Positions 1-64,000 of a stretch of 64,000 nucleotides of DNA are shown here, piece after piece (the stretch's first letter is position 1; each line of letters opens with the position of its first letter). Under the pieces are notes generated by a model. It did no database searches, was not told where the DNA came from, and saw nothing but the letters and a program-made list of their open reading frames with translations. The DNA is taken from positions 3,162,001 to 3,226,000 of the forward strand of contig NC_045148.1 in the NCBI RefSeq assembly GCF_008831285.2, written 5' to 3'. Source of the stretch: Nymphaea colorata. Taxonomy: Eukaryota > Streptophyta > Magnoliopsida > Nymphaeales > Nymphaeaceae. The position numbers and the translations under genes were made by a program.

Positions 1-1
1 C

Positions 2-3000
2 CATTTGTATGGCTGATTTATTGTCACACATTAGCGAGACTGGAGAAGATTGTGTAACTTTTAGGTCTGACAGAAGATTTTTTAACCACAGAACTTCACA
101 ACACACATTGGCTAGAGACCTGTATTCAGCTTCAGCTGATGACCTTGAGATGGTGTGCTGTTTTTTGGTCTTCCATGAGACAAGACTTTGGCCCAGGAAG
201 ACACAATACCCAGTAATGGATCGACGAGTGTCTTTGCATGCTGCCCAATCAGCATCGCAATAAGCAATTATCTTATCATTGTCATTGCTTGAGAAAAGAA
301 GACCTTGTCCAGGACTGTTCTTGAGGTAGCGTAAGACCTTGAGTGCTGAGTTGAAATGAACTGTGGTGGGATTTTGCATATGGCGACTGAGTGAGTGTAC
401 AGCAAACATGATGTCGGGCCTGGTAATGGTTAGGTAGATCAAACGCCCAACCAATCTTCTAAATGTTGAGCCATCTTTTAGGGGTTCTCCACAGCTTGCT
501 GACAGGTTCTGTTTGAACTGCATTGGTATATCAGTTGGCTTAGCATTGATCAATCCAGCTTCATCTAAAATGTCGCATGTGTATTTTCCTTGTGAAAGGA
601 AGATTCCCTGCTTGGAGCGAGACAGTTCCAATCCTAGGAAGTATTTAAGGGTACCCAAGTCTTTCATACGAAATTGTTGGTTTAAATAATTCTTGAAGTC
701 ATCAATTCTTCCTTGATCATTTCCTGCAATGATTAAGTCATCTACATATACCAGCACAGCTAAGAACACTAACCTTTGATGCAATGTGAACAGCGAATAA
801 TCACTTTTTGATTGCTTGAAGCCATATGTAGCAATGGCTGAAGAGAATTTGGCAAACCAGTTGCGGGGAGCTTGTTTGAGTCCATAGATGGACTTGTTCA
901 GTTTGCAAATTCTATTTTCCTTTTTACTGCCATACCCTGGCGGCAACATCATGTATATATCTTCTTCAAGATCTCCATTTAAAAAAGCGTTGTATACATC
1001 CATTTGGTGAAGCAGCCAATTTCTCTTTGCAGCTACTGATAGCAGGCATCGTACAGTTGTCAATTTTGCTACAGGAGAGTATGTTTCATCGTAATCAATT
1101 CCTTCAATCTGTGCAAAGCCCTTTGCCACTAATCTGGCCTTGAATCGCTCTATTTCTCCATTTGATTTATATTTGATGCGATATATCCATTTGCAGGGAA
1201 TCGGTTTGGCACCTTCTGGCAGTTGAGTGAGTGTCCAGGTATTGTTGCTCTCCAATGCTTTTAGTTCATCTCGCATAGCATCTGTCCACCTAGAGTCCTG
1301 TATTGCTTGACTGTAGGATGAAGGTTCGGTGTAGCGAGAGATATTTAAAAGGTAGGCAGTATGACAATCAGAGAAATTAGAGAAAGATAATGAGTTGGAG
1401 AGAGGATACCTTGTGCTGGACCGATTTCCAGATGAAGATTGGTTGAGTGACTTTAGGACAGTTGCATTGCAGTAAAAATCTCTCAAGAGTACTGATTGTC
1501 TGCGTAGCCTGGTGGAGCGTCTCAGTTCACAAGGTTGGGCAGTATTAGGATGAGTTAATGAGTTTGGTTCAGGTTCAGTTTCAGTTCCCATAGCTTGAGG
1601 GTTTTCGATGGAGTCGATATCATGATGGTTTTGGTTTTGTGATTGAGAATGTGATTCTGATGAAGGGAAAGTTGTGTCAAACTGAGGTGGTTGGGCCCTT
1701 GGGTTATTGGTGTCTAAACGACCATCAATTGTCTCCATGTGATCATCTGTAAGAGGCAGTGGAATAACAAGTGATACTTGTGGTTTTGCAACAAGTTTAA
1801 ATGGGAATATATTTTCATAGAATATAACATCACGACTAGTGAAAACTCTTTTGGTTTGCAAATCACACACCTTGTAGGCTTTTTGTCCCTGAGGATAGCC
1901 CAAGAAAATGCATCGGATGGCTCTCGGATCAAACTTGGATTTGGGATAAATGTTAGTTGCATAGCAAAGACAACCAAAAGATCTGAGGTGAGAATATTCT
2001 GGTTTCTTTCCCATTAAGATTTCATATGGTGTTTTGTTCTGCAGTAACAGGGATGGTGTTCTATTTATTAAGTATACTGCTGTGAGAACACACTCATCCC
2101 AGAAGATTAGCGGAACACTTGATTGGAATTTTAGTGCTCGCGCAACATCAAGAATGTGTCGATGTTTCCTTTCGACAACACCGTTCTGTTGAGGGGTATA
2201 AACACATGAATGATGATGTTCAATCCCCTTTTCAAGTAAGAAAATTTTCAGATTTTCAGAAAAAAATTCAGTGCCATTGTCTGATCTGATTTTCAGTACA
2301 TTGGCGCTGAACTGATTTTTGCTCAAGTTTATAAAATTTTTCAGATGATAGGAAGTCTCACTTTTGTGTTTCATAAGGAAGACCCACACAGCACGGGAGA
2401 AATCATCAACCAAAGTCAGAAAGTATTTTGCACCAGAGTGTGATGCTTCAGTGTATGGACCCCAAATATCGCAATGGACAAGTTCAAAGATGGCTGTAGA
2501 AACAGTTTCACTTGAGTTAAAAGGTAATCTGGTCTGTTTTGCCAGTTTACAAGTGTCACAATGCTTGTTCAACTTTTCAATACCAGAGTCACATTTCAAG
2601 AAGGGATGGCCTTTGGATATTGACGGGTGTCCTAGCCTTATGTGCCACGTTTCTGGTGAGATGAACCTACTACTATGGAAGGCCATAGAGTTCAAGGAGT
2701 TGTTGAGGAAATTTGCAACATACAGTCCATTCCGCAAGTCACCCAGACCAGTCTTCATCATGGAGTTCTGGTCCTGCAAAAAACAACACTCACCAGAGAA
2801 GGTAATAAGGCAATCAAGCTGTTTGACAAGTTTGTTTACAGAAATTAGATTGAATTTGAAGTGAGGCAAGAAATAAACATTATCAAGTGTTAAACTGGGC
2901 GAAAGGACAGCCTGACCTATATGAGTTGCAAAGGTGATTTTATCATTAGGTAATCGAATAGGAAACAGAGTAGTCAAAGGAGTGACGTTGGACATCAGTT

Positions 3001-4165
3001 CTAACGAAGATAACATGTGGTCGGTTGCACCACTATCAACGATCCAAGAATTGGTTTGATGAAGAGACATACCTGCAAAGTTTACTTGAGGTAGAAAATT
3101 GTCTTTCAGGAGTTGCCTAATTTTGAGACACTCATCCATAGTCAGTGATTGGGCAGGCTCTTTGGCAGCTTCAATGCCAATTTGAGATGAACCAGCAGCA
3201 TTGGATGCAGTACCATATCCACCGTTCTTTTCTGAATCAACAACAACGTTGTTCGCAGTCGCACCCTTGTCAGCCCTCAGCTTTGTTCCTTTTGGGTTAG
3301 TGGGATAGCCCACTAATTTGAAGCAACGGTCTCTTGTGTGTCCAGAGATGTGACAGTATGTGCAGAAGTATTGGTTCTTCCTGATCCCTTTGCTTCTCAT
3401 TGATCTATTGTCTGAATTTGACAACAAGCTCACATGTTCGACAGGATTGAAGGAGTTTCTCGCTTCACGCTGCTTCTCCTCTTGGAGAACCAGTGAGTAA
3501 ACTTTAGAGATTGATGGCAGAGGGTCGATTAAAATGATCTGACCACGGATTGTGTTGTAGGAGTCATTCAGACCCATGAGAAACTGAATGACTTTGTCTT
3601 CTTGCTGCTTGACAAATATTTTACTCAGAGCACCACATGAACAGTTAGGTAAAATATCATAAGAGTCCAGCTCGTCCCACAATGCTTTCAACTTGGTATA
3701 GTAGACAGCAACAGTCATAGATTCCTGATTCAGTCGACAGATGGCAGATTTGATTTGGTATTTTCTGGGAGCAGTGCTTTGGGTGAATCTTTCTTTGAGG
3801 TCGTTCCAGACTTCTACTGCCGTTGAGGCATATATAACACTTTGCATAAGATAAGGAGAAATGGAATTTAAGAGCCAGGAAAGTACCATGTGATTGCAGC
3901 GATTCCACAGACAATACTCAGGTGCCATGGTTTTCGGTTGAGGAAGACTGCCATCTACAAACGAGGTCTTGTTCTTGGCTGAGAGAGCCATGAGCATTGC
4001 ACGGCTCCAAGTTGCATAGTTCTCACCCGTCAGAAGTTGAGAGACCAATACAGTCCCAGGGTTGTCCGAGTGATGCAGGAAAAAGGGGCTTGAGAAATCG
4101 ACAGAATTGATTTCTGTTGCAGCCTCAGAAATTGGTTGGACAGGAGGCATTTGTGCGTTTGCCAT
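2..4165 (-). CDS. Copia Gag-Pol polyprotein, unbroken over 1388 codons (3' end outside window)
   Basis: The frame opens at the ATG at 4165-4163, nine bases after the primer site, and stays open to the edge. In order: gag; zinc knuckle CX2CX4HX4C (C268, C271, H276, C281); aspartic protease DSG at about residue 377; pre-integrase motif WHIRLGHPS; integrase with D566, D629 and E665, exactly the D-x35-E spacing; a low-complexity hinge; reverse transcriptase with YVDD at 1140-1143; RNase H with CDADWA and, at the edge, the CDN motif. Family polyproteins are usually 1300-1450 residues, so only a short C-terminus is missing. All visible catalytic residues are present, so the element could be autonomous if its 3' end is intact. 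I checked the frame codon by codon through the variable hinge and gag-protease spacer and found no stop. Confidence 0.93.
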   Translation of the reverse strand, partial: MANAQMPPVQPISEAATEINSVDFSSPFFLHHSDNPGTVLVSQLLTGENYATWSRAMLMALSAKNKTSFVDGSLPQPKTMAPEYCLWNRCNHMVLSWLLNSISPYLMQSVIYASTAVEVWNDLKERFTQSTAPRKYQIKSAICRLNQESMTVAVYYTKLKALWDELDSYDILPNCSCGALSKIFVKQQEDKVIQFLMGLNDSYNTIRGQIILIDPLPSISKVYSLVLQEEKQREARNSFNPVEHVSLLSNSDNRSMRSKGIRKNQYFCTYCHISGHTRDRCFKLVGYPTNPKGTKLRADKGATANNVVVDSEKNGGYGTASNAAGSSQIGIEAAKEPAQSLTMDECLKIRQLLKDNFLPQVNFAGMSLHQTNSWIVDSGATDHMLSSLELMSNVTPLTTLFPIRLPNDKITFATHIGQAVLSPSLTLDNVYFLPHFKFNLISVNKLVKQLDCLITFSGECCFLQDQNSMMKTGLGDLRNGLYVANFLNNSLNSMAFHSSRFISPETWHIRLGHPSISKGHPFLKCDSGIEKLNKHCDTCKLAKQTRLPFNSSETVSTAIFELVHCDIWGPYTEASHSGAKYFLTLVDDFSRAVWVFLMKHKSETSYHLKNFINLSKNQFSANVLKIRSDNGTEFFSENLKIFLLEKGIEHHHSCVYTPQQNGVVERKHRHILDVARALKFQSSVPLIFWDECVLTAVYLINRTPSLLLQNKTPYEILMGKKPEYSHLRSFGCLCYATNIYPKSKFDPRAIRCIFLGYPQGQKAYKVCDLQTKRVFTSRDVIFYENIFPFKLVAKPQVSLVIPLPLTDDHMETIDGRLDTNNPRAQPPQFDTTFPSSESHSQSQNQNHHDIDSIENPQAMGTETEPEPNSLTHPNTAQPCELRRSTRLRRQSVLLRDFYCNATVLKSLNQSSSGNRSSTRYPLSNSLSFSNFSDCHTAYLLNISRYTEPSSYSQAIQDSRWTDAMRDELKALESNNTWTLTQLPEGAKPIPCKWIYRIKYKSNGEIERFKARLVAKGFAQIEGIDYDETYSPVAKLTTVRCLLSVAAKRNWLLHQMDVYNAFLNGDLEEDIYMMLPPGYGSKKENRICKLNKSIYGLKQAPRNWFAKFSSAIATYGFKQSKSDYSLFTLHQRLVFLAVLVYVDDLIIAGNDQGRIDDFKNYLNQQFRMKDLGTLKYFLGLELSRSKQGIFLSQGKYTCDILDEAGLINAKPTDIPMQFKQNLSASCGEPLKDGSTFRRLVGRLIYLTITRPDIMFAVHSLSRHMQNPTTVHFNSALKVLRYLKNSPGQGLLFSSNDNDKIIAYCDADWAACKDTRRSITGYCVFLGQSLVSWKTKKQHTISRSSAEAEYRSLANVCCEVLWLKNLLSDLKVTQSSPVSLMCDNKSAIQM

Positions 4166-4173
4166 GGATCAAT

Positions 4174-4185
4174 GCTCTGATACCA
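4174..4185 (-). other. Primer binding site of the left copia element
   Basis: The minus strand reads TGGTATCAGAGC, the usual plant copia site complementary to the 3' end of initiator-Met tRNA. It directly abuts the LTR end, which fixes the 5' LTR boundary at 4186. Confidence 0.92.
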
Positions 4186-4511
4186 TGTGAAGAAACTGCA
4201 ATGGGGCAGAACAGAGTAGAGCAGAACAAAGTAGAGAAAAAAGAAACGCACAGAAAGAGGTGAGATGTATTCTTTACACGACAGTTGAGGGCTATGAACA
4301 CCCTTTTATGGAGCATCGATACAAGAATAATGAATTATAATGAAAAACAGAAAAAATCAGAATATAAAACCAATTCTGTTAAAACGTAACCACTTAGCTG
4401 TCTTCTCATAAGGTGAGAACCTTCTAGACTCTTGATCCAAAACAGCCTGCTAATAAATTCAGAATTAGTGGCTAGGCTGAACTTAATTGCTGAGAGCCTC
4501 ATAACTTAACA
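4186..4511 (-). repeat. 5' LTR of the left copia element (326 bp)
   Basis: On the minus strand it begins TGTTAAGTTATGAGG at 4511 and ends TTCTTCACA at 4186, giving canonical TG...CA ends, with the primer site following at once. A TATA-like CATAAAAGGG lies at about 4303-4312, so transcription should run leftwards into gag. The distal end at 4511 is inferred from the TG dinucleotide alone because the second LTR is not visible. Confidence 0.78.
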
Positions 4512-4816
4512 AGCTTGCTACTATTCCTTAAAGCCAAGGACAACCTTTTTTATTTTTTTGAAATTTAAATGAAAAAGGCAGATGTAATTCTTTTAATAAT
4601 TTAATATTTCTTATTGATGAGCGGTCGCTTTGTGAGTTTTGTTGAAAGGCTATGCGTTTTGTGGAAAGGTTAGGCCCCCATTGTTACGTTAGAATAGTTG
4701 AGCGTCCATTTGGTAATGGCTCAAAAGTTGGGCGCGCGTTGTAAGTTTTTCAAAGATGATTTTTGAAATGGTGAAAACCAAATAGGTCGAACCAGGAAGG
4801 TTTTCCCCTTGAGTTC
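4512..4816 (+). promoter_or_regulatory. Upstream region of the PPR gene
   Basis: This 305 bp gap between the copia LTR and the PPR start codon must hold the proximal promoter and 5' UTR. It is AT-rich on the left and contains a repeated phrase (ttgagcgtccatttgg and gttgggcgcgcgttg). I see no clear TATA box. The LTR is oriented to transcribe away from the PPR gene. Confidence 0.4.
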
Positions 4817-7162
4817 ATGCCTTCAGGGAGAGGCTGCAAGCTAACGTTGAACTTCACTATCCTAGAGTCTCTATTGCAGTCATGCAGGACGCTGGCACAA
4901 TTCAAGCAAATATACTCTCAGATGATCACTTGCGGCCTCATCAACGACACATACGCATCAAGCCGCCTCCTCCGAACATGCCTTTCATCGGAGTTCCGCG
5001 TAGCCGTCGACTGCTCTCGCCGGATATTCGATAACATCAAACACCCAAATGTTGTAATATGGAACACCATGATGAAGATATACGTTTCGGCGTCGCGTCC
5101 TGAGTGTGCAATTTTGCTATACAAATCGATGTTGCGTGATCATTCTCCGGCTGACAATTTCACGTTCCCAATCTTAATTCAGGCTTGCACTCTCCGAGCG
5201 TGGGTAGAAGAAGGCGAACAGTTGCATAATCATGTTGTCAAATTGGGTTTTGGTTCGGATGCCTATGTGGGCAATACCTTGATACACATGTATTCCGTCT
5301 GTGAATATTTGGAGGATTCGCGGAAAGTGTTTGATGGAATGCCTCAAAGAGATTCTGTCTCATGGAACGCTATGTTGGCAGGGTATGCGGGTCAAGGATG
5401 GGTTGATGAAGCTTTCTTTCTGTTTGAAATGTTTCCATGTAGAAGCGTTGTTGCGTGGAATTCCATGATTACGATGATGGGACGGCAAGGACTTGTTCCC
5501 GACGCACGGCGGCTGTTTGACGAGATGCAGGAAAGAGATGTTGTGTCGTGGTCCACCATGATTTCTTGTTATGAGCAGAATGGAGCTCCAGCGGAAGCTG
5601 TTGAGTTGTTTGGTCGTATGAATCACGAAGGCGTCATGGTAGATGCTGTTACCATGGTTACTGTTGTCTCTGCGTGTGCGCAGTTGATGGCGCTGAAGGA
5701 AGGTGAAGGAATTCATGGGCTGGTTGTCCGAATGGGGTTCGGGTCATATACATCACTTAGAAATGCGTTGCTTCATATGTACGCACGATGTGGGCATGTA
5801 GAGATTGCCCGAAAAATGTTCGGTGAGGGAACTGGATTTGACTTGATATCGTGGAATTCTTTGATAACTGGGTATGTTAAAGCTGGTTACCTCAATGATG
5901 CAAAGAAACTTTTTGATGCAATGCCTGAGAGAGATATAGTCTCATGGAGTGCAATGATATCAGGTTATGCACAACACAATCATTTCCGAGAAACTTTGAG
6001 TCTATTCCGTGAGATGCAGCTTCACTGTGTTATGCCCGACGATGTGACACTAGTCAGTGTCCTTTCAGCATGCGCACATTTGTGTGCTCTAGAGCAAGGT
6101 AGCAGGATTCATGCTTATGTTGAGAAAAAGAACATCGAAGTTGATGTCATTTTAGGCACCACCCTTGTAGATATGTACATGAAATGTGGTTGTGTTGATG
6201 ATGCTTTAAAGATCTTCTCTGAAATGCAAAATAGGGGGACCTCCTCTTGGAATGCTATCATTCTAGGAATGGCAATGAACGGTCATGTCGAAGAGGCGTT
6301 CAGTTTTTTTGCTGATATGACACAGTATGGAGTGGCACCTAACGAAATAACTTTCATTGGTATCTTGAGTGCATGTAGGCATGCTGGTTTAGTGTCAGAG
6401 GGCCGTCATTATTTTCAGTCAATGACAAAGATGCATCAGATTCTTCCCAATGTTAAGCACTACGGTTGCATGGTCGACCTTCTTGGGCGTGCTGGATTTC
6501 TCAAAGAAGCAGAGGATCTGATCTCAAGTATGCCTATGACTCCTGATATAGCCACATGGGGTGCTCTTCTTGGTGCTTGTAAGATGCACAGAAACCTTGA
6601 CATAGGTGTGAGAACAGCCATACAACTTCTAAGCCTTGATCCTTGCCATGATGGTGCTCACGTGCTCCTGTCTAACATATATGCTTTGAGAGGTAGCTGG
6701 GACAACGTGAACCAAGTTAGGAGCACGATGAAGAGGCTTAGGGTTTTAAAAGAGCCAGGATGCAGTTGGATTGAGACAGATGGTGTCGTTCATCAGTTTT
6801 TTGCAGGAGATAGGGCTCATCCACAGTCAGAGGAGATCGAGAGCATGTTAAATGAGATGGCAAAGAGATTGAGGGCTGAAGGTTATGAACCAGATACTAG
6901 TCAAGTGTCTTTGGATGTTGATGAAGAAGATAAAGGAAGTTTGTTGTATATGCACAGCGAGAAAATAGCCATTGCTTTTGGACTCATTAGCATAAATATG
7001 CCCTTGCCTATTAGAATAGCGAAGAACCTTAGAATATGCTGCGATTGTCATATTGTAGCCAAGCTTGTTTCTAGAACTTTTGAACGTGAAATTGTAGTGA
7101 GAGATCGACATCGTTTCCACCATTTCAAGCAGGGCTTATGCTCATGTTCTGATTACTGGTAA
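4817..7162 (+). CDS. Pentatricopeptide repeat protein, PLS class with E/E+/DYW domain
   Basis: A single intronless frame of 781 codons, normal for this family. After about 70 N-terminal residues come tandem PLS repeats with signatures such as VVIWNTMMKIYVS, DSVSWNAMLAGYA, DVVSWSTMISCYEQNG and DIVSWSAMISGYA. An E region follows from about residue 548 (HYGCMVDLLGRAGFLKEAE), then the PG-box type GCSWIE. The C-terminal DYW domain has the zinc and deaminase signature HSE (713-715) and CCDC (741-744), and ends in the triplet DYW. Known family role: sequence-specific recognition of chloroplast or mitochondrial transcripts, with the DYW domain supplying cytidine deaminase activity for C-to-U editing. 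Both zinc-ligand motifs are kept, so it is probably functional. The RNA target, the organelle and the orthologue cannot be told from sequence by eye, so no symbol is given. The ATG at 4817 gives a normal-length N-terminus. Confidence 0.95.
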   Translation: MPSGRGCKLTLNFTILESLLQSCRTLAQFKQIYSQMITCGLINDTYASSRLLRTCLSSEFRVAVDCSRRIFDNIKHPNVVIWNTMMKIYVSASRPECAILLYKSMLRDHSPADNFTFPILIQACTLRAWVEEGEQLHNHVVKLGFGSDAYVGNTLIHMYSVCEYLEDSRKVFDGMPQRDSVSWNAMLAGYAGQGWVDEAFFLFEMFPCRSVVAWNSMITMMGRQGLVPDARRLFDEMQERDVVSWSTMISCYEQNGAPAEAVELFGRMNHEGVMVDAVTMVTVVSACAQLMALKEGEGIHGLVVRMGFGSYTSLRNALLHMYARCGHVEIARKMFGEGTGFDLISWNSLITGYVKAGYLNDAKKLFDAMPERDIVSWSAMISGYAQHNHFRETLSLFREMQLHCVMPDDVTLVSVLSACAHLCALEQGSRIHAYVEKKNIEVDVILGTTLVDMYMKCGCVDDALKIFSEMQNRGTSSWNAIILGMAMNGHVEEAFSFFADMTQYGVAPNEITFIGILSACRHAGLVSEGRHYFQSMTKMHQILPNVKHYGCMVDLLGRAGFLKEAEDLISSMPMTPDIATWGALLGACKMHRNLDIGVRTAIQLLSLDPCHDGAHVLLSNIYALRGSWDNVNQVRSTMKRLRVLKEPGCSWIETDGVVHQFFAGDRAHPQSEEIESMLNEMAKRLRAEGYEPDTSQVSLDVDEEDKGSLLYMHSEKIAIAFGLISINMPLPIRIAKNLRICCDCHIVAKLVSRTFEREIVVRDRHRFHHFKQGLCSCSDYW

Positions 7163-7711
7163 TAAAAGTTATTTGTTCATTTTTAATCTTGTCCTTTTCT
7201 GGATAAAAGGATTTTTCGCTATCGGATAATAATAAGGTTTTTATGCCCTGTTATTAGCACGAGATAGACCGTTTTGGTGCTTGAAACATTGTCTTGCTGA
7301 GATGCTCGAATAGCTGCTGTAATCTTTTCTGAAATTTGTTATGAGATTATTTATCTTAGTAACAGCTAAAACTTTTATTTCTTTCTTCAGTCTTCCTCAT
7401 TTAGTATATATTCATCTTTTACTTTTTACTACGGAGACAGGGGTATGAGATAATGATAGGGACAATGATATGACATAATGATAGGGATATAAAATAATGA
7501 CATAGTTAAAAATGTTCAATGTGAATGTACAATGTTAGGTATTGAAGTAAATATGCATATTAGTAGTAGGTTTCATCTCTCAGCATACGCTCGTTGTATA
7601 CACGGGGGTGGTGTATAGAACTCATTCTCCTTTCATTGTGCCTCTTCATTCATTTATAATGTCCTCACAGCAGACACCGCAATCAACAATGCAGTGTTGT
7701 GCACATTTAAA
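7163..7711. other. 3' flank of the PPR gene
   Basis: AT-rich DNA holding the PPR 3' UTR and spacer. Around 7447-7505 short phrases (gataatgatagggacaatgatatgacataatg and close variants) recur as a degenerate microrepeat. No gene is seen. Confidence 0.5.
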
Positions 7712-8635
7712 GCTTGTTTGGATAGAAAGGAAAGGAAAGGAAAGGAAAGACTTAAAATCATGTTTGTTTGGACTACATAAAGGAAAGGAAATGATAAAAT
7801 TTATAATACTTTACGATAATACCCCTATCAGTTAAAATATTTAAAAGAATGAGAGGTTTCAAAAAAGACACGATAATGCCCATCTCACCTTGCTCGTGTG
7901 TTTTCCAATGAAGGGCTGCAACTTATGCAATGCGTCTCTCTCTCTCTCTCTCTCTAAATGTAAGTAATTGTTGGTCACATGATATTTTCACAATGTTACA
8001 TTTTAGCCTTTAAATATCACATTTTAAATATCACAACTTATGTAATTGTTGGTCACTGCCTTCCTTGTTGGTCACTTGATATTTTCAAAATATTACATGT
8101 TAGCCTTTAAATATCAGATTTTAAATAAATTAATTTCATGACAAGAGAGAGAAAGATGAAACGGAAGAAGAAGAAGATGAAACGGAAGCAGAACAAGAGA
8201 GAGAAAGATGCAGCGAGAGATGAAGAAAAACAAACTCACCTTCCTTGCAGCGGAGAACTTCTTCTTCTTCTTCTTCTTCTTCCCTTTGCTCTTTTGCTCT
8301 TCCGCCCTGTTCGTTGCTTGCCTCTTGGGTTTCTTCTCAACGGTTTTGGGGGAGGGAAATGGTGGTTCTTCTTCAAGTCGTGGGTCCTTATGAAGGGTAT
8401 TATCGATAAACTATAATTTTTCATCTTCACTCCTTTCCTTTTCTTCCCAATCCGTCCGATTTGGGAGGGAAAGAAATTACACTATACAATCTCTCCCCTC
8501 CCTTTCCTTTCCTTTCCCTCCCCTCCTTGCCAAACAGGTTTTGCCACTTTCCTTTCCTTTCCCTCCTTTCTAATTTGCTAACCAAACAAGGGAGGGATTG
8601 CTCAATCCCTCCCTTTCCCTCCTACCAAACAGGGC
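7712..8635. repeat. GTTTGG / GGAAAGG inverted-repeat element, MITE-like
   Basis: The left end starts gcttgtttggatagaaagg followed by (GGAAA)n; the right end, read on the other strand, starts ccctgtttggtaggaggg with the same purine-rich continuation. Further TGTTTGG-plus-GGAAAGG modules occur inward on both sides (about 7760, 8535 and 8580), so each arm is itself repeated. No transposase is visible; the frames at 8138-8416 are low-complexity and lie inside it. It is probably a non-autonomous DNA transposon or foldback-type element. Exact ends and target duplication are uncertain. Confidence 0.5.
7933..8130. repeat. (CT)n tract plus ~97 bp tandem duplication
   Basis: A short CT tract at 7933-7956 is followed by two similar units, about 7969-8032 and 8066-8128, each with TTGTTGGTCAC, TGATATTTTCA and TTAGCCTTTAAATATCA. 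A partial extra TTGTTGGTCAC sits between them. It lies inside the GTTTGG element. Confidence 0.65.
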
Positions 8636-8814
8636 GTTAGTGTGGCAGCCAATAAGACTGTGTTGGGCATTTTAAACAAAAATTCATCTTTCACGAGCAC
8701 AGTTTTTGCACGTTGTTCCTTTTATTTTTCTAACTCGATGCACCACTGTGTCTCGACGCATCACACGTAATGTTGTGTGCGTCTGCCAGATTAAAAAAAT
8801 AAAAAAATAAAAAA

Positions 8815-8920
<106 letters not shown>

Positions 8921-9399
8921 CTCCCCTTCTCCCCGAGAGGTCGAACAGACTGCACCTTTTTGTTTTTTGCTTTTCAAGTTGACCTATTGCTGTTTTGATG
9001 CAACACTCTCGTGCTGCACCTGACCTGCCTGATGTGAGATTGAGACTCTATGCAGGCAACAAATATACACTCAAGTAAAAAAGTGGGAGGGTTGAGGTAT
9101 TTTATAAATTTTTGATAATGAAGTGTATTTTTTTACTTTTAACTATTTTACAATCCCCTTTATCCTTTTAAAAAACCCCTTTTTTGAATTTATTTGAGGG
9201 TATTTTGAACACAAGAGTATGCATATAACCAGTTTTGGCCCAATGCAATAGGTGATGTGCTGCGTGAGCACCTCCTTTTGATTTCAAAAGAACTACGAGT
9301 TAATTATTTTATAGTTTCATATTTGTATAGGGAGCGAGAGATAGGACAGTAGTGCACTTATAGATGAGATTTTGGCTAGGGTATATAGGTGTGTAGTAT
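8921..9399. other. AT-rich spacer
   Basis: No coding frame, RNA or clear repeat recognised. Confidence 0.4.
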
Positions 9400-10651
9400 A
9401 TCTATATACATCATCAAAGGTTATGCGAAATCAGTAAAATTTTCACCGACATTTCCTATGGATGTCGGTGAGCAAATTGTCAGTGAACACTATCACCGAC
9501 ATTTCCACTTCCCGCATCACTGCACCGGTCAGTGTAGATATTGTTCACCGACACATGTTGAATGTAGTTAAATACACTATTACCAACGTCAGTTGGACAT
9601 GGTAATAGTTTTAACGACTAGTTTACTAACGACATTGGTGAACATTAATTGGGATTATTACCAACATTCATTTGGACATCGGCCAAAAGTGTACCGCCAT
9701 TTGCCTAAATATATATAGGCGGACTACCATGTGTCACTGACGAGTTGTAATTTTTTTTTTCAGTTGAAAATTGAAAATACATCTTAAACAAAAACTTGTT
9801 TACAGTAAAGTCATCTAAGCAATTGCATGTCCATAACTAAACAAGTATATATATATAACCAAAATTCGAAATTGTATGACACCAAAACTCAATAACTAAA
9901 GTTCGAAGTTATAATGACTTATTAGAGGAAGTTATGTACATACCCACACTGCTGTAACCTAAAACCAAAAATAAAAATTGCACACCCAAAACACTAATGG
10001 TACTAATAAACCCTAAAACCATTCGCAAATGAATAAATAACAAATATAAAGGTTAAAAGAATCAACTAGAAGTTGTCTATATGCCAAAAATAGAAGGAAA
10101 AATAGTATGTGTCGAAAATTTGCGTTAATTGCCAGTGGGAAGAAGAGAAAGAAGAAAAGAAAAGAGGGGGAAAAGAGTTTAGGTGGACTTAAAAGTCAGG
10201 GAAGCCTTTACGGATGCGTGACAGATGTTGGTAAAGGTGTACTTAAAAACATCGGTGGAAGTCATACGAAACTTTCAGGAACACGAAAAGAATATAGATG
10301 AAATGTCTTTTCGCCGACGTCCATGCACAAGGCATCGATGAAGGGGTAAGTTATACTGACCCAACCTCTACACATTGGTCATATTTTGATGGAAAACACC
10401 TCCACCAACATGAGGGGCCTTACGTCTAGGTGAAATGATTATTTTTACCATGGGCAAATTTCCTCGACAGATAAAAATGAACTTTTATCGACATGTAGAC
10501 TTTACGCATCGGTGAAGGCTGATGTTACACCGTTCTAGATGTCAGTGGAATTCCATCTTGATTGACAACTTAGTTTGGATGTCGGTGAAAATTGACTTTC
10601 ACTTGATGGCCACCGATCCACGCATTGGTGATTCCTTGTTTTTTTGTAGTG
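9400..10651. mobile_element. Non-autonomous CACTA-like (En/Spm) element, left end unresolved
   Basis: The right edge, read on the minus strand from 10651, is CACTACAAAAAAACAAGG, matching the conserved CACTA terminus. Both flanks carry many copies of a 10-12 bp subterminal motif of the type TCACCGACATC or its complement GATGTCGGTGA (examples near 9450, 9505, 9546, 9640, 10250, 10504 and 10580), as in CACTA elements. No transposase frame is present. A matching CACTA start was not found near 9400, so that end may be eroded. The inner part (9750-10300) is AT-rich without recognisable genes. Confidence 0.5.
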
Positions 10652-11463
10652 TGATGAGCTCATAGCTGCATGATCAAGGAGCCTCATGCATGCATGATTT
10701 GTGCTTAGACCAAAGGAGCAAAGTCAGACTGCAACATGATGCAGCCTGTGCCCTCTATTGACTATGCATGTTTAAGCCCATAGCAAGGCAGCGAAACTAT
10801 AGTAACATCCACTCTACTTGCTTCACCAACTCATCATCACTTTAAATCTTTTATTTTCCAGTTACAGGTCCCATCTCAAAGAGTGTATATATATGTTTAT
10901 TGGTTACTGTTAACTATAATTCAATGGTCTAGTTATTTCAGTTTAAAGCCAATTTCAACTTTTTTATCATAATTTTTTACTTTCATCAGATATGGTTGTT
11001 TATTTGTCAAGCTTAATAGGTTTGTGATGCTTCATAGGTCTCATCATATGTAATATATAGTTTATGAGCACATTAGGATTCTAATATGCATGCTAGATTT
11101 AGGTTTATTTAGTGTTGTTGGATTTTAGTTAGTTTAGTTTAAGTAATTTATGATAAATAGATGTAAATTATTCAGTGCCTTGATTAAATATGATTTGGTT
11201 ATCTGTTAATCCTCTCGTTTTGTTACAAACTCTCCTCCCTTTCCCTCTCTCTCTCTCTCACTCGGCCCTTTATTTATTTATGTTACAAGTCTTAAAACTG
11301 GCTGTGTTGTAGCAAAGTATGATTTTACTTACAATTTGTCTATGTTTTGGATATCACAATTAAATGGATTGCATTTGTTATTATTTGTGTGTCAGTTTAT
11401 GGATGTAAGATGGAATAAAAAAGTGCCAAAATGTTATTTTAACATGAACCTATTCATTCTAGG
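10652..11463. other. AT-rich spacer
   Basis: Contains a short CT tract near 11240. No gene recognised. Confidence 0.4.
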
Positions 11464-12400
11464 TTAATTGAAGAAAATGGTGGCAATGCACATGATGAGA
11501 ATCTCATCAAAGATATGAAGTTAGAATTAGACAACGATTGTGAATCTATAGAACATGAAGAAGAATGTGTCTCAATTCATAATGAAATTATAGGCTATAA
11601 TCCAACAATGCTTATTGAATGCACCCATTCAATTGGTATGAAATTTAAAAGTGACAAAGATGTTTTTGAATTTTACAGGGCATATGCAAATATGGGCAGA
11701 TGTGATACTCGTACAAGTTCAAGTAAAAAAAAAAAGTGAAATGTATTTGCATGGAGGCAAATAACATAGAAGAAAGATGGTGTGAGTAAGAAAAAAAAAT
11801 TGATGTTAAGTCATAAAGAGTTACCATAAAATGTGGTTTTTCAGCAAAAATAAATATTTTATGAAAAGAAAAAAAAGTTTTGGATAATTAGCTCGAGACA
11901 TTTACAACACAATCATATGTTACATTCTCCATCAAAGTTCAAAATGTTGAACCCTTTGAACTGGTTGCAAAGACCTGAATTGGTTCCAATTTGAGACCAT
12001 ATCAAGTTATGAATGTTTTATAACCTGAAACATATAGAATTCAAATTTTTTCTTTTATAGAAGATCAATTAAGAGTTCATATCAGAAATGTGACAAAAAT
12101 TTATTATAGTAAACATTGTCAACATCTAGTCTGATTATTTTTTTCTTAAACAAAGAGGAAAATCTTGACTTCTATTATGTCAGTCAAAGATTCCATGAGG
12201 TTTGGCAATTGCTTTTGTGTATCAAAAGAGTGATAGGATTATTACAATTTTGGAAATGTAAGTTATTTGGTACAACATATAAATGAATTACTATTTGATG
12301 TCTTTTGCACCATTCATTGGGATGAACCATCACTATGAATCAATTGTATTTGGACATACCCTTCTTGTAGATTTAAAAAACAATTTTTAATGATTGTGGA
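11464..12400 (+). pseudogene. FAR1/FHY3-like relic (MULE-transposase-derived family)
   Basis: The open segment at 11515-11739 encodes an acidic leader and then GMKFKSDKDVFEFYRAYA, the start of the FAR1 zinc-binding domain. Downstream in other frames are a stretch resembling the end of that domain (HLQHNHMLHSPSKF, near 11900-11935) and, at 12298-12372, MSFAPFIGMNHHYESIVFG, which matches the conserved MULE-type transposase core of FAR1 proteins. Stops and frameshifts separate the pieces, and only about the first half of the gene is represented. FAR1/FHY3 proteins are domesticated Mutator-like transposases acting as light-signalling transcription factors; this copy cannot make such a protein. 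It could equally be a decayed autonomous MULE. Confidence 0.72.
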
Positions 12401-14509
12401 GTAAGTAGTTGCAGGCAATAAGTAAAAGGTATCCAATAGCTATCATTACTAATCAAGACTTTGTTATATAAATCTATGTAAATCAATGTATGAATGTCAG
12501 CAATTTGTGATGTATGACAAAAATGAGTATTTCAAGTAGCATATGGACATTATTCTCCTTTTAATAGGCAATCAAAAGACAACAGCAGCTTGATGTCATT
12601 TAGCTTTACTAGTGTCAAGCCATAGTTCTCTAGTAGCATATGGAGTATGTGGATGTTATTCTTCTTTGTTTCTCTATGTCAAGGCTTATACCTTGTAGCT
12701 TCATCCATTATGCTCGTCTATTGAAAGTTTTACAACCTAACATTGCTTACTTTCTTTTCTTTAATTTCTTTAGCTTCTAAAAGTGGGCTACAGTCTTTAT
12801 TTTATTCTTTTGACTAGATCAGTGATTGAATTATCCAAGAAATGATCTTGAGATCGAGCTCTGGCTTTACCTACCACCACTTTAGTGAAACAAAAATGCA
12901 AAAACAAAACCAACAGAGCATATGATTTATACTTTTTTTGGAAAAAAACATGAAAAGTAAGTAAGAATGATCATCAAGAAGTTCATGTAAAATGATTCAT
13001 TGACCTTCAAGCAAGAAATAAAGGTTTCAATATCATGAGCAGCCAATTTATGCTGCTATTTAAGATGCATTCACATGCAACTAAAAGACAAAACAATTTG
13101 AATATTGTATGGTAATAGCAGACAAGCCATTTTCACAAGGCAGTCATCAAACTTTTAATCTTTTTCAAATTGAAGGCCTTATGTGCCCCCTAATTAGGTG
13201 GTCAAAGTTCTCAATGGACATGTGCTCATTTTTTTTTTTTTGAAACCAAGAAAAAGGAAGAGAGTGTGAGAGAGACTCCAATTCACTTATCTTATAAGTA
13301 TTTATACTTCTTATTTGAGCAAGTGCCAAAACAGCTGCAATGATTATCCAAAATTCTTTTATCAATATTGATTCCACTAGAGAAAGCTTAAATCCAACCC
13401 CCTAACCAAATAGACAAAGATCTTATTATATTCCAAAAAAGTGTGCAGAGCCTATATTTGTTGACACTATATGATTTGAGGCCCCATAGAAGCATCCAAA
13501 ATGTCAAGATGCCTATAGAGGCTTTAGTGAACTACATTAGAATGAGAAAGGTAAAGCATCATGAATATACATACTTTCCAAGTCAAAAGACACGACCAAT
13601 AAACATTGAAACAGTTTGATGAGAAGATAAGAATACAGCGAAATTGATGAATAAAAAATTAATAAGCCTTTTTCACGACCATAGTTCACCCTACCCAAAA
13701 AGCAATGGGTTCTTGTCTTCCAGTCGTTTCAATTGCAACTACAACAAAAGCTGCAATTGACAATACAAGTAGATAAGCTACTTGAAATGAACAATTATAT
13801 TAAGACAAACTATGGAAACTAAAACTTCTTTTAAGTATGACCATTATAATAAAACAATCATTGCTTCTTCAATTATTATAACACAACAAGCTACGAAAAC
13901 TAAAACCAAATTGCATGTCATTCTAGAGATGCAAAGGTTGACTCTTCCCATAACATGAAACTATTATAATCACATATATACTCAATTCTAAAGTGCACCA
14001 TTATAGTCTTAGCTTTAGCAGAAGTTTAACTACATTCGCCCACCATGTTTGAGAGATATATGTCTAAGTTTTTCAAGTCAATGCACAAGACTACAAACTT
14101 TGAACCATCTCTGAGGCATTGAAGTCTGCATGCATTGATCAACATGAAATTATTTGGGACACCAATGTTTAGGTAGAGCTAACCAAATTACCATTTGCTA
14201 CCAACTTGTCATGATTCAACTTAAACCATGCCTTGTTAGGTCAGCTTCCAAACCACAAATCTGAAAGAGAACAAGAGAATGAATTCAATCATGAATCAAA
14301 AGCATAGCAAAAGATCATTAACTTCTCAACCCTTATTGGTGATCATATTTTCCACTCACCTCTCCATATTTCTTGCATACTTTTTATTGTTCACTAATTG
14401 ACAACTCCTAAATGTTCTATAATGTACTCTGATATCTCTCTAGCTATGAGACAGTTAAGTCAGTTTATAAAAAAACTTAGAAATGTTCATGAAAAGCAGC
14501 TTTGGTCCT
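12401..14509. other. AT-rich spacer without recognised genes
   Basis: Only short frames occur. It may hold further decay products of the FAR1-like relic or of old retroelements, but I could not align any to a known protein. Confidence 0.4.
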
Positions 14510-14720
14510 TAAATATATTAAGTCTGCACTAGGAAAAAGACTATTGTTTTAGAAAAGTGACTTGATGTCATGGCCTATATGGATGTTGACTATGCTGGAT
14601 TTGTTGAAGATAGGAAATGTACAACTGGATTTTGCACCTTTGTTAAAAAAAGTCTAACTACATGGAGAAGTAAAAAGCAATCAATGTGGTGAGAATGAGT
14701 GCAAATTCCAAGTATAGAAC
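14510..14720 (+). pseudogene. Copia RNase H relic
   Basis: Translates with stops to VMAYMDVDYAGFVEDRKCTTG...FCTFV...LTTWRSKKQ followed by MSANSKYRTV, a decayed version of the copia RNase H run (DADWAG...STTGYC...WKSKKQ...SSAEAEYRA). It stops abruptly at 14720, where the candidate gypsy LTR begins. Confidence 0.7.
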
Positions 14721-17700
14721 TGTAATCACCCTAAATTTTTCCAAAATACTGTATTCAAATTTAATTTTCGGATCCTAAACCCAATTTTTGGATATAAATT
14801 AGATCCAAAACCCAAGTTCAGATCCAAATCAAACATTTCAAACCCAAGATTCGAAATCGAGTTCAAAATGACAAAATTTGTATTTTATGAGCGTCACGCA
14901 TGCACGTACCCTCCCTTTGTTTTAAGGTCTCATTCTCACGCCAAAACAAGTTTTTAAGCCTAAGTTGCATGATAAAACGAGTCGACAATCAATCAGTTTC
15001 AAAACGAGTTTGGAATCACTTAAAATGAAGTCGACCACCTATTTATAACAAGAAATCTTTTTTTTTAAGGAAATGACAATAATAATAATAGTACTATTAT
15101 TTTACAAACAACTCTTTATTAAATTTATTTTTTTTTTAAATGTGATTTTGCGCTACCGCGACGTGCAGTCGCGCGATCCCACGACCGTGCACGCGAGCAC
15201 GATCACACGATCGCATGCACGGTCGTGGCAACACCTCGCGCATTGTTGCGCGCATGCACTATCAAGAAGACGCCTTCCAGGGCCTGCCCAGTGTGCAGGC
15301 CCCCTTTTTCTTCAAAAATCGATCGTTAAGGTGTGATTTTGATCATTTTAAGTGGGCATTAGCCTTGACTACACCCAAAAATGAATTTGCAGGCCTAATG
15401 GCCAATCATACTCAGTCAAAACCAATTTCTTTTTAAGAAAAATTTTGAAATTTGTATGAAAATGTTATGAAATTAAAAAAAAAAATTGAAATTTAAGTTT
15501 CGGCTCCAAAACTCTTTATAAAGCCCCCTATTTTTCTCCCTCTTGGGCATGAGCTAGGCTTTGGAGAACTATTATCACTTCTTACCACAAGCACCACTCC
15601 AAAGAACTTAAGCAAGATAAGATGGAGTTCTAACTGGGTAGTAACCAAATTAGAGCAAAATTTTAAACCTACTTAAAGTCTTAAGAGAACACTAAAGTGA
15701 CTTCAAAATGATTTCCTAAACTTTTCAAATGATATTTACAAAGATTTCTCAATTCTAGATTTCCCCAAAGTGTTTCACATTCTCAAGTAATCTCAAGTAA
15801 TTCTTTAAGAACCTTTTTAAAAGTTTAAAACATGAAACTTTCAATATTTTTCTACACCACATATAAAATAAAAAATATGTTTAAGCAAAAATGAAATACA
15901 TCAACAATAAAAATAGCCCTTGGATTGATTACCTCAGTAAAGGCGTCGGAAACGGTCGATCCTCGTACCAATGGGCAAGTCCCCTTTCTCTCTCATTTTC
16001 AAAACAAAACTCATTTTTTTGGAGCACTCCAAAAACCAATAAATTTTTTGGGGATGCGCACAAGAACTATGGCTCAATATGTTATGGAGATTATTTGAAT
16101 AAAGGCAATGTTTGCTAGTATGAGAGTCTAAGTCTCTTTCTTCCAATGAAGATGCTATGTGACAAAACAGGACTACTTACATTGCCAAAAATGCTGATTA
16201 ATTTGTCTATGGAAAGAAAAAACAGCTTCAATCAATTGGAGCAAAAAATGAGTTTAAAATTTTTATATTTTTTCTAAGAAATATGAAACCCGTGATTATA
16301 CATTAAGCCACATGTCTAAACATAAAGCATCGAGGTGTGACTACCCAACAATTCAAAAAGACGATGAGCCAAGCAGTTCAAAACAATGGGGCGAACTTTC
16401 ATTTATATAACCATTTTGTTTCATACAAATTCACATCTATGTGCATGACCAAAATGCCCCAAAATCATAATATTGATGCCTAACAAAAAGAAGACATCAA
16501 TAAAACCAAAACATGACGCGCCGGCACTACAAACGACAATCCCAAAACCTCCCCAATAGGACGTGAGTGAAGCCATCTGCTCAACCTGTTGCCCCGGGTC
16601 GGCCAAAACCTGAAAAAGGAAACAACTGAAGGCTCAGCCTTCGCAGTATGGCAACAAGCCAGGAAAATGCCAAACCCTCTCAAGTAAGGCTCAAATAAAA
16701 GAACAAATATCAACCCATCTATCGTCATGTCGTGTCAGAGTACGACACGTAAAAGCCACTTGATGGCCACACTAACACAACATCAGTCACATGCGAAGCA
16801 TGCTTAAACATAACACTTGCATTCATATCAATCACATATACGTCAGTCACATGCATTCTATTAAACACATTACATTTTCATTAACTTTAGTGCATTAACA
16901 GTTCCTGTGGGTGCAACACAGGCACGTGCACACCACGAGCGGCTGAGACAACCCCCGTGATGGCCCATAACAGTATGAATCCATTTCACCCGCTGCAGCA
17001 GTAGAGCACTTATCCCTGGATGTGTGAAGTCGAAGGTGAAATACTCAGCCTTCCCTAGGACACCCAGGTTGGGAAGGCGGGAGCCCAACGCTCCAAGCAC
17101 AACACACAACAGAACCCTGGGACCTTGCACCGCCTGCGCTCCGACAGGCGAGACCAGTGGCGAGAACGGGACGTCTCCCAAACACACAGCCACATCTCAC
17201 TGGCCTCTCATCTCTTAATCATTCATTATTATCATTAGAATAATGCATTCACAAACTGACTGGCTAGCTCATGAGGTTGGTACACTCCACAAGTGCATTC
17301 ACACCTCCAGTTGCCTCCACACGAGGTCTACACATAACACTAACAGTCATAGCTAGCCGTCTAACAATATGGGTACAATTACCCTCTATTTCATCCACTT
17401 GCATCGTTGCCCATTGCAATGCATATGCAATAACGTACACATTCATATCAATCATCACATCAATCCTCACATCAATTACGTAAATCACCTCTTTGAAAAA
17501 CTTAGCCAATCCACAGAGAGTAGTCTCGATCTGCGGTTGGCTCGTAGCTGTCCTATGCAGTTATCATTCCATGATGGTTTCTAATGCACAATTGGGGTCG
17601 AGGAGACACTCGACTCGATACCCCGCCTCATCTGTCCTAAACAGATATTAATTCTAGCATGCACATGTCAATGCGTAACATTTTCAAAACAAAAGACTAA

Positions 17701-18298
17701 TAATCTTTCTAACTCATTCATATCAGATAAGCAACATACATATACTCATTCACAAAGCAGTCAATCAATTTAACATCACAATCCTAGGATCCCTTGATCC
17801 TAGGAGCACACAATCACACATTTGCTCCAGGCAGGAATTTGCCTGGAATGTCGCCATACCTGTGGCGCGCTCACAAAACTCTTCAAAACTCCTCGAGCTT
17901 CGAACTCAAGGTCGACGGGACGTGCCCGGGGTACCTGCAAACATAAACAAATGATAAGATTCATACTAGATACCTAAACAATTCAAACAAATACAAAACA
18001 AAATCCTTGAGGCACGTGTCATCGCCTCAAGAGGGTGTCAACGGGTAGTGTCGACCTACAAGCCCTCTAATAGGCCACTTCCCAACTTCTAGCCGTGCCA
18101 ACAAAAGTCAAAACTCAAAGCCATCAATTCATCTACCACAAACGCCTTTCTCCAAACTTTCTTTTTCTTAATCAAGGCGTCAACCCCAAAGGCACAACCA
18201 ACTTACGTACGTTTTTCCTGTTTAACTCCAAGACGCACCCGTTCACCAGAACGTGTGCTACACGCTCACCAAAACCGTCCTAAATCTTCCCCACAGCC

Positions 18299-18368
18299 AT
18301 ACAAACGCTACCATGCTTCCCTATTACTTCGAAATACAAACGCTACCATGCTTCCCTATTACTTCGAA
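18299..18368. repeat. 35 bp unit duplicated in tandem
   Basis: Two perfect adjacent copies of a 35 bp unit beginning atacaaacgctaccatgc, at 18299-18333 and 18334-18368. Confidence 0.95.
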
Positions 18369-18739
18369 AATCAACTCATCATGCTTAAAAGATCAACAAA
18401 CACATGAATCATCGCTTCAACATCATAACCCCACATTTTTCTCAAAAGCAAAATCGCTTGCATGCTTCCCTAATTATCAATTCTACCTTCTAGCATGCTC
18501 AAATAATAATTATACACGTTCCAAAGAAAAATATATCATAAAATAGGTTCAATTTCGCCTTGCTCACCCCAATTTGAAAGTCTAAACTGTTGTAATCCTC
18601 CCGACAGCCACCTCACGAGTCTAAGTGGTCCCCAAACGGCTAAAATCCTTCAATGCCGCCACCACCAAGGCCTTCTCTAAACGCTGTTACGAGGAAGAGG
18701 ACAAATCCCCAAGCTGAAATCGGATCAAACGGTGATAGA

Positions 18740-19190
18740 ATAGTGAAAGTCAGTGAGAGAGAGTGCTCGATTGGAGAAAATAGAAAAACAAGGAGAAAAT
18801 GGGGAGAGAGCGTGAAGCGTGGACAGAGAGGGAGGTCGAGTAGAGGGAGAGAGAGAGAAAAACAGAGGGGGACTGATAGGGGAGAGGGTTCGGTCAAAGG
18901 GGGAAAAGGCCAGCAGTGAGGTGAGCGTGAATGAGAAAGGGGAAGGAGACGAGAGAAAGAGTGAGCGTGGGCAGAGAGAGATGCGAGGGAGAGCAGACGA
19001 AAGGAGAAAAAGAGGAAACGGGAAAGGCAGCAGAAATAACGAGAGAGGGAGAAGATAGGGCAGCAGAGGAGAGCTTACCCACGCTGCCGCCGTCGCCACC
19101 TCCGCTGCTGCCGTCGCCACCTCCGCCGCTGCCGGTCGAGCCACCGCCTGCACCACCTCTGTCTTCCTCTTCTCTGCACTGGCCATGAGT
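18740..19190. repeat. Purine-rich (GA) block and GCC-type trinucleotide repeat
   Basis: 18740-19070 is strongly strand-asymmetric, with almost only A and G on the plus strand. 19079-19145 is a degenerate GCC/CTC trinucleotide run. Overlapping frames exist on both strands, and their translations are low-complexity (runs of R/E/G/K, or S/L/P/F on the other strand), so none is called as a gene. Confidence 0.8.
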
Positions 19191-19891
19191 ACCCAGGAGA
19201 TAGACGAGAGAAAAGAGGGAAAGGCGAGGGAGAAGAGCCCTCGTGTCGGGCTCTTTCATGCCAAGGGTTCGGGTCCGGGTCTGGGTTCCGATCCGACCCG
19301 ACCTGCCCAAAAACAACGAGCGTTACAACATGAATACAGGACCATTGGTAGTTCTAATAAGCTTACTTCCTGCAGCAAAGAAACACACAATAATAGAGAA
19401 TTTCAGATATGACTAGACAACTTGAAGTGTTGATGGCAAAAACAGGATAGGCCAATGAACAAGTAGGTAAAAGGGAACAAATAACATTGTAAACAACATG
19501 CATAGCAAATATCTATATGTATAAATAGTAGAACAAGATCAAGGCCTACAATACCCAAAATTACATGCTACAATAAGTGAACAATAGATAAATAAGTGCT
19601 ATGTATATTTCACTCTCCATACATGTATACATATAGGTACATGGAGACACACACACTATCCCCCATACACATATAGGAATATGCATAGAGTGAGAGAGAG
19701 AAGTAGAGGTCCTAGAGAATTTTATCTTACCCAAGTCATTCCAATTGTTTTCAAAAGGCAATGTTTTGAATACCAAACTAAGAGTAAAGGATAAGTAAAG
19801 GCTGCTCCATCATTTGAAACTCATCTTCACACATTTGATCTTTAACGACAGAATTGTCATTTGCTTTTCATGCCATTATGATGAACGAAAG

Positions 19892-20220
19892 AGAACACGG
19901 CTCTAATACTAATCTGACACAGTAATTAGAGAGTGAACTATAAACCATAGAAAAAAGCAACAGAAGCAACTTGATTGAAGAAATAAAGAACAAAAACAAT
20001 CAAAAGCAAGAAAGAAAGCAAGGGAATTAACAAAGAACAAATTAGGGTTTGATTAATCAACTTCACTAGCTACAAATGAATCACATATCCATCCATCTTA
20101 AATGGAGATTCCTAGCTAGTTGGGTCTTGGATCCAAACTGAAAAAATAAAGCCCATACCCAATCTAATAAATTGCTGAACTAAACTTTAATTGATACGTT
20201 AATTCTTTTTGTGTTAGGAC
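19892..20220 (-). repeat. Possible decayed copia 5' LTR with primer-site remnant
   Basis: The minus strand at 19904-19892 reads TAGTATTAGAGCC, a degraded copia primer site. To its right a segment ends (minus sense) CTGTGTCA and, further upstream, contains the TTAGATTGGGTATGGGC type of text common in plant copia LTR starts. No coding remnant of this element was recognised to the left. Confidence 0.25.
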
Positions 20221-20230
20221 TTAAAAGATG

Positions 20231-20232
<2 letters not shown>

Positions 20233-20279
<47 letters not shown>

Positions 20280-20291
20280 TATATATATATA
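20233..20291. repeat. (TA)n microsatellite
   Basis: About 29 TA units with one interruption. Confidence 0.95.
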
Positions 20292-22289
20292 CATTTTTTC
20301 TACGCTTTTATTGCACCTACGGTTTGCATATTTCTATGGAGTGTTTATGTCTATCTATTATGAATAAGTAGTTAAGGTCTAATACTGTGCTACAAAATTG
20401 AGCTTGAGCACCATGAAAAGCTCCAAAGAGTTGTACATCAATAGAAGCAGAACAAGTGCCCTCAAGAATGCTTTCTTGCTTCTTTTACCTTTTGCTGCAT
20501 ACTATTACAAATGATCTAAAAATCTTTGCACTCACTCTGAATCTTATTTCCTAGTAGTGAATGTTATTTCCATTCCTCATATAAGTGATGCAAGTTTCAT
20601 CTTGTGTTGAAGGGCCATGAAACCATTGTCTGTTTCAGTCGTATGATGAAATGTACATAGGTTGTCTCATATTGTTGTTGAGCTTGCATCTTGGTTACTG
20701 AGAAGTATATATATATATATCACAAACAATATCAACATTGTTACTCAAGTAACACTTGTTACTAAAACAAGGTTCCAACAATAGTAAGTTGAACATGTTT
20801 TTCAGTTTATTTATCAACCTCTACTTGTATAACTCTGGTTGATTACTCAACATGGTGTCATTACCAACAATTACCACACTCAACAACTAAATGAATCCTT
20901 CACTATACAGTTTTCCTTTGTTGAAGCAAACATTAACAATAAATATATAAATATCTTAGCTTTCTAAAAGTGTGTGAAGTAATGGCAAACATGAGAAAAA
21001 AGTTTGATGATACTACATGGCAAATGAATGAACACGGTCATGAGGTTGCAATGACGACCATGAGCACTGGAAGTTTGGGACCCATGGGGAATGAAGAAGC
21101 TAGATGAGACTCGTAGCCCACATAGCTCGTTCCTTCAATTAGCATTTCCAGTATTGTCAATAACAAACATGACAGTTGTGTTGACGATCGAAATTTTAGG
21201 GTTCTGAGGCCAAAAATTGTGGTCCATGGTATCACTTTTTTCAGCCTACATCAATGCTACCAATCCACACTTATTGACCGTCAGGTATCATCCACCTCTC
21301 CCAGACTGCCTAAAACACAATGGCGGCAACAATAACCGTTTCAATGGAAATGATATTCCCCATTGTGCTCATCCACCTTCTCCCACTGTCGCTGCTCCTG
21401 CCATTACCTATATAGCCGCTAGACGGCATGAGCAGCACTACCGCGATGACGGCAATATTGTTGACTGACCACTACTGTTGCTGAGACCCTCATAATCATA
21501 TCATTAAGGTTGGATTAGAACCAAAATTCCAACATTCTGCAACCTACACTAATGATATATATTCTATCGGTTGCATATAGCCATGCAAAGTTATTTGAAC
21601 AGACTGGCCATTAAATCTATTTGGTTCATCCATAAATTATTTTTTCACACATCTCTTGTTTTCAAATCAGAGAAAAACTTTATACGAACTGCTAAACATT
21701 GGTTTAGAGAATCGTATAAGATACTGAATTACCAACTAAAACAAAAGCACGGATAATCTCCATAACAATGTGACATCAATACATCAAAGGGTGGTTCTAA
21801 AACAATTTATCATTGTTCATACATAACAAATGATTGTCAATCCTTTTCTAACACAATTAATGAAAATAATCCTCTATATATATATAATCCGCTACATACA
21901 TTCATTGTTTTAATAAGATCTCTCATGAACTAACAAAATTCACTCTCATTGCAAATGAAATTCTAAACCATGTGGCATTCACTAAGGTCTTGTATAATGT
22001 ACTCCCTAACATTAGGGAAACATATTTTCTTTACTTTTATGAGTTCAAATGTAAGAAATATATTCTCTTGTTCATACTTGTGGAGAAGTTTATAGATATA
22101 TATTCATAAGGTATTATCAACTATAACTTGGAAAATACCTCATGTCAAAGCATGTTATTCAAAATAACACCTATGATCATGTAATTTGTTAAGGAGAAAA
22201 TGTCAACAATGTTTTCTAATTAGTTGGTTTGAAGATAGTCATGTGATATTTGCAAGGCATAAAAGACTATATGTTGGCATATTGCAAGC

Positions 22290-22660
22290 TGGGATATATT
22301 TTCCTTTTAACTGGAGATGTCATCTCATAGAGTGGAAAAAAATCAAACAGTTACTGCTAAGCATACTATAGAAGCAAAGTTCATTACATTGTATGAGAAT
22401 ACATCACAAGGGACATAGATAATGAATTTCATTTCATGGTAAGGATAATGAAATTTATTGAGATCCTACTTAAAGTTTACCATGACAATGAAGCTATAAG
22501 GTCTTGGCAACCTCATGTAAGTGTATAAAATAAAAATATTTTACTTTTAAAAGGATGAGATAAAATCATCACATGTTACTAAAGACATGGTAGCAAATCC
22601 TCTTACTAAAGAGCTAGATTATATAAATATGCATTTGTGACTAAATCTTGTGTTTTATAT
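22290..22660 (+). pseudogene. Copia RNase H relic
   Basis: Split frames give GYIFLLTGDVIS, then KQTVTAKHTIEAKFITLYENT, then a degraded CDNEAA region, then VTKDMVANPLTKELD. These correspond in order to the GYVF...VSWKS, KQ..SSTEAEF.AL, YCDNEAA and T.DM.ADPLTK motifs of copia RNase H. Several stops and frameshifts are present. Confidence 0.75.
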
Positions 22661-22679
22661 GCTGTCTATGTACTTCAAT

Positions 22680-23010
22680 ATTGGATTGTTCTTTGAACTT
22701 ATTGGAGCGATGTGTGCTACCCAAACATAGTCAATTCGTTTCAAAATTTAAGTAGGGTAAAATGGAAGACGTATAGTATCACATTTAGCTTGTAGTATCA
22801 AAAGGTGCCCAGTCCAGTCATGGTTTTGCATAAATATCTTAGTCTTACCAATTACAATTAAGGCAAAGTACCTTCGCCAGTTAGGGTTTATCACCAAAGT
22901 GGTGCCTTAATGAACCCTTGTACTTGTCCTGAAAAGAGTAAATATATAAAGGGTCTTGAAATTTTGCATTCAATCAAAATATCGTATGAAAGATGCTCTT
23001 TTGATTAATA
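22680..23010 (+). repeat. Probable LTR remnant of the 22.3 kb copia relic
   Basis: It lies directly 3' of the RNase H relic, has a TATA-like ATATATAAAGGG near 22941-22952, and lies where the 3' LTR is expected. Ends are not resolvable and no partner LTR is visible. Confidence 0.3.
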
Positions 23011-23126
23011 TTTTAAATTTTACTTGATAAGATTATCCATCATGTTTTGGAGTTTTCCTCATGAAAAGATACATTAACTTTGTTATGAATTTTAGCGTAA
23101 ATTCAGTTATAATGCTCATGAAAGGT

Positions 23127-23246
<120 letters not shown>

Positions 23247-23464
23247 AGCTTGTTGTATGGGCAACATAAATATGAGACATTTTCTTCTTGGACAATTTTC
23301 ATGATTATAGGTTATTCAATGAACTTGCTTTGACCTGATATAAAATTCTCCATAATTATGAAAAAGAGAATTCATCTCTACTACAATACTCATAAAATAA
23401 AAGTGAATGTCTTTTCCTAATGATATGCAGTACAATATACTAGACTTTAGCACATGTGGTATGC

Positions 23465-23658
23465 AGGGGCGGAGGGAGGGGGAGGGCCACCCAGGCCATG
23501 GCCCCACCCCAGCCAATTAAAAAAAAGTTACATTGAAAAAATTAAAAAAATTTACTTGTGCCATGTATTGTTTGGATTCAAAGTCTGTTTGGCCCTACCT
23601 GGATCTAGAGGTTGGACTGTTCGGCCTGCCCCTAAAAAAAAATCCTAGCTCCGCCCCT
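23465..23658. mobile_element. GC-ended MITE candidate, copy A (194 bp)
   Basis: Begins AGGGGCGGAG and ends CTCCGCCCCT, a perfect 10 bp terminal inverted repeat, with an AT-rich middle. The right arm continues TAGCTCCGCCCCT after AAAAATCC. A related element with the same ends lies at 47647-47872. No clear target duplication was found. Confidence 0.6.
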
Positions 23659-25734
23659 AGCTGTATGGTTTATAATTTTATTTAGATCTAATGGGAGTGA
23701 TTTCATAAAAAATTTATGCAAAAACTTGTTTTGATAATAAAGTTATATATACAGTTTCTTTGCATTACTTGTGTTAGAAAATGAGTGGAAATTATTTGTT
23801 ACGTATCAACGATGAGAACTGTTTTAGATCCTTGATTCTAAATTATTATTGTACATTTCTCATAAAGATATTGTTTCATTTGAAAATGAGAGTTTTGCAA
23901 AACAACAACTTAAAAGATTGATTGAATAGTTTTGAGGCCAATCCATTCATAAAGCATTTTGCATGGGTATGTATGATTGATAAAATACATATGATTAGTT
24001 AATGATAGCTATTTTAGTTTTTGTATCATAGCTTGCTAACAACAGTTTTAAATGACATAACTGGACAACATAACTCAGTTATATAACTAAATCACATAAC
24101 TAATTATATGCATAACATGTCTCCATGTATGTGATTTAGTTATAATGCAATCCTTTGAAATCATTCATTGATACCAGAGTATTTTGATATGCCCAAAGGT
24201 GACCCGTTTAGGTTTGTTTGGATCTAAATTGTGAATTAAATGAATCTAGTTCATTTTAGACTGAACCAGGCAGGGTTATGCGTGTACTAGACTTCTTGCT
24301 TCAGACATGGTTTATCATTAAGAAATTGGATTGGATTGGGCATATAATACTCGGTCCGAATCCAGATTCATTATCTGCATCTGAATATGAGAGCATGGAT
24401 CATATTTTCATTACAATACACATCTTTTCATAACCCAAATATGTTTTCTATAATGTTTGGATCGGATTTTGAATTTAGGAATTTGGGCTATAGATCGAAG
24501 TAAACTCAAACTAGGATTGTTTGAACTAGCTTTGGCGTATAAATTAGATTCAATTCTCAACATGAGTACCTGTTTTAGATTCAATAAAGTATTATGGATT
24601 ATATTAGGGTTCATATCCAAAATGTTTGTCTCATTCCCATCTTTAGTGTACTTTGAAATTTATGCTTGTTCTTATATAGATTCTGATAAAAAATCAAAGA
24701 TCAAATTTGAGTTGCAATTTGGTCTCTTTTGCAATTCAGATCCATTTGGTTTTAAACGGATTGGATTAAGGATTTTGGAATTTAGATAACAGACCAAAAT
24801 CAAATTGGTTTGTAAAACAGATTATGTAATTACATTTGGGATCCATTTAATTAAAAGACGGCATCCTTGATCCATAACTTAGATTTAGATCTATACTTAG
24901 AACTTAATATGGGGCATTAAGTTTGGATCTGGATTTGAATATAGGTTTTGTATTTGGATTTGGATTAGACCTCAAAGTAAATTGATCCAATAAAGTATGG
25001 ATTATGTTGGAGTCATGTAGGATCCAAATCTAGTTACTTATGACCTAGATGCATTTAAGGGGCAGATCTCATATTCAGATATAGATAAAAGTTCCTCTAG
25101 ATCCAATTATCTATCTAGGTGACAAATCAGTATGAAGTCAGCATAGTTATGTGTATAACCATATCCAATATAAATGTCAAGTTATATATGCATAACTTGT
25201 CATTTATATGCATAACAAGTCCCTATGTGTGTCAACCGGTGGGTGTTGAGTGAGCAGCCGCTCCTGCAGCAGGGGAAGAAGGTGTTGAGCATCTCTCCCC
25301 AGCAATCATCACACCTGATGAGGGTACATAGGAAAAGGATAAAGGTTGAGAGAGACTGAGTTTACCTAAACTAGTAGAGTTTGTGCTGTGTCTCTCTCAT
25401 CACGAGACACTATGTTTTATATATACATGACGTTTTGTCAGTTCAAATTTTGTATAACATCGATACAAGACTATTATGGTGGGTCCAGGACCCAATAGTT
25501 TCCCTACTAGTCATGATCGATATGTATGGATAAAAGCTTTATGAATGGATTAGCCTTAAGATCCATTCTATGGTCCGTAGGTTGTTGTTTTACATTCGTC
25601 AAGCAACAAAATAAAGGAAAATTTTATGTAAAACAGACAATCAAATTTTATGAGAATCAACAAATTGTATGTGATCACTATATTACATATAGGGTGTTTA
25701 TATTGAATTAAACAAACACATCTTCATTACAAGT
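23659..25734. other. AT-rich spacer with repeated 'gtttggatct' phrases
   Basis: Between 24200 and 25100 the phrase (T)TTGGATC(T/C)(A/G)GATT and its complement recur many times, as in old LTRs; the same vocabulary appears at 14750-14850. A TATA-like ttttatatatacatga lies near 25413. No gene recognised. Confidence 0.4.
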
Positions 25735-25985
25735 TTAGAATGTAATCCAAATGCCCTCTTTAGTAAGAGGATCTACCATAATGTCATTAATATTGATATA
25801 CGGAATCCACACCTCATAATTTTCTGTCATTTCTTTAACAACGAAAGTACTTTAGTTTCGTATGCTTACTTAAGGTTATACTTTTGTTATTAATTAAAAA
25901 AAGGCACTCCAGCTTCATTATCATAATAACCTTAAAGTGGTCCCTCAATAGATTTCATTACTTTTTGATAATGTTGATTTACATA
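25735..25985 (-). pseudogene. Copia RNase H C-terminal relic
   Basis: The minus strand gives VMKSIEGPL, then YYDNEAGV, then IPYININDIMVDPLTKEG. These match the copia order IV.SIE.PL..YCDNEAA...I....DM.ADPLTKG. Stops interrupt it. Confidence 0.65.
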
Positions 25986-28546
25986 GATATGGTAACATAT
26001 CTATGTATGTGATTAGGTTTTTATCGCATAAGACATGGTTATGCGATACTGCTATCCATGATACTGCTATCCATAATTGATTATGATCAAAAAATGTCAC
26101 ATGCATAAATACTTGTCATACATATCATTAGTGGTCTACTTATATAACAGCATCATGGTTCAAAGGTGATACAAATGACAAACCAATATGCATATCAATT
26201 AATTGTGCTGTATTTTGCTGCACAAATCATTAAGACCATATAAATATTACTAAGCCATTGGGTCAAAATAGTAATATGCATTATATCAACTTATTTTAAT
26301 ATATACAAGATGATCGCCATGTATGCATGAACATTAAGATATAGTAATGCACATAGTAGAGATGCGTTCTTCCTAGTTTGGCAATGATGTTTTCTTTCAT
26401 CAAATTGCCAAATCTTTAAAAATTGTTATGTGCATAAATGATGTATCATTGTGCATGTAAAATGTTTATGTTATAGCAATTTTTAGTTGTTTGTACATGC
26501 TAATTGCATTATATTGACTGTGTAAGTAGAAAATGACATGATTGGCATTTGCTTCTTCCACCCAAAGTGGTAAACTTTATGCCAATTATTCCATTTAGAC
26601 TACTATTAGGATTGATCAGTGCCTAACCGGTATGGATACACATGCATTATTACATGTGAATGTAATTCATTATCATGGGATAATTATTTCATAAATCTTA
26701 CATATAGCTATTATTTGCTTTTAACGTACTACTTTTCATCCACAACCTATCATGTTTATGATTTTATCTAATCATTTTCAGAGTCTTATTATTAGTTTTC
26801 TTATTTATTTTACTTTTACCTAATTTTAAGATTTTTTAATTTATTAAAAAATTTCTCGAGATTTTTCCGAGATGTATAATTTTGCCATATTATACTCAAA
26901 AAATAACTCACCGTACAATACCCATACATGATATATACGACATTTAAACTATGATTGTTTCACAGCTTCCACAACATTTGGCATATAGGATGCTCATTGG
27001 AGGCAGGAGATCCTTTCTTGACTGTGTCCTCATCTTTCTCTTGGCATTTCTGATAACATAAATTGAAGGCATGCACCATAAAGTGATCACATATCCTAAT
27101 ATGCCATCAATCCAGGGGCTGATCAGGAAATGAACAGAACATAGACCTGCTAACTCGGCACATCCTTATTTCATTCCCTTCCATCCCATTCCCACTTGTT
27201 GCATGTTACAATCTTTAACTTGTTGCATGTTACGATCTTTAACTTTGAGTTTGAGTACATATTTTTAGTTCTGACATGAGTGCAACGAAGGAGACCTATG
27301 TTAAAGAACATTCGTACAAGCCACAGATTGAAATGGAATAGACACGGGAGAGCAAATCTAATCGAAAATACAAACAGCACTAAAAACTAAATTAGGATCT
27401 GAACAATCTCTGATGAGGTAGGGTTTATAAAATGCTGGCCAGTTGGCTAAACACATCTAATATTCATTCCATCTAAGGTTTAAATCATAGTCACAATTAA
27501 CGTCTCAGAGTTTTAAATAGCGAGACTTTTCTCGAGTATAATATTGCGAACTTGAAAAAAATAAGGTAAATTTTTTAAACTTTTAAAAACTAAAAATGAG
27601 ACAAAAATAAAATAAGTGAGAAACTAATAACACAAACATCAAAAGCTAAGTAGATTTGCAACAAATAAAAAATAAAAAAAAACTGTTTGACATTAAAATA
27701 ATTGAAAAAAGTAAAAAAAAAAGTGAAAAAAACACATTGAAAACACAATTTTAAAGTTTTTTTCAAAAAATGTGTTTTTTAAATTTTAAACGGCCATTTA
27801 ATTTATTGTATTTTTTTTTTACATTTTTGGAAAAAAACATGTTTTCTGTCATTATGAGACTCTGAATTCACGTCTCATCATCCATCACGTTTCCTGTGTC
27901 CTTCTCTTATCACTTTACTATAGTGGAACAAATTTCAGTCATCGTGTAACAGCATGAAGTTTCTCAGATTTTTCCTTATCTTGACTAGAACGCCTCCAAT
28001 CAATTCATATCAAGATAAAGTTTCTCTCTTCATTGTTCTATCACTACAGCGACATCATCAATATCTTGAAAAGCACTCCAACCAATACAACTCTATATCT
28101 GCCACTCTAATAATTGATCAAGTTGTACTGCTTCAAAGATCATCCAATCGGATATTTCATATCTTTTTTTTTTTTCAGAAGTTTAACCCTATGTGACAGT
28201 TCGTGTGTGGCACTTTTAGAAAAATCAACGGTACATGTCTATACACACACACACACTCTTTACAATTATTCATCAAATAAGAAAGATTTTCCAGTCATAT
28301 CTTGTGATGAAAAACCAGTTCACTACTCACTAAACGCAATTGTGATTACCCCTAAAATTGACTCTAGAAAAATCAATATTGTAAGCTCTGTCACATGGGT
28401 GCCTTTATTTGGTGAGATGCTGTGTTGACACGGTTACTGGATATGCCTTTAGACACGGCCCAGACAGGGTCAAACCGGTGCGAGGGTGCTCAATGAGCCC
28501 TGGACAACCAGTGACCACTTATGGTCTTTACCATAGATGGAGCCAC
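25986..28546. other. AT-rich spacer with two related inverted segments
   Basis: A segment at about 26750-26900 (minus sense) and one at about 27510-27660 (plus sense) share phrases such as TCTCGAG, GAGTATAAT and AAAATAAATAAG...AAACTAATAA, suggesting two diverged copies of one unknown repeat in opposite orientation. No gene recognised. Frames at 27954-28428 look random. Confidence 0.3.
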
Positions 28547-28584
28547 ACAGACAACCTGCAGCTATACAGACAACCTGCAGCTAT
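28547..28584. repeat. 19 bp unit duplicated in tandem
   Basis: Two perfect copies of acagacaacctgcagctat. Confidence 0.95.
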
Positions 28585-29141
28585 GTAACTGCAACCCAAC
28601 CCAGCCGACAATAGCACTTGCGCCCTGCGTAAAAGATGAGTTGGCAGACTGAAACAGAGAGCCATCTGCTGTCACAGGTCCCAGCGGCGAATCGGCGGAT
28701 GTTCGATTATGATGACTGAGAGAAAACCATAGTATAATGCCGATAGCAAGTTATCGTTATTGATAGACGCCAGCATAAAGGCGCTCCTACCTTTACCCAT
28801 CCCATTTCCACGAAGCTTTTTGCACGATGCATTTCGGCAGGAAACGGCGTTTTGATGTCTCCTTTATTATGGCGAATAAGAAGATGACAAGAACGAGACG
28901 TCCACAACGAGGTACTAAATTTAGCTTTATATTGTCATAGTGAATCTGTAGATTTACCAGCAGTGACGACGAAATGGGAACTCGGTCGTTTTCTCCGGCC
29001 ACCCATCTTAAGCGCAACTCCAAACTGAGGGTCCAATCTCCCTGTCTTTTTTGGTTTCTCAAGTTCCGAGTACAAACAGAGGCAGTGTGCTCGGAGGAGA
29101 GAGAGGCAGACAATTGGCAGCGCCGCGTGCGTCCTCTTCTT
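28585..29141. other. Left flank of the 29.1 kb copia insertion
   Basis: No gene recognised. Its last 25 bp (ggcagcgccgcgtgcgtcct and on) recur at 35284, beyond the retroelement. This is therefore the upstream part of the B3 pseudogene Z region, split by the insertion. Confidence 0.5.
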
Positions 29142-29617
29142 TGTTGGGATTTCTCCCCATAACGCATATACAAAATCAAACGTATATACCCTAAAACAGG
29201 ATCATGCTCATGCTAAATCATTGAAATAAACAAAACCTTAAACTGAAGCGGAAGCGTACCTGAATCCATCTGATCTGGTGCACGGGAAGATCGCAGCAGG
29301 GTCTTCCAGGGTACGTGCGGCGCGCTTGAGGTCTCTCTCAGATGGGGAAGAGGAAAACCCTAGAAACCAATGTTTCAGGCAACCATTTGCACGACCCCAG
29401 GGACCACTACCATTTTATAATAAAGACAATTACGGATTCCACCCATCAAAGAGTCCGTAATTCCGTACTGGTATCTATACATTTCAAAATTACCCCATAC
29501 CATCTAAAATAACGTAATATCCCAAAATGCAATCACTTAAGCGAATATTTACGTTAAGACAGCCATAATGTCTGAAATTCCTCATAGACATATGCCGGCC
29601 CACCAAATGATCTTACA
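29142..29617 (-). repeat. 3' LTR of the 29.1-35.2 kb copia element
   Basis: Ends are TGTTGGG at the left and TCTTACA at the right on the plus strand. It is the same length as its partner at 34723. Confidence 0.95.
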
Positions 29618-30431
29618 ATCTCCCATTTGGGCCAAATATGTCTTAATACATTCAGACATTACATAAAACCTTAGGAGCTCATAATTGCTATCTTATAAAC
29701 GTCATTTTCACCAATCTCGTCCATGACCATATCAACACAGAACCAAAGCGGCTTTCGCTATAATAAAATTAGCTAAACCTTCAATGATCACAAATGTTAA
29801 CATAATCAATGACATTGATCTGATATGGATGTATAGCATGAGAATTACATGTAATGTGATTACAACATGTCTATTCTCAACTGGTCCAACTTTAAAACCT
29901 TATGGAGATCAAAACCTAACACATAAACACAGAATGGAACCAAAGAACTTTAAACTTTATTCTGCAGAAAACTGAATATGTGTCCATACATAAGAGCAAA
30001 CAAAATACAAACTCCCACTAAACCAGCACATCATCCAAGGATAACACCCTCATACGAACAACATATTCGTGAAAGACCTTATGTGTTAAACCCTTGGCAA
30101 GCGGATCCGCAAATCATAGAGTTTGTCCCAATATGCTCTAAAGACACCTGACCATTCTGTATCCCCTCTTTAACAGCTCAAAAAAACTTAATGTCGATGT
30201 GTTTCGACTTTGACAAACTGTGGCTGTTATAAGAGTACATGACTGCTGAATTATTTTCACACAACAACCTTAGTGGTCTTTCTAAATCATACATAATGCG
30301 CAGCCTCGTGACAAAAATTTTGCAATCACAAAACCTGATTGGATGCCATTATCTTGGCACCCAGCAAAGTCAGAATCTGAATACCTAATGATCTCCCACT
30401 GGTCTGACTTCCTGTATGTAAGCACAAAAAT

Positions 30432-31200
30432 TTATGTTCTTTTCAAGTACCTCAAAACTCTTTTGGCTGCTTTCCAATGACCCATACCAGGATCACTTAA
30501 GTGTCTGCCTAACATTCCAATGATAAAAGCAATATCCGGACGAGTACAAACCTGAGCATACATAAGATTTCCCACAACAGACGAATAGGGAATCCTTTCA
30601 ATTTCCTTAGATTCGATTTCACTTTTAGGACACTGTTTGAGACTAAACTTGTCTCCTTTAGCAACTGGAGTATCTCTAGGTTTATAATCCTTCATGCCAT
30701 ATCGCTGAAGCACCTTATCAATGTAGGTCTTTTGTGATAATCCAAGAATATCCCGAGAACGATCTCGAAATATTTAGATTTCCAATACAAAAGATGCACA
30801 ACCAAGATCCTTCATGTCAAATTGTGTTGACAAAAAATTCTTAGTTTCATGCAATATGCCCACATCATTACTTGTCAGCAATATATCATTGACATATAAA
30901 ACCAGAAAGATAAATTTGCTCCACTGAAGTTTTGGTATACACATTCATCAACCATATTAGTTTCGAAACCAAATGAAACTATAATTTAATAAAATTTGTA
31001 ATACCATTGACTGGAAAGCTTGCTTTAGTCCATATATGGATTTTCTTAGTGACATCTCTACTTAATTTTCTTGAGGTTGTTGAGTTTGTTCTTCAGTATG
31101 GAGATCGACATCATTGCCTTCTTCTGAATAGAGTGGACTCAGGTCCCTCTTCAAAGGCAATGCTTCTAACCTGATCACCTCCTCAAACTCAATATCCTCA
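30432..31200 (-). pseudogene. RT / RNase H remnant of the 29.1-35.2 kb copia element
   Basis: Minus-strand remains begin with an acidic hinge (FEEVIRLEALPLKRDL), then jump straight to KSIYGLKQA, so the N-terminal RT fingers are deleted. The catalytic motif reads YVND at 30896-30885, where YVDD is required. The open piece 30432-30713 covers IPYSSVVGNLMYA and RPDIAF, and broken RNase H text continues left to about 30000 (CENNSAV, DIKFF, DPLAKGL). Stops and frameshifts are frequent. Nothing here can be catalytic. Confidence 0.85.
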
Positions 31201-31420
31201 AAGAAATGGGCATTTCCCTTTTAAAGAAAGACTTACTGAATGGACTATAAAACTTATAACCCCTTAATGTTTATTCATTTTCCCTTTATACATACAATGC
31301 AAACATTAAAGTCTACAAAATCAAAGGGACTCAAGAATTCTATTCGACATAAGCCTTTTATTCTCTTTTCAGAGATTTATCTTAAGCGTCAATGCCATAA
31401 CATAGCAGAATTCTCTTTGG

Positions 31421-31654
31421 CTAATTTCTTTTAGTACCACTAAACGGAACATGCAAGGTTTCATGATATGGATCAACTGTATCAAGCAAATAGAGGTTAT
31501 AGCAACTAGACAAAGAACTAGTGGCAATCAAATTTGAATGCAGAAACAACTTGAATTTATTTCCTCCAAATGAACAATAATAACCAAATTTGTCCAGTAA
31601 AGAAATAAAAAACAAATTCCGTCTAAAAGACGGTACTACATAAGTTTCTGTCAA
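31421..31654 (-). pseudogene. Protease / pre-integrase remnant of the same copia element
   Basis: The frame TETYVVPSFRRNLFFISLLDK and following residues matches the segment between the copia protease and the integrase zinc domain. Integrase proper (HHCC, D-D-E) is absent: the next recognisable text to the left is the hinge upstream of RT, so roughly 1 kb has been lost. Confidence 0.75.
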
Positions 31655-31859
31655 ATTCCAAAAACAACCAGTCTTTAATAATAACCCAAAAAATCTGCTA
31701 TGGCTTCAATCTTCGCCTTCATGTCATCGTCCTCATAGATGAATCTTTCAGCATCAATTGGCGTCTGACAATTTAGGCAGCCCTGCACAATAAACACTTA
31801 TGTGAGTAGTAGCAACCGAATCTACCCACAAGTGCCTTGGTACTGAAATTAAATTAACC

Positions 31860-32675
31860 TCAGAACAAACCCAAAGGAAGAATCGTACCTTTCTTTTCAC
31901 GCCATGCGTGATACTTAGTATAATCCTTCTTCATATGACCTTCATCCTTGCAAAAGAAGCAGCTTGATTTGTCTTCCTTATGCTTCTTTTGTTTCTTGAT
32001 GGATGCGTGATCAACTGCAATTTCTTTAGCCGTCTTTCTTTTCTTACTTTTAAGCGTAGTAGCCAAGTGAGCACTTTCTATCCTATCATGCTTCAATTTC
32101 TCCTCTTCTTCCACACAGTGCGAAATGAGCTCATTAAGAGTCCATTTCTCCTTCTGACAGTTATAACTAACTTTAAATTGTCCAAACTGTGGTGGAAGAG
32201 AAAGAAGAACCATATGCACTATAAAGTCTTCAGGTAACCTCAGACCTAGTGCCTGTAATTTTGAAGCAAGATGAGACATTTCCATAATGTGCTCCCGTAT
32301 GTTCCCCTTGCCTTTAAACCTCAGCGTCATAAGTTTACTCAAAAGAGTGCTTGTTTCAGCCTTTTTATTTTTAGCAAAACGTTTTTCAATCTCTTCAAGG
32401 AACGCCTTGGCACTAGCCTTTTCAGTAATAGAGCCCCTAAAATTTTCTGGGATTGATCTCTTCATGATCATTAGACACATGCGGTTTGAGTGTTCCCACC
32501 GTTCAAAGTACCGCTTATCCTCATGGGAACTTTGATCTGTTGGATGAGGTGGGCACGACTCTCTAAATGCAAGGTCAAGATCCATACAACCCAGAACAAT
32601 CATGACAGTTTCTTTCCAGTCCTTAAAATTCGAACCATTTAACTCAGGAACAGTACTCAAATTTGCAGATATCAT
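31860..32675 (-). pseudogene. Gag of the 29.1-35.2 kb copia element, zinc knuckle mutated
   Basis: An open frame runs from the ATG at 32675 (MISANLSTVPELNGSNFKDW) for 271 codons. It carries the UBN2/gag_polyprotein-type core (residues about 10-200) and a basic stretch before a zinc knuckle that reads CFFCKDEGHMKKDY. The last cysteine of CX2CX4HX4C is Tyr, a single G-to-A type change. A short open extension to 32717 precedes the ATG behind a TTTGTACAG sequence resembling a splice acceptor, so the long leader may contain an intron. Gag would package the element RNA into virus-like particles; the lost zinc ligand should impair RNA binding. Confidence 0.8.
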
Positions 32676-33469
32676 AGAAGCAGAACTCACTGTACAAAGA
32701 ACAACAAAAAATACCAAACATGCTCACAATCAATATATGTACAAAGATGAAACAACAAATATAAATGAATTTAAATACAATGGCCTAAATCCCATCACAA
32801 GGTACTGGTGCAACGTTAATATTCAATCTTTGGATTGAAATACTAACTGCAAGTGGTATTCTTGGTCAACAATGAATATAAATAATTAACCCTGTCAAAC
32901 AACGAGCCTATCTTTGGATTGACTCGCTATTCACATGGAAACCTGAAAAATTATCACATATTCATTGCCCTGTATACTTAAACCTGACCAAACAACAATC
33001 CTCCTTTGGGCTGATCATTGTTCGCATGGATCAAGTATACTATCATCTAATGTTTAAAACAAGCAAATTCGTACAACAGAGGTCACTTTGGCGACATAAA
33101 GTACAAACATACTTATTTCAAACAACAGACATGGTCAAAGATCAAATTCATAATCCAAACATTCATCTAAAGCACATACACAATTTTAATAACATGCAAA
33201 AACATGATACATGAATTAAAATTTATATACAAAATTTGCCATTCATTGAATCCAAAACCAAAAGATTCAATGATGTGACACATACAAAATTTCCTTACAT
33301 GAATCCAAAACCAAAATGATTCAATGAAATGGGCCCAAAAGAGTCCAAATTTTTATAAACCAGTACCATAATCGTGCTTAAGAGGGTCAAGAACTACTAA
33401 ATCGGCCTTAAAATAGCCTGTATCGTTCTTAAACCACAACAAAAGCACCCACAAATGCCCTAAATATGG

Positions 33470-33895
33470 TTGAACCGGTCAAAAATTGGACAAACCGTTC
33501 AAAATTAGACCGTATCGGTTCCAAAACCCAATGAACCGGTTAAAAATGGCTAAAAAACGGTTCCAGAACTCAATGAACCGGTCTGAAAATGCCCGAATCG
33601 GTTCGAAAATCAACTTAATCAGTTCTGAAATGCTAGAATCGGTTCTAAAACTGAATGAACCGGTTCTGAAAAGCCCTGAATCGGTCCGAATCGGTTCTGA
33701 AATGAATGAACCGGTCCCAAAATGGTCCGAATCGGATCTGAAAGGTCCGAACCGGTCTGAATCGGATTGAATCGGTTCTGAATCGTAATGAACCGGTTCG
33801 AGTCTTTTCCAAAACCGGTTTAAAAAAATGAACCGATTTACTTAAACCAAATGGATACGGGTCGGGTCCGACGAGACCCGACCCGGTCCGAAAAA
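33470..33895. repeat. Degenerate AACCGGTTC / GAATCGGTT minisatellite in the copia leader
   Basis: Some 20 imperfect copies of a 12-24 bp motif built on GAACCGGTTCTGAAATG and its variant GAATCGGTTC occur in direct order. The short frames on both strands here (repeats of F-R-T-D-S-I-R-F-R type on the minus strand) simply translate the repeat. It lies between the primer site and gag. Confidence 0.85.
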
Positions 33896-34620
33896 TTAAC
33901 ATAAACGCGCTCGAGCGGGCGGCGGCAAAATTTTTTTTTTTTTTTTTTTAAATAACGATGGAACCGGATCGGGTCTGTCACGACCCGACCCGGGCCGACC
34001 CGCCCGCTCGACCGCGCGAGCGGTCGCGGGCATCGTCTCCACCGCTCGCCTGCCGAACGGCAGGCGGGCGATGGTCAACCACCGGCAGGCCGCCCAACTT
34101 CGTGGGTGGCCGCCGGCAGGTGTCGCCTGGATGGCCGGCCGTCTCCTACTGAAAACCGGCCGGAAACGGCCGGTTTTTCACCTTCTGATTTCCGCCCCTA
34201 TGCTGGTCTTGGGCGGCTGAAACGGCAGCCAGAAAGCCGCCGGCAGGGCACCGGAGACGTTGGGTGGGCGCCGGCGTGTCGCATGGGTCCGTCCGGCGAC
34301 AACTAAGTCGTCGGCGGTCTCCCTACGCCTGCCATCGTCCCTCCCAGCCGTCGCCTATCCTGCGGTCCCCTTTTCCTTGTTCTTCTGTTTTCGCTGCAAC
34401 AGAGACGCGGAGAGCGCCGACTGGCCACCCAACGGCGTGGGTGGCCGCAGGCAGGACGCGCTCCAACGGCCGGAGGCCCGCCATCGCCCAACGGCGACTG
34501 ACGCCCGCCGATCCTATCGTCCCCTTCTCCGATCCTCTGATGGCTACAACGGAAGCCCGACGGCTTCCGTCGCACGCCCTCAACCCTAAAATTTTTTTTT
34601 TTTTTTTTTTTGAAAAACTT
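33896..34620. repeat. GC-rich part of the copia leader
   Basis: About 65% GC against an AT-rich background, rich in GCCGGC, CCGACC and GGCCGG, and bounded on each side by a T-run (33930-33949 and 34590-34610). It has no convincing gene. Overlapping frames on both strands are compositional, and it may be a captured foreign fragment. Confidence 0.6.
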
Positions 34621-34707
34621 GCAGCCGAAGAACCAAATGGGAAACATCCGAACGGGAAGAACGCACAAAAAATCATTCAAAAGATCAACGATTCAACAAT
34701 AAGCATA

Positions 34708-34720
34708 GGCTCTGATACCA
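34708..34720 (-). other. Primer binding site of the 29.1-35.2 kb copia element
   Basis: The minus strand reads TGGTATCAGAGCC, two bases from the LTR end. Confidence 0.93.
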
Positions 34721-34722
34721 AA

Positions 34723-35198
34723 TGTTGGGATTTCTCCCCATAACGCATATACAAAATCAAACGTATATACCCTAAAACAGGATCATGCTCATGATAAATC
34801 ATTGAAATAAACGAAACCTTAAACTGAAGTGGAAGCGTACCTGAATCCATCTGATCTGGTGCACGGGAAGATCGCAGCAGGGTCTTCCAGGGTACGTGCG
34901 GCGCGCTTGAGGTCTCTCTCAGATGGGGAAGAGGAAAACCCTAGAAACCAATGTTTCAAGCAACCATTTGCACGACCCCAGGGACCACTACCATTTTATA
35001 ATAAAGACAATTACGGATTCCACCCATCAAAGAGTCTGTAATTCCGTACTGGTATCTATACATTTCAAAATTACCCCATACCATCTAAAATGACGTAATA
35101 TCCCAAAATGCAATCACTTAAGCGGATATTTACGTTAAGACAGCCATAATGTCTGAAATTCCTCATAGACATATGCCGGCCCACCAAATGATCTTACA
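34723..35198 (-). repeat. 5' LTR of the 29.1-35.2 kb copia element
   Basis: Partner of 29142-29617. A TATA-like TATAAAATGG (minus) lies at about 35000-34991. Confidence 0.95.
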
Positions 35199-35203
35199 TT
35201 CTT

Positions 35204-35480
35204 TTCTTGCTATAACTGTCGCAGAGAGACTCAGAGAGGAGAGGAAGAAATAAACTAAAAAAAGAGATCCGGTGCTGTCAATGGCAGCGCCGCGTGCGTC
35301 CTCTCTTCTCTTCCTATAGCTGCCGCCGCACGTCTGCTCTTATTGCTACAGAAACCTGCACTCTGCCACACATTCTCTCTGCAATTGGCTTCTCCCGGAG
35401 AAAGAAGTGCTAGGAATTCTGCTTTTGCCCTGAGCTCCGAGAGTTGGCCATTGGACTTCGCTCTTGGGAGAGAGAGTGGA
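35204..35480 (+). promoter_or_regulatory. 5' region of the B3 pseudogene Z
   Basis: GC-richer leader sequence between the copia target duplication and the Z start codon. The phrase ggcagcgccgcgtgcgtcct at 35284 repeats the one just left of the copia insertion (29117), and ttcttgctataactgtcgc is echoed by cttcctatagctgccgcc. This implies an older tandem duplication of about 105 bp that the insertion split. Confidence 0.5.
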
Positions 35481-35621
35481 ATGGGGGACACCGTTGAGTG
35501 TGATACCTGCGTTCTCAAGACGCCTCACTTCTTCAAAGTTCTCATGGAGCACTCTCGGGTCCAACTGGTTTTCTCTCCTTCTCTCTGTCTCTCTCTTCTC
35601 CTGAGAATGAAAGCGCTGGTT

Positions 35622-35973
35622 TGTTAACAAAACTGATAAGGATGAATCCGTTGGAGAGAAAATCAGCAAACAAGATATGGAGCTGGTAATAAAAGATTGT
35701 GATCAAATAAAAAAGGCAGAAAAATCAGAAGAAAGGGAAAGACGGAAATTTGGGGATCAAATGAAGATTTCATCTAATCTAGGCAAGAACAACCTTGCCT
35801 ACAATAAGACGTGATTTCTTTCCTATAAAAGGGACTCGACTCTCCCATTGTAATCATCTTCTTATTGAATGAAAAATTGTTCGAGTGCCTTCCGATCGTG
35901 GATGTAGGCTCAATCAGAGCTGAACCACGTTACTTGCTGTCTTTCATCCTCCTCTCTTCTTCTGTTTTCATTA
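35622..35973 (+). repeat. 5' LTR of the inverted-gag copia element
   Basis: Starts TGTTAACAAAAC and ends TTTTCATTA. A TATA box CTATAAAAGGG lies at about 35823-35833. Confidence 0.92.
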
Positions 35974-35985
35974 TGGTATCAGAGC
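35974..35985 (+). other. Primer binding site of the inverted-gag copia element
   Basis: TGGTATCAGAGC directly after the 5' LTR. The next bases, TGATGC, merge with the complement of the inverted protease region. Confidence 0.9.
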
Positions 35986-36932
35986 TGATGCTCCAGTGTC
36001 GGCTAACCATTCTGAGTTGTTTGTATCATCAATAGTAATGGCGGCAAGTGCTTGTTGGGCATCCCTAGCTTGATAGGCATGATTAAATCTTTCAAAACAC
36101 TTTGCAAAATGATATTTCTTACCATAAATTTGACAAACAACGGGGTTTTTGTTATTTTTGTCATCACCATTTGGAGCGAGATTGGAATTGTCATGTGGTC
36201 GATTTTGATACTGTCCTCGCCCTTGATAGTGGCCACGTCCTCTATAGCTGCGTGCACGCATGCGACCACGTCCAGATTGTTGATGTGTCATGGCCATGAT
36301 AGGAGGAGTGGGACTCTTTATCCGGGAATCAAAACTTTGAAGAAGAGAGACAGCCTCTTCATAAGGAAGCGTAGGTGGTCGAAGCATGGATGCAATAAAT
36401 GCTTCGTATCCTTCTCCAAGTCCTTGAAGTAGCCAGTAAACTTGAGCCCCTTCGTCAATAGATTTTCCAATAGCTGAAAGATCGTCGCATATTCGTTTGA
36501 ATTTTCCTATATAGGCTTCCACAGAATCATCATTCTTCTTAAGCGAAGTTAGCAAATGTGTGAGATGGAATTCTCTCTCATGCGATTTACGAGAGAAGGT
36601 ATTCATAAGAACCCTCCAAATATCCTTGGATGTCTCAAGGCCAACAACTAGGCTAGGAGCACTTTCGGACAACGTACTGGTTATCCATCCCTTGATTAAG
36701 CGATCAGTCTTCCTCCAAGCAATAAAATGAAGATTGGGAATTTTCTAAGAAGAAGAATCATCAATAAATTCTGGTGGGGCAGTAACTTCTCCAGTCAAAA
36801 ACCCTTGAAGATCTTGGCTCTCAACCAGTGCCAAAATTTGTGTTTTCCATATTCAGCTCGTAGCTTGAGAGAAACGAAATTTGCAACATTGACAGTATAA
36901 GGATAAGGGAAAACAGGTGTTGAAGTCGCCAT
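35974..36932 (-). pseudogene. Inverted gag-protease segment inside the copia element
   Basis: On the minus strand an ATG at 36932 starts MATSTPVFPYPY, followed by one frameshift and a stop. An open frame from 36672 then encodes a gag core (SKDIWRVLMNTFSRKS...VEAYIGKFKRICDDLSAIG), an RG-rich tract (GRGRMRARSYRGRGHYQGRG), a knuckle reading CQIYGKKYHFAKC, with Tyr at the second Cys, and the protease start WLADTGASA. The frame then runs into the complement of the primer site. It is opposite to the element's LTR, primer site and RNase H, so no Gag can be made from the genomic RNA. Confidence 0.85.
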
Positions 36933-37523
36933 TTAAGAACAATTTCAGTCGTAAAGAAAATGCCGTTTACTGAAATAAAGAGGCGGAAATAAACAACCTG
37001 CTCTTCTTTTACCCTGTTTCACAACCAGCGGCGCTTAAAATTACAAGCGCTGCTGCCACGAATCTTCAGAAAAAAAGTGCAAAGGTGCCTGATTTTAACA
37101 ACGCCCCATAAAGCTGTCGTGAACAGAGAGGGAGAACTTCCTCTGTTCTGTCTTTGTTCTCCCTTTGTTTCAGCAACAAGAGATGATCGATTCTGCCGTA
37201 AACAACAGAAACGCCGTGAGCAATGATACCGGTGGAAGACCCAAACGGTCTTAAGCAGCTTCCGGCAAGTCGGAGGCAGAGAGGGTTGTCGTGCCCTTTC
37301 CACAGCAGCAGCTTGTCGTGGTATGATTGATGCCTCTTCTCAAAAGAGGGCGGTGGTGCTGTCGTGAATAGAGAGGGATACCAACAGCGGCTTCTAACCA
37401 ACCTCCCGGGTATGACTGATGCCTCTCTAAGAAGAGGGCGGTGGTGCTCGTGGAAGACTCAAACGTTAAAAAAAGAGCTGAACCACGTTAAAAAAAGGGC
37501 GGTGGTGCTCGTGGAAGACTCAA
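36933..37523. repeat. Patchwork of short duplicated pieces in the copia interior
   Basis: A 28 bp segment GGGCGGTGGTGCTCGTGG... occurs at 37436-37463 and 37497-37524, with a shorter version at 37347. The preceding TATGA(C/T)TGATGCCTCT is also repeated (37322 and 37411). Between the two long copies lies GAGCTGAACCACGTTA, a 16 bp piece of this element's own LTR. No gene is present. Confidence 0.75.
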
Positions 37524-38549
37524 ATGAAGACAGAAAAGGGAATTCTCTTATGTCAAACCAAGTATGCTAAAGACATTCTTGAAAGAGCAAAGATGGAGGA
37601 CTGCAAACCAAGCATCACGCCAATGAGTCCAAAAATGTCTCATTATAAGGACAATGAAGTAAAGTTCGCAAATCCTACTCTCTACAGGCAGATAGTTGGA
37701 TCCTTGCAATACTTGACTCTAACGCGACCTGATATCTCATTTGCTGTCTATTATGTTAGTCAGTTTATGCATGAGCCACTTCAGATTCACTATCAAATGG
37801 TCAAAAGAATTCTTCGATACATTAAAGGATCAATACACATGGGACTAAACATATTGATGCAAAGCACTCTTGATTTATATGCTTTTTCAGACTCAGATTG
37901 GGCAGGATGTTCTCAAACAAGGCGATCCACCACAGGATTTTGTGTTTTTCTTGGTGCAAATTGTGTGTCTTGGAGTGCAAAGAAGCAAAATAGTGTAGCC
38001 AGATCTAGTACCGAAGCTGAATATAGAGCAATGGCATCGACAGCGGCAGAACTTACATGGATACAATTCTTAATGAAGGACATTGGAATACCAATTATCA
38101 AAGTCCCAATTTTATATTGTGATAATAAGAGCTCACTTTATATGACGGCAAATCCAGTATTTCATAACCGAAGCAAGCACATTCAGATTGATTTTCATTA
38201 TGTTCGAGAAAGAGTAGCTCAAAAGCAACTTCAAACTAAGTATATTTCAACCACAAATCAAGTTGCCGATCTGTTTACCAAAAGCTTATCAAAGCATACT
38301 TTCAATCATCTCAAGACCAAACTCAGCCTTCAGCAGCGGCTTAGTTTGAGGGGGAATGTTAACAAAACTGATAAGGATGAATCCGTTGGAGAGAAAATCA
38401 GCAATCAAGATATGGAGCTGGTAATAAAAGATTGTGATCAAATAAAAAAGGCAGAAAAATCAGAAGAAAGGGAAAGGCGGAAATTTGGGGATCAAATGAA
38501 GATTTCATCTAATCTAGGCAAGAACAACCTTGCCTACAATAAGACGTGA
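37524..38549 (+). CDS. C-terminal RT and RNase H of the inverted-gag copia element
   Basis: An open frame of 341 codons. It starts within RT (ILLCQTKYAKDILERAKMED, a region downstream of the lost YVDD), then RPDISFAVYYVSQFM, then RNase H with SDSDWAGC, RSTTGFCVFLG, SSTEAEYRAM and YCDNKSSLYM. It ends VADLFTKSLSKHTF before reading through the polypurine tract into the 3' LTR. RNase H looks intact, but the RT catalytic core is absent and the first ATG is not a natural start. It is a 3' fragment of a polyprotein, probably not translated alone. Confidence 0.82.
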   Translation: MKTEKGILLCQTKYAKDILERAKMEDCKPSITPMSPKMSHYKDNEVKFANPTLYRQIVGSLQYLTLTRPDISFAVYYVSQFMHEPLQIHYQMVKRILRYIKGSIHMGLNILMQSTLDLYAFSDSDWAGCSQTRRSTTGFCVFLGANCVSWSAKKQNSVARSSTEAEYRAMASTAAELTWIQFLMKDIGIPIIKVPILYCDNKSSLYMTANPVFHNRSKHIQIDFHYVRERVAQKQLQTKYISTTNQVADLFTKSLSKHTFNHLKTKLSLQQRLSLRGNVNKTDKDESVGEKISNQDMELVIKDCDQIKKAEKSEERERRKFGDQMKISSNLGKNNLAYNKT

Positions 38550-38708
38550 TTTCTTCCCTATAAAAGGGACTCGACTCTCCCATTGTAATCATCTTCTTAT
38601 TGAATGAAAAATTGTTCGAGTGCCTTCCGATCGTGGACGTAGGCTCAATCAGAGCTGAACCACGTTACTTGCTGTCTTTCATCCTCCTCTCTTCTTCTGT
38701 TTTCATTA
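38357..38708 (+). repeat. 3' LTR of the inverted-gag copia element
   Basis: Partner of 35622-35973. The TATA-box copy is at about 38558-38568. Confidence 0.92.
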
Positions 38709-39050
38709 TGGTTTTCTTGCAGAAAATCCCGCCAGCATTTGTCATTGCATCAAAAGTGTGTGAACACATGCCATACTAGAAAGTCTTGCCGTTAAGAATT
38801 GGCCTGTCGAGAAACTGATGATGGGAACAGGCTGGTCTTTCAGAGGGGCTGGAAGGCGTTCTTTGATTTCCAGAGTCTGAGCATGGGAACCTTCTTGGTA
38901 TTTAGATATAATGGGAAGATGAAGTTCAGCATTCCAGTGTTTGGTAGGAGCTGCTGCGAGGACAGCTATGCTCCTACTGACCTGGTCCATGAAATTACTC
39001 GCCATTTGAGAAAACCAGTTCATCTCTCTAGTCAATTTCCTACACCTTGT

Positions 39051-39344
39051 TATAAAAATTTAAAATGCTGCTGGTGTTGGTATGTCATTGTTTCCTTATT
39101 TTGGCTTCCAGTTAACCTTTACATAACTTTGTGCGATTATCATGAAAGGTTCTCGTTTTATTGTCTTTTTGAGGAAGTGAGTGTTTGATGCCAACCTTTG
39201 TACTTCTTCTTGCTTTCTTTTTCCTTTCCAACCTCTGGGAAGGTTGTCAGAAAGGCTCACCTTGAGGGTGCTCCTCGGTCGAACACCTTCTTATCAAGCA
39301 ACCCTTCTTTATTCATTTAAAGTTGTCATTAGATGACATGGCTT
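39051..39344. other. Spacer between pseudogene Z and duplication copy 1
   Basis: No gene recognised. Sequence homology with copy 2 starts near 39345. Confidence 0.4.
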
Positions 39345-39701
39345 TGTCACCAACTTCTTTAAAGAAGGGTTAGTAGACTTGAACGAAGAAGCTGCATCCC
39401 ATGCGTCAGATGATGCAGATCTTCCCTTTTCCTCCTCATGAGATGGTTGGAGCGCGTCTTCTACCTGGTCTTCATGACGAATGAAGTCAATACTGTGATA
39501 TGCAGATATTAAGTCTTTTCTGGCAGGGCTTTTGTCAACAATAATAACCGTAAAACGTAATTCCCCCCTCATCGAAAAACCAAAAAATCCCCTGTTTCCA
39601 AAGTCATTCCTCTCAACAAATTTCTCCCACCCTTTTCTGAATATCATATCATTACCTGCCCCCAAAATTTCAATGACCCAACATATACTGAACTGGTCTT
39701 T
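39345..39701 (-). pseudogene. B3-domain pseudogene X1 (exon 2 fragment)
   Basis: The minus strand encodes ILGAGNDMIFRKGWEKFVE, GELRFTVIIVDKSPA, then an acidic linker and the start of a second B3 domain (STNPSLKKLV). The reading frame through the linker is intact, unlike X2. However, 79 bp present in X2 (57518-57596) are deleted here, removing the splice acceptor and the first 20 codons of the exon (RIPPAFMKHL...). No exon for the second B3 domain follows to the left. It is therefore a pseudogene. Confidence 0.8.
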
Positions 39702-40229
39702 CCGACATTTATGATCAACATGACCACCCGCTACCGGCTCCAAATCAATAAATTCATTCTAATAGAAATATAGAATGACATAAAGGAGAATAAAATAATG
39801 AATGAACAGTTCACCAAAATGAAGGACAACAAGGAAGCTAAATGAGGAACACTAAGTAATCCATGAAACGTACCAACCACTAGATCAATCGAACAATACG
39901 TGTGTCTTTAGCAGGGAATTGACTGTTCCATAAAAATTAAGTCCAAAAAACCATTTCCCCTTCTCTTTGTTCTAGGAAAGGATAAGGGTAAAAAGGATGG
40001 ACAAACCCGGAAGTGAAGCAGAAAAATAAAAACAAAGATACTACTAATGAGAGAAAATGAGTAGGCATAGCAACTTAAAAGATTGCAGAAGAAGCAAGCA
40101 AGAGAATAACGTGGTGCCAGCACTAAAGAGGAAGAAGAAACAAGAAGATGAGGAATGATCAGTCTCAGAACGGAAAGAAGAAAATGATATAAGTCCTTGA
40201 ACATCCTTCGCACAGTAGCTCCACCTTAA

Positions 40230-40720
40230 GCTCTGCGGAACAACGGCGGTTTTGCATCTTTGCCGTCTAGTCTCGAGATTCTGAGGCTGGCAAGCTTCCA
40301 AGTTGGGTTTCAGAGGAGGAGGAGGTCGAAGCGACCTTCACCTTGGGTTCGATCTTCCCCTCTCTACTGTCTGTGCTTTGTTCTTACAGCTCAGGAGGAA
40401 AGGGGCAGCCAGACAACTCTGTCCTACCACCCTCCACCTCTGCTTCTGCCTCTCTCAGTCTCTTGCGCTAGAGCATTTTCTCACATGCATCATCTGTCAC
40501 AGTCTCACAGAACACGAAAAGCTGCCTCCAGTTCACATTGCAAGATCAAATGGCCGTCAGGATTCCAGACTGCACGGAGATGCAGTCGAACACCATGAAA
40601 ATTATGATAGGACAAACTTTTACGATAACACCATGTCAGAAGCAAATTTCTTTCTGAATCATATGACATACACTTGTATTTTTCCTGATAATAAAAAAGA
40701 TTGAAAGCAAGAACTTCGAG
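40230..40720. other. Conserved segment upstream of X1, function unknown
   Basis: Nearly identical to 58130-58620. It has a 133-codon frame on the plus strand (40303-40704) and shorter ones on the minus strand; none resembles a known protein. It probably contains the promoter or first exon of X1, which I could not identify with confidence. Confidence 0.35.
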
Positions 40721-40870
40721 TTAAACTTCTGCTACAAACTCAACGACAAAAACCAAAATAGAGAGCGTTGAAATTCCGTCGATGTCTCTGCAAATAAACT
40801 CCATGCATATCGGAAGACGATCGAATCTGAACATATTCCGATGAACCAGCGCTAACGAAATGCAGATACA

Positions 40871-41164
40871 TCAAATATGGCAACTATTGGGAATAGCAGT
40901 CATATTGAGGCATTCAAAATGATGTAAAACTATTTCCAAATCTAAAGGAGAAATCAAAGGACAGAGCAGCAAAAGAGCATATCTATAAACCTTCTCTGGT
41001 ACAATTAGAATCTTTTTCTCCCTCGTCCAATGGTGGGAAAGATCGAAAGGAATTGCGGCCTCCGAATGCAGCTTAAACACATTAACTATTGCGTAACGAA
41101 GAATATTTCCCCATGCATTTCTCAAAAGCGTCCTCATATTCGAGCGGGTTATGTGTTTAGGCAT
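40871..41164 (-). other. Conserved 97-codon ORF (copy 1), unknown
   Basis: The minus-strand frame (MPKHITRSNMRTLLRNAWGN...) is kept in copy 2 (58774-59067) with only a few substitutions and no stop. The piece to about 41000 reads like protein and is followed by AAG-GTTTAT, a possible donor, so it may be an exon or captured gene fragment. I do not recognise the family. Conservation alone is weak evidence because the whole block is a recent duplicate. Confidence 0.3.
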
Positions 41165-41374
41165 GAATGGAAAATGGAGATGTTGAAATCATTATGGATT
41201 CAGATCCCAATATTAGAGGTCCAAGGTGCAATGCTGCCGGTAGAAGAAATTTCCGAGACTCGGATTCTGACAATGTCAAGTTTTACATGTTTTATGTAAA
41301 AATATCATCCCTATGCTCTGGAAGAAAACAGAAATGCCAGCACGCTAACTCATGCACAACTTGTATGTGAATAC

Positions 41375-42519
41375 ATCCACGGAGCGTTGCCAATGATACA
41401 TCCACACATTGATATTATCTATGGATTTTTGCCACTGAATTTTTGGAGATAAGAATCCGAACCTTCCATGAAATGATTCAGTGAAGATCAAGAAAGTTAT
41501 TACTGATAGGTATGGAGCAGTTATAGATATGCGTGGACCTGTTATTGATCCTGATAACACAGCAAATAATAGAAACAAAGAAACAAATAGTGAAGAACAT
41601 CAGAACTGTTGTAAAAGCTCCTAAAATCAAGGAGCAATGACCATTGGTAACATCCCCTATATCTGTGAGGGACTTTATCTCCTTGGATATCAAGGCTGAG
41701 CCTTCCATGGTGAAAAAAAACGATAAATGATTAATGGAAACAACCATTTCGTTTTGCTTCTTTTATTTTTTTTCAACATGGTATTAGAGAGGTGCTTGCT
41801 GAAGAAAACTTGTGTCCCAATGAAAGCTTTTGGATGATGGAAAAGGATCACCGACTTCTTCTCCAAAGCAATATTCACTCCATCCAGTTTTAAAACAAGA
41901 CGCAAATAGATGAAGGTAATGATGCTGCGCATAGTCTCAAGGAAAATGGTAAGACCGTCAATGCATATGAACAACAAATGGATATGTTCGAACGTCGTTC
42001 GAGTTCGAATGACCCTATATAAAGAAGCAGATCCTTGTTGCCAAATACTTTTCTTCATACTGGTCGATTGTTTCAAATGATAAACACTAATTGGCACCTA
42101 GCATCTTTCACCTGGCATTTTCATATTTTTATAAAATTGTACATATATACTTAAAAACACTAAGGATGTAAACAGAGAATAGCTGTTCCTAAATCCCATA
42201 CTAATCATGTGGGATTTAAGGACTACTTTCTCGAGTTATTTTTGTTTGCATCGCTAAGATGATGCATGTGGGAATTAAGAACTCTTTCTCGAGTTGCTTC
42301 TGCTTACATCCTGTAAATATGTTAAATTTTATAATAATATGAAAGTGCTAGGTGAAGATTAATGTTTATCATTTGAAACAATCGGAAGAAAAATACTTGG
42401 AAACACAGACCTGTATCACATAAACAGCATTTGAACATATTCAATGGCAAAAATCCATAGATAATAACAATGTCTTTTAGATAGCAATTGAACATAACCA
42501 CTGGCAACGCTCCACGGAT
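41375..42519. mobile_element. Inverted-repeat element, copy 1 (1145 bp)
   Basis: The left arm begins ATCCACGGAGCGTTGCCA. The right arm, read on the other strand, begins ATCCGTGGAGCGTTGCCA. A second paired stretch, ATTATCTATGGATTTTTGCCA, follows about 30-50 bp inside each arm. Both ends are flanked by atac (41371-41374 and 42520-42523), a possible 4 bp target duplication. Minus-strand frames inside (41478-41747 with a hydrophobic helix, 41690-42097) resemble no known transposase. Class is undetermined. Confidence 0.5.
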
Positions 42520-42571
42520 ATACGATCGTCATTCCCATCATTCTGTCAATTAGCTTGCATACAAATGTTCA

Positions 42572-45203
42572 TTATGTTCCGTCCCGAAAAATATGGACAT
42601 TGAATAGCTTCTTTCGTGCTACAAATTCAAAAACACAGACATCTCGTTTCTTCAGGCAATGTGCTTCAAAGAAGTTGTGCCACCCAGAACTCAGTGATCT
42701 TTCCATACGAGGCAAGGAATGAGCTTTATTGGAGCTGATCCATATCAGGATTTTAACGGGCCATTGCCTACCATCAGGATCCTCAAGCTTCACCTCACAA
42801 GTCTTCTTTGGCACACTTCCATTTGGAGCGTCAGCTGGAATACGCTGATAAAAGAAAGAATATACAACAGTAGTTTACAGATCATTTGATCAAGAAAAAA
42901 AAAGGCATAGATAATCGGAAATGGTAGACAAAATTCCTGGTTAAATTGATGATGAGCATAAGAAAGCAACTGTAAGCATTCCCACAACAGGAGCGACGGA
43001 AGAAGAAGACCATCACCATGACTGTGTAAGTGCAGTGAATGCTTACCAAAATGAAATTGAAAGAAGACAGCCACATGAATAGACGCTTACCATACGATAT
43101 GAGTCGCTTTCTGCCACCATCTTCTTGAATGTCGGATTAGTAGTCTTTAGTGAAGATGCAGCATCCCACGCTTTCGTTCTTGTGCATTTTTTTTCCATGT
43201 CCACGTCAGCAGATTGCAAATGGTCTTCATCAGCAATCACATCCGCAGTGGGAGTTGTTGTGCATTTTTCTTCCATGTCGACATCAACGGACTGCAAATG
43301 GTCTTCAGCAGCAATCACATCCACAGTGGGAGTTGCAGGAGACTTCTCCACACAGCTTCTGTTGAAGATGGTGACTGTAAAATGCAACTCTCCATCATAT
43401 CGGAAAACCAAAAAGTCACTTGTGTCTAAGCCATTCTCCTCAACAAATTTCATCCATCCCTCCTCGAATATTATATGGTCACCCATCCTCAACAATTTTA
43501 TATCCCAAGATCTACCAGCGTGGTCTTTGACAATGGCTGCTCCAGATTCACCAACTCTCAGATGCTTCAAAAATGCAGGTGGAATTTGCTGCGAAGAAAT
43601 AACTAGAAAGCTTTATAATCTCCTGGAATGGAACTAGTAGCACACCGACCGAACTGAAACTCTATTCTAGGCACGGGTGGAGCAAGGATTTCTTGCTTGG
43701 GGGGCCGAGTTATCCACAGACAAACCATAATACACATACACACAAAAACACAAATATATAATCAAAATATCTAAAAAATATGTACATACGTAATATATGC
43801 CTTTCAATTGTCAAATTTCTCTACTATTACACTTCTTATCTCTGCCTTAAATAAATGCTAAAAAAGTTTCCATGAAAGAACAAAATGAAAGAGTGTTCCT
43901 CAGCGTATGTGTATAAATGTGGGTGTTTTGTGTATGTGAATAATGACTTTGTTTTCATATCTTTTCTCCTTAAATGCTAAACAAAAACTATTTCGACAAC
44001 CAAAAAATAAACACAAGTGACTATCCACACAGAATGTGTCACACAGCAAGATCTGGAAGAAACATTTTTGTCATGTTGCCGAAAACAATAATGGCTGTTC
44101 CTCTTATGCCCACAACCGACAAATTGCCTAATTCAATTACCAACCAAGAATACAAAATGGCTCACAAAACAGTCTTATATAAATAATTTAATAAAGACAA
44201 CAAGACACAAAAGAGAGAAGCAAAAAAGAATGCTGAAAAGAACCCAAAGGCGATAAAGTGTTGCTTATCAAAGATAAAGTGTTTGATACTGAAAAGAACC
44301 CAAAGCCGATAAAGGGTTACACTTGTTAATGAAGCATTTCGTTTAAACATCTCGAAAGTTGTGAAAATATCTCCCATTTTTCTGGTAACAAAAGTTGGAG
44401 GCTTACCCTCCATGCAGCTGTTTTCCGGAATTTAGTAATCAATTATGCAAAATAATGAATGAAGTGTATTCTGTGTCCTCAAAGACCCAAGATCATGTTG
44501 ATGCCCTAAAATGGCATCAACCAAAAAAAAATTGAAAATACTTGAAAGGGCGCATTAAGTTTTCCAAAATTTTTGGAGGCACAATGAACCAAAAGATCAA
44601 TCAGATTAATGAAGTTTTTGAAATTCGATTACAGAAGCCCATTAAATTGTTCAAATTCCTACCGGGGCCAGATTAGAATTTTTAAAATATTAATGGATAA
44701 ATTTAGTTTCCAATATTTGAGGATGGGGTTGGAGGCCGCCCAAGCTCGCCTTGTTCTACGTAAATTTGATGAAAGAAATTCAAGAAGAGAGAGCATGGGA
44801 GATTATCATAGTGCTTGAAGAATAAAACTCACACAAGGAAAAGAAAAACACATTCATAATGTGACGGACCATAATAGTTAATACATAATACTGAGAAGCA
44901 AATAATAGCAAAGAAAGCTAAAAAACGAGGACAAGAAAGGAGACAAAAGTAGAAACGAAAGAGAGATAAAAGCAGATAGGAGGAGGCAATCCAGAAATGG
45001 GGAGTAAATTAGTAAACGAGATGAACGAATAGCAAGACAATCACCAAGCTCTCGCGAAAATCTTCAATCAAGACTTTGAAGAATTGTGGCTTCTTCCATG
45101 AACATCCGCACTGCTTCTTCTTAGCAGCCCCTGGAAAACAGCATTGAACTCCGATATTTCGGCGGCGTGTAGCCCTCGCCTTTCCCGAGCAATTGTTTCT
45201 CAT
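42572..45203 (-). CDS. Two-B3-domain REM-like protein Y1 (three exons, 309 aa)
   Basis: Exons on the minus strand: 45203-45045 (53 codons), 43588-43091 (166) and 42844-42572 (90 plus stop). All junctions are GT-AG and phase 0. Exon 1 gives the start of B3 domain 1 (WKKPQFFKVLIEDFRESL, residues 36-53). Exon 2 completes it (IPPAFLKHL, FEEGWMKFVE, DFLVFRYDGELHFTVTIF, to about 132), then an acidic linker (133-202), then the start of B3 domain 2 (NPTFKKMVAESDSYRM). Exon 3 supplies the rest of that domain to residue 309. B3 domains bind DNA and act in the nucleus; the arrangement matches the REM subfamily, often expressed in meristems and reproductive tissue. Odd: the linker holds a tandem 26-residue duplication absent from Y2. 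No defect is seen. I infer the exon model by eye from Y2 conservation and splice signals. Confidence 0.85.
43178..43333 (-). repeat. In-frame 78 bp tandem duplication in Y1 exon 2
   Basis: Two adjacent 78 bp units (43333-43256 and 43255-43178) encode TPT(V/A)DVIA(A/D)EDHLQS and then (V/A)DVDME(E/K)KCT. Y2 has one unit, and the exon lengths differ by exactly 78 bp (498 against 420). Confidence 0.93.
43660..43730 (-). repeat. MITE-end-like fragment in Y1 intron 1
   Basis: The phrase gggtggagcaaggatttcttgcttggggggcc resembles the GGGGCGGAGC(T/C)AGGATTT end of the GC-ended MITEs at 23465 and 47647. The same fragment lies in Y2 intron 1 (about 61515-61550), so it predates the duplication. Confidence 0.4.
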
Positions 45204-45420
45204 GTCGGCAGGGGTGGAGGAGGAGGAGGAAGAGGTAGAGGAAGAAAAGAAGAATTGGCGCGCCTATTTATTTTTGGCAGGCGAGGAGCTTTCGCTCCGC
45301 AGGTGTACGGTGCACTGCTGTACCACCCTTAATCATGATAGTGGTTCCTTCCTCTTCGTCTGGCGAGTGGCGAATACCTTTCGCTCGGCACTTGTACGGT
45401 GTATACCGCCATTTTTTTCA
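45204..45420 (-). promoter_or_regulatory. Promoter / 5' region of Y1
   Basis: Conserved with Y2: a CT-rich (minus sense) leader, then a TATA-like AATAAATAGGCGCGCC about 55-70 bp upstream of the ATG, then shared GTACGGTG text. In this copy the phrase tttcgctc..cag/gcacttgtacggtg occurs twice (about 45288 and 45379). Confidence 0.4.
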
Positions 45421-45748
45421 TGATCATGATCGTGGTATGGAAACTCAGAAAAGCAAGGGCTTCACTCGTTGGCCATACACGGAAATTGACATGGTGGAGC
45501 TGGATTAGGTGTCGTTGATAACTCCTCCCCTTTTTTTCAGTCGTCGAATTGTGATTGTCGAAAGCTATTTCATAATCAAAATTCTAATCCATCAAACGCC
45601 TCCTACAAAAGAAACTTCTCTCTACATGGAAAATGCTTGTGCAAGTCTATGAGTATATCCCCTGTTAAGGTTTTCGGCTTCATCTAAACAACTAAACAAA
45701 GAGAAGATGTCCCTTTGGTAGTCATGTGAGAATTGCCTCACGAATGAA

Positions 45749-47646
45749 ATTATGCTTATCAATTCCTCAGCTAACTCAGCTCAGCCAGTTACATTCTACC
45801 TCTGCAAGGGTTTCACTTTCTCCTAGCAATGGCGTTAGTAATTTAACAATTATAAAACTAAATTAGTAGTTTCAAATTGTTGGGGACACAAGCGACCTGA
45901 CAAACTAAATTGTTTGAAGCCATCTTAATGAGTCAGTTGGTAAGTCGGAATTAACTCGGATCACTTTAAATTTGTCAAAAAAAGAAGAACCTGAATGTGG
46001 TTAGAACCAATCAAAACTTGGGTTCTAATTACAAAATTTCACAGGAAAATCTGATGTGAATGTTCTTGAGTTGCATTTAATTGGATTTTGTAATAAACCT
46101 TTTCTAGTTGCATTTGACTTATAATACGAATCCACTTTAACCAACATCTCTTTTAACGAATTCGACGGTGGCAACATTTCTAAGCTAAACCTATGGTGCC
46201 TGTAATTCCTTATCTTTGTGTCATTCTTCTTTTTCTTTAAAAGGTAAATTGAATTAATGCACTTTCAGGGATTCATTTTTTAAACCTTAATTTGAAAGAC
46301 TTAACGTCCTTTAACTCCTAATCAGGATTGAGAAATTGGCTGAAACCGACCGATTTACAAAAATCCAGCTTGAGCTTATTTTTTGTGACTCTTATATATA
46401 TAGACACATCGACATATAACACAATTTAGCATGATATTAGACAATGTATAGGAAGCTATAAAATATGTTGGTAGAAGAAACATATTCAAATTGGGTTTAA
46501 TTAAATATTATATGTATGACACAATCCTATCCGATGTTGAATGTTGACGGATTGCTAAAATTTAAATTTTTTTTGCTACATAATAGTTACTATATTAGCA
46601 TTTCCCAACCAGTTAACACTCATCTATTCGTAATTTGAAATGACTGAGCTTAACCTGGACTTTTGGCTTCTCTACCACTAGAGAGGATTCATCTGTTCCA
46701 TCGCAACCAAAAGTCAAATTTAGTCCAACCAGGCTGAACCAAGAAGTTGACAGAATGAGAGTACGACGGCGAATGTGCAATTATGGCACACACAACTCCC
46801 TGCGAAATGTAGCATGATAATGGCCAAGATATGACGGCTTCTTCCTCATGCTATATAACAAAAGCCATGTACAGGCCTTTTTTATGTTATGTGTGCAAAT
46901 ATGGTTCTTTTTCTCAAAATTTTTCATTTGTAATTAATATACTAACCTTTCACCATTAGAATGTACCCACATACCGTGTAGTGTAGAGCTGGGTTATCTT
47001 TGTAACAGTCTTCCCTACAAAATCACGGCTATTTACTGACGTGTGGAAAAGTCGATCGTGTTAGCAGACGTTCGTCTTTACCGACGGTTCAGATAAAATA
47101 TCAGTGAATGGAAAGCATTTACTGACGTGTACTGCATCACCATTGCTGAAACTTCTTTCCTTTTGGTCGGTCATATAGCGGTGAATATATTTTACCGCTA
47201 TAAATCTATTGCACTGAAACTTTCAGGGATGCGTTAGAGACTTTCTTGCACATTTTATTTGGAGGTAAGATGCTGAATTGATAATTAAAATTTTTTGTGC
47301 GTATAAGATTCTTTGGTCAAGCCAAAGTGGGCTATGCTAAGGGTTTCATATTTAATAAATCATATTGCATGATCTCTCGCTCATCCTTGACCAGGAAAAA
47401 AGTCTTCTAGTTCCTTTTGTCCCAATACTACAGAGTCATGTCAATATCTGGCATCGAACTTTTCGTTTTTCTCCTCAAAGTCTCCCTTGGCAAACTATTA
47501 TAAAAATGGGCGTGGGTTGAGTTGAAAACAAACTTGGCCTGGTGTGGTTTGAAAAAATAATAATAAGTATTATCCCAAGCAAGAAAGTTTGATACTCGAT
47601 GAACATCCGGTCCGGCCCAGCCTAATTATTAACAGGGCCGGTGGCT
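45749..47646. other. AT-rich spacer
   Basis: No gene recognised. 46990-47240 has repeated ttactgacgtgt phrases (47033 and 47119) and a ccctacaaaatcacgg start, faintly like a CACTA subterminal region, but no clear ends. Confidence 0.4.
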
Positions 47647-47872
47647 AGGGGCGGAGGGAGGGGGGCCGCCGGTGGCTAGGGGCGGAGGGAGGGGGGCCGC
47701 CCGGGCTGTGGCTCGAGTGAGCGCAGGAAATTTTTTTTTTTTACATTCAAAAAAATCAAATTTTTTTAGTTTAGCCCGACCGATCGCTCCTCGTCGCTCC
47801 TCTTGGGCCGATCCTGACCCGACTCGCGAATCGTCTTGACCCGACCCTAGAAAAAATCCTAGCTTCGCCCCT
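47647..47872. mobile_element. GC-ended MITE candidate, copy B (226 bp)
   Basis: Starts AGGGGCGGAGGG and ends CTTCGCCCCT with one arm mismatch. The middle has a T-run and AAAAAATCCTAGC near the right end, as in copy A at 23465. Its left 31 bp are tandemly duplicated (47640-47670 and 47671-47701). Confidence 0.6.
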
Positions 47873-49407
47873 ACCGATAGCACGCGTCACAATTAACTAA
47901 TTGAGTCCACACTTGGTCCGATGCCAACCTTGGATAGGCATGACCAGTAACTATACCTTGAAAAGTCTGCCGGGGAACAAGTACCCTCTTCTTCCTTCTT
48001 TTTTATTCTTTCAGAGCTACTTACTCAGAAGCAGCCCTCTTGCAGTTTTGAGTTTTTCAAAAATTTCACTTACTTGTGAAGTTAGGGACGTAGAAAAATC
48101 AGTAGAATATATCCAATTACTGGTTTGATTTCAGATCTATATATTTAACCAGATGATCCAATTACCCGAGCTTTGCTTGGGTTTGTAACTGAACTTGAAT
48201 TGGGTATGATATCCGATTATTATCCTTTCGGGCCCGATTGTATATGAATGTTGAATGTTGCACTAGTTGGGTGGTTTCGAAAAATAGGGTTTGCAAACTA
48301 GTTAACATTTAGATCTGACCCGATGTGAAGCGGACGTACCCATAAATAAATAAATAAATAAATAAAAAGTGTCATCAAATAAAGGAAAGAAAAAACAGGA
48401 AGGCTAATAAAACCTTGCTTCTGTAAAAATTAAGAGGCATCTTTTCTTTAAAAATAGTGTTCGCATCTTTAAAGCTTATGCATGCTTTGACTTAAGCGGG
48501 AGATTGAGACCCCATGAGAGTCTAACGAATGACTGACCTTGCTTTTAACTTAGTTTTGATCCTAAAAATTAGGGAAAAAAAAACAATTCAGAGATGAAAA
48601 ATCTGACTCTCCCAGCTTCTCGAAATTGGGTTTAAACCCACTTTTGGCAACTATGATCCAAACAAGCACCAAATCGAGACAGAGGTCCCTTATGTGGATT
48701 CGAGAGTCATGTTAATTAGGACGTTCAAATTGAAAAGGGTCAATACTAAATACCCGAAGAACATAATTGCATCCACTGAAATTTCCACTTAGTTTCATAA
48801 GTTTGGAAGCCATTTTTTATTGCGTGGACGATTGTTGAATCTCCAGATGTACCATTATGCATAATCTTTGATGTAAATACTGTTTTTTTTTCGTCTTGAG
48901 AACATTTATGTTTTTTCTTTTCGATAATATAACTTTATTTTCACTCTTTTTTTTATGTTCTTGTTTTATTAATTTGTTAATTTTTCTGTTCCACTATACT
49001 TACGGAGTCATGATCAATCATCTTATAAACTTGTCCTGCTTCCCGCTTCTTGTCGATTTTTATGGATCGTTTTCCCTCCTTAATATGTCGTATCACTTCC
49101 GGTATCTATTTATTCTCTATCCTAATAACTGTAGATTACAGTAGAAAACAGAAATGTTCGAGCCTTAGATATGGGAACCGCCACCGTGCTTGGAATTCAA
49201 AGAATTAGCTATTTCTCATGAAGTTTGGATTCTAGATGGGACATTCCATTTTCAAGCCTTCATGGGGTTTGAATCATTTAGCCATAGCAGTCAGGGTGTT
49301 ACTTCTCTGTCAACATGAAGACTCAGAGCTGGACTTGGGAACTCGACTGTTTGAACTCAGCCTAAGTTGAAGGAGGGCAATACATGTACGAAAATTTCTC
49401 TTCAATT
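47873..49407. other. AT-rich spacer
   Basis: Contains a short (AATA)n run near 48345-48365. No gene recognised. Confidence 0.4.
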
Positions 49408-49540
49408 GCAGAAGCTTGTTTAGGAGTCATTTTTCTTCTGTAGTCGTCCCCTTTATTGCAGAAACCTGTTCAGGAATTATCTTTAATCTGTAGTCCTCTT
49501 TATTGCAGAAGCCTCTTCAGGAATCATGTTTCGTCAGTAT
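49408..49540. repeat. ~48 bp tandem repeat, 2.7 copies
   Basis: Units starting ttgcagaa(g/a)c(t/c)t at about 49408, 49458 and 49505 share TTGCAGAA..CTGTT.AGGA.T, and the first two also share CTGTAGTC. The frame at 49456-49857 that crosses it resembles no known protein. Confidence 0.75.
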
Positions 49541-49844
49541 TCCCTTGTCAAACTTGTCTTTTGGCAATATTTGTATATATTGGCCCTGGTATTGAAGTGG
49601 GTACCCGTTTTTCTCCCAATAGGCAATATTTAGCTGTTCTTTATAAGTGTAGCTCACGTTTCGCCTGTTCCTCTAAACGAGTATTTTCTAACTTCACAAA
49701 GGTAATGCACATACATACCTCTAGAAAGGGAGCTGTAGCATCTAACACCATCCTCCTCCTGATTTGCGACGTGCCTGATTGTTCAGGTCTCGGCAACAGT
49801 CATCTCTTGTCATCCTTCTCAACCAGCTCTTCCAGCTTCTGTAG

Positions 49845-50131
49845 TGAAGAATTGTGATAAACAGAGTTTGGACAGAGCTAAGAGAGAAGAAGAGAAGACA
49901 TTTTTACGTGGTTAGGCTAGTGTTGCCTACATCCACGGGGGAGAGATCAATCTTCTTTAATAATTTGAATTACAATCGTTCTCTTTTTATACAACAAAAG
50001 TTGAGAACGTTTGAGCAATTGCCTGAAACAAAAAGGAACGTTAGTTCAACGTTCAAAAAATTGATTGACGCACCTTCCTTATTCATTTAATTAACGAATA
50101 AGGCAATTGATCTCTCAATGGCATTTTATCA
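49845..50131 (-). repeat. 3' LTR of the 49.8-54.5 kb copia element
   Basis: Plus strand TGAAGAATTG...TTTTATCA, same length as its partner. Confidence 0.94.
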
Positions 50132-51300
50132 CTCCCCCTCAAGTGGGGAGTAGATGTTGTAGTATCTCCATTTGTCAGTTGCGAGTTGTAGTTTAGCTTT
50201 TGTGACTCCTTTAGTTAAGGCGTCAGCAACTTGTTCCACTCCACTTATGTGAAAAGTTTTGATATCTCCAGATTCAATCTTTTCTCTGACATAGTGGCAA
50301 TCAATTTCAATATGCTTTGTCCTTTCATGAAAGACTGGATTGGTTGAAATATATATGGCTGCTTGATTATCACAAAACATGTGCATAGGTTTTGAAACTT
50401 CAAGACTCAGTTCTTCAATCACATTTTTAGTTCATATGAGTTCACTGGTTCCTGTGGCCATGGTTCGATATTCCGCTTCAGCATTGGATCCAGCTACTGT
50501 CTTCTGTTTCTTGCATTTCCATGCCACAAGATTACCTCCGACAAAGATACAATATCCTATAGTTGATTTTCTGTCACCGATGTCTCCAACTCAGTCTGCA
50601 TCTATGAATGCAACTATATCCAAGTTTTGGTTCCTTTTGTACGAGAGTCCTTGTCTAGGAGTGTCTTTGATGTATTGAAGAATGTGATCTGTAGCTTTCA
50701 TATGTGACTCTCTTGGGCTTTTCATGTACCTGCTAATCACATTCACTGCAAACGAAATATCAGGTCTAGTGACAGATAAGTAAATAAGTTTACCAACTAA
50801 ATGTTGATATACTTCCTTGTTGACCTCTGGTTCATCCTCACATGATCCCAATTTGAGATTTGTTTCAAACGAAGTGTCGGCAGGACGTGCATCCGTCTTT
50901 TCAGTTTCCTTTAATATATCAAGTGCATATTTTCTTTGACAAATGAAGATGCCTTTGTGTGATTGGGCTATCTCAATTATGAGAAAGTATTTGAGTTTCC
51001 TCGGGTCTTTTATATCAAATGTGGTTCTCAAGTATTGTTTGAGATTATGTATGCCTTCAACGTCATCACCTGTCGCTACTATATCATCCACATAAATTAA
51101 CACAACAATGATGTGTTCTTTGCCTTTTTTTTATGAAGAGCATATTGTCAGAGTGACATCGGTGATATCCAAAGTTTTTTAAGGTCATGCTTAATTTCAG
51201 GTACCACGCTCTAAGAGACTCTTTCAGACCATAGATAGCTTTGTTGAGTCTGCACATAATTTTTCCCTTCATCTAGATGCCCTAGATGAAGTGTCATGTA
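50132..51300 (-). pseudogene. RT and RNase H of the 49.8-54.5 kb copia element, frameshifted
   Basis: Minus-strand pieces: NKAIYGLKESLRAWY (51084-51272); LIYVDDIVATGDD through RPDISFAVNVISRYM and IVAFIDAD (50591-51103), keeping the catalytic YVDD; a break; then SKPMHMFCDNQAAIYISTNP to VADALTKGVTKAKL (50129-50422), ending at the polypurine tract. At least two frameshifts and one in-frame stop separate them, so no single polyprotein is possible. Confidence 0.85.
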
Positions 51301-51370
51301 AATTTCTTCACTCAGTTCACCTTGCAAGAAAGTATTCTTCACATCTAGTTGATGGAGTCTCTAGTTCAGG

Positions 51371-52735
51371 TTACTGGCCAAATATAAGAGAATCCTTATT
51401 CATTTTTGTCACAGGAGCAAAAGTTTCATCATAGTCCAGTCTTTTTGTTTGAGTAAATCCCTTAGCTACTAGACGTGTTTTGTATCTTTCTAGTGAGCCG
51501 TTACTCTTGTATTTGACTCTGTAGTGCCATTTGCAACCAACAACGTTAGAATTCTTTGGTTTTGTAACAATCTCCCAAGTCTTGTTACGATTTAGGGCCT
51601 CTAATTCTTCTTCCATTGCCTTTCTCCAATTTGAGTCCTTCTTAGCTTCTTGAAAAGTTTGAGGCTCACTAATTTTATCAAGACTCTTGATGAAGTTGAT
51701 GTGCTGAGTATAAATCTTATCATAAGAAACAAAATTGCTGATGGGATAATGACTGCAAGAATAAGTCTCATATTCTGTTAGATGATAGGGCAATCTTCGA
51801 ATTCTCTCAGATCTTCTAAGTTCTTGGTTAGAGGGTTCATCACCATCTGTAGTAATAACAGGTTCTTGATTTTCTGAGTGACTTTTAGTTTCTAGAAGAG
51901 TTTCTCTAGTGACATGTTCATCACTTATGGTAAAAAATAAATCATCAAAATCATGCAAGTTAGGAGATATAAAGGTTTTCTTAGTAATATGATCAAAACA
52001 TACATATCTCTTGCTTTGTGAGTTGTAGTGGACAAAAATGCATTTGGTTGAGTGATGACTAAGTTTGTCTCTTTTTGCATAGTGTAGCCACACATAAACC
52101 ACATAGCCAAACACACGCAAATGATTAAGTTTTGGTTCATGACCCGTAAGTTTGCCAAGATGCTTACTAGGAGTTCTATTGATTACATAGCAAGTCGAAG
52201 AGATAGCATATTTCCAATATTTTTTAGGCACATTCATTTGGAATAATATGCTTCTAACAACTTCTAAAAGATGTCTATTTTTTCTTTCAGAAACACCGTT
52301 TTGTTGATGTGTGTCAACACACGATGTTTGATGTAGTATGTCATGCTCGTCTAAGAAGGTTTTGAAACCAGAATTTTTGAACTCAGTACCGTTATCAGAC
52401 CTGAAGCATTTTATTTTACAGTTGTATTGAACTCCAATCATCTTATTAAAATTTTGAAAATGAAAGAGTGCTTCAGATTTGTTTTTCATAAAATAAACCC
52501 AAGTGGATCTGAAAAAATCGTCAATAAACATAACATAATATTTAAATCCATCCAAAGAATCTACGGGCGCAGGACCCCAAACATCAGAGTGAATAAGATC
52601 AAATGGTTGTTCACTAATAGAATCAAATAAAGAGAACTTTGGTCTGGTCATTCTAGCAAACGTACAAATATCACATGTGTGATTGTCAAAATAATGCTTG
52701 GAAAAAAGATAATTTAACATTCGTGGCCCATCCAT
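51371..52735 (-). pseudogene. Integrase to N-terminal RT of the same copia element
   Basis: A 454-codon open frame begins just downstream of the integrase zinc region (CDICTFARMTRPKF). It contains HSDVWGPAPVDSLDGFKYYV, then CFRSDNGTEF and HQQNGVSERKNRHLLE, giving all three D-D-E residues. The hinge and RT start follow (WRKAMEEELEALNRNKTWE, CKWHYRVKYKSNGSLERYK, YDETFAPVTK). It ends early within RT. The catalytic core is preserved although the element as a whole is dead. Confidence 0.85.
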
Positions 52736-53115
52736 TGATGCTAGATCTCTCCCTCATTCATGGAAGCCACATTCAAAGCTTGATGAGGAACTTTGATTTG
52801 GTAGAGTCCATTCACTAGGCGCCCCTCACCAATCATCGTCTGAGTCTTCCGATCCTGAAATGCAACGTTAGTACCACATTGCAGTCTAATTCTTTGGTAA
52901 TTTTTGCTACAGACAATAGATTAAACTTAAGTTTAGGCATGACAAGAATCTCACTAGTATAATTTTTGTCAAAAAAGTCTATTCTTCCTTTTCCTTTGAC
53001 GGCAATAGGCGCTCTGTTGGCTGCAACAACTGGTCCAATGTCGTCAATAGGGTGAGATATATAGAGGTGAGTAAACTAGTTAGCAACAACTGGTCCAATG
53101 TCCTGAGTCGACTAT

Positions 53116-53997
53116 TCAATGAGAGCTAGAATCAAGACAAGAGATGTAGGTCATACCTTTAGCGTGATCGGAAGAGTTGATGGTGATACGCGCGGTCTTT
53201 TCTGCTTGGAGTTCCTTTATCATTTCAGCAAGAGTCTCCAATGTGATAGGCTGGTCTGATGAAGAAGTTGTGAGACTCGTCTGATTGTTCTCCTTCTTGA
53301 TTATCCCACTGAAATTGTTTTCTTTCTTAGATGACCTATTTGAGGTGGTCTTGGAGGTATGACTTATACCTCTGTCAGGTTTTCCATGGATAAACCAGCA
53401 TGTGTCACAAGAATGGCCAATTCTTTTACAGTGTGAGCATTTAAGTTTTCTGCCATCATCACGTTTGCCTCTGAAATTTCTGCTATCTATACCGTTTACA
53501 ACAAAAGCTGCCTTTTCATCGTTTGACACATCTTGATCGTTGTAGTTTAAGGTGCCCATAGCCTTTCTTCTTGACTCTTCTCGTATAAGAAGGGCACAAA
53601 CTGAACTTAGCGAAGGTAGCTCATGTGCCATGAGAATTTGACAGTCATTCGGAAGTCCAGCAAGAATTTCAAATATGCACTCCTGTTCACGTTGCTTCTT
53701 AGCTATAGAAAGATCGGTAGTCAATGGAGCATGAACATCTATCTCATCCCAAATTCCTTTAAAGGTGCCAATATAATCATTAATAGGAGTCGTCCCTTTC
53801 TTTAGACTTCCTTTTGTTTGAGACAGTTGGTACATGCAAGCAATATTATATTGTTCGCCGTAAAGATCTTTGGTGGCTTGCCACACCTCCTCAGCGGTGT
53901 CTAGAAAATTAAAACAGGCTGCTATCTTTGGCTCCATCGAATTGATGAGCCAAGACGCAACAGTGTCATTGGTTGATCGCCACTTGCCATATTTCAA
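53116..53997 (-). pseudogene. Gag of the 49.8-54.5 kb copia element
   Basis: An open frame of 293 codons starting downstream of the true gag start: further N-terminal text in other frames lies at 53998-54230. It carries a retrotransposon gag core (TAEEVWQATKDLYGEQYN...INDYIGTFKGIWDEID) and an intact zinc knuckle, CSHCKRIGHSCDTC (CX2CX4HX4C). The frame ends before protease. As the N-terminal part is frameshifted, full Gag is not encoded. Confidence 0.8.
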
Positions 53998-54241
53998 ATC
54001 ATTGAGTGGTGATCTTTTTGAGGTACCATCAATGTATACGAGTTTAGATTTTCCACTAAGGAATCAAGTGACTGCCTTAGACCAAGGTAAATAATTGAGA
54101 CAATCAAGCAAGGTATTAGTAATCTTGAGATTGGGATTACCTTGCTCGTGCACGACAAGTCTGTGCAAAGATCCATCACTGCCTTGCAAGATAGTGTGTT
54201 GTTCATTATCGTGCCTCTCTGCCTCAGGATGAAGATTTACC

Positions 54242-54253
54242 GCTCTGATACCA
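54242..54253 (-). other. Primer binding site of the 49.8-54.5 kb copia element
   Basis: The minus strand reads TGGTATCAGAGC, abutting the 5' LTR. Confidence 0.93.
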
Positions 54254-54540
54254 TGAAGAATTGCGATAAACAGAGTTTGGATAGAGCTAGGAGAGAAGAA
54301 GAGAAGGCATTTTTACGTGGTTCGGCTAGTGTTGCCCACGTCCACGGGAGAGAGATCAATCTTCCTTAATAATTTCAATTACAATCGTTCTCCTTTTATA
54401 CAACAAAAGTTGAGAACATTTCAGCAATTGCCTGAAATAAAAAGGAACGTTAGTTCAACGTTCAAAAAATTGATTGACGCACCTTCCTTATTCATTTAAT
54501 TAAAGAATAAGGCAATTGATCTCTCAGCAACATTTTATCA
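54254..54540 (-). repeat. 5' LTR of the 49.8-54.5 kb copia element
   Basis: Partner of 49845-50131. A TATA box, TATAAAAGGAG (minus), lies at about 54400-54390. Confidence 0.94.
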
Positions 54541-54545
54541 TGTAG

Positions 54546-55315
54546 TTTAACTGGATTAGAATTGCGCGTTGCTTCTCATGGCAGCCTCTTGGTCCCAATC
54601 AAACGCCTTATCTAAGGACATAATTTATGGAAGTAGGTGCAGAAGAGAAACCCTGTTATAGCATACCAAGTCTACAACTGTAGGAACAGAAGCACATGAG
54701 AAACCCAGTTATAGTATCCATCTGCAACCATGGCTTACCCACATGACATACTGTCGCAAAAATGGGTCTGCCGTGTCATAAGAGGTCTGCCATGGTATAA
54801 GAGGTCTGCCATTTATAGTTCCAAAACATCTGAATCTGATACTATTCTGTGTGTTACTCCGAACCATCTTGCAACTCCATCTTAGAGACTTCAAGTTGAT
54901 GGTACTAATGCTAAATTTGACACCCTTATGCGTGCATGATATAATCTGGTGATATATAGTTCCAATTTTATCCAATTATGAAATTCAGAAGAACCATTTG
55001 GAGGAGCAGTTCAGCGGCTTCCAAAAGCATGGACTCAGTTTATGGAAAGTGGAAAGGGAACCAGAGGAGTTTCAAGTGAATGGGTACTCTGAGATATAAC
55101 AAGAAAAGTTTCCATCTAATCAATGAATGCGATTAGAAACAAAAGTGAAGCTTCAATTTGGCGGTTCATTTTTGAGGCAGGAAACTCAAGAGCAGGTCTT
55201 GTATGTCTGGATCTACAGATATAGGTTTTACCTTTCACTTAGAATATCGACTAGTAGGCTGCTTTTATTGTTGCCATTGTGTGTCTGGTGAAACACAAAA
55301 AACATAGGGGTTGTA
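54546..55315. other. Spacer right of the copia element
   Basis: No gene recognised. It has a small local duplication (aagaggtctgccatggtata / aagaggtctgccattta, near 54778). Confidence 0.4.
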
Positions 55316-55545
55316 AATAGTTACTTGTTGATTTTGATTTATTACGCATATAAAAACATGCTAGCGGCGGTTTCACCACTCTTTCAAGCGTCGTGGTGGA
55401 CGTTGCTACTCTTGCGAAGGTAAATAGTTACTTGTTTATTTTGATTTATAACGAATATAAAAACGTGCTAGTGGTGAACGGCTTCACCAGTTGATATGTG
55501 TTTCAACTTTCAAGCTTCGTGGTGGACGTTGCTAATCTTGTGAAG
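55316..55545. repeat. ~115 bp tandem duplication
   Basis: Two similar units, about 55316-55420 and 55421-55545, each contain AATAGTTACTTGTT.ATTTTG, ATATAAAAAC.TGCTAG, CTTTCAAGC.TCGTGGTGG and ACGTTGCTA.TCTTG.GAAGG. The second has a 15-20 bp insertion. Confidence 0.85.
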
Positions 55546-56319
55546 GTGGAACCGGCAGACATCTCGCCATTGAAGGCTTGCCTGCAAGGCCCTGGCTTCT
55601 CCACTGGTACGTTCCATTATCAGTCACAGTTGCATATAAAAGGGTATCAAACATAGGAGAAGGGAGGAATAGTTATCCAATTACTCGTCGTGCAATTGGA
55701 CTTGTGGAGAACCTGAAAATTTTCTCAAGAAATCAAGTCATCAGCACGCCTTTCATCTTATTTGAGTTTTGCTTCTTCTCATGTCAGAAATCTAGTCTCA
55801 ACCATGTCCTTATTGCTCAAGTTTCTCCACAGTTTTTTTCCCTCATAAGAATTGGTGGTCAGAACTCCCTGTTGTCATAAAAAATTTGGCAGCAGCAACC
55901 AGGCTCCCGCACAACTGCTTCCTTTAGGCCCAACTGGGCACCTCACTCCAGTAAGACCCACTGCCATGAAGCGCGAGATAGAGAGAGAGAGAGAGATGAT
56001 ACCAGACTTCCGTATGTCAAAAGGAGTTTACTAATCCAATGCAAATGCAAGATCATGGATCACTAATGCACGTTTTGCATAGTCTTCTTGCTGGTCAGAA
56101 AATGCCATACAGATGCACTAAAACAAGTCAAATGGTATGAGAATGCAAAATCCAGAATCAAACTCTTGCTAACCTCCTTTATATGTAGGATTTTACAAAA
56201 TATACAACACTCAGATACTCATAGAGGTAATATGAACATTTGTATCTATGTAGCTTTTGGTTGCATTACTGACAAGAGCTTGGATTGTAACTCGCATGCA
56301 TGACCACCCCTAGTTGCAT
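55546..56319. other. Spacer 3' of X2
   Basis: Short (GA)n run near 55978-55995. No gene recognised. Confidence 0.4.
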
Positions 56320-57577
56320 TCATGTTGCACTGTCACCAAAGATATGAACATTGAATTCGTGATGTTTGTTTATTAACTCAAAATGGCAGACATCCCTTTT
56401 CATCAGGTGATTTTCAAGAGAGAAAGGTTGCCACCCGGTGGTTAGTGCTCGCAATCTACTGTTGTATTTGACAGTCCACTGCATACCATGCTGGTTTAGA
56501 AACTTCAAGAGAGGTGGCCCTTTTTTTGGTGAAGTATGCAGATGAGAAGGAAAGAGGAACTTTCTGCATCAAGCAAAACCAAGAGGTCAGCAACAATAAC
56601 TTGACATTTAGGATCATGAAAAAAAAGAAAAGACCAACTGCAATGGACAAGTACCCATGCCATCTAACATGGATCAATCTTCATATTGATGACAGTACAT
56701 CTGTATGTATCATGCTTCAGTCAAAGGCACTCACGTAGCAGTAACTGCAACACTGCTTCAGAAAATCACCTAACGTTACATGCTCGACCTATTGGCTGTA
56801 GTGTGGCGTTTTACTGTACACTAATGCTAATGCGATCAATCACTGCTCCATGTAAAGGGACAGGTTTCTACAGCATTTTTTTGTGCATTTTCCAGTATGT
56901 GAAATTTAGAAAAAGAAAGACGAATTTACTAGATAAACAAGAACATGCTATTTATACAATAAACACACGACAACACAAGCACCAAGTAGCACCAATGTCA
57001 TGATGAACAGATGGACCATACAGTCAAGAAGCTTAGGAAAACAAATAGATCCTTCTAAATGAATGGACCTTTGCCAATTTGAACAATCCCGTACTTTTTC
57101 TCTCCAGAAAAATACAAAGGGAAAGTAAAGACTCACCGTACTGTAACCGCTGGGATTTGTCACCAACTTCTTGAAAGTAGGGTTAGTAGACTTGAAGCTC
57201 CATGCCCTGCATCCCATGCGTCAGATGATGCAGATCTTCCCTTTTCCTCCCCATGAGATGGTTGAAGCGCGTCTTCTACATGGTCTTCGTGACGAATGAA
57301 GTCAATACTGTGATATGCAGATATTAAGTCCTTTCTGGCAGGCGCTTTTGTGAAAAATAGTGACCGTAAAACGTAATTCCCCCCTCATCGGAAAACCAAA
57401 AAATCCCCTGTTTCCAAAGTCATTCCTCTCAACAAATTTCTCCCACCCTTTTCTGAATATCATATCATTACCTGCCCCCAAAATTTCAATGCCCCAACAT
57501 CTACTGAACTGGTCTTTTACCACCGCCCTTCCTGATTCCTTAATTGCAAGATGCTTCATAAATGCAGGTGGAATTCT
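56320..57577 (-). pseudogene. REM-like B3-domain pseudogene X2 (exons 2 and 3)
   Basis: Exon 2 (57577-57137) starts after CTGTGACAG with RIPPAFMKHLAIKESG and runs through FRKGWEKFVE and GELRFTVTIFHKSA. A one-base insertion near 57343, relative to X1, then shifts the frame into a stop. The linker and the start of domain 2 (KSTNPTFKKLV) return to frame after a two-base gain near 57210, before a GTGAGT donor. Exon 3 (56563-56320) starts after TTGATGCAG with KVPLSFSSAYFTKKRATSL. It shifts frame once near 56490 and ends with MKRDVCHFELINKHHEFNVHIF and a stop. The gene thus has two B3 domains but at least three frame lesions. Exon 1 upstream was not identified with confidence. Confidence 0.82.
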
Positions 57578-58129
57578 CTGTCACAGCATACGGTTACCGA
57601 CATTTATGATCAACATGACCACCGGCTACCGGCTCCAAATTCAATAAATTCATTCTAATAGAAATATAGAATGACATAAAGGAGAATAAAAGAAAGAATG
57701 AACAGTTCACCAAAATGAAGGACAACAAGGAAGCGAAATGAGGAACACTAAGTAATCCATGAAACGTACCAACCACTAGATCAATCGAACAATACGTATG
57801 CCTTTAGCAGGGAATTGACTGGAGATTCCATAAAAATTAAGTCCTAAAAGCCATTTCCCCTTCTCTTTGTTTTAGGAAAGGATAAGGGTAAAAAAGATGG
57901 ACAAACCAGGAAGTGAAGCAAAAAAATAAAAACAAAGATACTACTAATGAGAGAAAATGAGTAGGCATAGCAACTTAAAAGATTGCAGAAGAAGCAAGCA
58001 AGAGAATAACGTGGTGCCAGCACTGAAGAGGAAGAAGAAACAAGAAGATGAGGAATGATCAAATCTCAGAACGGAAAGAAGAAAATGATAGAAGTCCTTG
58101 AACATCCTTCGCACAGTAGCTCCACCTTA

Positions 58130-58620
58130 AGCTCTGGGGAACAACGGCGGTTTTGCATCTTTGCCGTCTAGTCTCGAGATTCTGAGGCTTGCAAGCTTCT
58201 AAGTTGGGTTTCAGAGGAGGAGGAGGTCGAAGCGACCTTCACCTTGGGTTCGATCTTCCCCTCTCTACTGTCTGTGTTTCGTTCTTACAGCTCAGGAGGA
58301 AAGGGGCAGCCAGACAACTCTGTCCTACCACCCTCCACCTCTGCTTCTGCCTCTCCCAGTTTCTTGCGCTAGAGTATTTTCTCACGTGCATCATCTGTCA
58401 CAGTCTCACAGAACACGAAAAGCTGCCTCCTCAGTTCACATTGCAAGATCAAATGGCCGTCAGGATTCCAGACTGCACGGAGATGCAGTCGAACACCATG
58501 AAAATTATGATAGGACAAACTTTTACGATAACACCATGTCAGAAGCAAATTTCTTTCTGAATCATATGACATACACTTGTATTTTTCCTGATAATAAAAA
58601 AGATTGAAAGCAAGAACTTC
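58130..58620. other. Conserved segment upstream of X2, function unknown
   Basis: Counterpart of 40230-40720. The plus-strand frame persists in part (58189-58560) but ends differently after a small insertion, which argues against a conserved protein. Confidence 0.35.
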
Positions 58621-58773
58621 GAGTTAAACTTCTGCTACAAACTCAACGACAAAAACCAAAATAGAGAGCGTTGAAATTCCGTCGATGTCTCTGCAAATAA
58701 ACTCCATGCATATCGGAAGACGATCGAATCTGAACATATTCCGATGAACCAGCGCTAACGAAATGCAGATACA

Positions 58774-59067
58774 TCAAATATGGCAACTATTGGGAATAGC
58801 AGTCATATTGAGGCATTCAAAACGATGTAAAACTATTTCCAAATCTAAAGGAGAAATCAAAGGACAGAGCAGCAAAAGAGCATATCTATAAACCTTCTCT
58901 GGTACAATTAGAATCTTTTTCTCTCTCATCCAATGGTGGGAAAGATCGAAAGGAATTGCGGCCTCCGGATGCAGCTTATCCACATTAACTATTGCGTAAC
59001 GAAGAATATTTCCCCATGCATTTCTCAAAAGCGTCCTCATATTCGAGCGGGTTATGTGTTTAGGCAT
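58774..59067 (-). other. Conserved 97-codon ORF (copy 2), unknown
   Basis: Counterpart of 40871-41164. Same length, a handful of substitutions (for example F-K-L-H-S to D-K-L-H-P), no stop. Family not recognised. Confidence 0.3.
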
Positions 59068-59278
59068 GAATGGAAAATGGAGATGTTGAAATCTTTATGG
59101 ATATCAGATCCCAATATTAGAGGTCCAAGGTGCAAAGCTGCCCGTAGAAGAAATTTCCGAGACTCGGATTCTGACAATGTCAAGTTTTACATGTTTTATG
59201 TAAAAATATCATCCCTATGCTCTGGAAGAAAACAGAAATGCCAGCACGCTAACTCATGCACAACTTGTATGTGAATAC

Positions 59279-60433
59279 ATCCACGGAGAGTTGCCAATGA
59301 TACATCCACACATTGATATTATCTATGGATTTTTGCCACTGAATTTTTGGAGATAAGAATCCGAACCTTCCATGAAATGATTCAGTGAAGATCAAGAAAG
59401 TTATTACTGATAGGTATGGAGTAGTTATAGTCTTATAGATATGCGTGGACCTGTTATTGATCCTGATAACATAGCAAATAATAGAAACAAAGCAACAAAT
59501 AGTGAAGAACATCAGAACTGTTGTAAAAGCTCCTAAAATCAAGGAGCAATGACCATTGGTAACATCCCCTGTATCTGTGAGGGACTTTATCTCCTTGGAT
59601 ATCAAGGCTGAGCCTTCCATGGTGAAAAAAACGATAAATGATTAATGGAAACAACCATTTCATTTTGCTTCTTTTATTTTTTTTCAACATGGTATTGAGC
59701 GGTGCTTCCTGAAGAAAACTTGTGTCCCAATGAAAGCTTTTGGATGATGGAAATGGATCACCGACTTCTTCTCCAAAGCAATATTCACTCCATCCAGTTT
59801 TAAAACAAGACGCAAATAGATGAAGGTAATGATGCTGCGCATAGTCTCAAGGAAAATGGTAAGACCGTCAATGCATATGAACAACAAATGGACATGTTCG
59901 AACGCCGTTCGAGTTCGAATGACCCTATATAAAGAAGCAGATCCTTGTTGCCAAATACTTTTCTTCATACTGGTCGATTGTTTCAAATGATAAACACTAA
60001 TTGGCACCTAGCATCTTTCACCTGGCACTTTCATATTTTTATAAAATTGAACATATATACTTAAAAACACTAAGGGTGTAAACAGAGAATAGCTGTTCCT
60101 AAATCCCATACTAATCATGTGGGATTTAAGGACTACTTTCTCGAGTTATTTTTGTTTGCATCGCTAAGATGATGCATGTGGGAATTAAGAACTCTTTCTC
60201 GAGTTGCTTCTGCTTACATCCTGTAAATATGTTAAATTTTATAATAATATGAAAGTGCTGGGTGAAGATTAATGTTTATCATTTGAAACAATCGGAAGAA
60301 AAATACTTGGAAACACAGACCTGTATCACATAAACAGCATTTGAACATATTCAATGGCAAAAATCCATAGATAATAACAATGTCTTTTAGATAGCAATAG
60401 AACATAACCAACCACTGGCAACTCTCCACGGAT
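59279..60433. mobile_element. Inverted-repeat element, copy 2 (1155 bp)
   Basis: Counterpart of 41375-42519. Here the arms read ATCCACGGAGAGTTGCCA and, on the other strand, ATCCGTGGAGAGTTGCCA. The base that differs from copy 1 has changed in both arms. Flanking atac is retained on each side. Confidence 0.5.
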
Positions 60434-60485
60434 ATACGATCGTCATTCCCATCATTCTGTCAATTAGCTTGCATACAAATGTTCA

Positions 60486-63041
60486 TTATGTTCCGTCCCG
60501 AAAAATATGGACATTGAATAGCTTCTTTCGTGCTACAAATTCAAAAACACAGACATCTCGTTTCTTCAGGCAATTTGCTTCAAAGAAATTGTGCCACCCA
60601 GAACTCAATGATCTTTCCATACGAGGCAAGGAATGAGCTTTATTGGAGCTGATCCATATCAGGATTTTAACGGGCCATTGCCTACCATCAGGATCCTCAA
60701 GCTTCACCTCACAAGTCTTCTTTGGCACACTTCCATTTGGAGCGTCAGCTGGAATACGCTGATAAAAGAAAGAACATACGACAGTAGTTTACAGATCATT
60801 TGATCAAGAAAAAAAAAGGGATAGATAACCGGAAATGGTAGGCAAAATTCCTGGTTAAATTGATGTTGAGCATAAGAAAGCAACTGTAAGCATTCCCCAC
60901 ATGTAACAGGAGCGACGGAAGAAGAAGACCATCACCATGACTGTGTCAGTGCAGTGAATGCTTACCAAAATGAAATTGAAAGAAGACAGCCACATGAATA
61001 GACGCTTACCATACGATATGAGTCGCTTTCTGCCACCATCTTCTTGAATGTCGGATTAGTAGTCATTAGTGAAGATGCAGCATCCCATGCTTTCGTTCTT
61101 GTGCATTTTTCTTCCATGTCCACATCAACAGACTGCAAATGGTCTTCATCAGCAATCACATCCGCAGTGGGAGTTGCAGGAGACTTCTCAACACAGCTTT
61201 TGTCGAAGATGGTGACTGTAAAATGCAACTCTCCATCATATCGGAAAACCAAAAAGTCATTTGTGTCTAAGCCATTCTCCTCAACAAATTTCTTCCATCC
61301 CTCCTCGAATACTATACGGTCACCCATCCTCAACAATTTAACATCCCAAGTTCTACCAGCATGGTCTTTGACAATGGCTGCTCCAGATTCACCAACTCTC
61401 AGATGCTTCAAAAATGCAGGTGGAATTTTCTGCGATGAAATAACTAGAAAGCTTTATAATCTCCTGGAATGGAACTAGTAGCACACCGGCCGAACTGAAA
61501 CTCTATTCTAGGCACGGGTGGAGCCAGGATTTCTTGCTTGGGGGGGCCGAGTTGTCCACAGACAAACCATAATACACACACAAAAAAACACAAATATATA
61601 ATCAAAATATCTAAAAAATATGTACATACGTAATATATGCATTTCATTTGTCAAATTTCTCTATTACTACACTTCTTATCTCTGCCTTAAATAAATGCTA
61701 AAAAAGTTTCCATGAAAGAACAAAATGAAAGAGTGTTCCTCAGCGAAATGTGGGTGTTTTGTGTATGTGAATAATGACTTTGTTTTCATATCTTTTCTCC
61801 TTAAATGCTAAACAAAAACTATTTCGACAACCAAAAAATAAACACAAGTGACTATCCACACAGAACGTGTCACACAGCAAGATCTGGAAGAAACATTTTT
61901 GTCATGTTGCCGAAAACAATAATGGCTGTTCCTCTTATGCCCACAACCGACAAATTGCCTAATTCAATTACCAACCAAGAATACAAAATGGCTCACAAAA
62001 CAGTCTTATAAATAAAGACAACAAGACACAAAAGAGAGAAGCAAAAAAGAATGCTGAAAAGAACCCAAATGCGATAAAGTGTTGCTTATCAAAGATAAAG
62101 TGTTCTTATCAAAAAGGGAAGCAAAACAGAATGCTGAAAAGAACCCAAAGCCGATAAAGCGTTACACTTGTTAATGAAGCATTTCGTTTAAACATCTCGA
62201 AAGTTGTGAAAATATCTCCCATTTTTCTGGTAACAAAAGTTGGAGGCTTACCCTCCATGCAGCAGTTTTCCGGAATTTAATAATCAATTACGCAAAATAA
62301 TGAATGAAGTGTACTCTGTGTCTTCAAAGACCCAAGATCATGTTGATGCCCTAAAATGGCATCAACCCAAAAAAAAAAATTGAAAATACTTGAAAGGGCC
62401 CATTAAGTTTTCCAAAATTTTTGGAGGCACAATGAACCAAAAGATCAATCAGATTAATGAAGTTTTTGAAACTCGATTACAGGAGCCCATTATATTGTTC
62501 AAATTCCTACTGGGGCCAGATTAGAATTTTTAAAATATTAATGGACAAATTTAGTTTCCAATATTCGAGGATGGGGTCGGAGGCCGCCCAAACTTCCCTT
62601 GTTCTATGTAAATTTGATGAAAGAAATTCATGAAGAGTGAGCATTGGAGATTATAGTAGTGCTTGAAGAATAAAACTCCCACAAGTATTAAAAAAAAAAA
62701 CATTCTCAATGTACGGACTATAATAGTTAATACATAATGCTGAGAAGCAAATAATACCAAAAAAAAAATGGAGGACAAGAAAGGAGACAAAAGAAGAAAC
62801 GAAACAGAGATAAAAGCAGATAGGAGGAGGCAATCCAGAAATGGGGAGTAAATTAGTAAACAAGATGAACGAATAGAAAGACAATCACCAAGCTCTCGCG
62901 AAAATTTTCAAACAACACTTTGAAGAATTGTGGCTTCTTCCATGAAGATCCGTCGCACTCGTTCTCCTCAGCAGTCTCTGGAAGACAACATTGAACTCCA
63001 ATATTTAGGCTTCTCGCTTTTCCCGAACAATTGTTTTTCAT
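60486..63041 (-). CDS. Two-B3-domain REM-like protein Y2 (three exons, 281 aa)
   Basis: Exons on the minus strand: 63041-62889 (51 codons), 61429-61010 (140) and 60758-60486 (90 plus stop). All junctions are GT-AG in phase 0, at the same places as in Y1. B3 domain 1 runs from about residue 34 (WKKPQFFKVLFENFRESL) across the first intron (KIPPAFLKHLRVGES, FEEGWKKFVE, DFLVFRYDGELHFTVTIF). One 26-residue acidic unit forms the linker. Domain 2 spans NPTFKKMVAESDSYRM plus exon 3 (RIPADAPNGSVPKKT to VHIFRDGT). Probable nuclear DNA-binding protein of the REM type. No frame lesion. The N-terminus differs from Y1 by small indels, so the two proteins have begun to diverge. The exon model is by eye, supported by the two-copy comparison. 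Confidence 0.86.
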
Positions 63042-63190
63042 ATCGGCTGGGGTGAAGGAGGAGGAGGGGGAGGAGAAAGAGGTAAGGGAAGAAGAGGAGA
63101 ATCGGCGCGCCTATTTAATTTTAGCCGGCGAGGAGCTTGTACGGTGTACTACTGTACCGCCCATTCGGCGAATACCTTTCGCTCGTGCCT
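63042..63190 (-). promoter_or_regulatory. Promoter / 5' region of Y2
   Basis: A CT-rich (minus sense) leader and a TATA-like AATTAAATAGGCGCGCC about 60-80 bp upstream of the ATG, at the same place as in Y1. The spacing to the GTACGGTG text is shorter than in Y1. Confidence 0.4.
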
Positions 63191-64000
63191 TGAGAGTAAG
63201 AGGATAGGCGATGGCGGTAGGTAGGGTCACTCTTACTCTTGAATACGTGAAATTCCCTCGCTTTTTCGGGATGACCTTCTTGGGTGTTGCTTTTTGGCGG
63301 TTATACCTCGTGATGGATTGCTTTGGGATGGGAAGTGCTTCGTTTATTTAATCGATATTATGATTTTAAATTTTTTTCAATAAACACAAGTTTAATGCGT
63401 GTTCACATCTAGCCATTAAATACTTGCAAGTTGATCATTTCTTTTTGCTTGGATAAATACAGTATTAATTATAAATATCAATAAATAGTTTCTTGATATT
63501 GATGTCTATACATTGTCGAAAGAATTGATCAGAGCTAAAAAGAACACGTAAAAAGGAAATTATAGATGAAATTTATTTCGTTTGATAACTAAGGTGGATC
63601 CTTTTTTTCTCTTTTCGTTCTCGTCTTTCATCGTTTTAAAATCAAATTAATGAAGATGTGTTGATTCAGGAATTACAGATTTACTCCATAATCATAGAAT
63701 TATGATCTCACTTTAAGGGGTGGAATTATAATTACAGGAATCTTTTCATCTCTCTTCGAGGCACAAGGAATGAAAGCTTAATTCATACATTTTAGAATTT
63801 TAATTTCATTTTCATCAAACAAGTTATTTTTAATTATAGAATCAAAATTCTAATTCATCAAACCTATAAAAGAAACTTGTCTCTACATGGAAAATGCTTG
63901 TGCAAGTCTATCAGTCTGCTATGGGTTTGCTTCATCTAAACAACTAAACAAAGAGAAGATGTCCCTTTGGTAGTCATGTGAGAATTGCCTCACGAATGAA
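63191..64000. other. Spacer at the right edge
   Basis: 63191-63840 is largely absent from copy 1. 63840-64000 again matches 45575-45748. No gene recognised. Confidence 0.45.

Follow-up and report, generated by a model that had tools for sequence, protein, structure and literature searches.

The Ty1/copia element spanning 35622-38708 of the window (the whole 64,000-nucleotide stretch of Nymphaea colorata DNA that was analysed, C11:3162001-3226000) carries its leader-gag-protease segment in inverted orientation, and is probably a lone defective member of a local Ty1/copia family that was scrambled during DNA copying and then integrated normally. A preliminary description, made from the sequence alone, had placed gag and protease on the minus strand between LTRs, primer-binding site (PBS), polypurine tract and RNase H that all lie on the plus strand; Pfam searches and alignments bear out this layout, the parts of which are:

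35617-35621, no strand: target-site duplication, left copy, TGGTT
35622-35973, plus strand: 5' LTR, 352 bp (LTR pair comparison)
35974-35985, plus strand: PBS, 12 nt, TGGTATCAGAGC (abuts the LTR edge)
35982-35985, no strand: junction A, where the PBS end and the inverted protease share the microhomology GAGC (canonical copies compared)
35982-36932, minus strand: inverted gag and start of protease, terminating in the protease motif DTGASA (Pfam, alignment)
36933-37463, minus strand: inverted 5' leader, which stops about 26 nt before the PBS (alignment to relative L033)
37464-37528, no strand: junction B, 65 bp of filler in which A-rich repeats, a piece of U5 and a repeat of the leader end are found
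37474-37490, plus strand: 17-bp U5 piece, identical to LTR 35916-35932
37496-37524, minus strand: exact 29-bp repeat of the leader end (first copy at 37435-37463)
37529-38356, plus strand: C-terminal end of RT and RNase H in normal orientation, then the polypurine tract
38357-38708, plus strand: 3' LTR (LTR pair comparison)
38709-38713, no strand: target-site duplication, right copy, TGGTT

The minus-strand gag matched PF14223 (Retrotran_gag_2, copia-type gag-polypeptide) with an E value of 3.1e-18. The plus-strand RT-tail/RNase H region aligned at 41% identity (203 aa) with the end of a pol from another copia element of the window, and a Pfam search of this piece itself gave no match. The polypurine tract, GAGGGGGAA, directly adjoins the 3' LTR, and the LTR ends were set by close canonical relatives, 4/4 of which have their own 5-bp duplications. 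We take the PBS to be the complement of the 3' end of the initiator Met tRNA; Rfam at the gathering threshold returned nothing in the window, and ARAGORN found no tRNA there. The inverted gag-protease contains a premature stop and two deletions, one of 3 bp and one that shifts the frame. Positions 2197-4678 of L033 (about 2.5 kb, protease to RT) are absent, and with integrase and most of RT lost the integrase/RT order is not readable in the element itself; the pol order in L033 is rve, then RVT_2. There is nothing unusual about it as an element: it is one dead copy.

The genome searched (407.8 Mb, 783 contigs) contains four close, near-full-length canonical relatives (L033-L036, at C11:14.57 Mb, C6:7.34 Mb, C3:27.33 Mb and C11:13.88 Mb) whose LTRs are 92-98% identical to those of the element. 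They resemble it in gag-protease (95-98%) and in RT-RNase H (97-98%, both from aligned differences), but are 5.5-5.7 kb long with gag in the sense orientation, integrase and RT being present (L033). The nearest relative by LTR, L033, differs from the element at 18/951 positions in the inverted gag-protease and at 18/828 in the non-inverted RT-RNase H; this equal divergence places the inverted segment in the same family as the rest. For each junction, both parent sequences can be read in the four relatives. An RNase H query recovered the same four at 97-98%, with the next match at 91% (best 40 of 944 candidates), and among the best 40 of 131 candidates nine loci beside this one have LTR and gag adjacent, all in canonical orientation.

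A second element, nested in opposite orientation and later trimmed, might also leave a minus-strand gag, and the window does hold another minus-strand copia (29142-35202); since the inverted segment is of one family with the host element, at equal divergence, and no minus-strand LTR copy was found around it, we consider nesting extremely improbable.

Viral contig and genome contig collections yielded no relatives of the element, and the gag query had no match in the plasmid collection. The RNase H query matched 3 plasmid records at 32-39% identity, two of them annotated as reverse-transcriptase proteins, with bacterial-plasmid record names. Two linear Streptomycetaceae plasmid records (NZ_CP115454.1 and NZ_CP115302.1) carry a copia-like RT-RNase H with 32% identity to the element; this possibly represents eukaryotic contamination.

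The element apparently lies within an intron of a decayed B3-like gene (35482-39100), the intron placement being read from the flanks; the piece downstream gave a B3 match below the curated cut-off (26.7 vs 30.1 bits). A segmental duplication joins 39340-45748 and 57153-64000 (about 6.4 kb in pieces, 88-97% identity, up to the window end); its first copy holds a B3-domain gene, and the second has a similar frame. The minus-strand copia-type element at 29142-35202 has 480-bp LTRs that are 98.3% identical and a gag fragment at 31863-32720; as donor of the inverted gag it was ruled out, the relatives showing one family. A third copia element, also on the minus strand (49845-54540), has 287-bp LTRs that are 93% identical and a pol in separate frames.

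At junction A the preliminary description had seen a 10-bp match between the text continuing from the PBS and the complement of the protease codons, and had proposed it as the homology used by a template switch. The canonical copies lack the TGATGC continuation after the PBS, so this match falls away: it is 4 bp against the nearest relative and never 10 in any of the four. After the PBS, L033 and L035 read TATCAGAGC then AATAG; L034 reads TATCAGAG then AAATAG (i.e., GAG then AAATAG); and L036 reads TATTAGAGCT then AAGG (i.e., GAGCT then AAGG). The canonical protease text in the relatives is GGAGCATCAGCTC then ATATG. The primer-site text thus shares 4 bp with the inverted protease (GAGCTGATGC) in L033/L035, 3 bp in L034 and 5 bp in L036. 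The GAGC is the last 4 nt of the 12-nt PBS, i.e., homology to the acceptor is present at the PBS 3' end. When inverted joins of L033 were drawn at random, at least 4 bp of homology occurred in 2.0% of 200,000 draws; a uniformly random internal breakpoint in L033 fell within the 4-bp GAGC ambiguity in about 0.1%, and within the first 36 nt in about 0.7%. It is this position of the join, at the PBS 3' end, that favours an origin during reverse transcription.

Junction B points to the same neighbourhood. The A-rich part of its filler consists of CGTTAAAAAAAG repeats, and the other components are sequences that flank the PBS, namely U5 and the leader end. The duplicates and the LTR piece noted earlier in this area are both present, at 29 rather than 28 bp and 17 rather than 16 bp. 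With the inverted leader stopping about 26 nt away from the PBS, both junctions have one flank next to the primer site, the LTR side in junction A and the leader side in junction B. The first copy of the leader end carries the allele of L035 (18-bp match) and the second that of L033/L034 (13-bp match), which hints, from one informative site, at two templates. The last filler bases (37520-37530) also match 11 bp of U3, so another source for these bases is possible.

We examined whether either junction recurs, as the preliminary description had suggested, and the genome-wide search found neither at another locus. A 20-mer across junction A, with at most 3 mismatches allowed, had 24 genome matches (3 for the reversed control) and was exact at the element only; one 2-mismatch match was a primer-site-like stretch in unrelated surroundings, and six 3-mismatch matches were canonical protease text. 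Junction B was contiguous at the element only, the other four matches being parts of its parents (5/5 candidates scored). A query joining LTR, PBS and inverted gag gave 47 matches and was contiguous at the element only (best 40 of 131 candidates). A mobile chimeric lineage, in which the inverted form is non-autonomous, is helped by intact relatives and is one of several copies, would have some basis: the element retains LTRs, PBS and polypurine tract, and L033 and L034 each have a 1424-aa frame free of stops and an LTR pair without differences. In these searches each junction nevertheless occurs once in the genome, which argues for a single event and makes such a lineage very improbable in this assembly. 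An amplified non-autonomous derivative (TRIM/LARD-like) was rejected on the same count, for it requires several rearranged copies.

A search for the LTR-end/PBS pattern with at most 2 mismatches found 633 sites (20 for the reversed control). Forty of the 633 were examined, 20 taken automatically with about 1.5 kb downstream and 20 hand-picked non-randomly with about 1.2 kb. Coding downstream of the PBS was sense at 34, antisense at 1 (this element) and not detected at 5, so that the 40 sites contained no second PBS-antisense case; close relatives of the element make up 2 of the 34 sense sites. At 2 other loci of the 40 the PBS continues as TGGTATCAGAGCCAGGTT. Two loci of another family (L059 and L060; C11:20.24 and 20.31 Mb) have a PBS followed almost directly by a sense C-terminal RT, with about 700 bp of other sequence between PBS and RT part in L060; they look like a deletion derivative with its left edge near the PBS.

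The matching LTRs (about 1% apart; 4 differences in 352) and the intact duplication, TGGTT on both sides, are as first described. They had been taken to time the rearrangement at or just before insertion; that use of them does not stand, since LTR divergence and target duplication date insertion only and are silent on when the internal segment was inverted. Changes private to the element (in none of the four relatives) comprise 13 substitutions (9 N, 4 S) and two deletions in gag, and 9 substitutions (4 N, 5 S) and zero deletions in RT-RNase H. Neither the N/S character of gag vs RT-RNase H (Fisher p 0.38) nor the location of both deletions in gag (p 0.29) differs significantly, and the inversion is therefore undated by decay. 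That it preceded insertion we infer from the anatomy of the junctions, not from dates.

The private changes also bear on an assembly or scaffolding artefact, in which pieces of different copies were joined. Close relatives from which such pieces might come do exist in the genome, but the inverted gag, with its 13 substitutions and two deletions absent from all four, was not borrowed from them; in addition, the window contains no N, and the 65 bp of templated filler at junction B are unlike an overlap error. We regard an artefact as highly improbable.

Two junctions, their parents, short homology, filler pieces and no second copy in the searches are what was observed. The likely explanation, in our judgment, is a failed second-strand transfer, in which switching by RT or microhomology end joining by the host inverted the segment before integration. 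The strand switch in reverse transcription first proposed for this element thus remains the best explanation, although the grounds then given for it, the 10-bp homology and the dating by LTRs and duplication, do not hold. In the normal course, plus-strand strong-stop DNA (the LTR plus a copy of the primer site) would move to the far end of the minus strand through PBS pairing. Here, the strong-stop 3' end GAGC may instead have met GCTC, within the protease region of a sense-strand template that was either RNA or plus DNA, and paired with it. Copying would then have run backwards via protease, gag and leader, and have halted about 26 nt before the PBS, the presumed seat of the primer complex; the U5 piece and the second leader copy would be traces of several short jumps. 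Either synthesis or end joining would next have resumed on the minus strand in RT, after which RNase H, polypurine tract and 3' LTR would have been completed. The order of the jumps, the template strand, the pre-integration timing and the choice of RT alone vs Pol theta end joining are what we infer in this scheme.

Ty1 and Ty3 plus-strand DNA stops after 12 nt of the primer tRNA have been copied, and strong-stop products accumulate in Ty3 particles, according to a review (PMC5371799). If the 12-nt stop is applied by analogy to a plant copia, GAGC would be the expected plus-strand strong-stop end. Second-strand transfer has been described in another review as using host alt-EJ factors and PBS microhomology (PMC12786077). 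Microhomology (junction A) and templated filler (junction B) are marks of Pol theta end joining, and RT jumping would leave similar marks; because RT switching and alt-EJ predict like marks, the two routes are not separated.

Inversion after insertion has to be weighed against this. A normal 5.6-kb element would later have broken near the PBS and in pol, and end joining would have flipped leader-gag-protease; this would also entail the loss of about 2.5 kb and a filler copied from nearby sequence. Several points are compatible with such a course: an internal inversion keeps LTRs and target duplication intact, the private changes give no date, the junction-A homology is short (3-5 bp by relative), and filler DNA and microhomology have been reported at plant T-DNA junctions (PMC8395108). 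If a chromosome broke near the PBS and was repaired with a flipped fragment and filler, the outcome would be much alike, and once such a break is given the coincidence is 1 in 10-25 (a guess), not about 1 in 1000. It would, however, require an independent cause for the breakpoint at the PBS 3' end and for a filler taken from U5 and the leader end, and we judge inversion after insertion, with the loss and filler that it entails, to be unlikely though still to be reckoned with.

Autointegration, the integration of a cDNA into itself, is a known source of inverted retroelement DNA; its inversion product has an LTR end joined to an internal site, and the join would be expected at the outer LTR terminus, accompanied by a short target duplication. 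The join here lies 12 nt past the inner LTR end, at the PBS, which leaves autointegration scarcely credible.

We therefore retain the failed second-strand transfer as the preferred reading. If it holds, the element is a base-level record, in a plant, of strong-stop DNA mispairing, and concerns a step lately assigned to host end joining in animals. Its signature, in which antisense internal sequence sharing a few bases of homology comes after the PBS, together with U5/leader filler, could be counted genome-wide and compared with and without Pol theta. It is a real, if tentative, possibility that second-strand transfer of plant copia elements depends on host microhomology end joining by Pol theta, and that a wrong partner gives rise to integrated fossils like this element. 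Were this true, scans of PBS edges for the fossil signature (PBS-end microhomology, inverted internal segment, templated filler) would read out the host end-joining pathway across plant genomes.

The element may be compared with several known systems. The alt-EJ (Pol theta) second-strand transfer outlined in PMC12786077 resembles it in that PBS microhomology joins plus-strand DNA, but concerns fly and mouse elements and normal replication. Template-switching complexes of Triticeae, which Sabot and Schulman (2007, PMC1950507) ascribe to faulty template switching, are likewise plant copia with a target duplication and matching outer LTRs; they are dimers with a third LTR and two cores, whereas this element has two LTRs, a 17-bp U5 piece and an inverted segment. 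As such a complex requires three LTRs around two cores, we rejected that assignment. Recombinants of Onsen via template switching are known, and no wording on inversion was found in the passages of PMC5668417 consulted. Our literature search, which covered titles, abstract openings and passages of some papers and in which subscription journals were thinly covered, found no inverted gag joined to a PBS in any plant element. Among HIV-1 proviruses, integrated copies whose internal piece is inverted do occur: in the study of PMC9278108, inversions were present in one provirus (1.3%), and inversions together with a deletion in another (1.3%). These belong to a retrovirus, and the passages of that source consulted do not describe PBS-end junctions. 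With inverted HIV-1 proviruses and plant template-switching dimers already known, we rate the PBS-joined inverted gag of this plant element as a new variant of such an accident.
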